Shown in pieces: positions 1-64,000 of a DNA stretch of 64,000 nucleotides. The stretch is from positions 1 to 64,000 of the forward strand of contig JAIXWF010000013.1 of assembly GCA_027482185.1 (NCBI GenBank), given 5' to 3'. Below the pieces are notes generated by a model. That model worked only from the letters and a program-made list of their open reading frames with translations. It did not search any database and had not been told where the DNA came from. The stretch is from Opitutaceae bacterium (GTDB lineage: Bacteria; Verrucomicrobiota; Verrucomicrobiia; Opitutales; Opitutaceae). Position 1 is the first letter of the stretch. Every line of letters begins with the position of its first letter. Position numbers and translations under genes: made by a program.

Positions 1-333
1 AAAGACCTCGCGATGAAGAAGCGCGACTACGCCAAGTCCTCGCAGAAGATGGCCGGCAACGAGCAGATCGCCGCCGAGGTCGCGAAGAATCCCAACGGCA
101 TCGGCTACGTCGGCCTCGCCTACATCCATGCCGAGGGCATCAAGGTCGTCCCCATCGACGGCGTCGCCCCGACCGCCGAGCAGGTCCGCGCCGGCAAGTA
201 CATCTACGCCCGCCCGACGTTCTACTACACCGACGGCGAACCCAAGGGCGACGCGGCCAAGTTCATCGCCTTCACGCTCGGGCCCGCCGGCCGGAAGATC
301 GCGGAGCAGGTCGGTTTCGTGACGCTGAACTGA
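1..333 (+). CDS. pstS: Phosphate ABC transporter substrate-binding protein, C-terminal part
   Basis: This is the last 110 codons of a gene that begins before the window; the frame is open from base 1. The residues fit the C-terminal lobe of PstS-type phosphate-binding proteins, with a final segment in which phosphate binders close the second lobe (GYVGLAY, YARPTFYYTDGEPKGDAAKFIAF, ending AEQVGFVTLN when read in pieces). The product should be a periplasmic binding protein that delivers orthophosphate to PstC/PstA. The assignment rests on this short piece plus its position 93 bp before pstC at the head of a full pst-pho cluster. The signal peptide and N-lobe are outside the window. Confidence 0.85.
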   Translation, partial: KDLAMKKRDYAKSSQKMAGNEQIAAEVAKNPNGIGYVGLAYIHAEGIKVVPIDGVAPTAEQVRAGKYIYARPTFYYTDGEPKGDAAKFIAFTLGPAGRKIAEQVGFVTLN

Positions 334-337
334 CGTG

Positions 338-355
338 GTGTCATCCGATTGTCAC
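338..355 (+). promoter_or_regulatory. Pho box (PhoB-binding direct repeat)
   Basis: Two 7-bp repeats, GTGTCAT and TTGTCAC, are separated by 4 bp (CCGA), giving an 11-bp period. The E. coli Pho box consensus is CTGTCAT-N4-CTGTCAY, so each half matches 6 of 7. The site lies 5 bp after the pstS stop and 72 bp before the pstC start. It would let phosphorylated PhoB drive pstCAB-phoU-phoBR separately from pstS. No convincing -10 element was seen. Confidence 0.6.
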
Positions 356-426
356 CGTCCCCCGCTTGACCTGCGCCGGCTCTGTCCGCGAGCTCTCGCG
401 GCGATGACGCCGCCGAATTCCCCCGC

Positions 427-2049
427 ATGAACGCGCCCGTCCCGCCTGCGGCGGCCTCCGGCCCTGACCGCGCCGCCGCTTTCGCGATCAGAAAGAAGCG
501 AGTGAAGCTGCTCGGCCTCACCGTCGACGACTGCATCAAGTCGTTCTTCGGGGGCAACGCGCTCGTCTCGATCGTCGTCCTCACGCTCATCACCTACTTC
601 CTCGTCCGCGAGGGCGCCGGTTTCTTCGGGCAGAACCGGCAAAACCTCCAGGTCTACCGCCAGGCGGGCCTCGAGTACGTCGACTTCATCCGCGTCCAGG
701 CCGACGACCACACCGCGCTCACCCGCTACCTGTCCGACCTCCGCCTGCGGTCGCTGCGTCACCTCACCGAGACGAAGGGCCGCTCCCTCGACGACGCCAA
801 CGCCGCGCTCGCCCCGTTCGACGAGTTTGCCGGCAAGTTCGGCGACGCCGTCGAGCCCGTGCGGGGCATCGTTTCCGAACTCACCGAGGTCGCGACCGCG
901 ATCAAGACGAAGTTCATCGTCAACGAGGACAAGAAGGAGGAACGCCGCCAGCTGCTCGCCGAAGGCAAAAAGACGGAGGCCGACGCCGTCGCGATCACCC
1001 CGGTCGATTTCGCCGCCGAGCTCAAACCGCTGCTCGGCGCCTTGCCCGCCTACAAGGACGCGAACCGCGAGTTCACCGCCAAGCTCACCGCCGTCCTCGC
1101 CGCGCCGCCGGCGCTCCCGGCTCCGGAACTCGAGCAGCGCCTGCAGCGCTTCACCGCCCTGGCCCGCGACTACCTCGCGACCTTCCCGGCCGTGGAGCGC
1201 AACCTCGAGGCCTGGGACTTCCGGCAACCCGTGCCGGCAACGCAGTCCTTCACCGCCTTCATCTTCGGCCGCCAGTGGCTGACCGCGAGTTTCTGGCAGG
1301 ACTGGTACGGCATCATCCCGCTCTTCGTGGGTTCGCTCCTCGTGTCGCTCGTCGCGCTCACGCTCGCCGTCCCGCTCGGGGTCGGCGCGGCCATCTACAT
1401 CAACCAGATCGCCAGCCTCCGGGAGCAGAAACTGGTCAAGCCCGCGATCGAGTTCATCGCGGCGATTCCTTCCGTCGTGCTCGGCTTCTTCGGCATCGCC
1501 GTGCTCGGCCAGGCGCTCCGGCTCCTCTCGCAGCAATCCTGGCTCTCCTGGGTGCCGGGCTTCCCCTACAGCGAACGACTGAACATCCTCACCGCCGGCT
1601 GCCTGCTCGCGCTCATCGCCGTGCCGACGATCTTCACGCTGGCCGAGGACGCGCTCAACAACGTCCCCCGCGCCTTCAAGGAAGCCTCCTTCGCCCTCGG
1701 CGCGTCGCGCCTCCAGACCACGCTCAAGATCATCGTCCCCGCTTCGCTGTCCGGCATCATCTCGGCCGTCCTCCTCGGGCTCGGCCGCGTCATCGGCGAG
1801 ACGATGGTCGTGCTGCTCTGCGCCGGCAACCGCATCGCCATCCCGGATTTCACCCAGGGCCTCGCGTTCGTCACCGAGCCCGTGCACACGATGACCGGCA
1901 TCATCGCGCAGGAAATGGGCGAGGTCGTCCGCGGCAGCATCCACTACCGCGCGCTGTTCATGGTGGGCCTCGTGCTCTTCGTCGTCTCGCTGCTCATCAA
2001 TTTCGCCGCGCAGAAGATCGTGCGCCGCTACCGGATTTCGATCGGCTGA
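427..2049 (+). CDS. pstC: Phosphate ABC transporter permease PstC
   Basis: This is an inner-membrane permease subunit of the high-affinity phosphate transporter (540 aa). A first membrane segment lies at about residues 43-62. It is followed by a hydrophilic, charged stretch of about 220 residues that standard PstC proteins of about 320 aa lack, then the permease core from about residue 295. The EAA loop is recognisable around [16 protein letters not shown], followed by [13 protein letters not shown]. The gene is followed by pstA after 2 bp, so translation is probably coupled. The long insert should face the periplasm and is the main departure from the E. coli protein. Confidence 0.95.
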
Positions 2050-2051
2050 CC

Positions 2052-3092
2052 ATGAACGCCGCCGACCACGTTTTCCGCCCCCGGCTGAACGCCGCCCGGC
2101 GCGCCGAGGGCCTTGTCTTCTGGCTCTTCCGCAGCGCGACCTACCTGATCCTCGCCTGCGGCGGCGCCGTCTTTCTCAACATCGTCTACAAAGGCGCCGG
2201 CACCGTCTTCACGACGTCGGCGCCCTTCGTGAACACCACCTTCCTCACCGAAGCTCCGGAGTCGCTCTACGTTTTCGAGTTCGAGGGCAAAAAGTACGAA
2301 ATGGGCGACCGCGAATTCCGCGCCTTCAAGGAAACGCATCCCGCCGCCGCCAAGGTGAAGACGGAGAGCTACGTCTATTCCGCCGGCGGCATCTGGCCCT
2401 GCATCGTCGGCACGGTGCTGCTCGTCGTCGGCTCGATGACGATCGCCCTCTTCCTCGGTGTCTGCGCGGCGATCTACCTGACCGAGTACGCGAAGGACGG
2501 CGCCTTCATCCGTTTCGTGCGGCTCGCGATTCTCAATCTCGCCGGCGTGCCCTCGATCGTCTTCGGCCTCTTCGGCTTCGGCATGTTCGTGATCTTCTTC
2601 GGCTGGAACGTTTCGCTCCTCGCGGGCTGGTTCACGCTCGCGTTCATGGTCCTCCCCGTGGTCATCACCGCGAGCGAGGAGTCGCTCAAATCCGTGCCCA
2701 AGGGCTTCCGCGAAGGCTCCCTCGCCCTCGGCGCCACGAAGTGGCAGACGATCCGTTCCAACGTCCTGCCCTACGCGCTGCCGGGCATCCTTACGTCTTC
2801 GATCCTCGGCATCGCCCGCGTGGCCGGCGAGACCGCGCCGATCATGTTCACCGCGGCCTACGTCGTGCGCGACAAGCTGCCGTGGGATGTCGAGCGCGCC
2901 GGCGACTTCTTCTTCCAGGGCGTCATGGCACTGCCGTACCACATCTACGTCGTCAGCTCCAAGATCCCGCAGAACGACTATACCGAGCGCGTGCAGTACG
3001 GCACGGCGTTCGTCTTCCTCGGCATCGTCGCGCTTATCGCCACCGCCTCGATTCTCCTCCGCACCCGCCTGCGCAACCGCTACAAATGGTGA
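2052..3092 (+). CDS. pstA: Phosphate ABC transporter permease PstA
   Basis: This is the second permease subunit (346 aa). The start at MNAADHVF was chosen because it lies 2 bp after the pstC stop and upstream codons in this frame only overlap pstC. One membrane segment occurs at about residues 25-45. A periplasmic segment of about 65 residues follows, rich in charged residues ([15 protein letters not shown]). The remaining membrane segments contain the typical EAA loop [19 protein letters not shown] and [12 protein letters not shown]. It forms the phosphate channel with PstC and is energised by PstB. Confidence 0.95.
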
Positions 3093-3991
3093 CCTCCCGC
3101 TCCGCCGCCATGGATTCCCCCGCTTCCGCTCCCGTCCCCGGCCAAGCCGCGTCCGCCGCCGCCCCGGGGCGGCCCCTGCGCACCGCGGTCCAGCCGGCGT
3201 CCGCCGCCCCGGCCGTCGCGGCCGCGCCCGCCGGCGCCACGCTCATCGACATCCGCAATCTCGATTTCTTCTACGGCGAATCCCAGGCGCTGAAGGACAT
3301 CAGCCTCGCGATCGAGGACCACAAGGTCACCGCGTTCATCGGGCCCTCCGGCTGCGGCAAGTCCACCTTGCTCCGCTGCCTCAACCGCATGAACGACCTG
3401 ATCGAAGGCACACGCGTCGCCCGCGGGACGATCAAGATCCACGGCGTGGACATCTACCAGGACGACGTCGATGTCATCGAGCTGCGCAAGCGCGTCGGCA
3501 TGGTTTTCCAGAAATCGAATCCGTTCCCGAAATCGATCTACGAGAACATCACCTACGGCCTCCGCCTGCAGGGCGTGAAGGACAAGGCCCGGCTCGACGA
3601 GATCGTGGAAAAGGCGCTGCGCGGCGCCGCGCTCTGGGACGAGGTCAAGGACCGCCTCGACGCCAGCGGCCTCGGTCTTTCCGGCGGCCAGCAGCAGCGC
3701 CTCTGCATCGCGCGCGCGATCGCCGTCGAGCCCGAGGTCATTCTGATGGACGAGCCCTGCTCCGCCCTCGACCCGGTCGCCACCGCCAAGATCGAGGAGC
3801 TGATCCAGGAACTCCGCACCCGCTACACGATCGTGATCGTGACGCACAACATGCAGCAGGCCGCGCGCTGTTCCGACCGCACCGCGTTTTTCTACCTCGG
3901 CAAACTCATCGAGTACGCCGACACCCGCGACATCTTCACCAACCCCGGCAATCCCCAGACCGAGGCCTACGTCTCGGGCCGCTTCGGCTGA
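3086..3991 (+). CDS. pstB: Phosphate ABC transporter ATP-binding protein PstB
   Basis: This is the cytoplasmic ATPase of the Pst transporter. Walker A is GPSGCGKST, the ABC signature is LSGGQQQRL and Walker B is [13 protein letters not shown], followed by the switch histidine in VTHNMQQA. The catalytic domain starts near residue 50. Before it lies an Ala/Pro-rich extension of about 45 residues that is not typical of PstB. The start at 3086 overlaps the pstA stop by 7 bp, which suits translational coupling; an ATG at 3110 is an equally possible start and would shorten the extension by 8 residues. Confidence 0.95.
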
Positions 3992-4016
3992 GCCGGCGCC
4001 GTTTCCCTTTACCGAC

Positions 4017-4697
4017 ATGACCCACTACAACTCCGAGCTCTCGGCGCTGAAAGAAAGCCTCCTCGCGATGGCCAGCCATGCGGAGAGCGCGGTGACCCGC
4101 GCCATGCGCGCGTTGGTCGACCGCGACGACAACCTCGCCCGCCAGGTGGAGGAGGACGACAACATCCTCGACCAGTACGAGATCGAGATCGACGACATGG
4201 CGATCCATCTCCTCGCCAAGGCGCCGCTCGCGACCGACCTCCGTCTCATCACGGTCGCGATGAAGATTTCCCAGAACCTCGAACGCGTCGGCGACTCCGC
4301 CGTCACCATCGCCCGCCGCGCCCGCGACCTGAACACGGAGCCGCAGCTCAAGCCCTACGTCGACCTGCCCCGCATGGCGACGATGTCGATCGAGATGCTG
4401 CGCGAGGCCATCACCGCGTTCGTCAACCGGCAGCCGGAAATCGCCCGGGCCGTCGTGCCCCGCGACCACGATGTCGACGACCTCAACCGCCAGCTGCACC
4501 GCGAACTCTCCAGCTACATGGTCGAGCGGCCCACCACCATCAGCCGCTGCCTGCGCCTGATGGTGATCTCGAAGGCGATCGAGCGCATCGCCGACCACGC
4601 CACCAACATCGCCGAGGAGGTCGTGTACCTCTACGAGGCGAAAGACATCCGGCACACCGCGCCCAAAGCCAATGAAACCGAAAATCCTGGTCGTTGA
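4017..4697 (+). CDS. phoU: Phosphate signalling complex protein PhoU
   Basis: This all-alpha protein has two tandem three-helix PhoU domains (226 aa). The metal-binding-type motif E/D-x-x-x-D recurs in each half (EEDDNILDQYEIE near residue 44; RDHDVDDLN near residue 150). PhoU mediates the negative signal from the Pst transporter to the PhoR kinase when phosphate is plentiful. The start ATG is 25 bp after pstB. The last 26 bp overlap phoB in another frame, tying expression of the negative regulator to the two-component pair. Confidence 0.95.
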   Translation: MTHYNSELSALKESLLAMASHAESAVTRAMRALVDRDDNLARQVEEDDNILDQYEIEIDDMAIHLLAKAPLATDLRLITVAMKISQNLERVGDSAVTIARRARDLNTEPQLKPYVDLPRMATMSIEMLREAITAFVNRQPEIARAVVPRDHDVDDLNRQLHRELSSYMVERPTTISRCLRLMVISKAIERIADHATNIAEEVVYLYEAKDIRHTAPKANETENPGR

Positions 4698-5358
4698 CGA
4701 CGAGCCCGACGCGCTCGAGGTGCTCGGTTTCAAGCTGAAGGAAGCCGGCTACGCGCCGCTGTTCGCCAAAGACGGCAACCGGGCCATCGCCGCCGCGCGC
4801 GACGAGCGCCCGGCCCTCATCGTGCTCGACCTCATGCTCCCCGAGGTCGACGGCCTCGAGGTCTGCAAGATTCTCCGCCGCGATCCCTCGACCGCCGCGA
4901 TCCCGATTCTCATGCTCACCGCCAAGGCGGCGGAAATGGACCGCGTCATCGGCCTCGAGCTCGGCGCCGACGACTACGTCACGAAACCTTTCAGCCCCCG
5001 CGAGCTCGTCCTCCGGATCAAGAAGTTGCTCGCCCGCACCAAGCAGGCCGACGACCCCGTTTCGCACCTGCGGTTCGGCCCGCTCGAGATCGACGTGCCC
5101 CGCCACGTAGTCTCGGTCGGCGGCGCGGAGGTCGCGCTGACCGCGACGGAGTTCAAGCTCCTCGAGATTCTGGCCCGCCGGCGCGGCCGCGTGCAGACCC
5201 GCGAACGCCTGCTGCAGGACGTGTGGGGCTACGAGAATCCGATCGACAGCCGCACCGTCGACACGCACATGCGCCGCCTGCGCGAGAAGATCGGTCCCGC
5301 GGCCGATTTCCTCGAGACCATCCGCGGCGTCGGCTACCGCTTCAAAGCGGAGGAATGA
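4672..5358 (+). CDS. phoB: Response regulator, PhoB/OmpR family
   Basis: This is a two-domain transcriptional regulator (228 aa). The receiver domain shows the acidic pocket VVDDEPDAL, the phospho-acceptor Asp in VLDLMLPEVDG (about residue 53) and the conserved Lys in VTKPFSPREL (about residue 105). The C-terminal winged helix covers about residues 130-225, with the recognition helix near SRTVDTHMRRLREKIG. Its position after phoU and before a histidine kinase indicates the phosphate-responsive PhoB. It would bind Pho boxes such as the one at 338-355. Confidence 0.93.
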   Translation: MKPKILVVDDEPDALEVLGFKLKEAGYAPLFAKDGNRAIAAARDERPALIVLDLMLPEVDGLEVCKILRRDPSTAAIPILMLTAKAAEMDRVIGLELGADDYVTKPFSPRELVLRIKKLLARTKQADDPVSHLRFGPLEIDVPRHVVSVGGAEVALTATEFKLLEILARRRGRVQTRERLLQDVWGYENPIDSRTVDTHMRRLREKIGPAADFLETIRGVGYRFKAEE

Positions 5359-5413
5359 GCGCCGCGCCGTTTGGGCTCGTGCGCCCGTCCCGCCTCGGGC
5401 TGCGTATTCCGGC

Positions 5414-6604
5414 ATGACCGTGCTCGAAACGCTGCTCTTGCTCGCCTTGGCCGGGACCGGCGGCGCCGTGTGGTGGCTGCGCGGCCGCCTCGCCGCCGCG
5501 ACGGCCCGCCACGCCCGCGAACTCGCCGAGCAACGCCAGCAGCGCGAACAGGAGCTCCGGGCCCAGTCCGAGCGCACCGCCGCGCTGTTCGACCGCATGG
5601 TCGAGGGCATCATCGTCGTCGGCCCCGACGGCCGGATCCGGATTTCCAACCGTGCCGCCGGCGCGCTCTTCCATTTCCCGCCGCCGGCCGCCGGCCGCAC
5701 CGTGCTCGAGGCCACGCGCCACCACGAGGTCGCCGCCCTCGTCGCCCGCCTCGACCGCGAGGCCGAGGTGCTCAACCATGAGCTGCGCCTCGACGGCGTC
5801 GCCGAGACCCGCCACCTGCAGGTCAACGCCCTCGCGCTCCGCGCCGCCGACGGCGCCCGCGACGGCGCGATCCTCGTGTTCCACGACCTCACGCGCCTGC
5901 GCCAACTCGAATCGGTCCGGCAGGAATTCGTCGCCAACGTGAGCCACGAACTGCGCACGCCGCTCTCGCTGATCAAGAGCGCGGCCGAGACCCTGATCGA
6001 CGGCGGCAAAAACGATCCCGCGGTCACAACGCGTTTCCTCGAGATCATCGACAAGCACGCCAACCGCCTGACGTTGCTGATCGACGACCTGCTCTTGCTC
6101 GCGCGCCTCGATTCCGGCCGCGTGGAGCTGAATCTTCAGCCCGTCGACCTGCGGGCGGCGGCGCAGGACGCCCTCGACGACGCGGCCATCATTGCGCGGG
6201 CCCGCGACGTCTCGCTGGCCAATTCCGTCCCTGCCGGCACCGTCGTCCCGGCCGATCCGGAGCGCCTGCGCCAGGTCCTCGCCAACCTCATCGACAACGC
6301 GATCAAGTACGGGAAGGAAGGCGGCCGGGTGGAGATCGGCGGTCGCGGTCTTGGCGGCGCCGGGGCGGAGTTGACGGTGCGCGATGACGGTCCGGGCATT
6401 CCCGGCGAAGCCAAGGCGCGGATCTTCGAGCGCTTCTACCGCGTCGACAAAGCGCGTTCCCGCGAACAGGGCGGCACCGGCCTCGGCCTCGCGATCGTCA
6501 AGAACGTCGTCCAGGCCCACGGCGGCGACGTGCGCGTCGAGAGCACGCCGGGCCAAGGCACCGAGTTTTTCATTTTCCTGCCCGCGAAGCGCAACCTGGC
6601 CTAG
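5414..6604 (+). CDS. phoR: Phosphate regulon sensor histidine kinase PhoR
   Basis: This is a membrane-anchored sensor kinase (396 aa). One N-terminal membrane segment (about residues 3-22) is followed by a short coiled coil rich in E/Q/R and a PAS domain (about 60-165). The dimerisation/phosphotransfer domain carries the H box in NVSHELRTPLS (about residue 178). The ATPase domain has the N box NLIDNAIKYG, G1 box DDGPGIP and G2 box GTGLGLAIV. It has a single membrane segment and no large periplasmic sensor, as usual for PhoR that reads the state of the Pst/PhoU complex. Confidence 0.92.
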   Translation: MTVLETLLLLALAGTGGAVWWLRGRLAAATARHARELAEQRQQREQELRAQSERTAALFDRMVEGIIVVGPDGRIRISNRAAGALFHFPPPAAGRTVLEATRHHEVAALVARLDREAEVLNHELRLDGVAETRHLQVNALALRAADGARDGAILVFHDLTRLRQLESVRQEFVANVSHELRTPLSLIKSAAETLIDGGKNDPAVTTRFLEIIDKHANRLTLLIDDLLLLARLDSGRVELNLQPVDLRAAAQDALDDAAIIARARDVSLANSVPAGTVVPADPERLRQVLANLIDNAIKYGKEGGRVEIGGRGLGGAGAELTVRDDGPGIPGEAKARIFERFYRVDKARSREQGGTGLGLAIVKNVVQAHGGDVRVESTPGQGTEFFIFLPAKRNLA

Positions 6605-6620
6605 GCGGCGTTGCCGCCGG

Positions 6621-6766
6621 TGAAAGTTGCGGGTTGAAAGTTGAAAGCCCGATCCCGGGGAGCTGCAAGCGTGAGCGGGTGGCGTTGAAGTCCGACTGTG
6701 GCAAAATCTCGTCCGGGCTCCGACGGATCGTCTCTCAACTCTCAGCCCTCAACTCTCAACTTTCGC
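6621..6766. repeat. Heptamer-word inverted repeat (GTTGAAA type)
   Basis: The gap between convergent phoR and the DUF1501 gene holds a left arm with repeated GTTGAAA words (6621-6650) and a right arm of the complementary words CTCTCAACTCTCA (6731-6766). The two arms can pair around an 80-bp centre. It is the first of many such elements in the window and might act as a bidirectional terminator, which is inference. Confidence 0.65.
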
Positions 6767-6774
6767 CGCCCCCG

Positions 6775-8220
6775 TCACGCGATCAGCCCCTTGACGATCT
6801 CGCCGTGCACGTCGGTCAGGCGGTAGTCGCGGCCCTGGAAGCGGAACGTGAGCCGCGTGTGGTCGAGGCCGAGCAGGTGCAGCAGCGTCGCGTTGAGATC
6901 GTGCACATGCACGGGGTCGCGGACGACGTTGAAGCCGAGGTCGTCGGTCGCGCCGTGGACGTGGCCGCGTTTCAGGCCGCCGCCGGCCAGCCACATCGTG
7001 AAGGCGCGGTTGTGGTGGTCGCGGCCGTCGTTGCCGCCCTGGACCATCGGCGTGCGGCCGAATTCGCCGCCCCAGACGACGAGCGTGTCGTCGAGCAGGC
7101 CGCGTTGCTTCAGGTCGGTGACGAGGGCCGCGCTGGCCTGGTCGGTGTCCTCGGAGTTCTTCTTGATGGCCTTGGTGAGGTCGCCGTGCTGGTCCCACGC
7201 CTCGTGGAAGAGCTGCACGAAACGCACGCCGCGCTCGATCAGGCGGCGGGCAAGCAGGCAGTTGCGCGCGTAGTTCGAGACTTTGATGTCTTTGATGCCG
7301 TAGAGCTCGAGGATGTGCGCGGGCTCCTGCGAAAGATCCATCAACTCGGGCGCGCTCGTCTGGAGCTGGTAGGCGAGTTCGTAACTCTGGATGCGCGCGG
7401 CGATCTCGGGATCGCCGGCCTCGGCCAGCGCGAGGTCGTTCAGGCGGTGCAAGGTGTCGAGCGAGGCGCGCTGGGCGGCGGCGTCGACGCCCTTGGGATT
7501 GGAAAGATAGAGGACCGGGTCGCCCGTGCCGCGGAAGGGGATGCCGCCGTAGAGCGTGGGCAGAAAGCCGCAGCCGTAGTTGCTCGCGCCGCCGCTCGTG
7601 CCCTTCGCGCTCGTGAGCACGACGTAGCCCGGCAGTTCCGTGCTCTCGCTGCCGAGGCCGTAGAGGGTCCAGGAACCGAAGCTCGGCCGGCCGAACTGCT
7701 GCGACCCCGTGTTCATCATGATCTGCGCCGGCGCGTGGTTGACGGCGTCGGTCTGCATCGAACGCACAAAGCAGAGATCGTCCGCGATCTTGCCCGTGTG
7801 CGGCATGAGTTCGCTGAGTTCGATGCCCGCCTGGCCCTGCGGCGCGAATTTGTACTTCGGCCCGAGCAGCGCGGAATTCGGTTTGATGAAGGCGGCGCGG
7901 TAATCCTTCAGCAGGTCCGCGGGCGGGAGCTGCCCGTCGCGTTTGGCCAATTCGGGTTTCGGATCGAAGAGCTCGAGGTGGCTCGGGGCACCGGCCTGGA
8001 ACAGATAGATGACGCGCTTCGCTTTCGGTTGGAAATGCGGCGCGCGCGGGGCGAGGGGATTCGGCCCCTTGGCGGCGGCGGCCGCGGGCGCGGCGGCGGC
8101 ATCGCGCGCGAGCAGGGAATTGAGCGCGATGCCGGCGAGGCCGACGCCGCAGTCGCGGAGGAACCAGCGGCGGGAGAGGGCGCGGGCGGAAGCTTGGCGG
8201 ATTTCGGCGGCGAGGTTCAT
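6775..8220 (-). CDS. DUF1501 domain-containing secreted protein
   Basis: This 481-aa protein belongs to the DUF1501 family, typical of Planctomycetota and Verrucomicrobiota, distantly related to alkaline-phosphatase/sulfatase folds. The N-terminus has a Tat-like signal: SRRWFLRDCG followed by a hydrophobic stretch. The family hallmarks KRVIYLFQAGAPSHLELFDPK and, near the C-terminus, WGGEFGRTPM and GRDHHNRAFTMWLAGGG are present. The start was placed at the ATG just before the signal. Its stop-to-start spacing from the upstream DUF1553 gene is 2 bp, the usual conserved pair. Function is not established; these pairs often occur with sulfatases and polysaccharide genes. Confidence 0.92.
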   Translation of the reverse strand: MNLAAEIRQASARALSRRWFLRDCGVGLAGIALNSLLARDAAAAPAAAAAKGPNPLAPRAPHFQPKAKRVIYLFQAGAPSHLELFDPKPELAKRDGQLPPADLLKDYRAAFIKPNSALLGPKYKFAPQGQAGIELSELMPHTGKIADDLCFVRSMQTDAVNHAPAQIMMNTGSQQFGRPSFGSWTLYGLGSESTELPGYVVLTSAKGTSGGASNYGCGFLPTLYGGIPFRGTGDPVLYLSNPKGVDAAAQRASLDTLHRLNDLALAEAGDPEIAARIQSYELAYQLQTSAPELMDLSQEPAHILELYGIKDIKVSNYARNCLLARRLIERGVRFVQLFHEAWDQHGDLTKAIKKNSEDTDQASAALVTDLKQRGLLDDTLVVWGGEFGRTPMVQGGNDGRDHHNRAFTMWLAGGGLKRGHVHGATDDLGFNVVRDPVHVHDLNATLLHLLGLDHTRLTFRFQGRDYRLTDVHGEIVKGLIA

Positions 8221-8222
8221 GG

Positions 8223-11200
8223 TCAGCCCTTGGTCAGCGTTTCGTCGAGGTTCAGGATCACGCGCGCGGCGATCGTCCACGCCGCGAGGTCGGCGGGCGT
8301 GGCGTCGGCCGGGAGGTCGGCGGGTTTCGTCATTTCCGAAAAAGCAATGTCGCCGGCTTTCAGTTCGCCGCGCTTGAGGCGCGCGCGGGTGTCGGCGAGC
8401 AGGCGCGCCACCGCCTCGGCCTCGGCGGGCTTGGGCGCGCGCGAGGTGCAGAGCCGGTAGGCGTGGACGATGCGGTCGGCCTCGGTCGCGCCGCCTTCGC
8501 GCCAGACGCGCAGGGCGAGGGCCTGCGCGGCCTCGACCAGCACGGGCTCGTTGAGGCCGGTGAGCGCGGCGAGCGGCGTGTTGGAGCGGACGCGGCGGAC
8601 GCACGCGGCATCGCCGTTCGGCGCGTCGAACGCGCTCAGCATCGGGTCCGGCATCGAGCGCTTGCGGAACAGGTAGAGGCTGCGGCGGTAGCGTTCTTCA
8701 TTCTTCGGAACGTCCCAGTACGTGACCTTGAAGAAATTGTAGGCGAGGACGTTCTCCGGCACGGGCGGGAACACGCTCGGGCCGCCGACTTTCTGGTGGA
8801 GCAGGCCGGCGGCGCTCAGCGCGACATCGCGGACCACCTCGGCCTCGGCGCGGAAACGCGGGCCGCGGGCGAGGTATTGGTTGCGCGGATCGCGTTCGAG
8901 CTGCGCGGGCGCGACCCGCGAGGCCTGTTGGTAAACGGTGCTGGAAAGGATCGTGCGCAGCAGCTGTTTCTGGCTCCAGCCGCGGTCCATGAAATCGACG
9001 GCGAGCCAGTCGAGCAGATCGTGCTGCAGCGGGACCGGCGTGCGCGTGCCGAAGTCCTCGGGCGTCTCGACCAGCCCGAGCCCGAAGACCGATTGCCAAA
9101 CGCGGTTCACCGCCACGCGCGCGGTGAGCGGCGAGCGGCGATCAGCGATCCAATGCGCGAAGGTCAGGCGGTTCTTCGGCGCGTCGGCGGGCAACGGGTG
9201 CAGCGCCGCGGGCACGTGCGGCGCGACCGGATGGAGCGGTTTGTCCCAGGCGCCGCGGTCGAGCAGGCGGGTGGGGCGGACGTCGTCGGCGCGGCGTTCA
9301 GCGAGGTGGAGCACCGTCGTCTTGGCTCCGGGGTATTTCTTCCACAGCGCGTCGGACTCGGTCTGGAATTTTTTCAACGCCGGCACGGAGGCGCGCCACG
9401 CGGAGAAGATCGCGCGCTGCTGTTCGGGCGTGCGGCGGTCGGGCGGCGTGTCGAGGGCGAGTTGGGCGGCGTAGTCGACCGGCTCGGCCTTCGGATCGGG
9501 CGAGTCCGTGAGCGAAAGCCGGCAGCGGCCGAGCATGGTGTTGCCGCGGCCGTTGTCGTCGCCGCTGTGATGGTAGCGGATCAGGGCCTTCAGTTTCGTG
9601 CCGGCGGGCCGGACGAGCGGTTCGGCGAACTGCACGACGGCGACGGACTCGGTGTTGCGCCGGCCGGGCCCGCGGTCGGCGCGCCACGCGGTGTTGTCGC
9701 TGCCGTCGATCATGAACGCAACCGGCCCGAGGATGCGTTTACCCTCCTTGTCGAAGTTGGCCGACCATTCCGGTTCGATGCCGCGGAGCGGTTCGGAGAA
9801 ATCGGCCGTCGCATTCTTCAGCGGCAATTTCTCCCATTTGTCACTGCCGGGAACCTGGACAGAGACCTCGAGTTCGGTCACGGCCCAGGTGCCGTAGCGG
9901 CTGCGGCCGGGGCCGCGGAACGGGAAGTCATCGTGGCACAGGGCTTCGAGCCGCAGGCCGGTCGCGCCGTTCAGGGCCGGTTCCGCAATCACGAAGATGT
10001 CGCCCTTCGTGCTCGGGTGGCCGTCGGTGAAGATCGAGCCGTCGGCGGCCTGCGTCGGGTGGTTGAGGCCGGAGGTCGAAGCCAATTCCTTGGCGACAAT
10101 CGGCGCCCACGCCGTGCCGGCGCGGCGCGTCTGGAGTTCCTTTTCCCACGCCGCCAATTGTTCGCTCCACTTTGGCCGTGCCTCGCGCACCTTGGTGTCG
10201 ACCGCGGCGAGGTCCTTGGCGATTTGCGCGATCTGCTGCTGCTGTTCCGAAGTGTAGACCCAGGACTGGGCTTCGTAGGAATTGTTGAGGAAGGCGTAGA
10301 TGCCGAAGAATTCGTCGTGCGTGATCGGGTCGAACTTGTGCGTGTGGCACTGCGCGCACTGCAACGTCAGGCCCAGCGTCGCCTTGCCGACGCAGTCGAG
10401 CCGGTCGAAGAGGCCCTCGATGCGGAACTGCTCCGGGATGATGGCGCCTTCCTCGTTGATCATGCCGTTGCGCAGGAATCCCGTCGCAATGATCTGGTCC
10501 TGTTTCGCGTCCGGCAACAGGTCGCCGGCGATCTGCTCGATCAGGAATTGGTCGTAGGGCAGGTCGCGGTTGTAGGCGGCGATGACCCAATCGCGCCATG
10601 CCCATTGCTCGCGGGGCAGATCCTTTTCGAAACCGTTGCTGTCGGCGAACCGCGCGGCGTCCAACCAAACGCGGGCCCATTTCTCGCCGTAGCGTTCGTC
10701 GGCGAACAGCTGGGTGATCAGGGCGTCGACCGCGGCGGCGCGGCCCGATTTTGCCTCGGCGGCAATGAACGCATCGACGGCCGCGGGCGGCGGCGGGAGG
10801 CCGACGAGGTCGAGCCAGATCCGGCGGACCAACGTGGTCGAGTCGGCGGGCCCGGCGGACTTGAGTCCGGTCGAGGGAAGCTTCGCGGCGACGAGCGCGT
10901 CGACGGGATTGACCGCGCCCGCCGGCAGCGGCGCCTTCGCGGGCGCGGTGAAGGCCCAGTGTTCGGCGTAGGGCGCCCCGCCGGCGATCCAGCGGCGCAG
11001 CGTGTCCTTCTGCGCGGGCGTGAGCCGCTTGTTCTCCTTCGGCGGCGGCATGACGTCCTCTTCGTCGGTCGCGAGGACGCGGAGCATGATCTCGCTCTCG
11101 TCGGGTTTGCCCGGAACGAGGGACGGGAGCTCGGACTTGCCGCCCTTCAAGGCGCCGTCGCGCGTGTCGAGCCGCAGGCCGCCCTTGCGGTCTTTGGCGT

Positions 11201-11342
11201 CGGGGCCGTGGCAGTGGAAACAGTTTTCCGCGAGGATCGGCTGGACCTCGCGGGCGAAATCGACGGCCCCGGCCAAGGGCCAGGCCGGCAGCGCCAGCAG
11301 CAGCAGCGCGGCGCGCCGCAACGGACGGGGAAGGGGAGGCAT
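8223..11342 (-). CDS. DUF1549/DUF1553 (PSCyt1) c-type cytochrome-like secreted protein
   Basis: This is a large exported protein of 1039 aa. In order it shows a signal peptide (about 1-25), a PSCyt1 cytochrome-like domain with haem motif CFHCH (about residue 40), a DUF1549 domain containing a second CxxCH motif (CAQCHTHKFDPI, about residue 327), an insertion that looks like a beta-sandwich, and a C-terminal DUF1553 domain (about 690-1035, with NRVWQSVFGLGLVE). The chosen ATG gives a clean signal peptide; longer in-frame starts run into the divergent neighbour's promoter region. It is co-transcribed with the DUF1501 gene. Redox activity is inferred from the haem motifs; the substrate is unknown. 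Confidence 0.9.
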   Translation of the reverse strand: MPPLPRPLRRAALLLLALPAWPLAGAVDFAREVQPILAENCFHCHGPDAKDRKGGLRLDTRDGALKGGKSELPSLVPGKPDESEIMLRVLATDEEDVMPPPKENKRLTPAQKDTLRRWIAGGAPYAEHWAFTAPAKAPLPAGAVNPVDALVAAKLPSTGLKSAGPADSTTLVRRIWLDLVGLPPPPAAVDAFIAAEAKSGRAAAVDALITQLFADERYGEKWARVWLDAARFADSNGFEKDLPREQWAWRDWVIAAYNRDLPYDQFLIEQIAGDLLPDAKQDQIIATGFLRNGMINEEGAIIPEQFRIEGLFDRLDCVGKATLGLTLQCAQCHTHKFDPITHDEFFGIYAFLNNSYEAQSWVYTSEQQQQIAQIAKDLAAVDTKVREARPKWSEQLAAWEKELQTRRAGTAWAPIVAKELASTSGLNHPTQAADGSIFTDGHPSTKGDIFVIAEPALNGATGLRLEALCHDDFPFRGPGRSRYGTWAVTELEVSVQVPGSDKWEKLPLKNATADFSEPLRGIEPEWSANFDKEGKRILGPVAFMIDGSDNTAWRADRGPGRRNTESVAVVQFAEPLVRPAGTKLKALIRYHHSGDDNGRGNTMLGRCRLSLTDSPDPKAEPVDYAAQLALDTPPDRRTPEQQRAIFSAWRASVPALKKFQTESDALWKKYPGAKTTVLHLAERRADDVRPTRLLDRGAWDKPLHPVAPHVPAALHPLPADAPKNRLTFAHWIADRRSPLTARVAVNRVWQSVFGLGLVETPEDFGTRTPVPLQHDLLDWLAVDFMDRGWSQKQLLRTILSSTVYQQASRVAPAQLERDPRNQYLARGPRFRAEAEVVRDVALSAAGLLHQKVGGPSVFPPVPENVLAYNFFKVTYWDVPKNEERYRRSLYLFRKRSMPDPMLSAFDAPNGDAACVRRVRSNTPLAALTGLNEPVLVEAAQALALRVWREGGATEADRIVHAYRLCTSRAPKPAEAEAVARLLADTRARLKRGELKAGDIAFSEMTKPADLPADATPADLAAWTIAARVILNLDETLTKG

Positions 11343-11469
11343 GGCGAAAGACAAAGCGGTTCCTATGCAGAGTGCGGCGGCGGCGTTGGCGAGTCCAATT
11401 GCGGCGGCGGATTTTCTCCGCGCTTGCCCCGGGCGGGCCTTCGTGGCGCGGTGGTGGCAACCCCGCCCC

Positions 11470-12750
11470 ATGAATCTGCCGCGCCGCTTTTCCTCCCTGC
11501 CCCGCCGCTCGTTCCTCAAATCGTCCGCGGCCCTGGCGTTCCTCGGCGCGGCCCGCGGCGCCGCCGCTGCGCCCGCGGCGGCCAAAGCGGTTTCGGCCGA
11601 CGATCTCCGCCGCATCATGGAGGCCCCGGTGCTCGACTTGGCGACGGTGAAGGCCCCGGTGACGGTGGCGTCGCTGGAGTTGCTGCGCCACGGCAAGAAT
11701 TACCTCGTGCGCGCGCGGAGCACCGATGGCGCCGAGGCGATCACGGTGCCGAACCCCGCGATCATCGCGAAGGCGTGGCCCGTTTTGCTGGGCAACGTGT
11801 TCCCGACCTTCCTGAAAAAGGACGCGCGGCAGCTCGAGGCGCTGCACACGGACGTGTACCGCGCGGGCAGCAACTACAAGATGCAGGGCCAGCTGTTCTG
11901 GACCTGCGTGATGGCCGTCGAACAGGCGTTGCTCGAACTGATGGGCCGCACGGCGCAGGTGCCGGTGGCGACGTTCTTCGGCGGGGCGAAGCGCCGCGAC
12001 ATTCCGGTGTACTACGCCAGCGGCAACCGCGGGAACACGCCCGAGGCGGAGCTCAAGTTTCTCGAGGAAATGGTCGCGGGTTCGGGCGTGCGCGCCCTGA
12101 AGTTCCGGCTCGGCGGGCGCATGAGCCGCGATGCGGATTCGTTGCCGGGCCGGACCGAGAAACTGATTCCGCTGGTGCGGAAAACCTTCGGCGACGCGTT
12201 CACGCTCTACGCCGATGCGAACAGCTCCTACGGCCCTGCGGAGGGCATCCGCATCGGCCGGCTGATGGAAGAACAGCGCTATGCTTTCTACGAAGAGCCC
12301 TGCGAGTTCGACGATCTCTGGGGCACGAAGACCGTGGCGGACGCGCTCGCGATCCCCGTGGCCGGCGGTGAACAGGAATACAGCCTGCACCGCTGGCACT
12401 GGATGGTCGCGCAGCGCGGCGTCGATATCGTGCAGCCGGACCTGCACTACGGCGGCGGCTTTATCCGCGCGACCAAGGTGGCGCGCATGGCGGCCGCGGC
12501 CGGCATGACCGTCGTGCCGCACATGTCCGGCGGCGGCCTCGGCTACCTCGACGTCGTGCAGTTCGCGGCGTTCACCCCGAACATCGGGCCGTTTATGGAA
12601 TTCAAAGGTAACGCGACCATTCCCGTGATTTGCGCGACGTCGTCGCTGAAATGCGAGAATGGCAGCGTCCGCGTGCCGACGGGCCCGGGCTTCGGCGTCA
12701 TGGTCGATCCGGACTTCGTGCGCCAAGCCGAAGTCGTGCGGGCATCCTGA
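11470..12750 (+). CDS. Mandelate racemase/muconate lactonizing enzyme family protein
   Basis: This enolase-superfamily enzyme (426 aa) has a Tat-type signal (LPRRSFLKSSAALAFLG). The barrel shows the usual series of metal-ligand positions: Asp in LYADANSSYG, Glu in FYEEPCEF and Glu in VAGGEQEY. An Asp/His pair follows in VQPDLHYGG and VVPHMSGG, the arrangement of the mandelate-racemase branch. The expected Lys-x-Lys on strand 2 reads KFR, so the first Lys is kept and the second is Arg. The likely reaction is dehydration or racemisation of a sugar acid, but the substrate cannot be read from sequence. pdxA follows after 14 bp. Confidence 0.88.
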   Translation: MNLPRRFSSLPRRSFLKSSAALAFLGAARGAAAAPAAAKAVSADDLRRIMEAPVLDLATVKAPVTVASLELLRHGKNYLVRARSTDGAEAITVPNPAIIAKAWPVLLGNVFPTFLKKDARQLEALHTDVYRAGSNYKMQGQLFWTCVMAVEQALLELMGRTAQVPVATFFGGAKRRDIPVYYASGNRGNTPEAELKFLEEMVAGSGVRALKFRLGGRMSRDADSLPGRTEKLIPLVRKTFGDAFTLYADANSSYGPAEGIRIGRLMEEQRYAFYEEPCEFDDLWGTKTVADALAIPVAGGEQEYSLHRWHWMVAQRGVDIVQPDLHYGGGFIRATKVARMAAAAGMTVVPHMSGGGLGYLDVVQFAAFTPNIGPFMEFKGNATIPVICATSSLKCENGSVRVPTGPGFGVMVDPDFVRQAEVVRAS

Positions 12751-12764
12751 AAATCGCCGCACCC

Positions 12765-13730
12765 ATGACCGTGTCGTCCGCCCAAGCACTCCCCCGCGTG
12801 GCGGTGACGGTCGGCGATCCGGCGGGCATCGGTCCGGAGATCGTGCTGCGAGCCGTGGCCGATTCGAATGTGGCCGCGCGGTGCCGTCCGCTCGTGATCG
12901 GTTCGCGGGCCGTGCTGGCGGCCGTTGCCGCGAAACTCGATTTGCCGCTGCCGCCGGAGATCGAGGACCAGCCGCTGGATCCGGCGACGTTTGTCCCCGG
13001 ACAAATTTCGCCCCTCGCCGGGCGCGCGGCGGTGTTGGCCGTGCGCCGCGCCGCCGAGTTGGCGCTGCGCGGCGACGTCGGCGCGATCGCGACCGCGCCG
13101 CTCAACAAGGCGGCGATGGCCGCCGCCGGATTTTCCTACCCCGGGCACACGGAGCTGCTCGCGGAACTGGCCGGAGTAAATGACTACGCGATGCTGCTGG
13201 CGGCGGGCGCGCTGCGCGTGATCCACGTGTCGACGCACGTCAGTCTGGCGGAGGCGATCCGGCGCGTGCAGCGCCCGCGGATCGAGACCGTGATCCGGAT
13301 CGCGCACGAAACGCTCGGCCGGATGGGAATGCCGCGGCCGCGCATCGCGGTGGCGGGGCTCAACCCGCACGCCGGCGAAGGCGGACTCTTCGGCCACGAG
13401 GAGCGCGACGTGATCGCGCCGGCGGTCGCGGCCGCGCGGGCGGCCGGGTTCGACGCGAGCGGGCCGTGGCCGGGCGACACCGTGTTCTTCCGCTGCGCGC
13501 GGGGCGAATTCGACGTCGTCGTGGCGCAGTACCACGACCAAGGCCACATCGCGGTGAAGCAGGCGGGCTTCGAAATCGGCGTGAACATTACCGCCGGCCT
13601 GCCGTTCTTCCGCGTCTCCGTCGACCACGGCACGGCCTTCGACCTCGCGTGGCAGGGCCGGGCCAGCGCGCAATCGATGATCGAGGCTGTGTTGCTCGCG
13701 GCGAAACTCGCCGGCGAGTCGCAGATCTGA
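12765..13730 (+). CDS. pdxA: 4-hydroxythreonine-4-phosphate dehydrogenase (PdxA family)
   Basis: PdxA oxidises 4-phosphohydroxy-L-threonine in pyridoxal-phosphate synthesis. The protein (321 aa, normal length) shows the family start TVGDPAGIGPEIVL and metal-ligand histidines in YPGHTELL, YHDQGHIAVK and the NPHAGE loop. The close link to an enolase-superfamily gene rather than vitamin B6 genes makes a PdxA2-type role (oxidation of a 4-phospho sugar acid) a real alternative. The DUF1537 kinase that usually goes with PdxA2 is not seen nearby, so the classical name is kept. Confidence 0.85.
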   Translation: MTVSSAQALPRVAVTVGDPAGIGPEIVLRAVADSNVAARCRPLVIGSRAVLAAVAAKLDLPLPPEIEDQPLDPATFVPGQISPLAGRAAVLAVRRAAELALRGDVGAIATAPLNKAAMAAAGFSYPGHTELLAELAGVNDYAMLLAAGALRVIHVSTHVSLAEAIRRVQRPRIETVIRIAHETLGRMGMPRPRIAVAGLNPHAGEGGLFGHEERDVIAPAVAAARAAGFDASGPWPGDTVFFRCARGEFDVVVAQYHDQGHIAVKQAGFEIGVNITAGLPFFRVSVDHGTAFDLAWQGRASAQSMIEAVLLAAKLAGESQI

Positions 13731-13743
13731 GCCCGTACGGAAT

Positions 13744-13881
13744 CATGCAGTTGGGGGGGGGGGCTTGGCTGAAAGGTGAGCGCAGAGCCCGTTGGTTCCG
13801 CACCTCCCGTGCTGCGGTTGCGTTCTCCGGACCTCGGCGGATCGATCTCTCAACTCTCGACTTTCAACTCTCAACTGCATG
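13744..13881. repeat. Heptamer-word inverted repeat with a G11 tract
   Basis: The left arm begins CATGCAGTTG and then runs into eleven consecutive G residues (13753-13763) before GCTGAAAGG. The right arm (13848-13881) holds CTCTCAACTCTCGACTTTC and ends AACTGCATG, the complement of the left-arm start. The segment CGGCGGATCGATCTCTCAA before the right arm recurs, inverted, at about 37945-37966. No gene is visible in 13731-13977. Confidence 0.6.
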
Positions 13882-13977
13882 TTCCCGGCTGAGCGGCGCC
13901 ATTACGGCGCGAGATAATACGGGTGCGGACACGATTGCCGTTTGCGCGGCGGTTGGGGCGCATGCGAAACACAGGCG

Positions 13978-16386
13978 ATGATTCAGGATCTCCTGCAGTT
14001 GCGCGATCTCGAGCCCCCCATGGGCGACCTTTTCACGAACGCCACCTTGGCCGCGGGCCGGGCGGTGTGGACGCGGCCGTTGCCGCAGGAGACGGGCGTG
14101 CCGGAGAAACGCATCGTGCACGCGCGCGTGCTGCGCCTGCCCGGCCGCGCCCGGCTGCACCGTCTAGGAGTGCGCAAAGGCCAGGGCTACCACAAGTGCG
14201 GCAGCCGCCAGGATCTCGACTGGGTGACGGCGCTGCGGCTGCTGGTCTTCGTCGGCGGCCGCTGGGAGGCGGCGCTTTATCTGCCCGAAGTGCGCAAGCC
14301 CGCCGACGGCGAAATCCTTTGGTTTGAACTCGGCGGACGCGAGGTCGAGGGCGTCTCGATCGAGATCCGCAAGTCCGGCATCGACGACGGTTGGTCGCCC
14401 TGGAATCTCGCGCAGTCCGCGTTCGTGCTGGAAGGCGAACTCGTCGACGCGCTGCCGCCGCGGGACGAGCGGCTGCTCGACGTCGCCGATGTCGACCTGA
14501 CGCGGTTGCCGCGCGGCGTCACCGCCTGGTACCGCGACGGCGAGGTGAGGTACCGCACGCGCGAATTCGAGGTGGGCTTCCACCTCGCGCGGCCGGGCTG
14601 CTCGTTTCTCGGCCTCGCCACCGAGGCGCCGGACCAACGCGACACCAACCTCCTCGCGATCCGGCCCGCGCTCAGCCTGCAGGGGCCGCGGCTGCACGAG
14701 GCGGGCCGCGCGCCCGTGCTCGCCCCGGCCGTGCGTTTCGCGGCGGCGGGCACGGCGGAGGTGCGCGGCGCCGAGGTGAGCTACGATTTCTACGCCGGCG
14801 GCCAGCGCTTCAAGCTGCGCTGGCGCGTGGGCCCCAAGGGCCTGCGGCTGCAGGCGGAACGGATCGCGGCCCGCGCCACGACGGCGTGGCACAGCGCGGT
14901 CTGGACCTTCGGCCTGAAGAACAGCGTCGCCCCCTCGCACGTGCTCGGCGCGCTCGCGCCCGACGGCGAAGCCGGCGCGGTCGCGCTGCCGCTGCTGCTC
15001 CACCTGCCGCGCTTCGGCAGCTGGGAAGTCTCCGCCCGCGGCGCGGCGGCGTTCGCCCGCAGCGACTGCTTCCGGGCCCAGGATTTCAACGCCCTCGAGC
15101 TGAAACTCGGCGAAACGCGTACGCCCGAGGGCCTCTACCGGCTGCCGGCCGGCCGTTTCACCGCGGAGTTCACGCTGCGGCCCGCGCGGCCCGCGGTCGC
15201 GTTGCGGCCCGGCGCCCCCGCCGTCGTGCGGCGCGCGCTGGCGCGCACCGCCCACACGGCCCTGACCTACCGGGCCGACACCGGCACGCTGAGCAACAAC
15301 GGCGCCTCCATGCACTGTCCGATCTGTCTGGATACGTGGGCGGCGGTGACGCGGCCCATGGGCGAGATCCTGCCGGGATTGCCCGCCACGGAATTGCTGC
15401 GCACCTCGCTGGAGCGCTGGCTCGACGGCGGTCCCGGCTACGCGGCCGGGCGGCTGGTGCAGGACGGCGTCGCGCACGACGCCGCCGACGAATACCTGAT
15501 GACCGACACGGCGGGCCTGCGCGGCCTCGCGGACTACCTCCGGCACACGGCCGAGCCCGCGTGGTTCCGGCGTTACCGGCGGCGGATTTTGCAGCGCATC
15601 GACGCGGTGAAGCGGCGCGACCTCGACGGCGACGGCCTGATCGAAAGCCCGTACCGCACCGGCGTCAGCGGCACCGGCCAGTGGAGCACGTGCTGGTGGG
15701 ACGTGATTTCCTTCGGCTGGAAGGACGCTTTCGCCAACGCGATCCTGCACGGTGCGCTGCGCGAGCTCGGGCCGGCGTTGCGACGGTTCGGCGCGACGGC
15801 GCCCGCGCGTTCCGCCGAGGCCTGGGCGGATCGGCTCCGGGCGAGTTTCCATCCGGCGTTCTGGAACGAAGCCACGGGCTGGCACGCGGGCTGGCGGTGC
15901 AAGGAAGACAAGCTGCACGACTACGCCTTCCTCGGCGTCAACGGCGCCGCCGTCGCGCTCGGCCTCACCGACCTTGCGACGGGGCGCGCGGTGATGCGCC
16001 GGTTGCTCGCGGAGGCGGAGCGGGTCGGCATGCCGGATCCGGCGCTCGGGCTGCCGGGCAACCTGCGGCACATTCCCGACGCGGACATGGCCGACATCAT
16101 CCAGGGGTATCCGCTCGGGTACTACCAGAATGGCGGCCGCACCCATGCGCAGACGCGCCACGTCGTCATGGCGCTCTACCGCGTCGGCCTGAAACGCGAG
16201 GCCGACCGGCTGCTCTCGCGCCTGTGCGCAGGGTTCGCGGAAGCGCGCGTTTACGGCGGCAACCAGAGCGGCGTGGACTGGCGCTACTGGGACGACCGCC
16301 CCTGCGGCTACGAGGGTCTGCTGACGGACCAGTTCGGCCTGCTCGAGGCGGTCTTCGCGCGCTGGGGACGCCCAAAGCGGGCTTGA
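13978..16386 (+). CDS. Six-hairpin glycosidase-like protein
   Basis: This 802-aa protein has a beta-rich N-terminal half (about 1-420) and a C-terminal (alpha/alpha) toroid typical of six-hairpin glycosidases. The toroid section contains acidic and aromatic clusters usual for carbohydrate sites: DEYLMTDTAGL, RRDLDGDGLIESPY, WDVISFGWKDAFAN, and near the end YPLGYYQNGGRTHAQTRH. The ATG at 13978 was chosen; an upstream TTG would add 12 residues. No clear signal peptide is present. It probably hydrolyses oligosaccharides released by neighbouring secreted enzymes; the exact glycoside hydrolase family was not assigned. Confidence 0.72.
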   Translation: MIQDLLQLRDLEPPMGDLFTNATLAAGRAVWTRPLPQETGVPEKRIVHARVLRLPGRARLHRLGVRKGQGYHKCGSRQDLDWVTALRLLVFVGGRWEAALYLPEVRKPADGEILWFELGGREVEGVSIEIRKSGIDDGWSPWNLAQSAFVLEGELVDALPPRDERLLDVADVDLTRLPRGVTAWYRDGEVRYRTREFEVGFHLARPGCSFLGLATEAPDQRDTNLLAIRPALSLQGPRLHEAGRAPVLAPAVRFAAAGTAEVRGAEVSYDFYAGGQRFKLRWRVGPKGLRLQAERIAARATTAWHSAVWTFGLKNSVAPSHVLGALAPDGEAGAVALPLLLHLPRFGSWEVSARGAAAFARSDCFRAQDFNALELKLGETRTPEGLYRLPAGRFTAEFTLRPARPAVALRPGAPAVVRRALARTAHTALTYRADTGTLSNNGASMHCPICLDTWAAVTRPMGEILPGLPATELLRTSLERWLDGGPGYAAGRLVQDGVAHDAADEYLMTDTAGLRGLADYLRHTAEPAWFRRYRRRILQRIDAVKRRDLDGDGLIESPYRTGVSGTGQWSTCWWDVISFGWKDAFANAILHGALRELGPALRRFGATAPARSAEAWADRLRASFHPAFWNEATGWHAGWRCKEDKLHDYAFLGVNGAAVALGLTDLATGRAVMRRLLAEAERVGMPDPALGLPGNLRHIPDADMADIIQGYPLGYYQNGGRTHAQTRHVVMALYRVGLKREADRLLSRLCAGFAEARVYGGNQSGVDWRYWDDRPCGYEGLLTDQFGLLEAVFARWGRPKRA

Positions 16387-16458
16387 GCACCGCGGCCGCG
16401 CCACGGCGTCCCGGTGCGGCCCGAACTTTCTGCCGCCGGGGCAGAATGCCGGATGCGC

Positions 16459-18879
16459 TCAGGGTTCGACCGCGATCCGCAGGGTATCCAGATCCAGCAC
16501 ACAGGTCGGGCCGCCGGCGAGTCGCAGCCGGATCCGCGCCGCGCCGGGGGTGCTTTCGAGGACGGTGGCCGCGGCGGCTTGCGCGGTCTCGGCCGGAGTT
16601 TCGCCGGGGGCCAAGACCAGCACCGCGAAGGCGAGGGGGCCGTTCGCGGCCGGGACGGACGCGTTGAGGTGGAAGCGTTGTTCCAAACGGCCGGCCGCGC
16701 CGGTCGGCGCCGGCACGTAGCGGGCCGGACCGGAAGCCGCGAGGCGCACGATGCCGAGACGTCCGTCCACGTTGACCCAGGGGGACGCCGTCTCGAACGG
16801 AGCCTCGGCGGCCGCCGCCGTCGCCCGGAAGGTCCGCGTTCCGCCCGGGAAATGCAGCGTGCGTTCCCCGCGGTGGCCGGGCCAGTGCGGATCGTTGAGC
16901 ACGCCGATCGTGCCGAGATCGAGGAGCTTCGGGCGCGCCGGACCCGTCGCGACGAGGACGTCGGCGTAGACGGTCCGCCCGTCGGGCAACGCCAGAAACG
17001 CGAAGCGCTGTTCCACGGCTCCGCCGCCGCGCTCGAGCCGGCCGGCGACGCCGATGCCCGCCGGCAGCGTTGCCACCGCGACCTCCCGCACCACCGGGGC
17101 CTCGCGGGCGCCGTCGGGCATGGCCACGTGGCCGACCAGCGAGCGCGATTCCGGACTGACGAGCAGATCCTCCCCAAACGGAACGACCAGCCCCATGGCC
17201 TGCGCGCCCCACGAGAACGAGGCGAAGGCCCGCGCCGTGCGTTGCACGGCCAGGCGGCCGTCCGGAAACAGCTGACGCCCGGCGAGCGCAGGCATGAGGT
17301 CCTCGGCCGGCAGGGGCGGCGGGCCGTCGCCGAATTCGGCCAGCAGCGCGTAGGCGTGGGCGGGCATCTCCAGCGCCATGGCGTCGTCGGAGCTCAGCTT
17401 CGTCTCCGTCGAGAGCAGAATCGAGCCGCGCGGCGTGCGCGCCGCCATGCGCTCGAGCGTCGCCAGCGCGGCCTCCCGCAGGGAGGCGGCGCTGGCGTCG
17501 CCGTGCAGCACCGCAAGGGCGTTGTGGTGCTCGAACCAGTCGGCGTGCCGCCGCAGGCCCCAGTCCTGCCCGTTCGGATACACGACGGAGCCGTCGGGCA
17601 GCGCGAGCGCCTGCAGCGCGGCGTTGATGCCCGCGACGTTGAGACGCAGCGCGTCCGGCGGCGGCAGGCCGCCCCAGCCGTGGAACGGCACCTGCGAGGT
17701 CAGCAGGTAGGTGCAGGCCATGTAGTCGGGATGGATCCGCCGGTGGTTCTCGAGCGTGAAATCGTCGAGCAGGTTGGCGCCGGCGAGCCACTCGCGCAGC
17801 GGGCGCCCGTCGACGAGGTCGGCGCGGTCGAGGTCCGCGGGCCGGGCGAAGGCGGATACGCTCCACCGCACGGCGGCCTCCCGCCAGCGGGGGCGGCGCG
17901 GGTGGTGCGGAAACATCGCGGCGGCGAGCGCCGGGGCCTGGGAGTTCCACGCGTTTTCCTCCGCCTTGGAATCGTCGCGGAGCTGGGCCGGGGGCGGTTG
18001 GTCGACGAAGCGGTCCGCCTCGGCGGCGATCATGCGGGCGGCGAGCCGACGGTCGGCTTCGGACAACTCGTCCCAGCACAGCCACGCCGCTTCGCCGGCG
18101 AGCCCGGCCCAGTAGGCCGATTGCCACTGGCGCTGCCACGGGCGGCCGTCCGCGCCGTACGAGCGCACGAGCCCGCGCACAACGTCGGCGGCGCGGCGGC
18201 GGAGCAGGCCGGGCGCAAGGTCCGCCGGATAAACGTCCGCGGGCACGAGCGCCGCGACCAACGCGAGGCCCTTGGCCGTGTGGGCGCTCGGCCGGATCCC
18301 ATGTTCGCCCGAGGGAGCGCGGCCCGCCGGGACGGGCAAGGCGGCGGTGTCCGGCGTCGGCCCCGTTTGCAGCCGTTCGAGGAGGGCGCCGGCCTGTTGC
18401 AGCAGCAACGGTTCGAGCCGGCGCATCAGCGCCGTGCGGTGGTGGCGGGGAGGCACGGCGGCGCTCGTCCGGAAATCGCCGGCGGTGTCCGCGCGCACCG
18501 GATCGCCCCGCGGATCCGCGGGACCCACCGCGAGGGCGCCGGTCGGACCGTCCTCGACCACGGCCAGCCCCGAACCGGCGAGCAACTCGCGCACGGCGGC
18601 GAGCGGCGCGTAGGCGCCGCGCAGCGGCCGCGTGCGCAGGTCTCGGACCGAGTCCGTGGAAAACAGAATTTCCCGCCCGGAAATGCGCGCGACCTCGCGC
18701 AGGGCGGGCGCGGCTTCGCCGGCGGGCAGATCGAAGGTCCGGAGTTCGCCCGGGGCGGGGGCGGCCCCGCCGGACGCGAACGTCCCGCCCAGGACCAACC
18801 GCGCGACCGCGCGCCAAACGCGCCACGGCGGCAGTCGCCGCGGCACGGATCCGGACGGCGGGGCGGGGGGCATGGACAT
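16459..18879 (-). CDS. STN domain fused to a polysaccharide-lyase-like enzyme
   Basis: This 806-aa protein, divergent from the sigma-factor operon, has three parts. A signal-like segment covers about residues 14-43. An STN domain covers about 48-117 and contains FDLPAGEAAPALREVARISG and REILFSTDSV; it closely parallels the N-terminus of the TonB receptor at 20692-23931 (YDLPAGDAATTLRLLSEASR, REILFAADVV). An alpha-helical toroid (about 150-480, with AEENAWNSQA and YPNGQDWGLRRH) is followed by a beta-sandwich, the layout of heparinase/PL8-like lyases. The frame is unbroken across the junction. Enzyme chemistry is inferred from fold only. Starts at 18909 or 18873 are also possible. Confidence 0.75.
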   Translation of the reverse strand: MSMPPAPPSGSVPRRLPPWRVWRAVARLVLGGTFASGGAAPAPGELRTFDLPAGEAAPALREVARISGREILFSTDSVRDLRTRPLRGAYAPLAAVRELLAGSGLAVVEDGPTGALAVGPADPRGDPVRADTAGDFRTSAAVPPRHHRTALMRRLEPLLLQQAGALLERLQTGPTPDTAALPVPAGRAPSGEHGIRPSAHTAKGLALVAALVPADVYPADLAPGLLRRRAADVVRGLVRSYGADGRPWQRQWQSAYWAGLAGEAAWLCWDELSEADRRLAARMIAAEADRFVDQPPPAQLRDDSKAEENAWNSQAPALAAAMFPHHPRRPRWREAAVRWSVSAFARPADLDRADLVDGRPLREWLAGANLLDDFTLENHRRIHPDYMACTYLLTSQVPFHGWGGLPPPDALRLNVAGINAALQALALPDGSVVYPNGQDWGLRRHADWFEHHNALAVLHGDASAASLREAALATLERMAARTPRGSILLSTETKLSSDDAMALEMPAHAYALLAEFGDGPPPLPAEDLMPALAGRQLFPDGRLAVQRTARAFASFSWGAQAMGLVVPFGEDLLVSPESRSLVGHVAMPDGAREAPVVREVAVATLPAGIGVAGRLERGGGAVEQRFAFLALPDGRTVYADVLVATGPARPKLLDLGTIGVLNDPHWPGHRGERTLHFPGGTRTFRATAAAAEAPFETASPWVNVDGRLGIVRLAASGPARYVPAPTGAAGRLEQRFHLNASVPAANGPLAFAVLVLAPGETPAETAQAAAATVLESTPGAARIRLRLAGGPTCVLDLDTLRIAVEP

Positions 18880-18988
18880 TACGACGAAGGAGGCTGCGGA
18901 TTCCGCCATGCCGCGCGCGCGGTCCGGAAGTTTTCCGGGCGCAGGCTTGTTTTCGTTTGCCGCGCGGTGCTAAGTCCGCCGCACGCCG

Positions 18989-19516
18989 ATGCCGCCGCCC
19001 GATGCCGAACGCGCCCGCTGGTTTGCCGAGGAGGTGCAGCCCCATGCGGCCGGGCTGAGGTCCTACCTCGCGCGGCAATTCCCGGGCCTCGGCGAGACCG
19101 ACGATCTGGTGCAGGAAGCCCTGATGCGCGTGCTGCGGGCGCACGAAGCCGGGCCGGTCGCGGCGCCGCGGGCGCTGCTGTTCGCGGCGGCGCGCAATCT
19201 CGCGCTCGATCTGCTCCGCCGCCGGCAGGTGGTCTCGTTCGAGCCGATTACGGAAGTTTCCGATCCGTCCGTCTTCCTAGGCAACGATGCCGTTTCCGAA
19301 ACTGTCAGCCGCAAAGAGGAGTTCGCGCTCTTGACCGAGGCTATCCAGTCCCTGCCGGACCGTTGCCGCCAGGTGTTCACGCTGCGCGTGGCCTACGGCT
19401 TGTCCCAGCGCGAAATTGCCGCGCGGCTCGGGATTTCCGAAAACACGGTGGAGAAACAGATGGGCAAGGGATTCCGGCGCTGCAGCGAATTCCTGGCCCG
19501 GCACGGCCTGCCCTGA
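18989..19516 (+). CDS. ECF RNA polymerase sigma factor (FecI-like)
   Basis: This is a 175-aa group-4 sigma factor. Region 2 (about 18-80) contains the core-binding and -10-recognition helices (TDDLVQEALMRVL, ARNLALDLLRRRQ). Region 4 (about 115-170) contains the -35 helix-turn-helix (YGLSQREIAARLGISENTVEKQMGK read in parts). FecR follows 18 bp downstream, then a TonB receptor, so it is a cell-surface-signalling sigma factor. It probably activates the receptor operon and perhaps the divergent STN-lyase gene across a gap of about 110 bp. Confidence 0.93.
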   Translation: MPPPDAERARWFAEEVQPHAAGLRSYLARQFPGLGETDDLVQEALMRVLRAHEAGPVAAPRALLFAAARNLALDLLRRRQVVSFEPITEVSDPSVFLGNDAVSETVSRKEEFALLTEAIQSLPDRCRQVFTLRVAYGLSQREIAARLGISENTVEKQMGKGFRRCSEFLARHGLP

Positions 19517-19534
19517 CAGGGCCGGTCCCGCACG

Positions 19535-20593
19535 ATGGCGACGCCCCCTGCTTCTTCCGGTGAGCCGGCCGATCCGGCCGTGGCCGCGGCCGCCGACTGG
19601 CTCGCGCGGCGGGACCGCGGCCTCACGGCGGCGGAACAGGACGACTATCTGCAGTGGCTCGCGAGCGATCCGCGGCATCCGGCGCTGATGGCGCGGCAGG
19701 AGGCGACCTTCGCGCTCATGAGCCGCCTGTCGCGCTGGCAACCGGGCGGCGGCGGCGAGCCGAATCCGGACTTGTTCGCGCCCGGGCCGGTGCGGGCGCG
19801 GTGGATGCGGTTGGCGCCGTGGGCGGCGGCGGCCGCGCTCGCGGTCCTGGCCGGCGGTTATTTTTTCCGCTCCGCCCCGGTCTCCCGGCCGGCGGCGCCG
19901 GCCCCGGCCGAGGCCGCGCTCGCGACGGGCTTTCTCCGCGTCAACGAACGCCGCGCCTTGCCCGACGGCTCGCTGGTCGAGCTCAAGGACGGGAGCCGGA
20001 TCGATGTGGAATTTTCGCCCGAATTCCGCCGCGTGCGGCTGCAGGGCGAGGCCCACTTCACCGTGGCCAAGGATCGGGCGCGGCCCTTCGTCGTCGAGGC
20101 CGGCGGCGTCGCGGTGCGGGCGGTCGGGACCGCGTTCAACGTCCGCCTCGATGCCGGCGCCGTTGATGTGCTTGTGACCGAAGGTCGGGTCAGCGTCGAA
20201 CCTGTCGCCGTCGCGGGGGGCGGCGCGGGCGAGCCCGGGCCCGCGCCCGCGCTGGTCGAGGCGCGGCAGCGCACGGTCGTGCCGTTGGCTCCGACCGCGG
20301 CGGCGCCGGAAGTGGTATCGGTGACGCCGGAGCAGGTCCGCGAGGCGCTCGCCTGGCAGGCGCCGCGGCTGCAATTTTTCGAGACCCCGCTCGGCGAGGC
20401 CGTGGCGGAGTTCAACCGCCGCAACCCTGCCTTCTGCTTGGTGCTGCACGATGCGGAGCTGGCGCGGGTGCGCATCGGCGGGACCTTCCGCATCGACAAC
20501 GTCGAAGGCTTCGTGCGCCTGCTGGAAGTCACCCTCGGCATCCGCGGCGAAGCGGCGGGCAACGGGGAAATCCTGCTGCGCCGCCTGCCGTGA
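19535..20593 (+). CDS. FecR-type anti-sigma factor
   Basis: This inner-membrane regulator (352 aa) has a cytoplasmic DUF4880 domain (about 8-58, with DWLARRDRGLTAAEQDDY), one membrane segment (about 89-108) and a periplasmic FecR domain (about 130-222, with LKDGSRIDVEF and GTAFNVRL). Its C-terminal region (about 270-350, FFETPLGEAVAEFNRRNP and IGGTFRIDNVEGF) has itself the look of an STN/DUF4974 domain. In the Fec paradigm, FecR receives the signal from the receptor's STN domain and releases or activates the sigma factor. Confidence 0.92.
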   Translation: MATPPASSGEPADPAVAAAADWLARRDRGLTAAEQDDYLQWLASDPRHPALMARQEATFALMSRLSRWQPGGGGEPNPDLFAPGPVRARWMRLAPWAAAAALAVLAGGYFFRSAPVSRPAAPAPAEAALATGFLRVNERRALPDGSLVELKDGSRIDVEFSPEFRRVRLQGEAHFTVAKDRARPFVVEAGGVAVRAVGTAFNVRLDAGAVDVLVTEGRVSVEPVAVAGGGAGEPGPAPALVEARQRTVVPLAPTAAAPEVVSVTPEQVREALAWQAPRLQFFETPLGEAVAEFNRRNPAFCLVLHDAELARVRIGGTFRIDNVEGFVRLLEVTLGIRGEAAGNGEILLRRLP

Positions 20594-20691
20594 CCGGCAC
20601 GGCCCGCGCGGCCGCCCACAAACTTTCGCGACGGGATTACGGAAACGGCGCCGTGGCTCGTCATCACCCGCAACCCCACCCGCCACCTCCC

Positions 20692-23600
20692 ATGCGCCTT
20701 CCCGCCGCCCCCGTCTTGTCCGCCTTGCTCCTGCTTCGTTGGCTGCCCGTCGGGTGCCGGCTGGCCCTGCTCCTGCCCCTCTTGGCCGCGACCGTCCGGG
20801 CCGGCGACGCGGCGAAGCGGGCCTACGACCTGCCCGCCGGCGACGCCGCCACGACCCTGCGGCTGCTGTCCGAGGCGTCGCGGCGCGAGATCCTGTTTGC
20901 GGCGGACGTCGTGCGCGGCGTCGCCACCAACGCGGTCCGGGGCGAGTACACCGCGCTCGAGGCCGGGGAGCGTTTGCTCGCCGGCACAGAGCTGGCGGTG
21001 CTGCAGGACGACCGGACCGGCGCGCTTGCCGTCCGGCGCCGGGAAACGGCCGCGGGTTCGACCGCGGCGGCGGCGGGCCGCACCGGCGATGCCTCGGTCC
21101 AGGGGCGCGTCGTGAATCCGGCGACCGGGGCGGCGCTCGAGGGCGTGACCGTGCAGGTGGCCGGCACCGACCGCACCGTCCTCACCGAACGCGACGGCAC
21201 CTTTTCGATTCCGCGGCTGGCGCCCGGCACCATCGTCCTCCGCGCCACTTACCCGGGCCTCGACGCCGGCACCCAGACCGCGGAGCTCAAGCCCGGGGCC
21301 AACGTGCTGCCCGACCTCAAGCTGACCTCCGACATCTACGCCATGGAGGCCTTCGCCGTCTCCGCCATGCGCGAGGGCAACGCGGCCGCGATCGTGCGCC
21401 AGGAAAACGCGCTCACGATCACCAACTCGGTCTCGACCGACGCCTACGGCAACGTGGCCAAGGGCGACATGGGCTCCTTTCTCCAGCGCATGCCCGGCAT
21501 CGTCGGCGAATACGGCGGCTCGGCGGTCGACGCGATCTCGGTGCGCGGCCTCTCGCCGGAATTCACCACGGTCACGATGGACGGCACGCGTTTCGCCGCG
21601 GCCAATCCCGATTCGCGCACCCAGGTCGTGAGCGGCCTCGCCTCCGGCTCGATCGAGAGCGTCGAGGTCGTGAAGACCCCGACCGCCGACATGGACGCCG
21701 AATCCCTCGGCGGCGTCGTGAACCTGCGCACGCGCAGCGGCTTCGACCGCAGCGGCCGCGCGATCATCTTCAACGCCGCCGGCGCCTACAACGAGACGAT
21801 GGGCCGCCACCTCGATCCGTCCGGCGGCGGCCGCCGGTTCTTTCCCCACTTCTCGCTCGATTACTCCGACGTCGTCCTGCTTTGGGGCCGGAAGCTCGGC
21901 ATCTCGCTCACCGGCGCGTATCAGGAAGTCGGCGACGGCCTGCAGACGATCCGCGCGGCCTTCGCCGGCAACTGGGACTACGCCGGGCCCACGGTCGGCC
22001 GGCAGGTGGTCTACGCCGACCAGGAGTACCACCTGAACAAGCGGGTGAATTTCCAGGCCAAGTTCGACTACAAGCTCTCCGCCGAATCCGCGGTCACGTT
22101 CTCCGCCGGTTGGACGCGTTTCGTGAACATCATGGACCAGGTCCGGCCGCAGTACACCGACAACCTCGTCTTCGACGCCGCCAACTCCACCTCCGACTAC
22201 TGGGTCTTCACGCGTTCGAGCTACCGCTCGAACCGCGACTACCGCTACACGCCGAGCGACCTGTGGAACTTCCAGCTCAGCGGCAAGACCGCGGTCGGCG
22301 CGGTCAAGTTGGACTGGGCGCTGACCTATTCGGATTCGTTCCGCCCGCTCGACCGCATGGCGGCCACGGCCCGCAGCAACAACACCTACGCGTTCACCTA
22401 CGACCGCCGCCGGAGCAAGGAATTCCCGACCCTCGCGTTCTCCGGCCCGCTGGCCCCGCCGAACGACCCCTTCACCAACATGCTCTCGATCGCGCTCACC
22501 GGCACGCACGAGGACGCCTCCGACAAAATCGCGAGCGCCAAACTCGACGCCACGCGCGACTTCCCGGCGTGGCGCTTCCCGGTGAAGCTCAAGACGGGCT
22601 TCCGGATCCGGCAACAGGACCGCGACCGCGACGCCGACTCGATCACCGGCACGCTCGGCGCCGGCGACTACAGCCGCTACCGCGAGTTCGGTTTCACCCA
22701 CGGCTGGCTCGACGGCCGCTATCCCGCCACCCCCATCGTCAACACGAAGGGCGTCTTCAACGATGTCGGCTTCCGCTACCAGCCCTCCGGTCTCGCGGCC
22801 CGCCCCGCCGTGCAGTTCGCCTACAATCCCGCCGCGATCACGCTGACGACGGCCAATCTGGATACGTCGGTGACGAACTCCCTGCAGAACGATTACCGCA
22901 CCCGCGAGACCATCCCGGCCGGTTACGTGCAGTCCGAAGTGAAGTGGAGCCCGCGCCTGCGGATGACCGCCGGGCTGCGTTTCGAGCAGACGGTCGCGCG
23001 GATCACGTCGCGCTTCGAGAACACCCGGATCACGAATCCCGAGACCCGCTTCGGCACTTTCCGTACCGTCGAATCCGACTACGTCGATTGGTTCCCGAAC
23101 CTCCAGTTCCGCTACGAGCCGATCCGGCACCTCACCTTCCGCGCCAACTACTCGACGACCATCGGCCGCCCCCGCATCGCCGATCTGGTCGGACGTTTCT
23201 CGGTCAACGACATCGGCCAGGCGGTCAGTTTCTCCAATCCGTCGCTCAAACCGCAGATCTCGCGCAATTACGACGTCAGCCTCGAGTACTACTTCAAACC
23301 CGTCGGCGTCGCCTCGATCGGCGCCTTCCGCAAGGACATCAAAAACTACGTCGCCGCGACGTCGTTCCGCATCACGGGCAACGAATTCGGCCTCGATCTC
23401 GGCGACTACGTCGGCTGGCAGGGCAACAGCCGCATCAATTCCGGCAACGGCACCGTCGAGGGCATGGAGTTCAATTACTCGCAGCAGCTCGGCTTTTTGC
23501 CCGGCGCCTTCCGCGGCTTCGGCGTCATGGGCAACTGGACCGTCCTCACCAGCGCCGGCGACTACAACGGCGTCGTGACGAACCTGCCGTTCAAGAACAA

Positions 23601-23931
23601 CCTCACCGGCATGCGCCCGCGCTCCGGTAACGCCGGCCTGACCTACAACTACCGCCGCTGGGACCTGCGGCTGATGTGGAACTACGCCGATACCTATCTC
23701 TCCAGCCTCAACGCCGGCGATCCCTCGAGCTCCGAGTTCATCGGCCGCCGCGGCCAGTACGACTTCTTCGCCCGCTTCAAGATTTCGCGGAATCTCAACG
23801 TCTTCTTCGACGTGATCAACCTGACCGAGGAAAACCGCGGTCGCTACAACGGCCTCTACCGCGAGGACCGCCGGGCCCAGACGAACCTCTTCCCGCGTTC
23901 GATTTCCGCCGGCGTCCAGGCCCGCTTCTGA
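20692..23931 (+). CDS. TonB-dependent receptor with N-terminal STN signalling domain
   Basis: This outer-membrane transducer (1079 aa) has a signal peptide (about 1-38), an STN domain (about 43-118), a carboxypeptidase-regulatory-like beta domain (about 125-205, with GRVVNPATGAALEGVTVQV), a plug (about 230-345, with VDAISVRGLSPEFTTVTMDG) and a 22-strand-type barrel to the end. The C-terminus ends in Phe (VQARF), as expected for barrel insertion. It would import an oligosaccharide or similar ligand and report binding to FecR. The ATG at 20692 gives the best signal peptide; it lies about 100 bp after fecR. Confidence 0.93.
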   Translation: MRLPAAPVLSALLLLRWLPVGCRLALLLPLLAATVRAGDAAKRAYDLPAGDAATTLRLLSEASRREILFAADVVRGVATNAVRGEYTALEAGERLLAGTELAVLQDDRTGALAVRRRETAAGSTAAAAGRTGDASVQGRVVNPATGAALEGVTVQVAGTDRTVLTERDGTFSIPRLAPGTIVLRATYPGLDAGTQTAELKPGANVLPDLKLTSDIYAMEAFAVSAMREGNAAAIVRQENALTITNSVSTDAYGNVAKGDMGSFLQRMPGIVGEYGGSAVDAISVRGLSPEFTTVTMDGTRFAAANPDSRTQVVSGLASGSIESVEVVKTPTADMDAESLGGVVNLRTRSGFDRSGRAIIFNAAGAYNETMGRHLDPSGGGRRFFPHFSLDYSDVVLLWGRKLGISLTGAYQEVGDGLQTIRAAFAGNWDYAGPTVGRQVVYADQEYHLNKRVNFQAKFDYKLSAESAVTFSAGWTRFVNIMDQVRPQYTDNLVFDAANSTSDYWVFTRSSYRSNRDYRYTPSDLWNFQLSGKTAVGAVKLDWALTYSDSFRPLDRMAATARSNNTYAFTYDRRRSKEFPTLAFSGPLAPPNDPFTNMLSIALTGTHEDASDKIASAKLDATRDFPAWRFPVKLKTGFRIRQQDRDRDADSITGTLGAGDYSRYREFGFTHGWLDGRYPATPIVNTKGVFNDVGFRYQPSGLAARPAVQFAYNPAAITLTTANLDTSVTNSLQNDYRTRETIPAGYVQSEVKWSPRLRMTAGLRFEQTVARITSRFENTRITNPETRFGTFRTVESDYVDWFPNLQFRYEPIRHLTFRANYSTTIGRPRIADLVGRFSVNDIGQAVSFSNPSLKPQISRNYDVSLEYYFKPVGVASIGAFRKDIKNYVAATSFRITGNEFGLDLGDYVGWQGNSRINSGNGTVEGMEFNYSQQLGFLPGAFRGFGVMGNWTVLTSAGDYNGVVTNLPFKNNLTGMRPRSGNAGLTYNYRRWDLRLMWNYADTYLSSLNAGDPSSSEFIGRRGQYDFFARFKISRNLNVFFDVINLTEENRGRYNGLYREDRRAQTNLFPRSISAGVQARF

Positions 23932-23939
23932 GCGCCGCC

Positions 23940-26900
23940 ATGGTCCGACGTGCTGCCCGGCAGGCCTTCGCGGGCGCGCTGCTGCTCCTCGGCTTCGCCG
24001 CGCCGGCCGGCGCGCAGTCCGTGCCGCCCGAGCGGCCGCGCACGCGGCCGCCTTCGATGCTCACCGGCCGCGCGCAGTGGGAGAAAGGCGCCGATCTGCT
24101 CAAGCGCCTTGATGTCCCGCCCGCGCCGCCGCTGAGCCCCGAGGAAGCGCTGAAAACGTTCCGCCTCGCGCCGGGGTTCCGGCTCGAACTCGTCGCCGCG
24201 GAGCCGATGGTGCAGAATCCGGTGTCGTTCGAGTTCGATCCCGACGGCCGCATCTGGGTCGTGGAGTACCAAGGGTACATGCGCGACCTCAAGGGCTCCG
24301 GCGAAGGCGATCCGATTTGCCGCGTGGTCGTGCTCGAGGACACCGACGCCGACGGCCGCGCCGACAAGAGCACGGTGTTTCTCGAAGGGCTCGTCATGCC
24401 GCGTTCGTTGACGTTCGTGAAGGGCGGCGTGCTCGTGCAGGAACCGCCGAAGGTCTGGTTCTGCGAGGACACCGACGGCGATCTGCGCTGCGACCGGCGC
24501 ACGGAGGTCGGCAAACTCGGCGTCGCCGGCAATCCCCAGCACACCGGCAACGGCCTGCGCTACGGGATCGACAACTGGCTCCACAACGCCGACGCGACTT
24601 CGCGGCACCGCTGGGCCGACGGCAAACTCGTCGAGGAGCCGATGCCCAAGAGCGGCCAGTTCGGCGTGTCGTTCGACGAGACCGGCCGCTTCCTCACTTC
24701 GCACGAAAGCTCGGCGCTGCACGCCGACCTCATCCCGGGCAACTACATCGTGCGCAACCGCCACCTCGCCGCGATCGCGCAACGCGGCGGCCGCGGCTTT
24801 GCGGGCATCGACACCAACATCGCGCGCAACGCGCAGCAGATTTACCCGATCCGGGTCACGCCCGGCATCACGCTCGGCGCGATGGAACTGCGCGACGACG
24901 GCCGGCTGCGCACGTACACGATCGTCTCCGGCACCTGCTTCTACGACGGCGACCAATTCGGCCCGGAGGCGCAGGGCAACGTCTTCGTGCCCGAGTCCGG
25001 CGGCAATCTCGTCGGCCGCCTGAAACTCGCGCCTGGGCTCCGGCCCAAAGCCGAGCGTTTCTATCCCGCGGAACAGGAGTTCCTCGCTTCGACCGACGAA
25101 CGCTTCCGTCCCGTCAACGCCCGCGTCGGCCCCGACGGTGCGCTCTACCTTGCCGATCTCTACCGCGGCATCATCGAGCACGTGATCTTCCTCGTGCCGT
25201 GGATCACCGACCAGGTCCGCGACCGCAAACTCGACGTCGGCCAGAACCAAGGCCGCATCTACCGCATCGTCCGCGACGACCGTCCGATCGTCCGCACGCC
25301 GCCGCAACTCTCGCGCGCCTCCGTGGCGGAACTCGTGCGCCACCTCGGCCATCCGACGGGCTGGTGGCGGCTCACCGCGCAACGCCTCTTGGTCGAGCGG
25401 CGCGATCCGGCGGCCGTGCCGTTGCTCGCCGCGCTCGTGCGCGGCGGCGAATCCGCTCTGGGCCGGTTGCATGCGCTCTGGACGCTCGACGGTCTCGGCG
25501 CCCTGGCGCCGGAATTGAAATTCGCGGCGCTGGACGATCCCGACGAGCGCGTGCGCGCCGCGGCGTTCCGGCTGGCCGAAACCGGACTCGATCCCGCGCA
25601 ACGGCGGCAACTCCTCGCCCGGCTCGACCGCGCCGTGGCCGATCCGTCCGAACGCGTGCGGCTGCAGGCGACGTTGACGGCGAGCTCGTTGGCGGAGCCC
25701 GCCGCGTTGCCGGTGCTGGCCCGGCTCGCGCGCAGCGGCGACGATGCCTTGTTCCATGCGGCGGCGCTCACGGGCCTGCAGCATCGGGAATTGGAATTCC
25801 TGAAATTGCTGCTGGCGGATTCGCGGACGCGTCCGCCGGCCGGTCCGCACGAGACCGCGCTGATTGCGCTCGCGGTGCATTGCGTGCTCGAAGCCGCCGA
25901 TCCCGGGCGCGCCTCCGGTCTCCTCGATGAATTGGCCGCGGCGGGCGGACCCGAGCACTGGCAACGCACGGCGTTGCTCGACGCCATCGGTCCCTTCGCC
26001 GGCAGCCTGCGCCGCTACCGCAAGCCGGTCGACCTGGCCCGCCCGCCTGCCGTGCTGTTGGGCTACGCCCGCGGCCAGGACGCCGCGCTGCGCCAACAGG
26101 CGTACCGGTTGCTCGATTTGTTCACGTGGCCCGGGGCGGGGGCGTTGGCGGGGGCGGAGACCGAGACGTTGACGCCGTTGCAAGTGAAGCGGCTCGAGGC
26201 GGGGCGCGAGGTGTACGCGCAATTCTGCGCCGCGTGCCATCAGCCCAACGGCACCGGCGCGCCGAATCTCGCGCCGCCCTTGGCCGGCAGCGATTGGGTC
26301 GCGGGCCCACCGGAGCGCCTCGTGCGCGTGGTCCTGCACGGCCTCTACGGCCCGGTGCAGGTGAACGGCCAGACGTGGAATTTGGCGATGCCCGGCCTCG
26401 GGATCGCGGGCGCGCTCGACGACGAGAAGATCGCCGCGGTGCTGAGCTACGTGCGGCGCGCTTGGGGGAATGCCGGCGGATTCGTCGCGCCGGCGCAGGT
26501 GGCCGAGGTGCGGCACGCGACCGCGGGCCGGACGCTGCCGTGGACCGCCGACGAACTCGGGGCCGTGGTTTCGTCCGGCGCCGCGGAGTCCGGGGCGCCG
26601 CCGATTGTGCCGGACGTTGCCGGGGAGTTGATGTTGCCGGCGAGCCGCGCCGCGGTGCACGCGCAGAAGCTCGGCTATCGCCCGGCGCTCGATGTGCTCG
26701 CGCCGTGGACCGTGGCCGACGACATCGCCGTCTGGCGCGTGCGGGTGCCGGCGGCCGGACGGTACGCGGTGCACGTCACGCTGGCGGCCGATGCGGAATC
26801 CGAAGGCGATTTCTATGCCGTCGAAACGGAAGGCAGTCGCACGCGCGGGGAAGTGCGCGCGACGGGCGACTACGACCATTTCCGCGAGCAACCGGCCGGC

Positions 26901-27014
26901 TCGCTGACTCTGCGGGCCGGGGAAAACCGCATCGTGCTCCGACCCGACGGGCCGTTGAAACGCGAGCTCGCCGACGTGCGTGGGCTGCGGTTGGTCCCGG
27001 AAGGAAAACCGTGA
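23940..27014 (+). CDS. PVC-type haem-binding CxxCH protein with dehydrogenase-like propeller
   Basis: This exported protein (1024 aa) has a signal peptide (about 1-26), a beta-propeller of the membrane-bound-dehydrogenase type (about 45-455, GFRLELVAAEPMVQNPVSFEFD read in parts), HEAT-like helical repeats (about 470-700), a c-type cytochrome with CAACH (about residue 763) and a C-terminal jelly-roll resembling carbohydrate-binding modules (about 895-1020). It begins 8 bp after the TonB receptor. The family is common in Planctomycetota and Verrucomicrobiota. Oxidation of a sugar with electron transfer through the haem is a reasonable inference, but the substrate is unknown. Confidence 0.9.
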   Translation: MVRRAARQAFAGALLLLGFAAPAGAQSVPPERPRTRPPSMLTGRAQWEKGADLLKRLDVPPAPPLSPEEALKTFRLAPGFRLELVAAEPMVQNPVSFEFDPDGRIWVVEYQGYMRDLKGSGEGDPICRVVVLEDTDADGRADKSTVFLEGLVMPRSLTFVKGGVLVQEPPKVWFCEDTDGDLRCDRRTEVGKLGVAGNPQHTGNGLRYGIDNWLHNADATSRHRWADGKLVEEPMPKSGQFGVSFDETGRFLTSHESSALHADLIPGNYIVRNRHLAAIAQRGGRGFAGIDTNIARNAQQIYPIRVTPGITLGAMELRDDGRLRTYTIVSGTCFYDGDQFGPEAQGNVFVPESGGNLVGRLKLAPGLRPKAERFYPAEQEFLASTDERFRPVNARVGPDGALYLADLYRGIIEHVIFLVPWITDQVRDRKLDVGQNQGRIYRIVRDDRPIVRTPPQLSRASVAELVRHLGHPTGWWRLTAQRLLVERRDPAAVPLLAALVRGGESALGRLHALWTLDGLGALAPELKFAALDDPDERVRAAAFRLAETGLDPAQRRQLLARLDRAVADPSERVRLQATLTASSLAEPAALPVLARLARSGDDALFHAAALTGLQHRELEFLKLLLADSRTRPPAGPHETALIALAVHCVLEAADPGRASGLLDELAAAGGPEHWQRTALLDAIGPFAGSLRRYRKPVDLARPPAVLLGYARGQDAALRQQAYRLLDLFTWPGAGALAGAETETLTPLQVKRLEAGREVYAQFCAACHQPNGTGAPNLAPPLAGSDWVAGPPERLVRVVLHGLYGPVQVNGQTWNLAMPGLGIAGALDDEKIAAVLSYVRRAWGNAGGFVAPAQVAEVRHATAGRTLPWTADELGAVVSSGAAESGAPPIVPDVAGELMLPASRAAVHAQKLGYRPALDVLAPWTVADDIAVWRVRVPAAGRYAVHVTLAADAESEGDFYAVETEGSRTRGEVRATGDYDHFREQPAGSLTLRAGENRIVLRPDGPLKRELADVRGLRLVPEGKP

Positions 27015-27856
27015 GTGCGACCGCCGCCGGCTCGGTTGCCGGGTTGAAACGCTGGGCCGGTGCGTGCCGCTTCGCAGTTTTGTTTGCGCTGGCGGCGGCC
27101 GGGAGCATCGGCGCGGCGGCGGAAGCGCCGCCGAAGGTCTTCATCATCGGCGGATCGACGGCGGCGACGTTTCCGCCGGAGCGCCCGGTGCGCGGGTGGG
27201 GCCAGTGGCTGCCGATTTTCTTCACTGATCCCGCGATCGTCGACAACCGCGCGCGCAGCGGCCGCAGCAGCAAGAGTTTCATCGACCAAGGACATTGGGA
27301 CGGCGTCATCCGCGATCTGCGCGCGGGCGACTACCTCATCATGTGCTTCGGCACGAACGACAGCGCGAACGACCCCGCGCGTTACACCGAGCCGCGCGGC
27401 GCCTTCCGCGACAACCTGCGTCGCTTCATCCGCGAGACGCGTGCGAAGCAGGGCATTCCCGTTTTGGCCACGTCGGTGGCGCGGAGGAATTGGAACGAGC
27501 AGGGTGAATTCGTGGAGCCGCCGTCGGAGTGGGTGAAGGTGACGCGCGAGGTGGCGCGCGAGGAGAAGACGCCGTTGCTCGAGCTGCGCGGCCGCACGGT
27601 GGAACTCGAGCGCAGCCTCGGGCCGGAAGGGTCGCGTTTGCTGCACCTCTATTTGCCGCCGGGCAAATATGCGGCGTACCCGCAGGGTGCGAAGGACGAC
27701 ACGCACCACGGCGACTACGGGGCGGCGCGCATCGCCGAACTCGTCGCCGATGAGATCCGGCGCATTGATCTGCCGCTGGCGCGCTGGCTCAAGCCGCGGG
27801 CCGAAGTGAAACTCCCGCCGCCCGTCGACGAATTGGCCCTGCCCGGACAGAAGTAG
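27011..27856 (+). CDS. SGNH esterase, rhamnogalacturonan-acetylesterase-like
   Basis: This secreted esterase (281 aa) has a signal peptide (about 12-38). The SGNH blocks are FIIGGSTAATF (nucleophile Ser), MCFGTNDSAND (block III) and DDTHHGDYGA (block V Asp-x-x-His). The canonical GDS of block I reads GGS. The GTG start at 27011 overlaps the previous stop (GTGA) and is preceded at 5 bp by AAGGA, so the two genes are coupled. Removal of acetyl groups from pectin-like or other polysaccharides fits the neighbourhood. Confidence 0.85.
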   Translation: MSATAAGSVAGLKRWAGACRFAVLFALAAAGSIGAAAEAPPKVFIIGGSTAATFPPERPVRGWGQWLPIFFTDPAIVDNRARSGRSSKSFIDQGHWDGVIRDLRAGDYLIMCFGTNDSANDPARYTEPRGAFRDNLRRFIRETRAKQGIPVLATSVARRNWNEQGEFVEPPSEWVKVTREVAREEKTPLLELRGRTVELERSLGPEGSRLLHLYLPPGKYAAYPQGAKDDTHHGDYGAARIAELVADEIRRIDLPLARWLKPRAEVKLPPPVDELALPGQK

Positions 27857-27858
27857 CG

Positions 27859-27960
27859 GGAAGCAAGAAGCTGAAAGCCGACCGCCGACCGCCGACCGCT
27901 GATCGCTGATCGCTGATCGCTGAGAGCTGAGAGCTTAAAGCGTACAGCTTACCGCTTCCC
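27859..27960. repeat. Heptamer-word inverted repeat (GCTGATC type)
   Basis: Between two convergent genes, three GATCGCT words in a row are followed by GCTGAGA words. The outer ends GGGAAGC…AAGCTG (27860-27876) and CAGCTTACCGCTTCCC (27945-27960) are complementary. It resembles the other heptamer elements of the window and may end transcription in both directions. Confidence 0.6.
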
Positions 27961-28458
27961 TCACTCCAACCCCGCGATGTAAGTCCGCAGCCGCGCCAGA
28001 TCCGGATCGGTCAACGCGGCTTCCTTCCAATGCGCGTCGCGTTCGATCGCGGTGCGGAGCCGGCGCTTGGCGTTCGGCAAATTGCCCAGCAGGCATTCGT
28101 AGCAGGCGAGATTGTAGTGGAGGACGGCGCAGGTTTTGCCGTGCAGCGGTTCGGCGGCGAGCAGGACGGCCTTGGCTTCCTCGATACGTTCCAATTCGCG
28201 CAGGCCGTAGGCCCAGTGGATCCAGCCGTGTTCGACCTGCGGGGCGACTTGCGTGAGGTGCTCGGAGAGTTCGGTGAGCGGCAGCCAGGCTTTGATCCCG
28301 AGGAGCAGTTCGGCGCGGGTGCCGAGGACCTCGGGGTGCTCGCGGTCGGCCGGGTCGACGGCGTCGAGCTCGAGCGCGGCCTGCGCGACCATGCCGAGCC
28401 CGAGGTAACCCGAGGCATGGCGCAGACGGCGAGCGGTGTGCGGGGAGGAAAACGGCAT
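27961..28458 (-). CDS. Tetratricopeptide-repeat protein
   Basis: This 165-aa all-helical protein carries TPR-like helix pairs. The clearest is VLHYNLACYECLLGNLPNAKRRL (read in parts), with the W/L/G/Y/A spacing of TPR units. It has no signal peptide or membrane segment, so it is probably a cytoplasmic scaffold. The ATG at 28458 was chosen because the upstream in-frame extension runs through a repeat and the tRNA genes. The specific partner is unknown. Confidence 0.75.
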   Translation of the reverse strand: MPFSSPHTARRLRHASGYLGLGMVAQAALELDAVDPADREHPEVLGTRAELLLGIKAWLPLTELSEHLTQVAPQVEHGWIHWAYGLRELERIEEAKAVLLAAEPLHGKTCAVLHYNLACYECLLGNLPNAKRRLRTAIERDAHWKEAALTDPDLARLRTYIAGLE

Positions 28459-28518
28459 GGACGCAATCGGACCGTAGGGGAGGCACGGAGGTCCGTCGAG
28501 CGCCGCGGCAACTGGTGC

Positions 28519-28602
28519 GTAGGGGCGCGCCTCGTGCGCGCCCTTGGACCCTAGTGCGCGCCCGCGATATCCCGTTCGGGCGCGGTCAAGCCGCGCCCCT
28601 AC
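28519..28602. repeat. Inverted element with GTAGGGGCG / CGCCCCTAC ends
   Basis: The 11-bp ends GTAGGGGCGCG and CGCGCCCCTAC are perfect inverted repeats 62 bp apart. A related element occurs at 50724-50776. The rest of the gap 28459-28688 shows no gene. Confidence 0.6.
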
Positions 28603-28688
28603 ACCGGCCCACCGGGTTGGCCGCCGGAGGCAACGGCGGTGTTCTGGCTGGCAACGCCGGACCGACGCTGCTTTCTCGTCCCTCATCA

Positions 28689-28765
28689 GTCCCCGTAGCT
28701 CAACTGGATAGAGCACCTGCCTTCTAAGCAGGTGGTTGTGGGTTCGATTCCCGCCGGGGACGCCA
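28689..28765 (+). tRNA. tRNA-Arg (anticodon TCT)
   Basis: This 77-nt gene folds as a full cloverleaf with an encoded CCA. The acceptor is GTCCCCG/CGGGGAC, the anticodon stem CCTGC/GCAGG encloses CTTCTAA, and the T arm is GTGGG-TTCGATT-CCCGC. The TCT anticodon reads AGA and probably AGG. These codons are rare in this GC-rich genome. Confidence 0.95.
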
Positions 28766-28815
28766 TCCACGGGCGGGGAAACGCGCCACGCCGAATTTCT
28801 CCGCCGGGTATTTCC

Positions 28816-28839
28816 GGTTCGAGTCCCGCCGATTGCGCC
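28816..28839 (+). repeat. Degenerate copy of the tRNA-Arg 3' end
   Basis: The sequence GGTTCGAGTCCCGCCGATTG continuing to GCGCC matches the T-arm and acceptor end of the tRNA-Arg gene 75 bp upstream (GGTTCGATTCCCGCCGGGGA, then CGCC) at about 20 of 24 positions. A T run follows. It may be an old integration scar or a decayed tRNA gene. Confidence 0.45.
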
Positions 28840-28940
28840 GTTTTTCCCTGCGTTGATCGGGCGCCGGGAACGAATTTCCGCGATTTGAAAATCGGCGTTG
28901 ACAGTGCCGGGGTCGCTGAGGACCTTCCACCTCCCTTTGT

Positions 28941-29017
<77 letters not shown>

Positions 29018-29023
29018 ATTTGA

Positions 29024-29056
29024 CCCCGCTTGATCCTCCGATCGAGCGGGGTTTTT
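29024..29056 (+). terminator. Rho-independent terminator after tRNA-Met
   Basis: A 12-bp stem CCCCGCTTGATC / GATCGAGCGGGG (one G-T pair) with a 4-nt loop is followed by TTTTT. It starts 6 bp after the tRNA end and should terminate the tRNA transcript. Confidence 0.85.
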
Positions 29057-29125
29057 GGTTTCTTGGCTCCGACGGGCGCGGACCGACCGACCGGAGGCTT
29101 GGCGTTTCGCCGGTTGGCGCAGGCG

Positions 29126-29641
29126 CTATCCCCCGATGCGATGCAGAGCCGACTTGATCGCCTGGAGGTAATTCGGGTGCCAGAGCTCGTGTTCGGCGTC
29201 GGGCACGACCGCGTAGGTGGTCTGGCGGTAAAAATCGCGGACCGCGGTCGCGCGGCGGTGCATCTGCTCGTCTTCCAATGCACCCACGAGCACGTCGGCC
29301 GGGATGTCGGCGTTGCCGGCGCGATAGGAGATCATCCAGCGCTGCGGTTCATCGTCGTCCTCCAGAAAGAACGGCGAGATCGAGCCCAGAATCAGGTGCC
29401 GGGCGCGCCGCGCGCCCAGATGGGCATAGAGGGCGCCGAGGGAAAATCCCATGACGACCTTGCCTGCGGTCTGCGCTTCAACCTGGGGGAAGAGCGCCGT
29501 CGATCCGAAGACCGGCTGGGCGCCCGTCCAATCGAGCCGGACGAACTCCGTCTCCCATCCGGCCGCATGAACGAAGTCGACGAAGGGCTTGAAGCGGCGC
29601 TCGGCGCCGGGCATCGGCGGGACAATGGTCAGGGTCGGCAT
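29126..29641 (-). CDS. Small alpha/beta-hydrolase-fold protein
   Basis: This cytoplasmic protein (171 aa) has the nucleophile elbow GFSLGA (about residue 67) and a C-terminal His in DAEHELWHP (about residue 151), as in small serine hydrolases. It is shorter than most members, with the cap largely absent. No neighbour suggests a substrate. The start follows directly from the only suitable ATG before the core beta strand TLTIVPPMPG. Confidence 0.75.
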   Translation of the reverse strand: MPTLTIVPPMPGAERRFKPFVDFVHAAGWETEFVRLDWTGAQPVFGSTALFPQVEAQTAGKVVMGFSLGALYAHLGARRARHLILGSISPFFLEDDDEPQRWMISYRAGNADIPADVLVGALEDEQMHRRATAVRDFYRQTTYAVVPDAEHELWHPNYLQAIKSALHRIGG

Positions 29642-29841
29642 GGAACTCGGGAGGGCGTGGGGCGGAGGATGAAGGAGCGGTCACCGATCGGCGGTCTTGG
29701 TCCGCCCGAGTGTCTCGACCTCGGGCGAATTGACAACTCGCCGGCGCGCGGGACGAACCCGTCCGCAACTCCGGGGCGATGACCGCAGCCGGTCCGCGGG
29801 TTTGGGCCCGGCGGGGTGGCGTGGGGCGCCAAGAATCGGGT

Positions 29842-32800
29842 TCAGGGCGCGTCGTAGACTTCAAGCAGCACGATGCCGGAGGCGGAGCCGATGCCCTCGA
29901 CGTGGACCGAGTAGGCGCCCGGGGACAGCGTCGCCCGGAGCACGGCGTCGCGCGATCCGGCCGTCAGCGGGAAGGCCCCGAGCGCGCGGCCGTCGTTTTC
30001 CGTCCAGTTGTCGTTTTCCTGCAGCCGCTCCGTCCCGCGGAACAAGGTCAGCTTCGGGTCGGGGTGCGCCCCGTCCAGCAAGGCGGCGAGGCCGGGGCCG
30101 ACGGCGCGGACGAGCACCGTCCGGGCGGTCGCGCCGCCGATCGCGAAGCCGCCGATCAGCGTCTGCCCGGCGTCGAGTTGGGTTCGGGCGGAGAGATTGG
30201 CGAGGGTCGGGTTGGCCGCCGTCGGCGCCGCGTCGTAGATCTCGATCAAGGCATTTCCCGTGGCGGTGATCGCGCTCTTCACCTGCGCGGTGTAGGCGCC
30301 GGCGCCGAGGCCCGCGCGAAGCACGCTGTCGCGCGAGCCGGCCGGCAGCGCGAAGGCCCCGAGCCCGCGGCCGTCTTCGCCGGTCCAATTGTCGTTGCTG
30401 CCGAGCAGGGCCGAGCCGGCGAACAACTCGAGCCGCGGGTCGGCGAGCGCTCCGCCGACGCCGAAGGCCGCGAGCTGCGGACCGATGCCGCGCACGATGA
30501 CGTTTTTCGAACCTGCGCCGCCGAGCACGAACCCGGCGATCAACGTCCGGTCGCCCGTGCCGGCGAAGCTGCGCACCGACAGGTTGACCAGCCGGCCGGG
30601 CGCGGGCGGGGGCGCGACCGGCGGAGGCGGCGGAGGGGGCGGCGTGGCTGCGATCACGGCGACGTTGGAAACGGCGGTGTCGCCCGAGGCGTCCTCGCTG
30701 CGCACCCGGAAGTAGTAGGCCGAAGCCGGCGCCAGGCCGGCGATCTCCAGGGTCGTCGCCGTGCCGGCATCGCGGCCGGCGTATCCGGAGATGAAGGACG
30801 CAAAGGTCGGCTCCGCGGAAACGTCCACGCGGTAGCGCACGCTGCCTGCGACCGCGGACCACGCCGCCGTGAAGCGGCCGGAGTCCTGGGTGCCCGCCGC
30901 CGCCACCGGCGCCGCGACCCCGCCGACCACGGCGAGGGTGTGGAAGATCCCGAGGGAAACCGCGCGCGCCGGCGGCAGGCCGGCCGGGGCCAGCAGCCGC
31001 AGATCCCGGTAGGGCGGCACGGAGTTCAGGAGCGTGGTCCGGTTGCCCCAGGAGACCACCGAGCCATCCGCACGCACGGCGGCGGCGGCGGAAGAGCCGG
31101 CGAAGATCGCCTTCACCCCGGAAAGGCCGGCCGGCACGTCGAGCTGGCCGGAGATGTTGCTGCCCCAGGCGGCGACCGTGCCGTCGGCGCGCACGGCGAA
31201 ACCCACGTTGTTGTGGCAGGAAACGGCCACGACCGAACTAAGTCCGGCGGGCACTTGCGCGGCGCCGTTGCCCCACGCGACCACCGTGCCGTCGCGGCGC
31301 AACGCGAGGCTGCGGTTGCCGCCGGCGGAAATCGCCACGACGCCGCTCAGGCCGGCGGGCACGTTTTGTTCGCCAAGATTGGAGCCGGTTCCCCAGGCTA
31401 CGACGGTGCCGTCCTCGCGCAGGGCGAGGGCGTGGCGCGAACCGAAATCAAGCGCGCGGACGCCGCCGAGACCGGCGGGGGGACTGGCCAGACCGAAGGC
31501 GGTGTCGCCCCAAATGACGACGGAGCCGTCGCGCCGCACCGCGCCGCTGAGGTACTGGCCGGCGGCGATGGCGACGACGTCGTTCAATCCGGCCGGGATG
31601 CGGTCTTCGCCGCGGATGAAGGTCCAGCTGCCGGTCCAGAGCGTGCCATCGCGCCGCAGAGCGAGGGAGTGGAAGTCGCCGGCGGCCACGGCAACGACAT
31701 CGGGCACCGCCGCCGCGACGCCCAGCAGGCCGTAACTCTGGAGGCCGCCCCAGCCGGCGAGTTCCGTCCGCAGCGGGCGGGTGAGAGTGACTTCGACGTC
31801 GAGATATTGCTGCGGGGCGGTGCCGCCGCGACCGACGATCCGCAGGCGCACGCCGCCGGTCGGATCGTCGAGGACCGTGCCCGGCTCGAGCGCGACGGCG
31901 GTGCCGTCGGTGTGCGGGGCCGCGAGGTCGAGGAGCGCCGGGTTGTTGGTGTCGTTGACGCACCAATGGACGTAGGCGCCGGCGTCGAGGTTGGAATTGC
32001 CGGGGATGCCGGCGCGATAGGAAATCCAGTAGGAACGGAAGCCGTCGCGCGGCACCCGCAGCGCCAGGGTGCCGGCGCGGAGGGCCCCGGCGTCGTCGAA
32101 ACGATGGACGCGGTAGGTTCCGGTCGAAGTCACCGTGCGGAGCGCGGTCTCGGGCAGCCAGCCCATGAGCCATTTCTGGAACGGGCCGAAGTCATGCTCG
32201 GCCGTGCTGCCGCCGCCCATGAGGTCGTAGCGGTCGCCGTAGATGTCGAGGGTGCCGGCGGCGGCGACCGGGTCGTTGCCCGCGACGCGCCAGAGACTGG
32301 AGTGGACGCCGCCGTAGGTGTGGCCGAGTTCGTGCGCGACGATGGCGAAGGAGAAGGCGCCGTTGATCTGGACGCGGCGGCCGGAGATGTCGGCCACGCC
32401 GCCCCAGTTGAACTTAGAACCGGCGATCGCCTCGGGGCCGATGGAGGGCGTGGCCACGACGATGCGGTCGAAGTTGGCGGCGACGTAGTCGGCCTGGGCG
32501 GCGGCGAGGGCATCGGCGTGCAGTTCGGGAAACAAGGTGCCGCGGACATCGTTTTCGCCGGTGCCGGTGGCATAGGCCTGGGCGGTACGCGGCAGACGGT
32601 AAACGCGACTGCTGACCGTGGTGACGAAGGTGGTTTGGCCGTAGCTGGCGCGTTCGAAGAACGGCTTCACTTCCTGGTCCATCATGGCCTGTGCGGCCGC
32701 GGCGGATACGCTTTCGCCGCTCCGGTCGGAGAAATCGGCGCGCAGCACGAGGATCCGTTTCGTCCCGAGGTAGTGGCCGGGGTCCGGGTCCGTGGCGGCG

Positions 32801-32976
32801 GCGGTCGCGGGAGCGTCGGCCGGGCCGGGCGACCGGGCGAGGGCGGCCTTGGGCGGGAAGGGAAAACGCGGGTCGCAACCGCAGCCGGGAAACGGCAACG
32901 GCAGACCGGGGCCGGCGCGCGCGGACCACGCGGCGAGGCCAAGGAGCAGGGCACACCTCAGGGGACGAAGTTGCAT
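29842..32976 (-). CDS. Secreted metzincin-like protease with RCC1 repeats and tandem C-terminal modules
   Basis: This 1044-aa exported protein has a signal peptide (about 1-21). A metalloprotease domain (about 65-390) carries the metzincin zinc motif HELGHTYGGVH (about residue 215) and a Met-turn-like YDLMGGG (about 251), resembling gametolysin/M11 enzymes. About six RCC1-type repeats follow (about 410-690, repeated DGTVVAWG), then a fibronectin-III-like domain, a Pro-rich linker (about 790-803), and two copies of a module of about 115 residues that end at the C-terminus (VYDAP). The modules recur in the protein at 34848-37832. It is divergent from a sulfatase gene. Confidence 0.85.
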   Translation of the reverse strand: MQLRPLRCALLLGLAAWSARAGPGLPLPFPGCGCDPRFPFPPKAALARSPGPADAPATAAATDPDPGHYLGTKRILVLRADFSDRSGESVSAAAAQAMMDQEVKPFFERASYGQTTFVTTVSSRVYRLPRTAQAYATGTGENDVRGTLFPELHADALAAAQADYVAANFDRIVVATPSIGPEAIAGSKFNWGGVADISGRRVQINGAFSFAIVAHELGHTYGGVHSSLWRVAGNDPVAAAGTLDIYGDRYDLMGGGSTAEHDFGPFQKWLMGWLPETALRTVTSTGTYRVHRFDDAGALRAGTLALRVPRDGFRSYWISYRAGIPGNSNLDAGAYVHWCVNDTNNPALLDLAAPHTDGTAVALEPGTVLDDPTGGVRLRIVGRGGTAPQQYLDVEVTLTRPLRTELAGWGGLQSYGLLGVAAAVPDVVAVAAGDFHSLALRRDGTLWTGSWTFIRGEDRIPAGLNDVVAIAAGQYLSGAVRRDGSVVIWGDTAFGLASPPAGLGGVRALDFGSRHALALREDGTVVAWGTGSNLGEQNVPAGLSGVVAISAGGNRSLALRRDGTVVAWGNGAAQVPAGLSSVVAVSCHNNVGFAVRADGTVAAWGSNISGQLDVPAGLSGVKAIFAGSSAAAAVRADGSVVSWGNRTTLLNSVPPYRDLRLLAPAGLPPARAVSLGIFHTLAVVGGVAAPVAAAGTQDSGRFTAAWSAVAGSVRYRVDVSAEPTFASFISGYAGRDAGTATTLEIAGLAPASAYYFRVRSEDASGDTAVSNVAVIAATPPPPPPPPVAPPPAPGRLVNLSVRSFAGTGDRTLIAGFVLGGAGSKNVIVRGIGPQLAAFGVGGALADPRLELFAGSALLGSNDNWTGEDGRGLGAFALPAGSRDSVLRAGLGAGAYTAQVKSAITATGNALIEIYDAAPTAANPTLANLSARTQLDAGQTLIGGFAIGGATARTVLVRAVGPGLAALLDGAHPDPKLTLFRGTERLQENDNWTENDGRALGAFPLTAGSRDAVLRATLSPGAYSVHVEGIGSASGIVLLEVYDAP

Positions 32977-33202
32977 CGGGGGGCGGGATGCGGAGCGGGG
33001 CAGGGGTAGCCCCGACCCGGACGGTGTGGCGGAATACGCGGCCGGAAGCCATCCCGGGAACGGAAAATCTGCGGCATCGGCCGCCGCCGGCGGTTGCAGC
33101 CTTGCCTCGGGCCGGCGGTTGTCGGCTCATCGGGTGCGGCGACCGGCGGCCCGGCCGGTTGGCGCGCCATCGGTCCGGGCAAACCGCGTCCTTCGATTTT
33201 CC

Positions 33203-34789
33203 ATGATCCTGCGCCTGCTGCCTCTCCTGATGATCGTTGTCGGCGCGCTCCGGGCCGCGCCGCCGAACCTCGTCGTCATTCTCGCCGACGACATGGGCTG
33301 GTCCGATCTCGGGTGCTACGGGGGCGAGATCGAGACGCCGCACCTCGACGCGCTGGCGCGCGGCGGCCTGCGGTTCACGCAATTCTACAACGCGGCCCGC
33401 TGTTGCCCGACGCGCGCGGCGCTGCTCACCGGAATCTATCCCCATCAGGCGGGCATCGGCGACATGGTCTCGGACGACGGACTCCCGGGCTACCGCGGTT
33501 TTCTCAACGACCGGACCGTCACGCTGGCCGAGGCGCTGCGGCCCGCGGGGTATACGACGCTGATGGCGGGCAAGTGGCACGTCGGCTCCGCGCCCGGGCG
33601 CTGGCCGCTCGACCGCGGGTTCGACCGTTTCTGGGGCACGCCGGTGGGCGGCGGGGTGTATTTCGCCGAGACGCTCGCGCAGCGGCCGGAGATGTTTTTC
33701 GTCGCCGGCGCCGAACGCGTGGCGCCGCCGGCGGATATGTACGTGACGGATACGTTCACCGACCGCGCCCTGGAGTTTGTCGACGAGGCCGTCGCGCGCG
33801 CGGGAAAACCCTTCTTCCTCTACCTCGCGCACATCGCGCCGCATTGGCCGCTGCAGGCGCGGCCGGCCGACATCGCGAAGTACGCCGGCCGCTACGACGT
33901 CGGCTGGGACGAAGTGCGCGCGCGGCGGTTCGCCAGGCAGAAAACAATGGGGCTGGTCGCGGCCGATGCCGTGCTCAGTCCGCGGCCCGCGGAAGCGAAA
34001 CCGTGGGCCGAGCTTCCGGCGGAGCGCCGGCGCGAACTCGCGCACCGCATGGAAATCTACGCGGCGCAGATCGACCGGCTCGACCAATCGGTCGGGCGCG
34101 TGGTCGCGCACCTGAAGGCGCGGGGGGTATTTGAAAACACGCTGATTTTGTTCCTGTCCGACAACGGCAGCTCCGCCGAGGGCGGCCCGGGCGGTTTCAG
34201 CCGCGGGGTCGCGGGAGCGCCGCTCGGGACCGGGCGTTCCTACGCGAGCGCGGGGCTGGAATGGGCGAACGCCGCGAACACGCCCTTTGCCCGCTACAAG
34301 ATGGCGACGCACGAGGGCGGGATCGCCACGCCGTTCATCGCGCATTGGCCGGCCGGGATCGCGGCGCGCGGGGAGCTGCGGCATACGCCCGGCCACATCG
34401 TGGACATGCTGCCGACGCTGCTGGCCGCGGCGGGCGCGACGTATCCGAAACAACGTGACGGCCGGGAAACGCTGCGGCCCGAAGGCCGCGATTTGCTGCC
34501 GGTGTTCGCGGGCGGGGCGGTGGCGCGCGACGCCCTGTACTGGGAGCACGAGGGCAACAAAGCCGTGCGGGTCGGCGACTGGAAGGCGGTGACGCGCGGA
34601 CGCGAGCCGTGGGCGCTTTTCAACCTGGCGACGGACCGCACCGAGACCCGCGACCTCGCGGCGGCGGAACCGGTCCGGACGCGCGAGTTGGCGGCGCTCT
34701 GGGAGGTCTGGGCCGGGCGGTCCGGGGTGGTGGAGCGGGACGAATTGGTCCGGCACCGCCGCAGCCGCGCCGGGAACAAACAGCCCTGA
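33203..34789 (+). CDS. Sulfatase (arylsulfatase family, Cys-type)
   Basis: This exported alkaline-phosphatase-superfamily enzyme (528 aa) has a signal peptide (about 1-18). The metal site starts ILADDMGWSDLG, and the formylglycine motif is CCPTRAALLTG (about residue 70), in which the first Cys must be oxidised by a formylglycine-generating enzyme not present in this window. DNGSSAEGG holds later metal ligands. It would remove sulfate esters from carbohydrates, which fits the neighbouring polysaccharide genes. The next gene starts 58 bp downstream. Confidence 0.93.
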   Translation: MILRLLPLLMIVVGALRAAPPNLVVILADDMGWSDLGCYGGEIETPHLDALARGGLRFTQFYNAARCCPTRAALLTGIYPHQAGIGDMVSDDGLPGYRGFLNDRTVTLAEALRPAGYTTLMAGKWHVGSAPGRWPLDRGFDRFWGTPVGGGVYFAETLAQRPEMFFVAGAERVAPPADMYVTDTFTDRALEFVDEAVARAGKPFFLYLAHIAPHWPLQARPADIAKYAGRYDVGWDEVRARRFARQKTMGLVAADAVLSPRPAEAKPWAELPAERRRELAHRMEIYAAQIDRLDQSVGRVVAHLKARGVFENTLILFLSDNGSSAEGGPGGFSRGVAGAPLGTGRSYASAGLEWANAANTPFARYKMATHEGGIATPFIAHWPAGIAARGELRHTPGHIVDMLPTLLAAAGATYPKQRDGRETLRPEGRDLLPVFAGGAVARDALYWEHEGNKAVRVGDWKAVTRGREPWALFNLATDRTETRDLAAAEPVRTRELAALWEVWAGRSGVVERDELVRHRRSRAGNKQP

Positions 34790-34847
34790 GCGGCCGCGGC
34801 GCGGACTTGCGCGGGTTTCGGGGACGGGCAAAACGGACGGCGTCGTG

Positions 34848-37832
34848 ATGCGAGCGATTTTCCTGTGCGCTGCCCTGCTGGTGCTGTCCTGGGCGCGCGC
34901 CCAAACCCCGCAGGGCGTTTTTGTGGGCAAGATCAACGGCTACCGGCAGACCGGGGAGACCACCTTGGTGCCGGCCGAATCGGTTTTTGCCGTCCAGGTG
35001 CTTTTCAACGGCCGGCCGCCGGCGGGCACGGCGGTGGTCCTGCGCACGCCGGGCGGCACCAACGTCGCTTTGACGAGGGCCGAGGACGGCAGCTACACGC
35101 TCGAGCGCGCGTTCGCGACGCGGGCGGAATTGGACGCGGCGTTTCCCGAAGGGGCCTACGCGGTCGTGGTCGACGCGCGCCCCCCGGTGCCGGTGCAAGT
35201 GACCGCGGCGCCCGACGTCGCGCCCGCGCGGATCACCGGTTTCGACGCTTTGCAGGCGTTGCCGGATCCGGACGTGACGGTGCGGTGGACCGCGATTCCG
35301 GGCGTGCGGCCGGACGACGTGCTTTCGCTCGCGCTCGCCGAGGAGAACGGCGCCGGGATCTACGATTCCGGAGACTCGCTTTCGCCCTTTTCGGTTTCGT
35401 TCGGCCCGATCCGGGTCCCGCCGGGGCGGCCGGTCGTCGGCGAGCTGGCCTACGTTGCCCTGCAGGTCGGCGCCGCGACCTCCGCGCCGGTCGTCGCGAT
35501 CGGGCGCGGCTTTGTGCTGCGGTTTCCGCTGCGCGTCGTCCCGCCGGCGCCGACGATCGAGGTCGCTCCCCGTCCGGTCCTGGCGCAGGTCGGGGCGAAC
35601 GCCATGCTGTGGGTGCAGGCCCGGGGATTCGAACTCGCGTATCAATGGTTCCGTGACGGCGTCGCGATTCCGGGGGCGACCGGCCCGACGCTCGAGTTTG
35701 CGGGCGTGCGACCGGCGGATTCCGGGCGCTACGCGGTGCGCGTGGGCAATCCGTCCGGCGCGACGACCAGCCCGGCGGTGCCGTTGGCCGTTGCGCCCGC
35801 GCTGCGGACGGAGACTTTCGCCGGGACCCCGCGGGTCGCGGGCAGCGCGGACGGTGCGCGGGCCGCGGCGCTGTTCCGCGATCCGCGCGGGTTGGCGTTC
35901 GACGCAGCGGGCCGGTTGTGGGTGGCCGACAGCGGCAATGCCACGATCCGGCGCATTGCGCCCGACGGCACGGTGACGACCGTCGCCGGGGCGGCCGAGC
36001 AGCGCGGCTGGGTCGACGGCGCGGGGCCGGCGGCGCGTTTCCGCTCCCCGGCCGGGATCGCCGTCGACCGCGCCGGCAACGCATATGTGGCGGACAGCGG
36101 CGACCACGTGATCCGGAAGATCTCCCCTGCCGGCACGGTTTCCACGCTGGCCGGGGCGGCGGGACAGCCGGGGCAGGCCGACGGCGCCGGGGCCGCCGCG
36201 CGCTTCAACCAGCCGGTCGGCATCGCGGTTGATGCCGCCGGCGTCGTATATGTCGCGGACTTTTTCAGCCATGCCCTGCGCCGGATCGCGCCGGACGGCA
36301 TGGTGACGACGTTCGCGGGGCGGCTGGGTGCACCGGGCTTCGTCGACGGCACGGGCGGGTCTGCGCGCTTCAATTTTCCGTGGGGCCTCGCGCTTGATCC
36401 CGCCGGCAACGTCGTGGTGGCCGACAGGGGCAACGATGCCTTGCGGCGGGTCGGCCCGGGGGGCGAGGTGGCGACGATCGGATACGCCGGGGCGGTGCGC
36501 GGCCCCCAGGCCGTCGCGGTGGATGCGCAAGGCACGATGTGGGTGGCGGCGGGTCAGACGCTGTGGCGGATCACGCCGGAGGGGGCCGCGGCGGCGGTGG
36601 CGGGGACCGAGTATCTCGGCGGTTTTGTGCCCGGCCTCGGGTTCCAGGCGTACCTGGGGAATCCGCTCGGAGTCGCAATCGATCCCTCGGGCGGCGTGAT
36701 CTTCAGCAACTCCACGTCCGAGGTGCTGGGCCGGGGCGTGCTGGTCCCCGGCAGCGGCGATCCGTTGATCGGGTTGGAAACGGCGCCGCGGCCGGCGACC
36801 ATCGCGGCGCGCAGTTCGGTGGTGTTCGACGCGGTGGCGAATGGGCCGGAGCTTTTCTACCAATGGCTGCGCAATGGCCGGGCGATTCCCGGGGCAACCA
36901 AACCGACGTTGCTGTTGCGCAATCTCGCGGGCGGGGCCGACGACACGTACGCGTTGCTGATCGGGAACGCCGCCGGCGCGTTGCGGACTCAGACCGTCGG
37001 ATACCGGTTCGCGAGTCCGGGGGCATCGTCGCGTCTCGCCAATCTCTCGGTCCGGTCGGCGGCCGGTGCCGGCGCGCAGACGCTCATTGTCGGATTCACG
37101 GTCGAAGGCGCGGCGGGAACCTTGCCGGTGTTGGGCCGCGCGGTGGGGCCGGGGCTCGCGCCGTTCGGCGTGACCGGCACGGCCGACGATCCCCGGCTGA
37201 CACTTTTCCGGAATGCGGCGCAGGTCGGTTTCAACGACGACTGGGGGGCGAACGCGGCGGCGCTTGCCCCCGCGTTCGCGGCGGTCGGGGCCTTCGCCCT
37301 GCCGGCGGGCGCGCGGGACTCGGCGCTGCGGGAGGAGTTGGCCGCGGGTTCGTACACCTTGCAGGTCACCAATGCCTCGGGCGATCCGGGTCTGGTGCTC
37401 GCGGAACTGTACGACGCGACCGCGGCCGCGAGCACCGGGGCGCCGCGTCTGGTCAACGTTTCCGCCCGCACCAACGTCGGCCGCGGCGGCGACGTGCTGA
37501 TCGCGGGCTTCGCGATCGGGGGCACGGTGGACCGCACCGTCCTGATCCGCGGCATCGGGCCGGAGTTGGCGAGCTTCGGGGTGCAGGGCGTGCTGGCGAA
37601 TCCCCGGCTCGAACTGTTTTCCGGTCCGAGGCGTTTGGCGGCGAACGACGACTGGCAAAACAGCGCCGAGGTATTCGCGTTGTTTTCCTCGGTCGGTGCC
37701 TTCGGGCTCGGCCAATCTTCCCGCGATGCGATGCTGCTGCTCACGCTGCCGCCGGGCGTCTATTCGGCGCAGGTGTCGGGCGAGGGTGGGACGACGGGCA
37801 ACGCGTTGGTCGAAATCTACGAGGTGCCGTAG
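34848..37832 (+). CDS. Secreted NHL-propeller protein with Ig-like domains and tandem C-terminal modules
   Basis: This 994-aa exported protein has a signal peptide (about 1-19), a beta-rich N-terminal region, an Ig-like domain (about 240-325, with YQWFRDGVAIPGAT), an NHL-type beta-propeller (about 335-620; repeated GLAFDAAGRLWVADSGN-like blades and TVAGAAEQ-type loops), a second Ig-like segment (about 645-720) and two C-terminal modules of about 120 residues ending IYEVP. The ATG at 34848 was taken over the GTG 3 bp upstream. It has no catalytic motif and probably acts as a surface binding or adhesion protein. Confidence 0.8.
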   Translation: MRAIFLCAALLVLSWARAQTPQGVFVGKINGYRQTGETTLVPAESVFAVQVLFNGRPPAGTAVVLRTPGGTNVALTRAEDGSYTLERAFATRAELDAAFPEGAYAVVVDARPPVPVQVTAAPDVAPARITGFDALQALPDPDVTVRWTAIPGVRPDDVLSLALAEENGAGIYDSGDSLSPFSVSFGPIRVPPGRPVVGELAYVALQVGAATSAPVVAIGRGFVLRFPLRVVPPAPTIEVAPRPVLAQVGANAMLWVQARGFELAYQWFRDGVAIPGATGPTLEFAGVRPADSGRYAVRVGNPSGATTSPAVPLAVAPALRTETFAGTPRVAGSADGARAAALFRDPRGLAFDAAGRLWVADSGNATIRRIAPDGTVTTVAGAAEQRGWVDGAGPAARFRSPAGIAVDRAGNAYVADSGDHVIRKISPAGTVSTLAGAAGQPGQADGAGAAARFNQPVGIAVDAAGVVYVADFFSHALRRIAPDGMVTTFAGRLGAPGFVDGTGGSARFNFPWGLALDPAGNVVVADRGNDALRRVGPGGEVATIGYAGAVRGPQAVAVDAQGTMWVAAGQTLWRITPEGAAAAVAGTEYLGGFVPGLGFQAYLGNPLGVAIDPSGGVIFSNSTSEVLGRGVLVPGSGDPLIGLETAPRPATIAARSSVVFDAVANGPELFYQWLRNGRAIPGATKPTLLLRNLAGGADDTYALLIGNAAGALRTQTVGYRFASPGASSRLANLSVRSAAGAGAQTLIVGFTVEGAAGTLPVLGRAVGPGLAPFGVTGTADDPRLTLFRNAAQVGFNDDWGANAAALAPAFAAVGAFALPAGARDSALREELAAGSYTLQVTNASGDPGLVLAELYDATAAASTGAPRLVNVSARTNVGRGGDVLIAGFAIGGTVDRTVLIRGIGPELASFGVQGVLANPRLELFSGPRRLAANDDWQNSAEVFALFSSVGAFGLGQSSRDAMLLLTLPPGVYSAQVSGEGGTTGNALVEIYEVP

Positions 37833-37925
37833 CGGGGGCCAGGCGGGCGGAGCCGGCAACCAACGCTCCGATCACGGCCGGGTGCGGAGAGAACGGGACG
37901 TTTCCGCTTCCGCTGGAATCCGGCC

Positions 37926-38052
37926 GTTGCGAGTTCAAAGTTGGAAGTTGAGAGATCGATCCGCCGAGCCGCGGAAAACACCGCCGAAGGCAGCAGTCCG
38001 AAGAACCGAACGGTTTGCGCACGACTCTCAGCCAAGCTCTCTCAACTGCATC
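37926..38052. repeat. Heptamer-word inverted repeat (GTTGAGA type)
   Basis: Between convergent genes, the left arm (37926-37966) reads TTCAAAGTTGGAAGTTGAGA then GATCGATCCGCCGAG. The right arm (38024-38052) reads CTCTCAGCCAAGCTCTCTCA and ends ACTGCATCG. Left-arm and end sequences match, in inverted orientation, those at 13833-13881. Confidence 0.6.
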
Positions 38053-38060
38053 GGTTCGCC

Positions 38061-39581
38061 TCACCGGCGCTTGCCGGCCAGTCGTTCCAGGAGGGCGAGG
38101 CCGGGTTCGGCGATGATGACTCCGGGGGCCGGGGCGGACAGCCCGGCGGCGAGCCAATGGGCCACGGCTTGCGCGGCTTCGCGCGAACGGACCGCTTCCG
38201 CGAGGGGCCGGCGCGGGCGCACGGCCGAGCCGGGCGAGGGTGGGCCGGCGAGAATGATCCGGTAGTACTGCGCCAGGCTCGAACCGCCGAGCGTTGTGAT
38301 TTCGAAACGCGCCACGTCCGCGCGCGGGATGCGTTCGATGCGGCCGTCTTTCCCTTGCAGGCAGACGGCGTCGGGTTCCGCCCAGATGCCCGCGGGCCCG
38401 CGCAAGGTCCGCCCTATTTCCCGCGCGCCGCACAGGTTGAAGTAGAGGGCGAAGAGCGCGGCGGCCAGCGCGAGGTAATATCCCACCAGCGGCAGGAGGA
38501 GCAGGACCACGATGCCGCAGCCGAACAGAAAATTTAGCACCAAAATGCCCAAGATGCGCAGCCCGACCACCTGCGAAGCGGCGGCAGGGTCGAAACGCAC
38601 CGCTTCGCCGCCGGCCGCCCCGGGCTGGTCGACAAGCCGCAGATTGCCCGCGGCGAAGATGGACAGACGCTCGTAGCGGTCGCGTGCCACCGGCTCGCTC
38701 GGCACCGCGATCTGCGCCGCGAGGTCCGCGATCCGCGGGGGCTCCGCAGGCGGCAGGGGAGGCGGAAGTACGGCCGCGCCGGCATGGGCCGAATCGTCGG
38801 CCGGATCGGCGGCCGCGACCCGGAACACCGGCACGAGGAACGTCAGCGCGACGTCGCCGCGGGCGGTCGCCAACTCCACGTGCAGCTGCCATTCGTGGCT
38901 CGGCGTTTCGAGCGTGGGCTCGTCGGGTTCGGACGGCGGTCCGGCCGGCAGCGGCACGGTGAAATAGGCTTGCTGGCCGCGGCCCGCCGTTTGCCAGCCG
39001 GCGACGGGCAGAATCCGCGAGTTCGTCACGCCGACCTGCGCGCTTTCCTCCCGTTCCCGGTCGTGGCCGTTTTCGTCGTTGTAGATATAGCGTCTGCGCC
39101 GCAGGCAGAACACCGAGACGCGGCCTTCGCCCGTGATGCGGAACTCGGCCGGCACGTCGATCCGGCCGGACAACGCGCCGCCGAGCGGAATCGGCAGGTC
39201 GGCGGGGACGAAGCGCGCGCGATAGAGGGTGTTGGTTCGGACGGAGGAGGTGGCGCCGTGGCGCCGGAGCAGGACGGAGGCGGTCCCGAAGACGAGGGCG
39301 CCGAAGAGCGACGCCAGGTTCACGACCAGCGCCTCGAGCGGATGGGTGCGTTCGAGCAGCGCGAAAATGAGGCCGCCGAGAAACTTCAGCGCATTCAGGG
39401 CGGCCAAGACCACGCAGACAATCCAGACAACCCTGAGCAGCGAATGCCGCGAGCCGGTGTCGCGCGGCGGGATGCCTTCCGGCAGCGTCCACTCGGCCCG
39501 CCATTTCCAAGGCTCCTGCGGATGCTTCCGTCGTCCTGCGTCGACCAACGAAGTCGGGCGTTTGCGATCGTAAGGCGTCAT
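38061..39581 (-). CDS. Four-helix membrane protein of unknown function
   Basis: This 506-aa protein has two membrane segments near residues 48-68 and 84-102, a large beta-rich soluble region (about 110-345) and two more membrane segments at about 352-372 and 376-398. A C-terminal cytosolic-looking domain (about 405-506) resembles small PH-like membrane-protein domains. The layout is reminiscent of DUF3592-type proteins, but I do not recognise the family with certainty. A start further upstream would run through the repeat in the divergent gap, so the ATG at 39581 was used. Confidence 0.65.
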   Translation of the reverse strand: MTPYDRKRPTSLVDAGRRKHPQEPWKWRAEWTLPEGIPPRDTGSRHSLLRVVWIVCVVLAALNALKFLGGLIFALLERTHPLEALVVNLASLFGALVFGTASVLLRRHGATSSVRTNTLYRARFVPADLPIPLGGALSGRIDVPAEFRITGEGRVSVFCLRRRRYIYNDENGHDREREESAQVGVTNSRILPVAGWQTAGRGQQAYFTVPLPAGPPSEPDEPTLETPSHEWQLHVELATARGDVALTFLVPVFRVAAADPADDSAHAGAAVLPPPLPPAEPPRIADLAAQIAVPSEPVARDRYERLSIFAAGNLRLVDQPGAAGGEAVRFDPAAASQVVGLRILGILVLNFLFGCGIVVLLLLPLVGYYLALAAALFALYFNLCGAREIGRTLRGPAGIWAEPDAVCLQGKDGRIERIPRADVARFEITTLGGSSLAQYYRIILAGPPSPGSAVRPRRPLAEAVRSREAAQAVAHWLAAGLSAPAPGVIIAEPGLALLERLAGKRR

Positions 39582-39671
39582 GACGCGGATCGTCGGAAGC
39601 GTCGCGGACGTTTCGGCGCGAGTGCGCCGGCGGCAAGGCAATTGGCGGGCGGGCCGCGAGGACGCGGCCCA

Positions 39672-39724
39672 AGGTGGATTGCGGATTGCGAATTGCGGAT
39701 TTCGAATTGCGGAGTGCGGATAGG
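39672..39724. repeat. Heptamer-word array (TTGCGGA / TTGCGAA)
   Basis: Words TTGCGGA, TTGCGAA and TTCGAAT follow one another about every 7 bp in the 437-bp gap between divergent genes (39582-40018). A clear complementary arm was not found; the remainder of the gap contains the divergent promoters and no recognisable gene. Confidence 0.55.
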
Positions 39725-40018
39725 GATATCGGCGCGGCGGAATTGGTGAAACGGTGGAATTTTCCGCGGCAGCAAGATCGCGGGCCAGATTGGAAACGAG
39801 GCAGTCGGCGCGGGGCGGTTCCGTTTTCCGAATGCCGTGGCGCCAAGGTCGCGGGGGTGGTCGTCCGGTTTCTTCCCGGTATGGGCTCCCTTCGATCCGG
39901 TTCCGTTCCGCAAACGTGCCGGCGTCCGTTTCGCGGTGGAAAATTCGTCCGGTTTTCGCGGGCGAAAACGCGGGTGGCGGCTCGACTCGGGCGGCGGGAA
40001 CGTCGGAATCCGGCGCGC

Positions 40019-40336
40019 ATGCACTCGTGGAAAACATCGTTGGGCCGGCTGCGGATCGTCGGGCTGTGGGAAGGCTGGTCCTTTTTGCTGCTGCTCGGCG
40101 TCGCGATGCCGCTGAAGTATTTCGCCGACTGGCCGCTCGGCGTGCGCGTCGTCGGCATGGCCCACGGCGTCCTCTTCATGGCGTACGTGCTCGCGGCGAT
40201 CCACGCCGCCCTCGACCGCGATTGGCCGTGGAAGCGCACGGCCATCGTGCTCGCCGCCAGCCTGCTGCCCGCGGGACCGTTTGTGCTGGATGCGAAGCTG
40301 CTGAAGAAGGAACAGGAGTTGAGCGTTGAGAGCTGA
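40019..40336 (+). CDS. DUF3817 family small membrane protein
   Basis: This 105-aa integral membrane protein has three hydrophobic segments and the DUF3817 features GLWEGWSFLLLLGVAMPLKY and MAHGVLFMAYVL. Its function is unknown; related domains sit near transporters. The last residues (KEQELSVES) are encoded by the start of a heptamer repeat, so the original stop may have been lost when the repeat arrived. The start at 40019 was chosen because upstream codons are repeat-derived. Confidence 0.8.
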   Translation: MHSWKTSLGRLRIVGLWEGWSFLLLLGVAMPLKYFADWPLGVRVVGMAHGVLFMAYVLAAIHAALDRDWPWKRTAIVLAASLLPAGPFVLDAKLLKKEQELSVES

Positions 40337-40398
40337 GAGTTGAGAGAGCTGTCAGCTGACGGCTGATCGCTGAAAGCTGAACGCCGACCGCTTCCTTT
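40318..40398. repeat. Heptamer-word array (GTTGAGA / GCTGAAA)
   Basis: Words GTTGAGC, GTTGAGA, GCTGAGA, GCTGATC and GCTGAAA follow one another between two genes on the same strand, with CAGCTGACGGCTG in the middle able to fold back. The first 19 bp are part of the preceding coding sequence. Confidence 0.6.
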
Positions 40399-40466
40399 CC
40401 GGCGTTGCGCGGGGGCGGCGGGTGGATTGGGTCGGGGCGTTCGTTCCGCCCCTTTTGTTTTCCGCC

Positions 40467-41912
40467 ATGACGACCTCCGCCCCGATTTCCCCTGCGACGT
40501 ACCGTTCGTACCGCGATCTGCCGCCGGTGGCGGGGTTGTGCTCCATGCCGCAGGCGGCGGGGCCCGGGCTCGGGGTCGACGCGTGCGTTGCGCGCCTGAA
40601 GCGGCTGCACTACGCTTTCAAGCGCCTGCACGAAATCTGGATCGCGCGACTGACGGCCGAGCCGGTGTACGAACTGAAAATGGCCTTCAGCCTGCACGCG
40701 TACTACGCGGCGGAGCACACGGCGGCGCTGCGCAAACGCGTCGGCGAAATGCGCGAGCCGCCCCTCGGACTCGATGTCGTGCCCGACCGCGCGCTCGAGG
40801 TGCTGTTCGACGAGATCCTCGCGGCGCCCGCGACCGAGAGCCTGCTGCTCGGCGTGTACGATGTCGCGGTGCCGGCGCTCGCGGAGGCGTTGGAACGTTA
40901 CCGGCGGGAAACGAATCCCCTGGCCGACAGCCCGAGTGTGCGCGTGTGCCGGTTTGCCGCGCTCGAGGTCGGCGACATGGCGGCGTACGGCACGCAGGCG
41001 CTCGCCGCGTACGCGACGCCGGCGGTGCGCGCGGCGCATGCGGCGTGGCGCGCGCGGCTCGCGGCGTTGCTGGCGGCGGCGGGCGGGCTCGACGGCACGG
41101 CGCCGGTCGTGCCGTGGCCGGCAGGGCAGGCGTTGGCGGCGGCGCCTTACGTGTACGACCCGAAGCCGCGGCGCGACGAACGTTTCCCCGATCCGTACAA
41201 CATGGGGGTGCACGCGGAAGTGTTTCTCTACGACGAGACCTTCGCGCCGGCGGACAAGGTGCTCATGATGCTCTACAAGCGCCTGCGCGAAATCGACGTG
41301 CCGGAGATGATGGCGTCGATTCTGCGCGAAACGCCGGGCAAGCCGTGGGCTTACTCCCTGGACATGACGCGCCAGCTCTGGGACGAGGCGCGCCATGCGA
41401 TGCTCGGCGAAGTGGGTTTCGTGCGGCTCGGGATCGATTGGGCGAAACTCGTGCGCGTGAATTTCACGTGGTCGCTCGCGCTCAACACGCAGCTCGGGCC
41501 GCGCGAGCGCCACGCCGTGCTCTATTTCATCGAGCAGGGCCTGATGCCGAAGACGGGCAAACGCTACGAATGGGAAGTCGGCGTGGCGTCGGGCGATCCG
41601 TTCGCCGCGCTTTGCCAGGACTTCGATTGGGCGGACGAAGTGCTGCACGCGCGGATCGGCCGCGATTGGTACGTCAGCACCTGTGCGAGCGTGAAGGAGG
41701 CGATCGAGTACGGGGACGCGAATTGGTCCAAGGTGCTGATCGATTGGAACGCGTACGTGGCGCAGGGCCTGACGCGCCACGAGAATTGGTGGCCGGAGCT
41801 GTACCGCGCGGCGTGCGCGTTGCGCGGCACGACGCCGGATCCGAAAACTTTGGCGTACGCGACGAGCTACGCGGCGGCGCGCGCGGACTTGAAAGATCTG
41901 GCCTCGGGATAA
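40467..41912 (+). CDS. Putative ferritin-like di-iron protein
   Basis: This cytoplasmic protein (481 aa) is mostly helical. Two pairs of likely iron ligands are visible: YYAAEHTAALRKR (about residue 85) and LWDEARHAMLGE (about residue 312), the E-x-x-H type seen in ferritin-like di-iron enzymes. Further Glu/His-containing helices (MGVHAEVFLYDE, WADEVLHARIGRDWY) could complete the site. The ATG at 40467 was preferred over the 15-residue longer form. I do not recognise a named family, so the metal assignment is an inference. Confidence 0.6.
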   Translation: MTTSAPISPATYRSYRDLPPVAGLCSMPQAAGPGLGVDACVARLKRLHYAFKRLHEIWIARLTAEPVYELKMAFSLHAYYAAEHTAALRKRVGEMREPPLGLDVVPDRALEVLFDEILAAPATESLLLGVYDVAVPALAEALERYRRETNPLADSPSVRVCRFAALEVGDMAAYGTQALAAYATPAVRAAHAAWRARLAALLAAAGGLDGTAPVVPWPAGQALAAAPYVYDPKPRRDERFPDPYNMGVHAEVFLYDETFAPADKVLMMLYKRLREIDVPEMMASILRETPGKPWAYSLDMTRQLWDEARHAMLGEVGFVRLGIDWAKLVRVNFTWSLALNTQLGPRERHAVLYFIEQGLMPKTGKRYEWEVGVASGDPFAALCQDFDWADEVLHARIGRDWYVSTCASVKEAIEYGDANWSKVLIDWNAYVAQGLTRHENWWPELYRAACALRGTTPDPKTLAYATSYAAARADLKDLASG

Positions 41913-41916
41913 AACC

Positions 41917-42060
41917 GGAGTGCGGAAACCGGAGACCGGAGACTGCGAATTGCGGAGTGCGGGATGCGGATTGCCGGCGTGCCCCGATCGCTGACGGCTG
42001 AAAGCTGTCGGCTCGCCTTAGCGGCTTTCCGGTTTCCGGTCTCCGAATTCCGGTCTTATA
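41917..42060. repeat. Heptamer-word inverted repeat (CCGGAAA / CCGGAGA)
   Basis: The left arm (41917-41975) repeats CCGGAGT, CCGGAGA and TTGCGGA words. The right arm (42020-42060) has the complementary CTTTCCGGTTTCCGGTCTCC and GAATTCCGG. Genes on both sides point towards it. The right arm encodes the C-terminus of the minus-strand gene at 42018-42536. A smaller fold-back GCTGACGGCTGAAAGCTG lies in the centre. Confidence 0.65.
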
Positions 42061-42536
42061 GAGGCGGCCGCGAAGCGGTAGGTCGTGTTGAAGATGAGCT
42101 CGATGCGGGCGGAGACGAAGACGCGGACCTTGAGTTTGCCGGAGAAGGCGTCGGCGGGGGCGGCGCGGCCTTCGAGGCGGTGGACGGCGCCGTCGGAGCG
42201 CAGCGCGCGGCCCGTGAACTCGACCGTCTCTCCGGCGGCGAGGCGCGCGAGCTGGGCGTCGGAGAAGTCGATCGCGAGCCGGCCGGCCTCGTTGTAGAAG
42301 AAATAGGGAAACACCTTCGCGGTGTAGGCGGAGGCGTAGGTGCCGCCCTCGCGCACGAAGGCGGGCATCGCGAGGCTCACGGTGCCGATGTAGATCGAGG
42401 TCTTGGCGGGGGCGACGTCGACGCGGGCGTAGTCGGGCGCGGGGGCTGGCGCGGCGGCGGCGGGCGCAGGCTCCGCGGCCCGGACTAGTCCGGCCGTCAC
42501 GGCGAGGACGAAGGCGAGGACGGCGGCGCGCGGCAT
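42018..42536 (-). CDS. Hypothetical secreted protein with repeat-encoded tail
   Basis: This 172-aa protein has a signal peptide (about 1-20), an Ala/Pro linker (about 21-34) and a beta-rich domain (about 38-155). The last 12 residues, [12 protein letters not shown], are encoded by the arm of a CCGGAAA-type heptamer repeat. I do not recognise a family. Its start faces argH across a gap of about 100 bp. Confidence 0.7.
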
Positions 42537-42637
42537 GGCGGGGACGATGGGAGGCGCGGCGGGAGCGGCAAGCGCGGAGCCGGCGGGGCATCTTTCGCGT
42601 TGCGCGGCCGGGCGGCGGACCGTGTGCTCGCCCGGAT

Positions 42638-44038
42638 ATGGCCAAGCCTTCCCACGCGACCTGGGGCGGCCGGTTTACCGCCGGACCCGCCGAGTTGATG
42701 CTGCAGTTCAGCGAGTCCGTCTCGTTCGACCGCCGGCTCGCGCCGTTCGACGTGGCGGGCAGCAAGGCGCACTCCGCGATGCTGGCGCACGTCGGCCTGA
42801 TCACGAAAAAGGAGCGCGACGCGATCCACGCCGGACTCGACGCGATCCTCGCCGAGATCGAGGCGGGGAAGTTCACGTGGGAGACGAAGCTCGAGGACGT
42901 GCACATGAACATCGAGCAGGCGCTGACGAAGCGCGTGCCCGCGGCCGCGAAGCTGCACACGGCGCGCAGCCGGAACGACCAGATCGCGACGGACATGCGG
43001 CTGTTTTTCAAGCATGCCTGCGGCGTATTGCAGGAACGGATTCGCGGCGCGGAGCGGGCGCTGCTCGCGGCGGCCGAGGCCAACCGCGACGTGCTCATCC
43101 CCGGCTACACGCATTTGCAGCGGGCGCAGCCGGTGTACCTGCCGCACCACCTGTTTGCGTGGCTCGAGATGCTGGAGCGCGACCGCGCGCGGTTCGGCGA
43201 CGTCGCGGCGCACGCCAACTGGTGTCCGCTCGGGTCCGGCGCGATCGCCGGCACGACGCTGCCGATCGACCGCGAGTTCACGGCCAAGGCGCTCGGGTTC
43301 GTCGACGCGAAAGGCCGGCCGCAGGTCACGCAGAACTCCATGGACACCGTGGCGGACCGCGACCTCTTCATCGAGTTTGCCTCGGCCTGCGCGCTGTTTG
43401 GCGTGCACGTTTCCCGGATCGCGGAGGATCTCATTCTGTGGATGAGCTCCGAGTTCAAATTCGTGGAGCTGCCGGACGCGTTCTGCACGGGCTCGTCGCT
43501 GATGCCGCAGAAGAAAAATCCGGATTCCTGCGAATTGCTCCGCGGCAAGTCGGCGCGGCTGCAGGGCAATTTGCACACCTTGCTGACGCTGGCGAAGGGC
43601 CTGCCGCTGACCTACAACCGCGACCTGCAGGAGGACAAACCGCCGGTGTTCGACAGTTTCGACCAGACGGCGATCTGCGCCGACGTGCTGGCGGGCACTC
43701 TCGCGGGCATGACGGTGAACCGCGCGCGCTGCGCGGCGGCGGTGGCGGATCCGGCGCTGCTGGCGACGGACGTCGCGGATTACTTGGTGTTGCAGGGCGT
43801 GGCTTTCCGCGACGCGCACCACGCGGTGGGCGCGGTCGTGCGGCTCGCGGAAACGAAGGGCGTCGGCCTCAACGAACTCACGGTGGCCGACGTGCAGGGC
43901 GTGCACCCGGCGTTCAAGGCGGACTGGGCCGAGATCTTCGACCTGAAACGGGCGCTGGCGAAACGCGAAGGCACGGGCATGCCCGGGCCGAAACAGGTCG
44001 CGCGGCAATTCGCGCGGTGGAAGAAACTGCTGCGGTAA
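42638..44038 (+). CDS. argH: Argininosuccinate lyase
   Basis: ArgH cleaves argininosuccinate to arginine and fumarate, the last step of arginine synthesis. The protein (466 aa, normal length) has the family start WGGRFTAGP, the catalytic His segment [10 protein letters not shown] and the signature loop [12 protein letters not shown] with the catalytic Ser. The gene stands alone in this window; other arg genes must be elsewhere. Confidence 0.97.
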
Positions 44039-44050
44039 GCCTATCGATCC

Positions 44051-44248
44051 GGGGGACAGGACGGACAGGATTGAGATTGGCGGATTGACCGGAAGAAGGA
44101 GCCGGGAGGGCGGAGCGGCGCTGATTTCAGACGGGACAGGAGGGACAGGATGGGCGGAGACAGGATGAACCGGACTCGTTGTCGGGCGCGCGTCGGCGCT
44201 TTCTTCCTGTCAATCCGGTCTCCGACCGTCCTGTCCGTCCTGGCCAAG
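44051..44248. repeat. Long inverted repeat of GGACAGGA words
   Basis: The left side holds GGACAGGACGGACAGGATTG (44053-44072), GGATTGACCGGAAGAAGG (44082-44099) and GGGACAGGAGGGACAGGATG (44133-44152). The right side (44199-44242) holds the complements CTTTCTTCCTGTCAATCCGG and GTCCTGTCCGTCCTGG. No gene is visible in 44039-44346, which this element fills. Confidence 0.65.
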
Positions 44249-44346
44249 GAATTGATCCGGGCCTTGGCATCGAACCTGCCTTGAGGCGGGCGGGGTTCGT
44301 CCTGTCCAAGGGCGGAGTTGTCCCGCTAGCCTGCCATTCCCGCCGC

Positions 44347-45777
44347 GTGCGTTTTTCCCTTTTTCCGACCGCCAAATCCGATCCCGAGCTCGCGCCGTTC
44401 CGGCCGGGGCTGGTGTTCGCGTTTTTCAACGCGCTCACCTGGCAGATCGCGATCGGCACGCCGATGGTGCTGTTCGCGGAGCAACTGGGCGCGACGCCGT
44501 TCCAGACGGCGCTGGCGTACTCGTTCGTGTTCGTGCTGACGCCGCTGCAGATAGTGTCGACGGCGCTGTTGCCGCGTTTCGGTTTCAAGGGGCTGATGCT
44601 GGGTGGTTGGCGGACGCGGAGCATCTTCCTCGCGGTGCCGCCGGGGCTGTCGCTGCTGATGATGACGGGTTCGCCGGAGCGGCCGTGGATGATCCAGGCG
44701 CTGATCTGGAGCGTGTTTCTCTTCTGTGTGTTCCGGTCGATCGGCGTGGCGTCGGGGGCGTCGTGGTTCTACGCGATTCTGCCGGAAGGCGTGCGCGGCC
44801 GGTATTTTTCGAGCGACCAGTTCGTGTCGGCGGTGGCGGGCGTGGCGACGCTGCTGGCGAGCGCGGCGCTCTTCGCCTTTCTGCCGGTCTATCCCGCGCT
44901 GCTGGCGCAGTACGCCATCGCGCTGGCGGGGTCGCTGATCAGCTACTATTCGCTCAAGCGGCTGCCGGACGCGCCGCGGCCGGAGTCGATCAACCTCGGA
45001 TCCGTGCTGCGCGACACGCCGCGGCTGCTGTTCCGGCCCTCGCATTTCCGCAGCTATGTGTGGCTGGCGGTGGCCTGCGCGGTGCTGTCGACGCCGATCC
45101 CGCCCTTCGCGGCGTATTTCCTCAAGGCCGGGCCGCGGCTTTCGAGCGGGCAGATCATGCTCTTCGAGGTGCTGCGCTACCTCGGCGTGATGACCGGGGC
45201 CTGGCTGATCCGCCGGCACATCGACCGCGTCGGCGCGAAACCCTTCTTCCAGGTCGCGCTGGGGCTGTTCGCGGTCACGGCGGGCCTGTGGTGGCTGTAC
45301 TTGGAAAACGGATTCGGCGGGCTGGCCCTGCTCGGCGCGGTGTACGCGCTGCTCGGGCTGGCCACGGTGACGTGGGCGATCGCGAACCTGAACTACCTGC
45401 CGCGCATCCTCGGCGCCGAGGAGCGCACCCTCGGCGTGTCGATCCACGGCGCGGTGACGGCCTTCATGGGCGGCGTGTCGCCGATGGTCTGGGGGCTGTT
45501 CCTGAAGCAGGCCGACGGCGCGTCGCGGGCGATCGACCCGGGTGTTTTCCAGATATTCTTTCTCACGGTGCTGGGCGGCGCGCTGCTGCTGGCGCCGTGG
45601 TTCGCGCAGCTGCCGGACAACCGGGACCAGAACGTGGAGCCGCTGGTGATCGGCGACGCGATTTTGCGGCCGCTGCGCGCGGCGACGGCGCTGGTCAACC
45701 TGGTGGACCCGCGGTCCATCGACCGGCGGCGGGCGCAGGCGGCGGAGCGGAAGCCGCCGCCGGCAACGAAACCGTGA
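44347..45777 (+). CDS. Major facilitator superfamily transporter
   Basis: This integral membrane protein has about 11-12 hydrophobic segments (476 aa from the GTG at 44347). The loop after segment 2 and the charged loop around IRRHIDRVGAKPF have the MFS look. The longer in-frame extension to 44179 is encoded by a repeat, so the GTG was chosen. Substrate unknown. It is followed by mutL after 61 bp. Confidence 0.8.
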   Translation: MRFSLFPTAKSDPELAPFRPGLVFAFFNALTWQIAIGTPMVLFAEQLGATPFQTALAYSFVFVLTPLQIVSTALLPRFGFKGLMLGGWRTRSIFLAVPPGLSLLMMTGSPERPWMIQALIWSVFLFCVFRSIGVASGASWFYAILPEGVRGRYFSSDQFVSAVAGVATLLASAALFAFLPVYPALLAQYAIALAGSLISYYSLKRLPDAPRPESINLGSVLRDTPRLLFRPSHFRSYVWLAVACAVLSTPIPPFAAYFLKAGPRLSSGQIMLFEVLRYLGVMTGAWLIRRHIDRVGAKPFFQVALGLFAVTAGLWWLYLENGFGGLALLGAVYALLGLATVTWAIANLNYLPRILGAEERTLGVSIHGAVTAFMGGVSPMVWGLFLKQADGASRAIDPGVFQIFFLTVLGGALLLAPWFAQLPDNRDQNVEPLVIGDAILRPLRAATALVNLVDPRSIDRRRAQAAERKPPPATKP

Positions 45778-45838
45778 CGGGATCGGCGCAGGCGCGGGTT
45801 GACGCGGCCCGCGCAACGCGGCCCTACTTGTCCGACGC

Positions 45839-47671
45839 ATGGCCAAAGTCCGCATTCTGACCGACCGGGTCGCCAACCAGATCGCCGCCGGCGAGGTGAT
45901 CGAGCGGCCGGCGGCCGTGGTGAAGGAGCTGGTCGAGAACGCCCTGGACGCCGGCGCGACGCGCATCGAGGTCGAGTTCCGCCACGGCGGGCGTTCGCTG
46001 ATGCGGATCGAGGACAACGGGCACGGCATGGCGCGGGACGACGCGCTGCTGGCGCTCGAGCGGCACGCGACGAGCAAGATCGAGGCGGCGGCCGACCTCG
46101 ACCGGCTGGCGAGCTACGGTTTCCGCGGCGAGGCGCTGCCGTCGATCGCGAGCGTATCACGATTCCTGATGCAGACGCGCGAGGCCGGCAGCGACACGGG
46201 CACGGAGGTACTGGTGAACGGCGGCAAACTCGTGCACGTGCGCGAGTGCGGCCGGCCGGTCGGCACGCGCATGGAGGTGACGCATTTGTTCAACTCCGTG
46301 CCGGCCCGGCGCAAGTTCCTCAAGACGGACCAGACCGAGGCGGCGCACATCGTGCACTGCGTGCGGCTCTACGCGCTGGCCTGCCCGGGCACGGCGTTCA
46401 CGCTGATCGAGGACGGGCGCGTCGTCTTCCGTTCCCCGGAGTGCGCGACGCTTGGCGAGCGCATCGCGGAGATTTTCGGCCGGCAGACGGCGGAGTCGCT
46501 GGTGCCGCTCGCGGCGGAGGAGCCGGGCCTGCGGTTGCACGGGCTGATCGGCAAGCCCGGCATCGGGCGTTCGACGCGGCACGAGATGATCGTGTTCGTG
46601 AACGCGCGGCCGGTGGACAGCCGGACGCTGAACTACGCGCTGATCGAGAGCTACCACGAGTCGCTGCCGAAGGGGCGGTACCCGCTGGCGTTTGTGTTTT
46701 TCGAATGCGACCCCGCGGCGGTCGACGTGAACGTTCACCCCGCTAAACGCGAGGTGCGCTTCCGCAGCGAGCCGCAGGTGCGCAGCTTCGTGATCCGGTC
46801 GGTGCTGCAGCGGCTTAGGGAAATGGGCGAAACCGGAATGCGGAAACCGGAAACCGAAGACGGCAATAAGTCCGGAGACCGGAATGCGGAAACCGGAGAT
46901 CGGAAACCGGCGGGCGAAGCCGGTGGAACGAGTATCGGGGGCCTGAGCGGGGAGGCCACCATCCGGAAAACCGATTTGCCTGCGCTGGTGGTGTCGCCGT
47001 TGCGGGCGTTGCCAGGATCAGGATCTCCGGTCTCCGGTTTCCGGCCTCCGGTTTTGTCGCAGCATCCGCAATCTGCCGGCGGCGGCGCCGCCGCCGCGCC
47101 GGCCTGGCGGTTCGTCGGCGTGGCGCACGGCAACTATGCGCTGTTCGAGACGGCGGCGGGGCTGGTGCTGCTCGACCGGCGCGCGGCGCACGAACGCGTT
47201 TGGTTCGAGCGGCTGCGCGAGCAATTCCGCGCCGGCAACGTGCCGAGCCAGCGGCTGCTGCTGCCGTTGCCCGTCGAGCTGGACCCGATCGCGTCGGCGC
47301 TGTTGCTGGACCGGCTCGCGTTTCTCAATGCCCACGGTTTCGAGATCGCGGAGTTCGGGCGAAATTTCTTCCGGATCGAGGCGGTGCCGGGCTGGATGGA
47401 GCCGGCGGATGCCGAGCCGTTTCTGCGGGATTTGCTCGGGGCGTTTCGCGACGGCTCGGTGCCGGATCGGAACACGGACCTGGCCCGGGACGAATTGGCG
47501 CGGCTGGCCTCGGCCAAGGCTGTGCGGCTGCCGGACAGCGTCGGCGAGTCGGAATTGCGGGCCTTGGTCGCGCACCTGTTCGCCACGCGCACACCGCTCA
47601 CGAGCCCCGGCGGGCGGCCGACCTTCATCGAATTGAACCACGGGGAGCTGGCGCGGCGTTTCCAGAAATAA
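45839..47671 (+). CDS. mutL: DNA mismatch repair protein MutL
   Basis: MutL couples mismatch recognition by MutS to strand removal. The N-terminal GHKL ATPase is clear: IAAGEVIERPAAVVKELVEN, EDNGHGM, HATSKI and YGFRGEALPS, with the transducer domain to about residue 325. The C-terminal dimerisation domain starts near residue 420. The linker (about 330-413) is largely encoded by a heptamer inverted repeat. In the C-terminal domain the endonuclease motif DQHAxxExxxxE reads DRRAAHERVWFE, and the other metal-ligand motifs also lack their Cys/His, so nuclease activity is doubtful. Length 610 aa is normal. Confidence 0.95.
   Translation: MAKVRILTDRVANQIAAGEVIERPAAVVKELVENALDAGATRIEVEFRHGGRSLMRIEDNGHGMARDDALLALERHATSKIEAAADLDRLASYGFRGEALPSIASVSRFLMQTREAGSDTGTEVLVNGGKLVHVRECGRPVGTRMEVTHLFNSVPARRKFLKTDQTEAAHIVHCVRLYALACPGTAFTLIEDGRVVFRSPECATLGERIAEIFGRQTAESLVPLAAEEPGLRLHGLIGKPGIGRSTRHEMIVFVNARPVDSRTLNYALIESYHESLPKGRYPLAFVFFECDPAAVDVNVHPAKREVRFRSEPQVRSFVIRSVLQRLREMGETGMRKPETEDGNKSGDRNAETGDRKPAGEAGGTSIGGLSGEATIRKTDLPALVVSPLRALPGSGSPVSGFRPPVLSQHPQSAGGGAAAAPAWRFVGVAHGNYALFETAAGLVLLDRRAAHERVWFERLREQFRAGNVPSQRLLLPLPVELDPIASALLLDRLAFLNAHGFEIAEFGRNFFRIEAVPGWMEPADAEPFLRDLLGAFRDGSVPDRNTDLARDELARLASAKAVRLPDSVGESELRALVAHLFATRTPLTSPGGRPTFIELNHGELARRFQK
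46828..47065. repeat. CCGGAAA-type heptamer inverted repeat inside mutL
   Basis: The left arm (46828-46911) carries ACCGGAATGCGGAAACCGGA and further CCGGAGA, CCGGAAT and CCGGAAA words. The right arm (47031-47065) carries the complement TCTCCGGTCTCCGGTTTCCG. Both lie in frame within the mutL coding sequence and translate to a charged segment (RKPETEDGNKSGDRNAETGD) and SGSPVSGFRPP. Confidence 0.7.
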
Positions 47672-47728
47672 GCCTCAACCCGCGCTCGCGCTGGCACGGT
47701 TCGTTCTACAGCCTTCCGGCCTTTCCCT

Positions 47729-50263
47729 ATGTCGAACGCGTCCAAGAAAAGTTCGTCCCGCACCGCCAAACCCGTCGCGCCGGCCGCCGCGCCCACTCCG
47801 GCCGCCGCGACCGCGGACCACGGCCAGACCGTCGAGGTCATGCGCGCGCTGATCCAGCGGCATCTGGTGTCCACGCTCGCCCGGCATTCGTCGTCGGCGA
47901 CGCCCCGCGACTGGTGGGTGGCGACGGTTCTGGCCGTGCGCGACACGATCCACGAGCGGATGATCGCGACCCAGGCCGAGCACAACGCCCGCAACGCCCG
48001 CCGCATCTACTATTTCTCGCTCGAGTACCTGATGGGCCGACTTTTCGGCAACAACCTGATCGCGACCGATCTTTACGACACGGCAAAGGCGGCGCTCGCC
48101 TCGCTCGGGCTCGAATTCGAGTCGATCCGCGAATCCGAAGTCGACATGGGCCTCGGCAACGGCGGTCTCGGCCGGCTCGCGGCCTGTTTCCTCGATTCGC
48201 TCGCGACGCTCGATTACCCGGCGCTCGGCTACGGCATCTATTACGAATTCGGTCTCTTCAAGCAGGGCTTCGTCAACGGCCACCAGGTCGAGCACCCCGA
48301 CAACTGGATCCGCTTCGGCGATCCGTGGGAGATCGTCCGCCCCGAGTACACGCAGGAAGTTCGCCTCTACGGCCGGGTGGAAAACGTGTTCGACGACCGC
48401 GGCAACTATCGGCCGCGTTGGGTCGGTACCAAGACCATCCTCGGCGTCCCGCACGACATCCCGACCGCGGGCTACGGCACGAAGACCGTCAACCTCCTCC
48501 GCCTCTGGGCCTCGAAGGCCACCGAGGACTTCGACTTAGCCGCGTTCAACAGCGGCGGCTACGTCGAGGCCGTGCGCGAAAAGGCCGTCGGCGAGACGGT
48601 CTCGAAGGTCCTTTACCCGAACGACAAGAGCGAGGCCGGCAAAGAGCTGCGCCTCGTGCAGCAGTACTTCTTCGTCGCGTGTTCGCTCCGCGACATTCTG
48701 CGGCGGCACTTCCGCACCGACGGCAACTCGTGGGACAACTTCCCCGCCAAGGTCGCCGTGCAGCTCAACGACACGCACCCGGCCATCGCCGTCGTCGAGC
48801 TCATGCGCATCTTGATCGACGAGCACAACCTCGCCTGGGACACGGCCTGGGGCATCGTCTCGCGCACCTTCGCGTACACGAACCACACGCTGCTGCCGGA
48901 GGCCCTCGAAAAATGGGGTGTGCCGCTGTTCGAACGCGTGCTGCCGCGCCATCTCCAGATCATTTACGACATCAACCAGCGGCTCATGCACGTCGTCGAG
49001 GCCCAGTGGCCCGGCAACGTCGAGATGAAGCGCACCTGCTCCCTGATCGAGGAAAGCGGCGGCAAGATGGTCCGCATGGCCAACCTCGCCGTCGTCGGTT
49101 CCCACACCGTCAACGGCGTCGCCGCCCTGCACACCGCGTTGCTGAAGAAGCACCTCTTCCCGCACTTCGACACGCTTTACCCCGGCAAATTCCAGAACAA
49201 GACCAACGGCATCACGCCGCGGCGCTGGTTGCTCAAATCGAATCCGCGCTTGTCCGCCGCGATCACCGCCAAGCTCGGCTCCGCCGCGTGGGCGAAGGAT
49301 CTCGATCTGCTCAAGGGCCTCGAAAAGTTCGCCGACGATCCCGTTTTCCAGCGCGAGTTCATGGCGATCAAGCGCGCCAACAAGGTCGAGCTCGCCGCCG
49401 TGATCGCGGCGGAGTGCGGCGTGACGGTGTCGCCCGACGCGATCTTCGACGTGCAGATCAAGCGCCTGCACGAGTACAAGCGGCAGCACCTGAATCTGCT
49501 GCACATCATGGCGCTCTACCGCCGCCTGCTGCAGAATCCCGGCCTCGATATCGTGCCGCGGGTCTTCGTCTTCGCGGCCAAGGCCGCGCCCGGTTACGAC
49601 CTCGCGAAAAACATCATCCGCGCAATCAACGTCATCGGCGCGCGCATCAACGCCGACGCCCGCCTGCAGGGGAAACTCAAGGTCGCGTTTCTCCCGAACT
49701 ACCGCGTGTCGCTTGCCGAGAAGATCATCCCGGCGGCCGATCTCTCGGAACAGATTTCCACCGCGGGCAAGGAGGCCTCGGGCACGGGCAACATGAAGCT
49801 CTCGCTCAACGGCGCGCTCACGATCGGCACGCTCGACGGCGCCAACGTCGAGATCAAGGAAGAGGTCGGCGACGAAAACATCTTCATCTTCGGCCACACC
49901 GTCGAGGAGGTCGAGGCGTTGCATGCCCGCGGCTACAATCCGTGGGACGTGTACCATCGCGACGAGGAGATCCGTGCGGTCATCGACTGGCTCGGCAGCG
50001 ATTATTTCACGCCGGGCGAGCAAGGAGCGTTCGGCGCGCTGCACGGCAGTCTGACGCATGGCGGCGATCCGTACCTCGTGCTCTCGGATTTCCGTTCCTA
50101 CAGCGACTGCCACGCGCGCGTCGACGCCGCCTACCGCGATCCGGCCAAGTGGGCGCGCATGGCGATCCTCAACACCGCGCGCATGGGCAAATTCTCCTCC
50201 GACCGCACGATCCGCGAGTACGCGGAGCAAATCTGGAAACTGCCGGCGATCCCGGTGCAGTGA
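47729..50263 (+). CDS. glgP: Glycogen/starch/alpha-glucan phosphorylase
   Basis: This enzyme releases glucose-1-phosphate from glycogen or maltodextrin. The 844-aa protein has the usual length plus a Ser/Ala-rich N-terminal tail of about 25 residues. Conserved pieces include [37 protein letters not shown] and the pyridoxal-phosphate site [19 protein letters not shown], whose Lys binds the cofactor. It stands alone downstream of mutL (57 bp). Confidence 0.97.
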
Positions 50264-50362
50264 GGCGGGCGCGCGGGCGCCGGCGCGCAGTTGGGAGTTG
50301 AGAGTTGAGCGCCGCCGGGCTCGCCTCGGCGGCGGCGGCGCTGATCGAATGCCTTTGAATCA

Positions 50363-50690
50363 GGGGCCGCAAAGAGGCGCAGAAGTCGCAAAAAATCGGG
50401 ACCCCGTTACGGCGGAGCGGGACGGCGGCAGGTTGATTCAAAAAACACGTTGGACACGGAGGGCACGGAGGAAGCCCGGAGGTGCACAGAGGAGTGGGGC
50501 AAAGATTGCGGCGGATCGGTGTTTGCTCCCGGAGTGCATGTGGCGAACCCACGTTCGGACGTGCGATTTGTTCTCCGTGAACACCGGGCGGCGCTCGGTG
50601 CGCTCTGTGACCCAACCAGCTGCTGAAGCTTCATTGGTTCCACGGCACAGAGTTTTTGCGCGTTCTGAGCCTTTTTGCGGCGCTTGGCTG
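50363..50690. repeat. Nested long inverted repeat
   Basis: The 580-bp gene-free gap after glgP holds an outer pair, GGCCGCAAAGAGGCGCAGAA then GTCGCAAAAA (50364-50396), and its near complement (50651-50687, CCTTTTTGCGGC end). An inner pair is GGACACGGAGGGCACGGAGG (50453-50472) with CTCCGTGAACACCG and CTCTGTGACCC (50572-50614). The words repeat about every 8-9 bp within each arm. A short GTTGAGA array lies at 50287-50310. No gene is seen. Confidence 0.65.
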
Positions 50691-50723
50691 GGGATCTCGC
50701 CGAATGCCGTTCCACCTATTCCG

Positions 50724-50776
50724 GGTAGGGGCGCCGCCGGTCGGCGCCCGCGGGCGTCGGCCAGCGACGCCCCTGC
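50724..50776. repeat. Inverted element with GTAGGGGCG / CGCCCCTGC ends
   Basis: This is a shorter relative of the element at 28519-28602: ends GGTAGGGGCGCCGCC and GCGACGCCCCTGC enclose a GC-rich palindromic centre (CGGTCGGCGCCCGCGGGCG). Downstream lies a separate hairpin at 50799-50828. Confidence 0.55.
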
Positions 50777-50798
50777 GTTGCGACCGGCAGCCGACCAG

Positions 50799-50828
50799 TC
50801 CGGAGTTGGCAAGTTCGCCGACTCCGGA
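50799..50828 (+). promoter_or_regulatory. Stable hairpin just upstream of the ydbH-like start
   Basis: TCCGGAGTTGGC and GCCGACTCCGGA pair over 12 bp (one G-T) around a 6-nt loop, ending 15 bp before the GTG start. No T run follows, so it is not a normal terminator. It could affect translation or be an operator. Confidence 0.4.
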
Positions 50829-50843
50829 GTACCAACCTGCCGC

Positions 50844-52136
50844 GTGCCGTCCCTTCATCGCATTTTCTCCGTCGGCCGTTTGTTGGCCGGACTTGGGTGG
50901 GCGGTGGGCGGGCCGGCGATTTCGGGCGCGACCGCGGCGGAGGCCGCCGGCGGTTGGACGTGGCCGTTGTTTGCCGGGGAATTTGGCGGCGAATTGGAAC
51001 CGGGCAACGGGGTACCCGCGACCGGACTGCGTTGGCGTTTGGTGTTGGCGCCGGCGGCCGACGGCGTCGGCCAGACCGGCACGCTGCAGCTTGAGGGCTC
51101 GGGCTTGGCGGCGACGGCGTCGGTGCGCCTGAGTTCATGGCGCGAGGGCACCTGGGAGATTGCCGCGGCGGAAATCGACCTCGGCGCCTGGTTGCCGGCG
51201 TGGTGGGCGCGGGCGTTGCCGCCTGCGGTCGGCGCGATCGCGGCCGAGGGGCGGGTGAAGCTGACGGGCGCGGGGAAGTTGAGGGACGGGCGGATCGAAG
51301 GCCGCCTCGCGTTCGACTTGGGCAACGGCACCGTGCGCGATGTCGCGGGCAAGTGGCGCGTCGAGGGCCTGACGCTCGGCGGGGCGTTGGCGCGCGGGGA
51401 TGAGGCCGCCGGGTCGGCCCTGAAGATCGGTTTGCGGAGCGCGACGTTCGGGACCTTGGTCCTCGGGGCGGCGCAGGCGGAGGTGACGTTGGATCCGCGG
51501 GATCGCCTGCGGATCAGCGGACTGACCGCGGAGGCGTTTGCCGGGCGCGTGGCGGTCGAGCCGTTCACGGTCGATCCGGCGGTGCCCGAGGTTGAGACCA
51601 CGGTCGCGATTGCCGGCCTCGATCTCGGCGGGTTGTCGGCATGGCTGCCGGCGGTGCTGGCGGGCGCGAAGGGCCGGGTGAGCGGGCAGGCGACGGTCGG
51701 ATGGTCGGCGCGGCAGGGCTTCCGTTTTGCGCAGGGCAAACTGGCGCCGGCGGCGAGCGACCGGGCCTCGATCACGTTGGCGGCGTCGCCGGAATTGCTG
51801 ACCTCGCGTTTGCCGGAGAATTTGCGGGAGCGGATCGATCTTTTGCCGAAGTGGCTGGGGCCGCTGCGGGGGCTGTTCTCGCCGGTAAATCCGGCCTACG
51901 CGACGCTCAAGGAAATCGAGCTCGGGCAATTGCCCCTGGACGTGCAGTCCGTGGCCGTCCGGATCGATCCCGCCGGGGCCACGGCGGACCGGACGGCGCA
52001 GGTCGTCGTGGAAGCCGCGCCGGCCGGGCGGACCAAGGTGGTCGAAGCGGTGCGGCTCGAGGTGAATGTGGCGGGGCCGCTGGCCGAGCTCGTGCGGCTG
52101 GGAATGGAAGGGAAACTCAAGATGACGGCGCGGTAG
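50844..52136 (+). CDS. ydbH: YdbH-like AsmA-type intermembrane transport protein
   Basis: This envelope protein (430 aa) has an N-terminal hydrophobic signal/anchor (about 5-30) and repeated beta-strand pairs typical of AsmA/YdbH proteins. The C-terminal part (SPVNPAYATLKEIELGQLPL, then a Val-rich strand region) fits the YdbH C-terminus. E. coli YdbH is about twice as long; here the middle is short. The identification leans on the next two genes, which match YnbE and YdbL. In E. coli, YdbH and YnbE form an intermembrane bridge for outer-membrane lipid homeostasis. The GTG start is the best available, preceded by a hairpin. Confidence 0.72.
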   Translation: MPSLHRIFSVGRLLAGLGWAVGGPAISGATAAEAAGGWTWPLFAGEFGGELEPGNGVPATGLRWRLVLAPAADGVGQTGTLQLEGSGLAATASVRLSSWREGTWEIAAAEIDLGAWLPAWWARALPPAVGAIAAEGRVKLTGAGKLRDGRIEGRLAFDLGNGTVRDVAGKWRVEGLTLGGALARGDEAAGSALKIGLRSATFGTLVLGAAQAEVTLDPRDRLRISGLTAEAFAGRVAVEPFTVDPAVPEVETTVAIAGLDLGGLSAWLPAVLAGAKGRVSGQATVGWSARQGFRFAQGKLAPAASDRASITLAASPELLTSRLPENLRERIDLLPKWLGPLRGLFSPVNPAYATLKEIELGQLPLDVQSVAVRIDPAGATADRTAQVVVEAAPAGRTKVVEAVRLEVNVAGPLAELVRLGMEGKLKMTAR

Positions 52137-52147
52137 CGGCGCGATGC

Positions 52148-52192
52148 GCCGCAGTGGAAAGTTGAAAGGTGAAGGTTGAAAGTTCGGAGGCG
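52148..52192. repeat. Heptamer-word array (GTTGAAA)
   Basis: GGAAAGTTGAAAGGTGAAGG and TTGAAAGTTCGGAGG repeat the 7-bp word between ydbH-like and ynbE-like genes. The rest of this 147-bp gap is unremarkable. Confidence 0.5.
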
Positions 52193-52283
52193 GTTCTGGG
52201 GGGCGGCCGGGAATCGGTGCGGGTTGGCGGAAAAGGGAAACTTTGGTTGTGCGGGGGCGTCTGAGCGGCACACTCCTGCCGCC

Positions 52284-52469
52284 ATGTTCCTGCGCCTTTG
52301 CCTGCTTTGTCTTTTCGCTGCCGGAGCCGGCGGCTGCCTCCATGTGTCGATGGATCCGATCCGGGTGAACGCGGTCGTCGACGTGAATGTGAAGGTCGAC
52401 CGCGCGTTGGACGACTTTTTCGGCGATTTGGACAAGACCTCGAAGACCATCAACGCCCCGCGTACCTGA
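52284..52469 (+). CDS. ynbE: YnbE-like outer-membrane lipoprotein
   Basis: This small protein (61 aa) has a lipoprotein signal ending at Cys-18 (AAGAGGC). The mature part, PIRVNAVVDVNVKVDRALDD, has the alternating Val pattern of YnbE, which in E. coli pairs with the YdbH C-terminus by strand addition. It was short enough to be overlooked by length filters, but its order ydbH-ynbE-ydbL supports it strongly. Confidence 0.78.
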   Translation: MFLRLCLLCLFAAGAGGCLHVSMDPIRVNAVVDVNVKVDRALDDFFGDLDKTSKTINAPRT

Positions 52470-52479
52470 CCCTGACCCG

Positions 52480-52869
52480 ATGCCCATGAAGACGAACCTG
52501 TTTTGGCGGCTGTTGCTTTTGTCCGTGTTGGTGGCCGGCTTTGCCGGCGCGACGCGCGCGCAGGATTCCGGCGCGATCAAGTCGCGCATGGCCCAGCGCC
52601 TCGGCGCGATCGACGCGTTGAAGGACCGCGGGATCGCCGGCGAGAACAACCGCGGCTACCTCGAGGCGCGCGGCGCGGCCGGCGGCGAGGACCAACGGTT
52701 GATTTCCGAGGAAAACGCGGATCGCCGCGCGGCCTACACGCTCATCGCCCAGCAGACGAATTCCGACGTCGACGCCGTAGGCCGCGCGCGCGCCCAGCGC
52801 ATCGCGATCGGCAGCAAGCGCGGCGTCTGGGTCCAGGAACCGACGGGCGAATGGCGCCAGAAGAGCTGA
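52480..52869 (+). CDS. ydbL: YdbL family (DUF1318) periplasmic protein
   Basis: This exported protein (129 aa) has a signal peptide (about 1-25) and the YdbL/DUF1318 pattern: KSRMAQRLGAIDALKDRGIAGENNRGYLEARG (in parts), NADRRAAYTLIAQQT and a C-terminal WVQEPTGEWRQK. In E. coli, YdbL is thought to modulate YdbH-YnbE. It starts 10 bp after ynbE. An ATG two codons later is equally possible. Confidence 0.85.
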   Translation: MPMKTNLFWRLLLLSVLVAGFAGATRAQDSGAIKSRMAQRLGAIDALKDRGIAGENNRGYLEARGAAGGEDQRLISEENADRRAAYTLIAQQTNSDVDAVGRARAQRIAIGSKRGVWVQEPTGEWRQKS

Positions 52870-52899
52870 GCCGGCGCGGTTGGAAGGTGGCGGAAGTTT

Positions 52900-53316
52900 A
52901 ACCACTGATGGGCACTGATCTTCACTGATGGAAGGGAATGAACGGGGCCAAGGCCCGGATTGGATTCCCTCCGATTAAGTGAGCATCAGTGAAGATCAGT
53001 GGTTCCACCTGCTGAAGATCCGTGCGGCTGTGCGGCGCCACTCGCGGGAAGCGTGAACCACGGATGGTCACTGATGTTCACAAATGAAGAGGAATGGAAT
53101 CGGGCTCAGGCCGGATCGGATTCCCTCCGATTAAGTGAGCATCAGTGAAAATAAGTGGTTTCTCCTTCAGCGGTTCGTGCGGCTGTGCGGCGCCGCTTGC
53201 CGGAAGAGTGAACCACGGATGGGCACTGATGTTCACTGATGGAGAGGAATGACCGGGAACCAAGGCCCGGATCGGATTCCTTCCGATTAAGTGAGCCTCA
53301 GTGACAATAAGTGGTT
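52900..53316. repeat. Tandem trimer A of a 105-bp CACTGAT palindrome
   Basis: Units lie at 52900-53004, 53056-53160 and 53211-53316 (period about 155 bp) and share spacers containing GTGCGGCTGTGCGGCGCC. Each unit starts AACCAC(T/G)GAT and ends (A/T)AGTGGTT or CAGTGGTT, an imperfect palindrome. Within arms, CACTGAT recurs every 10 bp. A conserved off-centre core reads ATTCCCTCCGATTAAGTGAG. This fills the gene-free gap 52870-53337; a GGCCGC/GCGGCC hairpin follows at 53324-53336. Confidence 0.85.
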
Positions 53317-53337
53317 CCTTCGGCCGCGCAGCGGCCC

Positions 53338-54633
53338 TCAGACCATCATCGCGGCGACGCAGGCGGTGAGGAAACAGGCGATGCTGCCGCCGATCAGGGC
53401 CTTGACGCCGAGCTTGGCGAGGTTGCCGCGTTGCTCGGGGGCAAGGGCGCCGATGCCGCCGACCTGGATGCCGATCGAAACGATGTTCGCGAAACCGCAG
53501 AGCGCGTACGTCAGGATGATGAGCGTGCGCGGGTCGGTGAGTTTGCCGGCGGCCTTCATCTCGCCGAGTTGCAGGTAGGAGACGAACTCGTTCAGCACCG
53601 TGCGCGTGCCAAGGAGTTGGCCTGAGACCATGAGGTCGCCGCGGTCGATGCCGATCAGCCAGGCGATGGGCGCGTAGAGCAGGCCGAGGATGAATTCGAG
53701 GGAGAAGGTCTTGTAGGCGCCGCCGGTGACGCCGGCGATCCAGGTGTTGAGGCCGGTGGGGCCGCCGATCCAATCGCCGAGGATGTAATTGAAGAAAGCG
53801 ACAAGGGCCGTGAACACGATGAGCATGCCGCCGATGTTGACCGCGAGCTTGAGGCCGTCGGTCGTGCCGAGGCAGATGGCGTCGAGCAGATTGGCGCCGA
53901 TCTTGTCCTTCGCGACATCGAGGTCCTCGTTCACCTTTTCCGTCTGCGGCAGCAGAATCTTCGACGTCATGATCGCGGCCGGGGCGGAAATGACCGACGC
54001 CGTGATCAGGTGGGTGGCGAACAGCGTTTGCTGCGCGGGATCGCTGCCGCCGAGGAAACTGATGTACGCGATCATTACGGCGCCGGCGATCGTGGCCATG
54101 CCGCCGACCATGATGCAGAGCATTTCCGACCGGGTCAGCTTGGCGAGGTAGGGCCGGATCAGGAGCGGGGCCTCGGTCTGGCCGAGGAAGATGTTGGCGG
54201 AAGCGGACAGGCTCTCGGCGCCGGACAGCTTCATCGTCTTCGACATCACCCAGGCGAAGGCGTAGACGATTTTCTGCAGCACCCCGAGGTAGTAGAGCAT
54301 CGAGGTGAAGGCGGAGAAGAAGATCACCGACGGCAGAATCGAGAGGCCGAAGACGACGCCGTGCTTCGAGGGATCGACGAGCGAGCCGAAGAGGAACTTG
54401 GTGCCTTCGCCGGTGAAACCGAGCAGTTTGACGAAGAACCCGCCGAGCGCTTCGACGAGGTAGCGCACCGGGCCGACGTGGATCACGAGGGCGGCGAAAA
54501 TGAACTGCAGCGCGAGGCCGACGCCGACGAGCCGCCAGTTGATGGCGCGGCGATTCTCGCTCAGCGCGACGGCGATGCCGACAAACACCGCGATGCCGAG
54601 GAGGCCGCGGAAAACGTGGTTGAGGGTATCCAT
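53338..54633 (-). CDS. Concentrative nucleoside transporter (NupC/CNT family)
   Basis: This inner-membrane carrier (431 aa) imports nucleosides with H+ or Na+. CNT hallmarks are seen: HP1-type GQTEAPLLIRPYL, TM with SASANIFLG, the later EFVSYLQLG and TYALCGFANIVSIGIQVGG segments. The start ATG was chosen because upstream codons lie in the divergent gene. Its substrate preference is not readable. It is bracketed by CACTGAT repeat arrays. Confidence 0.93.
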   Translation of the reverse strand: MDTLNHVFRGLLGIAVFVGIAVALSENRRAINWRLVGVGLALQFIFAALVIHVGPVRYLVEALGGFFVKLLGFTGEGTKFLFGSLVDPSKHGVVFGLSILPSVIFFSAFTSMLYYLGVLQKIVYAFAWVMSKTMKLSGAESLSASANIFLGQTEAPLLIRPYLAKLTRSEMLCIMVGGMATIAGAVMIAYISFLGGSDPAQQTLFATHLITASVISAPAAIMTSKILLPQTEKVNEDLDVAKDKIGANLLDAICLGTTDGLKLAVNIGGMLIVFTALVAFFNYILGDWIGGPTGLNTWIAGVTGGAYKTFSLEFILGLLYAPIAWLIGIDRGDLMVSGQLLGTRTVLNEFVSYLQLGEMKAAGKLTDPRTLIILTYALCGFANIVSIGIQVGGIGALAPEQRGNLAKLGVKALIGGSIACFLTACVAAMMV

Positions 54634-54705
54634 GGGATCGGGACCGAAAGCTGGTTTGATGCCGAGCTTGCGCGGGGTCGGTCGCCCGGCGAGAACCAAA
54701 CCACC

Positions 54706-55254
54706 ATGACCGTGCAGGAGCGCCTCGCCCGCCACCTCGGCCGCAACCCGGAGACGGCTGCGGCTGCCTTTGTCGCGCCCAACGCCACCGTGATCGGCGA
54801 CGTTACCCTCGGGCCCGACAGCAGCGTCTGGTACGGCTGCGTGCTCCGCGGCGACATCAACCGCATCGAGATCGGCGAAGGCTCCAACGTGCAGGACGGC
54901 ACGATCGTGCATCTGGCGGATGACCACGGCGTGAAGGTCGGCCGGCATACGACGATCGGCCATGCCGCGATCATCCATGCGTGCACGATCGGCGACGAAT
55001 GCCTGATCGGCATGGGCGCGACGGTGCTCGACGGCGCGGTGATCGGGGACCGTTGCATCGTGGGGGCGAACGCGCTCGTGACGCAGCGGTTTGTCGCTCC
55101 GCCGGGCTCGATGATTCTCGGGGCGCCGGCGAAGGTCGTGCGGGCGTTGACGGCGGAGGAACAGGCCGGGCTGCGGCGCTGGGCGGAAAAGTACGTCGCC
55201 GTGGCCCAGGCGCACGCGGCGCGCGCTACGGCCGCTCCAACGTCGAAAACGTGA
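54706..55254 (+). CDS. Gamma-carbonic-anhydrase-like hexapeptide protein
   Basis: This left-handed beta-helix protein (182 aa) is made of hexapeptide repeats (VIGDVTLGPDSSVWYG, IGEGSNVQDGTIVHL). Three likely metal-ligand histidines are in TIVHL and GHAAIIHACT. The family includes gamma-carbonic anhydrases and the YrdA/PaaY proteins, many with no measurable carbonic-anhydrase activity, so the name is by similarity. Its last 29 bp overlap the end of folA on the other strand. Confidence 0.88.
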   Translation: MTVQERLARHLGRNPETAAAAFVAPNATVIGDVTLGPDSSVWYGCVLRGDINRIEIGEGSNVQDGTIVHLADDHGVKVGRHTTIGHAAIIHACTIGDECLIGMGATVLDGAVIGDRCIVGANALVTQRFVAPPGSMILGAPAKVVRALTAEEQAGLRRWAEKYVAVAQAHAARATAAPTSKT

Positions 55255-55735
55255 GCCGGTAACCGGCGTCGGCGGATTCGCGCCGCGCCGTTTCGCGCCA
55301 CGCGAGGTGGCGCCACTCCGGCATGAAGGTGTCGCCGGGAATCTCGGCGTGCACGAGCGTGAGGTGCAGGCGCAACGGCCGGGCGAGGGCGAGGGTTTCC
55401 CCGTAGATGCGCTGGCCGCCACAGATATAGGGTTCGCCGGGCAGGGCGTCGGCGACGGCGAGGGCCGCGGCGAGGTCCGGCACCACGACCACGCCGGGTT
55501 GCGCGAGTTCGGCGCGGCGGGAAATCACGATGGGACGACGGCCGTCGGCGCGCGCTCCCGGCCAGGTCTCGTAACAGATGCGGCCGAGCACGCAGGTTTT
55601 GCCCGCGGTCTCCGCGTGGAAAAAACGCAGGTCCTCCGGGATGTGCCACGGCAGTTTGCCGCCGCGCCCGATGACGCGGTTCTCCGCGCAGGCGACGATC
55701 ACGTTGAGAAACTTCGGCGGCGGGGACGAGGACAC
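55226..55735 (-). CDS. folA: Dihydrofolate reductase
   Basis: This enzyme reduces dihydrofolate to tetrahydrofolate with NADPH. The 169-aa form from the GTG at 55735 has VIVACAENRVIGRGGKLPWHIPEDL (in parts) with catalytic Asp replaced by Glu-type spacing in PWHIPEDLRFF, the NADPH segment LGRICYETW and the C-terminal ICGGQRIYGETL. A longer frame reaches 55864, but its first residues come from a CACTGAT repeat unit, so it was not used. The tail-to-tail overlap with the gamma-CA gene is 29 bp. Confidence 0.9.
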   Translation of the reverse strand: MSSSPPPKFLNVIVACAENRVIGRGGKLPWHIPEDLRFFHAETAGKTCVLGRICYETWPGARADGRRPIVISRRAELAQPGVVVVPDLAAALAVADALPGEPYICGGQRIYGETLALARPLRLHLTLVHAEIPGDTFMPEWRHLAWRETARRESADAGYRLTFSTLERP

Positions 55736-55838
55736 GGGCGCGAGATGTAGATTCGGCCCGGCATTAGGCGAGCGCGGAGGAACCACGGATTTTAACTGCA
55801 GGAAACTGATTCGGAAGAAACTCGAACCGATCAGGAAG

Positions 55839-56260
55839 AACCACTGATTTTCACTGATGCTCACTTAATCGGAGGGAATCCGGACTTGGCTCTGATTCCG
55901 AAGCATTGCCCACTATCAGTGAACGTAAGTGCCTATCAGTGGTTCACTCTTCCGGCGAGCAACGCCGCCAAGCCGCAACGATCCCCTGAAGGAGGAACCA
56001 CTGATTGTCACTGATGCTCACTGAATCGGAGGGAATCCGATCCCGACCTTGGTCCGACGGCATTCCCTTCCATCAGTGCAGATCAGTGTTCATCAGTGGT
56101 TCACTTCCTCCGGCTCGGAGACGAAGCGCTGCCACACCGACCCGAGACAGAAGGAACCACTGATTGTCACTTATGTTCACTGAATCGGAGGGAATCCGAT
56201 CCAAGTCTTGGTCCGACGGGATTCCGCTTCATCAGTGAACATCAGTGTTCATCCGTGGTT
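55839..56260. repeat. Tandem trimer B of the CACTGAT palindrome, inverted relative to trimer A
   Basis: Units lie at 55839-55944, 55996-56101 and 56155-56260 (period about 158 bp). They have the same ends and 10-bp CACTGAT spacing, but the core reads CTCACTTAATCGGAGGGAAT, the complement of trimer A. A partial unit, AACCACGGAT, begins at 55781. The gap 55736-56361 contains no gene. Confidence 0.85.
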
Positions 56261-56268
56261 AACTTCCT

Positions 56269-56296
56269 CCGAACTCCGAACCCCGAACTCCGAACC
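56269..56296. repeat. Four tandem heptamers CCGAACT/CCGAACC
   Basis: CCGAACT-CCGAACC occurs twice in a perfect 14-bp direct repeat, immediately after CACTGAT trimer B and 65 bp before ald. It is the cleanest example of the 7-bp periodicity. Confidence 0.8.
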
Positions 56297-56361
56297 CCGT
56301 TGCCGTCGCGGCAACGGCGGCTTGCGCTTGTCTCGCCGGGGGGGCGGGCCAAGTTCGGTTT

Positions 56362-57450
56362 ATGACAATCGGAGTACCCAAGGAAATTAAGATCGGTGAA
56401 ACGCGGGTTTCGATGCCCCCCAGTCTGTGCCGCCGGTGCGTGGCGCTCGGAGCCAAGGTGTTGATCCAGAAATCGGCCGGCCTCACCGCCGGATTCACGG
56501 ATGCGGAATACCGGGCGGCGGGCGCGACGCTCGTGACCGACGCCGCGACGGTGTGGAAGAAGGCGGACCTGATCCTCAAGGTGAAGGAACCGTTGGCGTC
56601 GGAGTACGATTTGCTCCGCGAAGGGCAGACGCTGTTCACCTACCTCCACCTCGCGGCCGGCCCCGAGCTGGCAAAGGTGCTGTTGAAGAAACGCATCCTT
56701 GGCATCGCCTACGAGACGGTCGAGGGCGCGGACGGCAGTTTCCCGCTGCTCAAGCCGATGTCGCAGATCGCGGGCCGGCTCTCGATCCAGATCGGCGCCT
56801 ATTTCCTCCAATCGCAGCACGGCGGGTCCGGCGTATTGCTCGGCGGGATACCGGGCACGATGCCCGGCCACGTCGTGGTCGTCGGCGCCGGCAATTCCGG
56901 CGCGCACGCCGTGCAGATGGCGGCGGGCATGGGCGCGCGCGTCACGGTGCTCGATCTCGACACGCGCAAGCTCGAGGCGCTCGACACCGAGTACCGCGGC
57001 CGCGTGGTCACGCTGATGTCGAATCCAGCGAATCTGGAAAACGAGATCGCGGATGCGGACCTGCTCGTCGGCGCGGTGCTCATCCCGGCGGCCAAGGCGC
57101 CGGTCGTTGTGACCAAGAAGATGGTGGCCCGCATGCGGCCCGGCAGCGTGATCGTGGACATCGCGATCGACCAGGGCGGTTGCATCGAGAGCATCCGGCC
57201 GACGTCGCACGAAAAGCCCGTCTACACGGAGCACGGCGTGATCCATTACGCGGTGCCGAATATGCCCGCGCTCGTCGGCCGCACGTCGACCCTCGGCCTC
57301 ACGCAGGCGACGGAGCCGTTCGTCGCAATGCTGGTGAACAAAGGCGTGGCGCGCGCGTTGGCCGAGCACCCGGGGCTGGCCCGCGGCGTCAACACGCAGG
57401 ACGGCAAGATTGTCTATCCGGCCGTCGCGAAGGCGCTGGGCTATGCCTGA
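56362..57450 (+). CDS. ald: Alanine dehydrogenase
   Basis: This NAD-dependent enzyme interconverts L-alanine and pyruvate plus ammonia. The 362-aa protein has the family N-terminus IGVPKEIKIGETRVSM, substrate-site residues in LFTYLHLAAG and KVKEPLASEY, and the NAD fold VVVGAGNSGAHAVQMA followed by LDLD. It lies downstream of the repeat block with no obvious operon partner. Confidence 0.95.
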   Translation: MTIGVPKEIKIGETRVSMPPSLCRRCVALGAKVLIQKSAGLTAGFTDAEYRAAGATLVTDAATVWKKADLILKVKEPLASEYDLLREGQTLFTYLHLAAGPELAKVLLKKRILGIAYETVEGADGSFPLLKPMSQIAGRLSIQIGAYFLQSQHGGSGVLLGGIPGTMPGHVVVVGAGNSGAHAVQMAAGMGARVTVLDLDTRKLEALDTEYRGRVVTLMSNPANLENEIADADLLVGAVLIPAAKAPVVVTKKMVARMRPGSVIVDIAIDQGGCIESIRPTSHEKPVYTEHGVIHYAVPNMPALVGRTSTLGLTQATEPFVAMLVNKGVARALAEHPGLARGVNTQDGKIVYPAVAKALGYA

Positions 57451-57471
57451 GGCCGCGCTGGGCGCGGCGGT

Positions 57472-57502
57472 TGAAAGTCACAGGTTGAAAGTTGAAAGAC
57501 CG
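57472..57502. repeat. Heptamer-word array (GTTGAAA)
   Basis: GTTGAAAGTCACAGGTTGAA and AGTTGAAAG words follow the ald stop by about 20 bp in the 136-bp gap before the hydrolase gene. Confidence 0.5.
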
Positions 57503-57586
57503 ACGACGGTGGATGGCGCCGTTGGGGTTTGCGTTCCGCTCCCTGCTGAACTCCTTCGCGGCAACGCTTGCTCCCGTTTCCGCCCT

Positions 57587-58459
57587 ATGAACTTTCGCCG
57601 CTTCTCCGCTTTCCTCATTTTCGCCTGCCTGATTGCCGGCGGGCTGCGCGCCGAGCCGGTGCCGGTGGGGCCGGGGAAGCTCGAGCTGCCCAACGGCGAC
57701 GAGCCCATCACGCTCTACACGTACAAGCCGCCGACCTACAAGGGCGGGCCGTTGCTCGTGGTGTTCCACGGCGTCCAGCGCAACGCGGAGGATTACCGCA
57801 ATTACGCCATCACGTTGGCGGAGCGCTTCGGCGTGATCGTGGTGGCGCCGCATTTCGATGCGAAGCGTTTCCCGATGGCGCGCTACCAACGCGGCGGGCT
57901 CGTCGATGCCGCGGGCAAGGCCCAGCCGGCCGAGCAATGGACTTACGCGGCGGTGCCGAAGATCGTCGCCCACATCCGCGGCCTCGAGAGCAAGCCGGAC
58001 CTGCCGTACTTCCTCATCGGCCATTCGGCGGGCGGGCAGTTCTTGGTGCGCCTCGCGGCCTTCATGCCGGGCGAGGCGGTGCGGATCGTGGCGGCGAACG
58101 CGGGCTCGCACCTGTTTCCCACGCGGGAACGCGACTTCGGCTACGGGTTCGGCGGGCTGCCGCCGGAGCTGGCCAACGACGAATTCCTGAAACGCTACCT
58201 GGCCGCGCCGCTCACGCTGTATCAGGGAACCGGCGACGTGTTGAATTCCAACAGCCTCGACGTCAGCGAGCCCGCCATGCGGCAGGGCCCGCACCGTCTG
58301 GCCCGCGGCCGGGCCGTCTACGCCTACGCCGCCGATCTGGCGAAAACGAAGGGCTGGGCCTTCAACTGGCGGATCGTCGAGACGCCCGACATCAAGCACG
58401 AGGCCGCCTTCATGTTTGCCGCGAAGGAAGCGGAAGAGGCGTTGTTCGGGAAGAAGTAG
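57587..58459 (+). CDS. Secreted alpha/beta-hydrolase
   Basis: This exported protein (290 aa) has a signal peptide (about 1-22), the oxyanion segment VVFHGVQRNAEDY, the nucleophile elbow IGHSAGGQF (about residue 147) and a C-terminal His in PDIKHEAAFM. The layout resembles polyhydroxybutyrate-depolymerase/feruloyl-esterase-like hydrolases, but no precise substrate can be given. Confidence 0.82.
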   Translation: MNFRRFSAFLIFACLIAGGLRAEPVPVGPGKLELPNGDEPITLYTYKPPTYKGGPLLVVFHGVQRNAEDYRNYAITLAERFGVIVVAPHFDAKRFPMARYQRGGLVDAAGKAQPAEQWTYAAVPKIVAHIRGLESKPDLPYFLIGHSAGGQFLVRLAAFMPGEAVRIVAANAGSHLFPTRERDFGYGFGGLPPELANDEFLKRYLAAPLTLYQGTGDVLNSNSLDVSEPAMRQGPHRLARGRAVYAYAADLAKTKGWAFNWRIVETPDIKHEAAFMFAAKEAEEALFGKK

Positions 58460-58476
58460 GCCGGCGGCCGGCGGCC

Positions 58477-58542
58477 GGCAGCGATCAGCGATCAGCTTTC
58501 AGCGATCGGCTGACCGCTGATAGCTGACGGCTGATCGCTCCC
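58477..58542. repeat. Heptamer-word inverted repeat (GCTGATC type)
   Basis: GCAGCGATCAGCGATCAGCT is followed by CAGCGATCGGCTGACCGCTG and ATAGCTGACGGCTGATCGCT. The first and last parts can pair. It separates two convergent genes. Confidence 0.6.
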
Positions 58543-58547
58543 TTGGG

Positions 58548-58580
58548 AAAAACGAAACGCCGGAGCGGGGAGCTCCGGCG
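58548..58580 (-). terminator. Rho-independent terminator for the cyclophilin gene
   Basis: Read on the minus strand, a 9-bp perfect stem CGCCGGAGC / GCTCCGGCG with a 5-nt loop is followed by TTTCGTTTTT. It lies 80 bp after the stop of the gene at 58661-59182. Confidence 0.8.
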
Positions 58581-58660
58581 TCGGAATGCAGAGGCGGGGC
58601 GGTGTTCCGCCTCCGGCTTCAACGTTCAGCTTTCACACTTCAACGGCCGCGCGCGCGGCT

Positions 58661-59182
58661 TCAGGCTTTCGCCGGAACCAAGGTGACGCTGACGACCTCG
58701 ATGCGCTCGATCGGCGTGCTCTTTTCGCCGCCGCCGCCGTTCTTGGTCGGGACGGTGGCGATCTTCTCGAGGACGTCGTCGCCCGCGACCAACTGGCCGA
58801 AGGCCGTGTACTGGCGGTCGAGGAACTTGGCGTCGCCGTGGCAGATGAAGAACTGGCAGCCGGCGGAATCCGGGTGGGAGGAGCGGGCCATGGAGATGAC
58901 GCCGCGGACGTGGGACTTGGCGTTGAACTCGGCCTTCACCTTGTAGCCCGGGTCGCCCGTGCCGGGCATGCCGTCGGAGCCGGCCTTGGTGTTGGGGCAG
59001 CCGCCCTGGATCATGAAGCCCTTGATGATGCGGTGGAAGGCGGTGCCGTTGTAGAAGCCCTCGCGGGCGAGCTTCTTGAAATTCTCGACCGTCTTCGGCG
59101 CGACGTCGGGCCAGAAAGCGAGGGTCAGGTCGCCGTAGGTGGTTTTGATGACGGCGTTTTCGGAGGCAGTGGTGGTGCTCAT
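58661..59182 (-). CDS. Peptidyl-prolyl cis-trans isomerase, cyclophilin type
   Basis: This protein-folding catalyst (173 aa) has the catalytic loop FHRIIKGFMIQGG with the essential Arg, the QFFIC strand and the segment FLDRQYTAFGQL. The Trp that in human cyclophilin helps bind cyclosporin is not at the expected place, as in many bacterial forms. It has no signal peptide, so it is cytoplasmic. The next gene upstream is divergent. Confidence 0.93.
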   Translation of the reverse strand: MSTTTASENAVIKTTYGDLTLAFWPDVAPKTVENFKKLAREGFYNGTAFHRIIKGFMIQGGCPNTKAGSDGMPGTGDPGYKVKAEFNAKSHVRGVISMARSSHPDSAGCQFFICHGDAKFLDRQYTAFGQLVAGDDVLEKIATVPTKNGGGGEKSTPIERIEVVSVTLVPAKA

Positions 59183-59255
59183 GGAAGGCGAGAGCCAACG
59201 CGGGCCGGGCGTTGCCGCAAGAACCGATTTGCGCGGGCGGCGCGGGTCCTGCTGG

Positions 59256-60320
59256 ATGCGCCGGATGAATCTCCGCTTCCTCTGCGCTTTCTTTTTCTCC
59301 GGCGGCGTCGCGGTCCTGCCGGTCGCGGCGGCCGACGTGCTCCGGCCCAAGGTCGTCGTGGTGACGATGTTCGAGGCCGGGGCCGACACCGGCGACCGGC
59401 CGGGCGAATTCCAATACTGGGTGGAGCGCGAAAAGCTCACGCAGGTGCTGCCGTTTCCGCAGGGCTACCGCGACCTGCGGACCAACGCCGACGGCAGCGT
59501 GCTCGGGGTCGTGACCGGCGTCGGCACGGCGAAGAGCGCGGCCACGATCATGGCGCTGGGGATGGATGCGCGGTTCGACCTTTCGAAATCCTATTGGCTC
59601 GTGGCGGGCATCGCGGGCATCGACCCGCAGGACGGCTCGCTCGGCTCCGCGGTCTGGGCGGAATGGCTCGTCGACGGCGACCTCGGGCACGAGATCGATC
59701 CGCGGGAAATGCCGGCGGGTTGGACGACGGGCTACCTGCCGCTGCGGAAAAAGAAACCGTACGAGCTGCCGGTGGACCGCAGCGAGGGCGAGGCCTACCG
59801 CCTCGATTCCAAGTTGGTCGAGTGGGCGTATCGGTTGACCAAGGACACGCCGCTGGCGGACACCGAGCCCATGCGGAAACGCCGCGCGCTGTACACCGGC
59901 TTCCCGAACGCGCAGCAGCCGCCGAAGGTGATGAAGGGCGACAATCTTTCTTCGATGACTTACTGGCACGGCAAGATCCTGAACCAGTGGGCCAACGACT
60001 GGGTGACGTACTTCAGCGACGGCACCGGCAACTACGTGACCACGGCGATGGAGGACACGGGCACGATGCAGTCGCTCACGTTTCTCGCGCGGGCGAAACG
60101 GGCCGACGCGCAACGCCTGCTCGTGCTGCGCACGGCGAGCAACTTCGACATGCAATGGCCGGGCGGCGACGCCGCCGAGAGCCTGAGCGGCGAGAAACTG
60201 GGGCCCGGTTACTCCGCGTACCTGCCCTCGCTCGAGGCGGCGCACCAAGTCGGCAGCCGTGTCGTGCACGAACTCGTGAAGAACTGGGCCAAGTACGAGA
60301 CGACGTTGCCGGGGCGCTGA
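59256..60320 (+). CDS. NUP family protein (purine nucleoside permease domain)
   Basis: This exported protein (354 aa) has a signal peptide (about 1-26) and the NUP pattern: PKVVVVTMFEAGADTGDRPGEF (in parts), TGVGTAKSAATIMALGMD, VAGIAGIDPQDGSLGS and MEDTGTMQSLTFLARA. The family was named after a yeast nucleoside permease, but it has no membrane segments and the fold resembles nucleoside phosphorylases. A periplasmic nucleoside-binding or cleaving role is therefore as likely as transport. A start 9 bp later is possible. Confidence 0.85.
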   Translation: MRRMNLRFLCAFFFSGGVAVLPVAAADVLRPKVVVVTMFEAGADTGDRPGEFQYWVEREKLTQVLPFPQGYRDLRTNADGSVLGVVTGVGTAKSAATIMALGMDARFDLSKSYWLVAGIAGIDPQDGSLGSAVWAEWLVDGDLGHEIDPREMPAGWTTGYLPLRKKKPYELPVDRSEGEAYRLDSKLVEWAYRLTKDTPLADTEPMRKRRALYTGFPNAQQPPKVMKGDNLSSMTYWHGKILNQWANDWVTYFSDGTGNYVTTAMEDTGTMQSLTFLARAKRADAQRLLVLRTASNFDMQWPGGDAAESLSGEKLGPGYSAYLPSLEAAHQVGSRVVHELVKNWAKYETTLPGR

Positions 60321-60323
60321 GGC

Positions 60324-60550
60324 GGAAAAAGCTGAAAGCGGAAAATCGGGAAATCGGAAAACCCGAGGCGACGGAGGAAAGACGGAAACAAGAAAAGAAG
60401 AAGGAAGAAACGGGCACAGCTGCCAGCGGCAGCGAGGGGCGGGTGCGACCTTGTTTCTTGTGCCTGCCAGCCACTCGCTGGCGCTCGCGGCTACACTCTG
60501 CGACCGCCGGTGGGTTTCGCTCTCAACCCTCAGCTCTCAACTCCCAACCG
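60324..60550. repeat. Heptamer-word inverted repeat with purine-rich left arm
   Basis: The left arm (60324-60420) has AGCTGAAAGCGGAAAATCGG and further GGAAA words, continuing into an A/G-rich stretch. The right arm (60519-60550) has CTCTCAACCCTCAGCTCTCA then ACTCCCAACC. It fills the gap between convergent genes 60321-60560. Confidence 0.55.
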
Positions 60551-60560
60551 ACGCTCCGCG

Positions 60561-61103
60561 TCAAAGGCGTGCGACGCGGTCGGCGCCGGCGAGGGCGAGG
60601 GCGGCTTGGAACGGACGGAGATGAGAGCGGATCTTCGCGACTTCGGCCGCGGTGGGGTTTTCCGGATCGGCCACGCCCGGGGGCGGGCCGTGGCGTTCGA
60701 GGCACTGCGTGAGCACGGACGCGGCCTGTTCGGCCGGCAAGCGGCCGCCGTTGAGAAAAACCTCGAGGTCGCCGGCCATCGGCTCGCTGCCGGCGGCCAG
60801 CTTCACGATGGCGACGCCGCTGAAGACGAGGCGGCGGAGGGCGCGTTCGCCGCCGGAGCGGAGGATGCCGTTGCGGTCGCCGACGGCGACGAGACCGGCC
60901 GCGGTGTGCTGGCGCTGGAGCTGGGCGGCCCGGAGAAAGACGGCGAATTCGCCGGCGCCGTCGCGGACGGTGTCGCCGGCATTCCATTCGGCACTGTGCA
61001 GAACGGCGACGCCGGCCTTGGCGGAGTCGCGGGCGGAGAGGACGGGGGCGGCGAGCAGGGCCGCGCCGAGCAGGCAAAAACGGAAGGCGGCGGGCGCGAA
61101 CAT
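60561..61103 (-). CDS. Hypothetical secreted protein
   Basis: This 180-aa protein has a signal peptide (about 1-22). The body (SAKAGVAVLHSAEWNAGDTV, GLVAVGDRNGILRSGG, LTQCLERHG) gives no family that I recognise. The ATG at 61103 was chosen because it starts the signal peptide; a start at about 61155 is possible. A terminator for the next minus-strand gene lies 108 bp upstream. Confidence 0.6.
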   Translation of the reverse strand: MFAPAAFRFCLLGAALLAAPVLSARDSAKAGVAVLHSAEWNAGDTVRDGAGEFAVFLRAAQLQRQHTAAGLVAVGDRNGILRSGGERALRRLVFSGVAIVKLAAGSEPMAGDLEVFLNGGRLPAEQAASVLTQCLERHGPPPGVADPENPTAAEVAKIRSHLRPFQAALALAGADRVARL

Positions 61104-61210
61104 GGCCGCTCTGAAAGCATAGCTGGTGCCGCGGGCGGCGTTCCGGGCCCGCATGAAAAACTTTCCCGCGGCCGGAGACCGGCCCGAATCCGATGCATGG
61201 GACCGGGCGC

Positions 61211-61242
61211 AAAAAAACCGACCCGCGGAGACCGCGGGTCGG
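61211..61242 (-). terminator. Rho-independent terminator
   Basis: On the minus strand a perfect 11-bp stem CCGACCCGCGG / CCGCGGGTCGG with a 3-nt loop is followed by seven T. It ends the transcript of the gene at 61276-61965 and separates it from 60561-61103. Confidence 0.92.
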
Positions 61243-61275
61243 CTGGGTTCGGATCGGGGCTGGGGCGGGCCCGGA

Positions 61276-61965
61276 TCAGGAACGGGGGCTGGGCTTGGCG
61301 GCGGCGTTGAGCGCGGCGCGCAGTTCGCTGCGGATCTCTTCCGGCTGGCGATCAAGCTGGGAGCGGCAGATTTCCATCACTTTGGGATGGGCGGAAGCGT
61401 GCTGGGCGAGGGCCATGCGGGTGGCGGAGGTCAGGCCCGGCTCGTTGAGGCCGAAACCGTCGAGGATCGCGACCACGTGGCGGCCGTCGCCGCTGGCGAG
61501 GAAGGCGCCCCACTGCAGACGCATCGAGGAGGGCGAGCGGACGGAGGTGTCGACGACGCGCTGGCTCGGGGTGTTGGCGAGGCGCTCGACTTCGGCGCGG
61601 ACCGGGGACTTCTGGGCGAGCATGCGCAGCCAGCTGCTGCCGAGCGGATGGCCGGATTGCCAGAGGGCGGCGGCCAGGAGGCGCTGGTCGCGGGCCGGGA
61701 GGGTGTTGAGCTGGTCGAGCCAGCCTTCGACCTTGTCCGGGTTCTGCGCGAACACCGTGGCGAGGAAGCCGATGGCGACCGCGGTGTTTTCGGGGCGGTC
61801 GAAGTAGCCTTCCTGGCTCAGGCGCTCGATCGCGCGCGGCAGCTGGGCCGGTTGCGGGTTCAGGTAGTAGGATTCGAGCCAAGCTTGGGCCGAGATTTCG
61901 GCGCGGAGCGCGGCGGCGGAGGCCAGCGCGAAGCCGGCGACAAGGATGCGAAGCAGGGTTTTCAT
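61276..61965 (-). CDS. Hypothetical secreted helical protein
   Basis: This 229-aa protein has a signal peptide (about 1-22) and is otherwise predicted mostly helical (LESYYLNPQPAQLPRAIERL, AVAIGFLATVFAQNP). The N-terminal half has the feel of proteins in the DUF-type helical-repeat group, but I do not recognise it. It has its own strong terminator. Upstream (61966-62421) there is no gene, only a terminator and a repeat. Confidence 0.7.
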   Translation of the reverse strand: MKTLLRILVAGFALASAAALRAEISAQAWLESYYLNPQPAQLPRAIERLSQEGYFDRPENTAVAIGFLATVFAQNPDKVEGWLDQLNTLPARDQRLLAAALWQSGHPLGSSWLRMLAQKSPVRAEVERLANTPSQRVVDTSVRSPSSMRLQWGAFLASGDGRHVVAILDGFGLNEPGLTSATRMALAQHASAHPKVMEICRSQLDRQPEEIRSELRAALNAAAKPSPRS

Positions 61966-62167
61966 AGCAGGTGACTTTGGGCGGTTAACACCCGGCAGCC
62001 GCTGCGGGAAAAAGGGGTTGGCGGCCGAGCTTCCTGCAAGGTACGGCGCGGACCCTGTTCCGTAAAGTGCCCAAGCGATGAAACCTTTTCATCCGCGGGC
62101 GGCGGTGACGCGGCCCGCGCTTATAGCCTTCGGTAAGTGATCACTCACTCGCTGCGGGCCGGGCATG

Positions 62168-62195
62168 AAAAAGGCCGGCTGGAAACCAGCCGGCC
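62168..62195 (-). terminator. Rho-independent terminator for the amidase transcript
   Basis: On the minus strand a perfect 10-bp stem GGCCGGCTGG / CCAGCCGGCC with a TTT loop is followed by TTTTT. It lies 227 bp after the amidase stop, beyond a repeat element. Confidence 0.85.
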
Positions 62196-62228
62196 GGGGA
62201 ACCACGGAGTTTGGTTCGGTTTAGAAAC

Positions 62229-62402
62229 CCCAGGGGGACACAGAGGTCGCGGAGGAAAACCGGGAGGACACAGAGGGAAAGGGAGGAAGTCGGGAAGTCT
62301 ACGGCATTGATCCACCGGGTGCTGCGTTAGCGAGGCCCGATGAAGCTCCTGCTTCCGCTCGGTGAACTCCTTTTCCTTCTCCGTGCTCTCTGTGACCCAA
62401 AA
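62229..62402. repeat. Inverted repeat of ACACAGAGG / CGGAGG words
   Basis: The left arm (62229-62290) has GGGGACACAGAGGTCGCGGA and GGACACAGAGGGAAAGGGAG. The right arm (62362-62402) has TTTTCCTTCTCCGTGCTCTC then TGTGACCC. Same word type as the inner pair at 50453-50614. Confidence 0.6.
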
Positions 62403-62421
62403 CCCGCCGCGGATGGCAGGT

Positions 62422-64000
62422 TCAGAGCGCCGGGACGGACGCCGGGGGCTTGCGGTGCTTCGTGGCCTGCTCGTAGGCGTAGGCGAGCTTGATCAGTTCG
62501 GCGTCGCTGTAGGGCAGACCGAGGAAGGCGAGACCGGCGGGGATGCCGTCGGCGTCGAAGCCCATCGGCACGGTGATCGTGGGCGTGTAGATCAGGAAGG
62601 TGTTCAGGGAGACGACGCCGCCGTTGCTCTTGTAGGGCGGGGTGGTGGCTTCCTTGATCAACGTGGGCTGGTGTTCGACGGCCTTGTAGGCGAGGGCGGT
62701 GACCTTCGCGTCGGCCATGACCTTGGCCATGTTCATCAGCAGTTGTTCGCGGGCGCGCTGGGCTTCGAGGATCCGGGCCGGGTCGGCGGCGGCACGAGGA
62801 CCGCCCGAGCGGCCGCTGCCACCGGTGTAACCGACGCCGCCGGCGGTCGCGGACTCCGGATGTTCGGCGCGGTACTTGGCGACCATGGTCTTGAAGCTCG
62901 TGGCCATGGCGGGGTGCTTGTTGATGTCTTCCTGATTCTTGAATTGGGAATTGGGATTCCGGGAGAGGTAGACCTTGAGGGCTTCCTCGGTCTTGGCCGG
63001 ATCGGAGGCGCGCTTCGCCTGGAGGGTTTTCAGATCGGGAATCACGATGTCGACGAGGACGGCGCCGGCGGCCTGGAGCTCGCCGAGGGCCTTCTGGAAG
63101 ACGGCGTCGACTTTCTTGAAGTCGGGGGCGTCGGGCTTCGAGCCGCTGCCGATGGCTTCGCGGATGACGCCGATGCGCGCGCCCTTGAGGGCGTTCTTGT
63201 CGAGGTACGAGGTGTAGGACTTCGGCGTGTGCATCACGCCGAAGGCGGTGATCGGATCCTCGGGATCGTAGCCGACCATGATGTCCATCATCTTGGCGAG
63301 GTCGGTGACAGTGCGGGTCATCGGCCCCATCTGGGCGGTGGGCACGGGATGGCCGTCCCACATGCCGCTGCGGCTGATGAGGCCGGGCGTCGGGCGCATG
63401 CCGGCGAGGGCGCCCCAGGCCGCGGGCCGCTTGAGCGAGGAACTGGTTTCCTCGCCGATGGCGATGAGGCCGAAGTTGGCGGCGAGGGCGCCGCCGGAGC
63501 CGCCGGAGGAGCCGCCGACGGTGCGGTCGAGGGCGTACGGGTTGCGCGAATTGCCGGAGAGGGCGCTGTAGGTGTCGCCGCCCGCGAATTCGCTCAGCGT
63601 CGTTTTCGCGAGGATGATGGCGCCGGCGGCGCGGAGTTTGGCGACGGGAAACGCGTCGAGCGGCGTGATGTAGTCCTTGAAGACGACGGTGCCCTGCGTG
63701 GTGGCCATGTTGGCGACGTCGATCTCGTCCTTCACGAGGACGGGCACGCCGTGCATGGGGCCGATGAGTTTGCCGGTGCGGGCGAACTCGGCGTCGATCT
63801 TGTCGGCATCGGCGAGGGCCTGCGGATTGACCGAGATGATGCAATTCACGAGCGGGCCCTTCTGGTCGTACGCGGCGATGCGGTCGAGGTAGGCCTGCGT
63901 GAGCTGGCGGGCGGTAAGGCGCTTCGATTTGAAGGCGTTGTGCGCGTCCTCGATCGTCAGTTCGAGAACATCGAACTTGGCCGCGGGAGCGGCGAACGAG
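62422..64000 (-). CDS. Amidase (amidase-signature family), 5' end beyond window
   Basis: The frame stays open to base 64000, so the start is outside. The visible 525 codons show the amidase signature: catalytic Lys in VLVKDEIDVAN, the Gly/Ser loop RTVGGSSGGSGGALAANFG, and the nucleophile segment GEETSSSLKRPAAWGALAG. A Gly/Ser-rich loop sits at about 62800-62845. It hydrolyses an amide bond of unknown substrate. The residues before the catalytic domain (TIEDAHNAFKSKRLTARQLT) match the usual N-terminal helix of secreted amidases. Confidence 0.92.
   Translation of the reverse strand, partial: SFAAPAAKFDVLELTIEDAHNAFKSKRLTARQLTQAYLDRIAAYDQKGPLVNCIISVNPQALADADKIDAEFARTGKLIGPMHGVPVLVKDEIDVANMATTQGTVVFKDYITPLDAFPVAKLRAAGAIILAKTTLSEFAGGDTYSALSGNSRNPYALDRTVGGSSGGSGGALAANFGLIAIGEETSSSLKRPAAWGALAGMRPTPGLISRSGMWDGHPVPTAQMGPMTRTVTDLAKMMDIMVGYDPEDPITAFGVMHTPKSYTSYLDKNALKGARIGVIREAIGSGSKPDAPDFKKVDAVFQKALGELQAAGAVLVDIVIPDLKTLQAKRASDPAKTEEALKVYLSRNPNSQFKNQEDINKHPAMATSFKTMVAKYRAEHPESATAGGVGYTGGSGRSGGPRAAADPARILEAQRAREQLLMNMAKVMADAKVTALAYKAVEHQPTLIKEATTPPYKSNGGVVSLNTFLIYTPTITVPMGFDADGIPAGLAFLGLPYSDAELIKLAYAYEQATKHRKPPASVPAL

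Follow-up and report, generated by a model that had tools for sequence, protein, structure and literature searches.

Systems of the FecA/FecR/FecI type, such as PupB/PupR and FoxA/FoxR, encode an ECF sigma factor, a FecR protein with an STN-like C terminus and an STN-bearing TonB-dependent receptor in that order, and the customary picture of cell-surface signalling pairs one receptor STN domain with one FecR. The C terminus of PupR is described as an STN subdomain, and the PupR:PupB structure shows the signalling domain contacting the FecR-like protein by way of helix 1 and strand 2 (PMC7186176). In the Pseudomonas work reported in PMC11637429, a signalling domain overproduced in the periplasm abolished signalling and stabilized the anti-sigma factor, and FoxA appeared to have its signalling domain cleaved off. 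The locus analysed here has the same three genes in the same order but differs in carrying a second STN, on a divergently encoded enzyme, and its substrate is probably a polysaccharide rather than an iron carrier.

RsgI-type anti-sigma factors and ECF52/53 sigma factors can carry enzyme or sugar-binding domains. They resemble our locus in that a carbohydrate-related domain is joined to a sigma signalling protein; however, in those systems the domain sits on the sigma or anti-sigma factor (PMC10766802; see also PMC4711584 and PMC12203970), whereas here the enzyme bears the partner (STN) domain. Bacteroides SusC loci with ECF sigma/anti-sigma pairs likewise combine an STN-bearing TonB-dependent importer with sigma/anti-sigma control for glycans (PMC7782687). 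In the SusC proteins of that account an NTE precedes the STN, whereas the receptor described below has its STN before a CarboxypepD_reg domain; the second STN, on the enzyme, again sets our locus apart.

The window, by which we mean the whole stretch of 64,000 nucleotides of an Opitutaceae contig that was analysed, contains the following features around the enzyme gene (G numbers denote genomes and L numbers loci).

13942 to 16386, plus strand: 814-aa protein with no Pfam family; the G056 orthologue is 95.8% identical over 810 aa
16459 to 18879, minus strand: STN-lyase of 806 aa, with an alternative in-frame start at 18909
18760 to 18879, minus strand: export-signal-like N-terminal segment of the enzyme, residues 1 to 40, judged from sequence (pLDDT <50 at residues 1 to 37)
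18520 to 18741, minus strand: enzyme STN domain, residues ~47 to 120, by homology and predicted model
16462 to 18444, minus strand: lyase-fold catalytic part, residues ~146 to 806, by predicted model and conservation
18989 to 19516, plus strand: FecI-like ECF sigma factor (Sigma70_r2 and r4_2 in Pfam)
19535 to 20593, plus strand: FecR-type anti-sigma factor with an STN-like C terminus (FecR in Pfam, 4.8e-15)
20692 to 23931, plus strand: STN, CarboxypepD_reg and TonB-dependent receptor (Plug and barrel in Pfam; STN by homology)
23676 to 27014, plus strand: DUF7133/cytochrome c protein; G245, G246, G097 and G065 likewise have a homologue downstream of the receptor

The reading frames lay where an earlier note on this DNA had placed them, and its description of the enzyme as a lyase-like protein with an STN domain agreed with what we found. 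The Pfam STN model (PF07660) scored 18.2 bits on the enzyme, below its curated cut-off of 28.4; this model is insensitive here because the STN of the cognate receptor was unlisted by Pfam even at E 1. The N-terminal stretch of the enzyme had 15 further matches in its own genome (E 9.0e-15 to 8.6e-8), the window receptor among them, and a phmmer search with the enzyme matched the STNs of solved receptors (2a02, 5odw and 8s34; E 2e-4 to 3e-3). A profile built from seven STN domains matched 14 PDB sequences at E <=0.1, including the signalling domains of PupB, the ferripyoverdine receptor, the pseudobactin 358 receptor, FemA and FoxA. The likeness between the enzyme and receptor STN cores that the earlier note had pointed out includes an identical REILF. 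Prediction of the enzyme structure from the single sequence was useless (pLDDT 35), while an alignment of 33 rows, of which only 4 cover the STN, gave an AlphaFold2 model with a mean pLDDT of 89 and STN block means of 84 to 97. The domain thus combines homology to receptor STNs with STN secondary structure.

The catalytic part had no sequence-family match in Pfam, NCBIfam or PDB sequences. Its predicted model runs from helices to strands, as in a helical toroid followed by a beta-sandwich, and the first Foldseek match of the enzyme model was 1rwa (E 2.8e-12, TM 0.50), with a resemblance to chondroitin AC, hyaluronate, heparan sulfate and related lyases. The matched structures (1rwa, 8fyg, 4mmh, 4fnv and 8r6z) belong to families PL8, PL12 and PL33; they aligned over 629 to 838 columns including gaps, but with 8 to 14% identity and a TM of at most 0.50 by query length, and they differ from the enzyme in that it has no Pfam family and an added STN. 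Residues E308, N309, N378, H379, H383, Y386, N436 and Q438 of the catalytic part were conserved in at least 90% of alignment rows, and N309, N378, H379, H383 and Y386 were nearly invariant, which makes them, by sequence conservation, candidate catalytic Asn, His and Tyr residues. The fusion of an STN domain to a polysaccharide-lyase fold is real. The enzyme probably cuts acidic polysaccharides and is probably periplasmic.

The enzyme gene is divergent from the sigma/FecR/STN-receptor operon, which has the FecIR-type organization: the ECF sigma gene lies beside the gene for a FecR-domain anti-sigma factor, the TonB-dependent receptor has an N-terminal STN, and the periplasmic part of FecR ends in an STN-like subdomain. 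For the last feature, suspected in the earlier note, the evidence was a match of FecR residues 135 to 335 to the periplasmic region of PupR (6ovk_R, E 9e-7), which ends in the STN subdomain.

Searches for the catalytic part gave hits in 20 of 252 family genomes and 14 of 372 genomes sampled from the order (both at E 1e-10), in 34 of 387 sampled from the phylum (E 1e-20) and, by a pattern scan, at 36 loci of GTDB contigs; these sets overlap. The catalytic domain was present in 117 of the 118 loci examined, which include overlapping records and of which many carry just 1.5 kb of flank, and an STN was joined to it in frame only in the records of the window (L009 and L137) and of G063 (L013, L033 and L064). 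The fusion is therefore rare and known from two species. Absence of the STN from all other genomes, which had been put forward as a sign of a chance or assembly fusion, was narrowly avoided by this one further genome; since G063, a second MAG, has the same STN-enzyme architecture, we reject a fusion of that kind. Among the matches listed for genus and family, 104 further STN ORFs (42, of which 33 grouped with receptors, plus 62, of which 55 grouped with receptor kin) included no other STN-enzyme fusion; this survey preferred ORFs of <1000 aa and, being limited to the matches listed, is no complete census. The remaining 16 ORFs measured 151 to 240 aa, two or more of them being truncated by contig ends. 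As the earlier note supposed, open-licence PMC papers yielded no described STN-polysaccharide-lyase protein.

In both species that have the fusion, the sigma, FecR and STN-receptor genes lie beside the enzyme. In G063, of the same genus (L033 and L064 appear to be the same contig), the STN-enzyme is followed divergently by sigma, FecR and STN-receptor as in the window. Close relatives had other arrangements. In G123, an STN-less enzyme and an STN-less receptor are adjacent and divergent; G245, G246 and G242 have an STN-less enzyme and an STN-less receptor in a cluster with a LacI-type regulator, a symporter and a GFO/IDH gene, although the G242 receptor is only 49% identical and divided between two ORFs, and Ns interrupt the start of the G242 enzyme; and in G094 the STN-less enzyme is spread over two frames, with an STN-less receptor on a separate contig (5.6 kb). 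Thus, the enzyme carried an STN at 2 of 2 loci with adjacent sigma/FecR and STN-receptor genes and in none of the five close relatives without sigma/FecR beside it. Elsewhere in these five genomes, 9 to 27 STN matches occur among the matches listed, so the absence is local to the locus.

The receptors behaved similarly. Among 10 receptor orthologues of at least 76% identity, the STN was present in all 3 with sigma/FecR (window, G063 and G056, the last compared over its first 382 residues, where its contig ends) and in 0 of the 7 others (G064, G065, G097, G094, G123, G245 and G246), for which the flanking sequence examined showed no FecR. Among close relatives, the rare fusion is tied to the local signalling operon. 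Sigma-like ORFs with no visible FecR neighbour, at a distance of ~5 kb from the receptor in G064 and of ~9 kb from the enzyme in G242, were not counted as the system. At the more distant locus L084 (Pinibacter), the enzyme is 32% identical and STN-less with FecR-like and weak sigma-like ORFs ~5 kb away; therefore, nearness to such genes does not alone bring an STN. The G056 genome has the copy of the 814-aa protein (95.8% identical) followed directly by sigma, FecR and STN-receptor, with no enzyme between them, and the enzyme was not found in this genome, which is 85% complete. The operon can therefore apparently persist without the enzyme, which would be dispensable for it. The LacI-type genes, one of which also lies in the G097 cluster that has no enzyme, suggest that the locus is often sugar regulated; the G246 gene was confirmed by Pfam and the others were called by phmmer match to it.

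Two promoter-like features were noted in the window.

20639 to 20662, plus strand: promoter-like motif ACGGAAA-N13-CGTC ahead of the receptor gene (the window has a single match, with 0.11 expected)
18883 to 18904, minus strand: weak, imperfect motif GGAAT-N13-CGTC, initially noticed by eye, immediately ahead of the 18879 start of the enzyme

Exact copies stand ahead of three receptor genes (window, G056 and G063) and of the G063 enzyme gene; none was found at the window enzyme, where the imperfect copy would fall inside the reading frame if the start at 18909 is used. The exact motif was present in 9 of 166 loci, which include repeated records of these four places and three others (L003/L132, L076 and L127); the L127 and L132 matches lie inside sigma ORFs.

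We propose, with a probability of about 0.45, that the lyase is a second partner of FecR through its own STN and that FecR bound in this way is shielded, so that the response is limited or reset. The enzyme would be exported to the periplasm, where its STN would bind the STN-like C terminus of FecR as receptor STNs do; the bound STN would protect FecR from proteolysis and hold the sigma factor off. If the enzyme is expressed under the same sigma factor, as the motif suggests clearly in G063 and weakly in the window, it would limit or reset the response that produces it, and may thus help set its own gene switch. Because free STN appears to protect the anti-sigma factor in Pseudomonas, a soluble STN-lyase should protect FecR and damp the response, and by this analogy the default effect of the enzyme STN is probably inhibitory rather than activating. 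At the putative contact, E70 and R79 (the places of PupB L74 and E83) are common to both enzymes and all three cognate receptors, with E and R also frequent in STN rows generally (42/104 and 44/104), while position 68 is G in both enzymes versus R in the cognate receptors. These PupB sites (PMC7186176 and PMC11429574) were mapped to the chain by eye, and T77 as given in PMC11637429 is inconsistent with the PupB numbering used here. In favour of this reading are the fusion in two MAGs, the restriction of the STN among close relatives to loci with sigma/FecR, the kinship of the enzyme and receptor STNs and the shared promoter motif; the enzyme-less operon of G056, the STN-less enzyme of L084, the low rank of the G063 receptor STN given below, the differing position 68, the weaker constraint on the enzyme STN and the missing exact motif at the window enzyme count against it.

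The main sober rival holds that the STN is a relic, a copy left on the enzyme when a sigma-FecR-STN block entered between two divergent genes and now drifting. The STN-less pair in G123 has just such a directly adjacent, divergent arrangement, and the closest STNs come from the local receptor family: the window receptor STN was the most similar of 103 other STNs to the window enzyme STN (53%, tied with the G056 receptor STN) and also came first for the G063 enzyme STN (57%). The G063 receptor STN ranked 18th for the window enzyme and 12th for the G063 enzyme, and over helix 1/strand 2 alone the cognate STNs ranked 3rd to 45th. The enzyme STN is also under weaker constraint than the receptor STN, with NG86 dN/dS between the window and G063 of 0.53 versus 0.23 (0.32 for the catalytic part). 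However, all of these values are below 1, and the open frame, the STN fold residues and the export-signal-like N terminus are kept in both species, at 51% identity in the STN (37/72) compared with 58% in the catalytic part (382/654), 41% in the linker (9/22) and 31% in the leader (11/35). We consider a drifting relic unlikely. AU tests did not reject one clade for both fusions (p 0.40 for the catalytic part and 0.495 for the STN) or a clade of the enzyme STNs with the cognate receptors (p 0.469); with neither STN topology rejected, one or two fusion events are both possible. The co-occurrence of STN and sigma/FecR may go back to one ancestral event, and for that reason it has little statistical weight.

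The earlier note had proposed that the enzyme is a second, substrate-linked input to the same anti-sigma factor, through which degradation of the polysaccharide reports to the sigma factor. The second input as such draws on the shared layout, the STN kinship and the STN-less close relatives with no regulator at the locus; the activating sign runs against the inhibition by free STN in Pseudomonas (PMC11637429), and the G056 operon without an enzyme also counts against it. A co-sensor whose STN activates FecR, or stops restraining it, only while the lyase works, and so turns the sigma factor on, is hence doubtful: STN and lyase fold are in a single chain, and LacI-type genes occur in the G245, G246 and G242 clusters, which have the STN-less enzyme, as well as in G097, but no allosteric link was seen in addition to the two objections just given. 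Within our preferred reading, of a FecR-shielding lyase, it is possible that substrate loading loosens the grip of the STN on FecR, so that sugar cutting reports to the sigma factor. That the lyase is a substrate-gated direct ligand of FecR seems improbable; if true, periplasmic lyase workload as well as receptor occupancy would set sigma activity. Least probable is a docking role without regulation, in which the STN keeps the lyase close to FecR, to the receptor or to TonB components so that incoming chains can be handled: the lyase probably acts on imported oligosaccharides and secretin STN domains are reported to interact with each other (PMC11637429), but close relatives have the STN only with sigma/FecR, though the same receptor occurs without it.

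The 2024 FoxA work has reopened the question of whether an STN can act in trans and, if so, whether it activates or inhibits. An STN enzyme beside the same FecR offers a natural test of this, for which the relatives lacking the STN and G056, lacking the enzyme, supply existing points of comparison.

Additional observations were made on the STN ORFs of the genus and family. A signal-peptide-like segment after the STN was present in 22 of the 85 longer STN ORFs, although two of these looked spurious on reading, and in 1 of 75 for a control segment; the window enzyme and receptor have no such segment. Among the matches listed, 8 of 104 ORFs had a run of at least eight A in the 260 nt that follow the STN; all 1,708 kb of these loci, both strands counted, contain 24 such runs, those of the 8 ORFs included. 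No receptor part was seen in 16 of the 104 ORFs, again among the matches listed; several of these sit between FecR and a separate receptor gene, and some end in a run of 8 to 10 A beside an out-of-frame receptor ORF. Such receptor-less STN ORFs are relevant to STN domains acting in trans.

Of 85 longer STN ORFs, 22 carried a signal-peptide-like segment between STN and receptor, although 2 of these 22 segments appear spurious; a control window gave such a segment in 1 of 75. ORFs of this kind may release the STN domain, or an STN domain may have been placed before a receptor that retained its old leader. Three examples are the following:

L133:7488-11096, STN ORF with internal signal-peptide-like segment
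L213:96-3590, STN ORF with internal signal-peptide-like segment
L226:680-4399, STN ORF with internal signal-peptide-like segment

Closed STN-only ORFs of 151 to 231 aa were found at six loci (L188, L193, L194, L195, L196, and L198). A receptor ORF followed shortly after the STN-only ORF at L193, L194, and L198 and lay 1.7 kb downstream at L195 and L196, which represent one STN protein in two genomes, while the search for a receptor ORF after that of L188 found none. Among 104 further STN-domain ORFs from this genus and family, for which ORFs shorter than 1000 aa were chosen preferentially, 8 had a run of A8 or longer no more than 260 nt past the STN. Free-standing STN ORFs at L097, L098, L099, L101, L105, and L194 had an A8 to A10 run close to their end, for example:

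L101:8340-8386, A-run at the STN ORF end

At these six loci, a receptor ORF in another frame overlapped this end and began with a signal-peptide-like segment of its own. The combination of run and overlap points to possible slippage or phase variation that would switch between a free STN and an STN-receptor fusion.

Regulators differed among relatives. In three enzyme-bearing genomes (G245, G246, and G242; L030, L032, and L034) and one without the enzyme (G097; L253), all with receptors lacking STN, no sigma/FecR pair was seen in the stretch covered at the locus, which held a LacI-type regulator, a symporter, and GFO/IDH genes. One regulator type has been exchanged for another here, next to a receptor that is related. 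The G246 enzyme ORF (L032:2045-5413) had about 400 additional residues at its N terminus. G248 (L256) carried a tandem pair of sigma-FecR-STN-receptor sets, whose FecR matches scored equally. The locus in the window is adjoined by these genes:

window 11002-13730, genes of the enolase superfamily (MR_MLE) and the PdxA family

These neighbours suggest sugar-acid catabolism near the locus.
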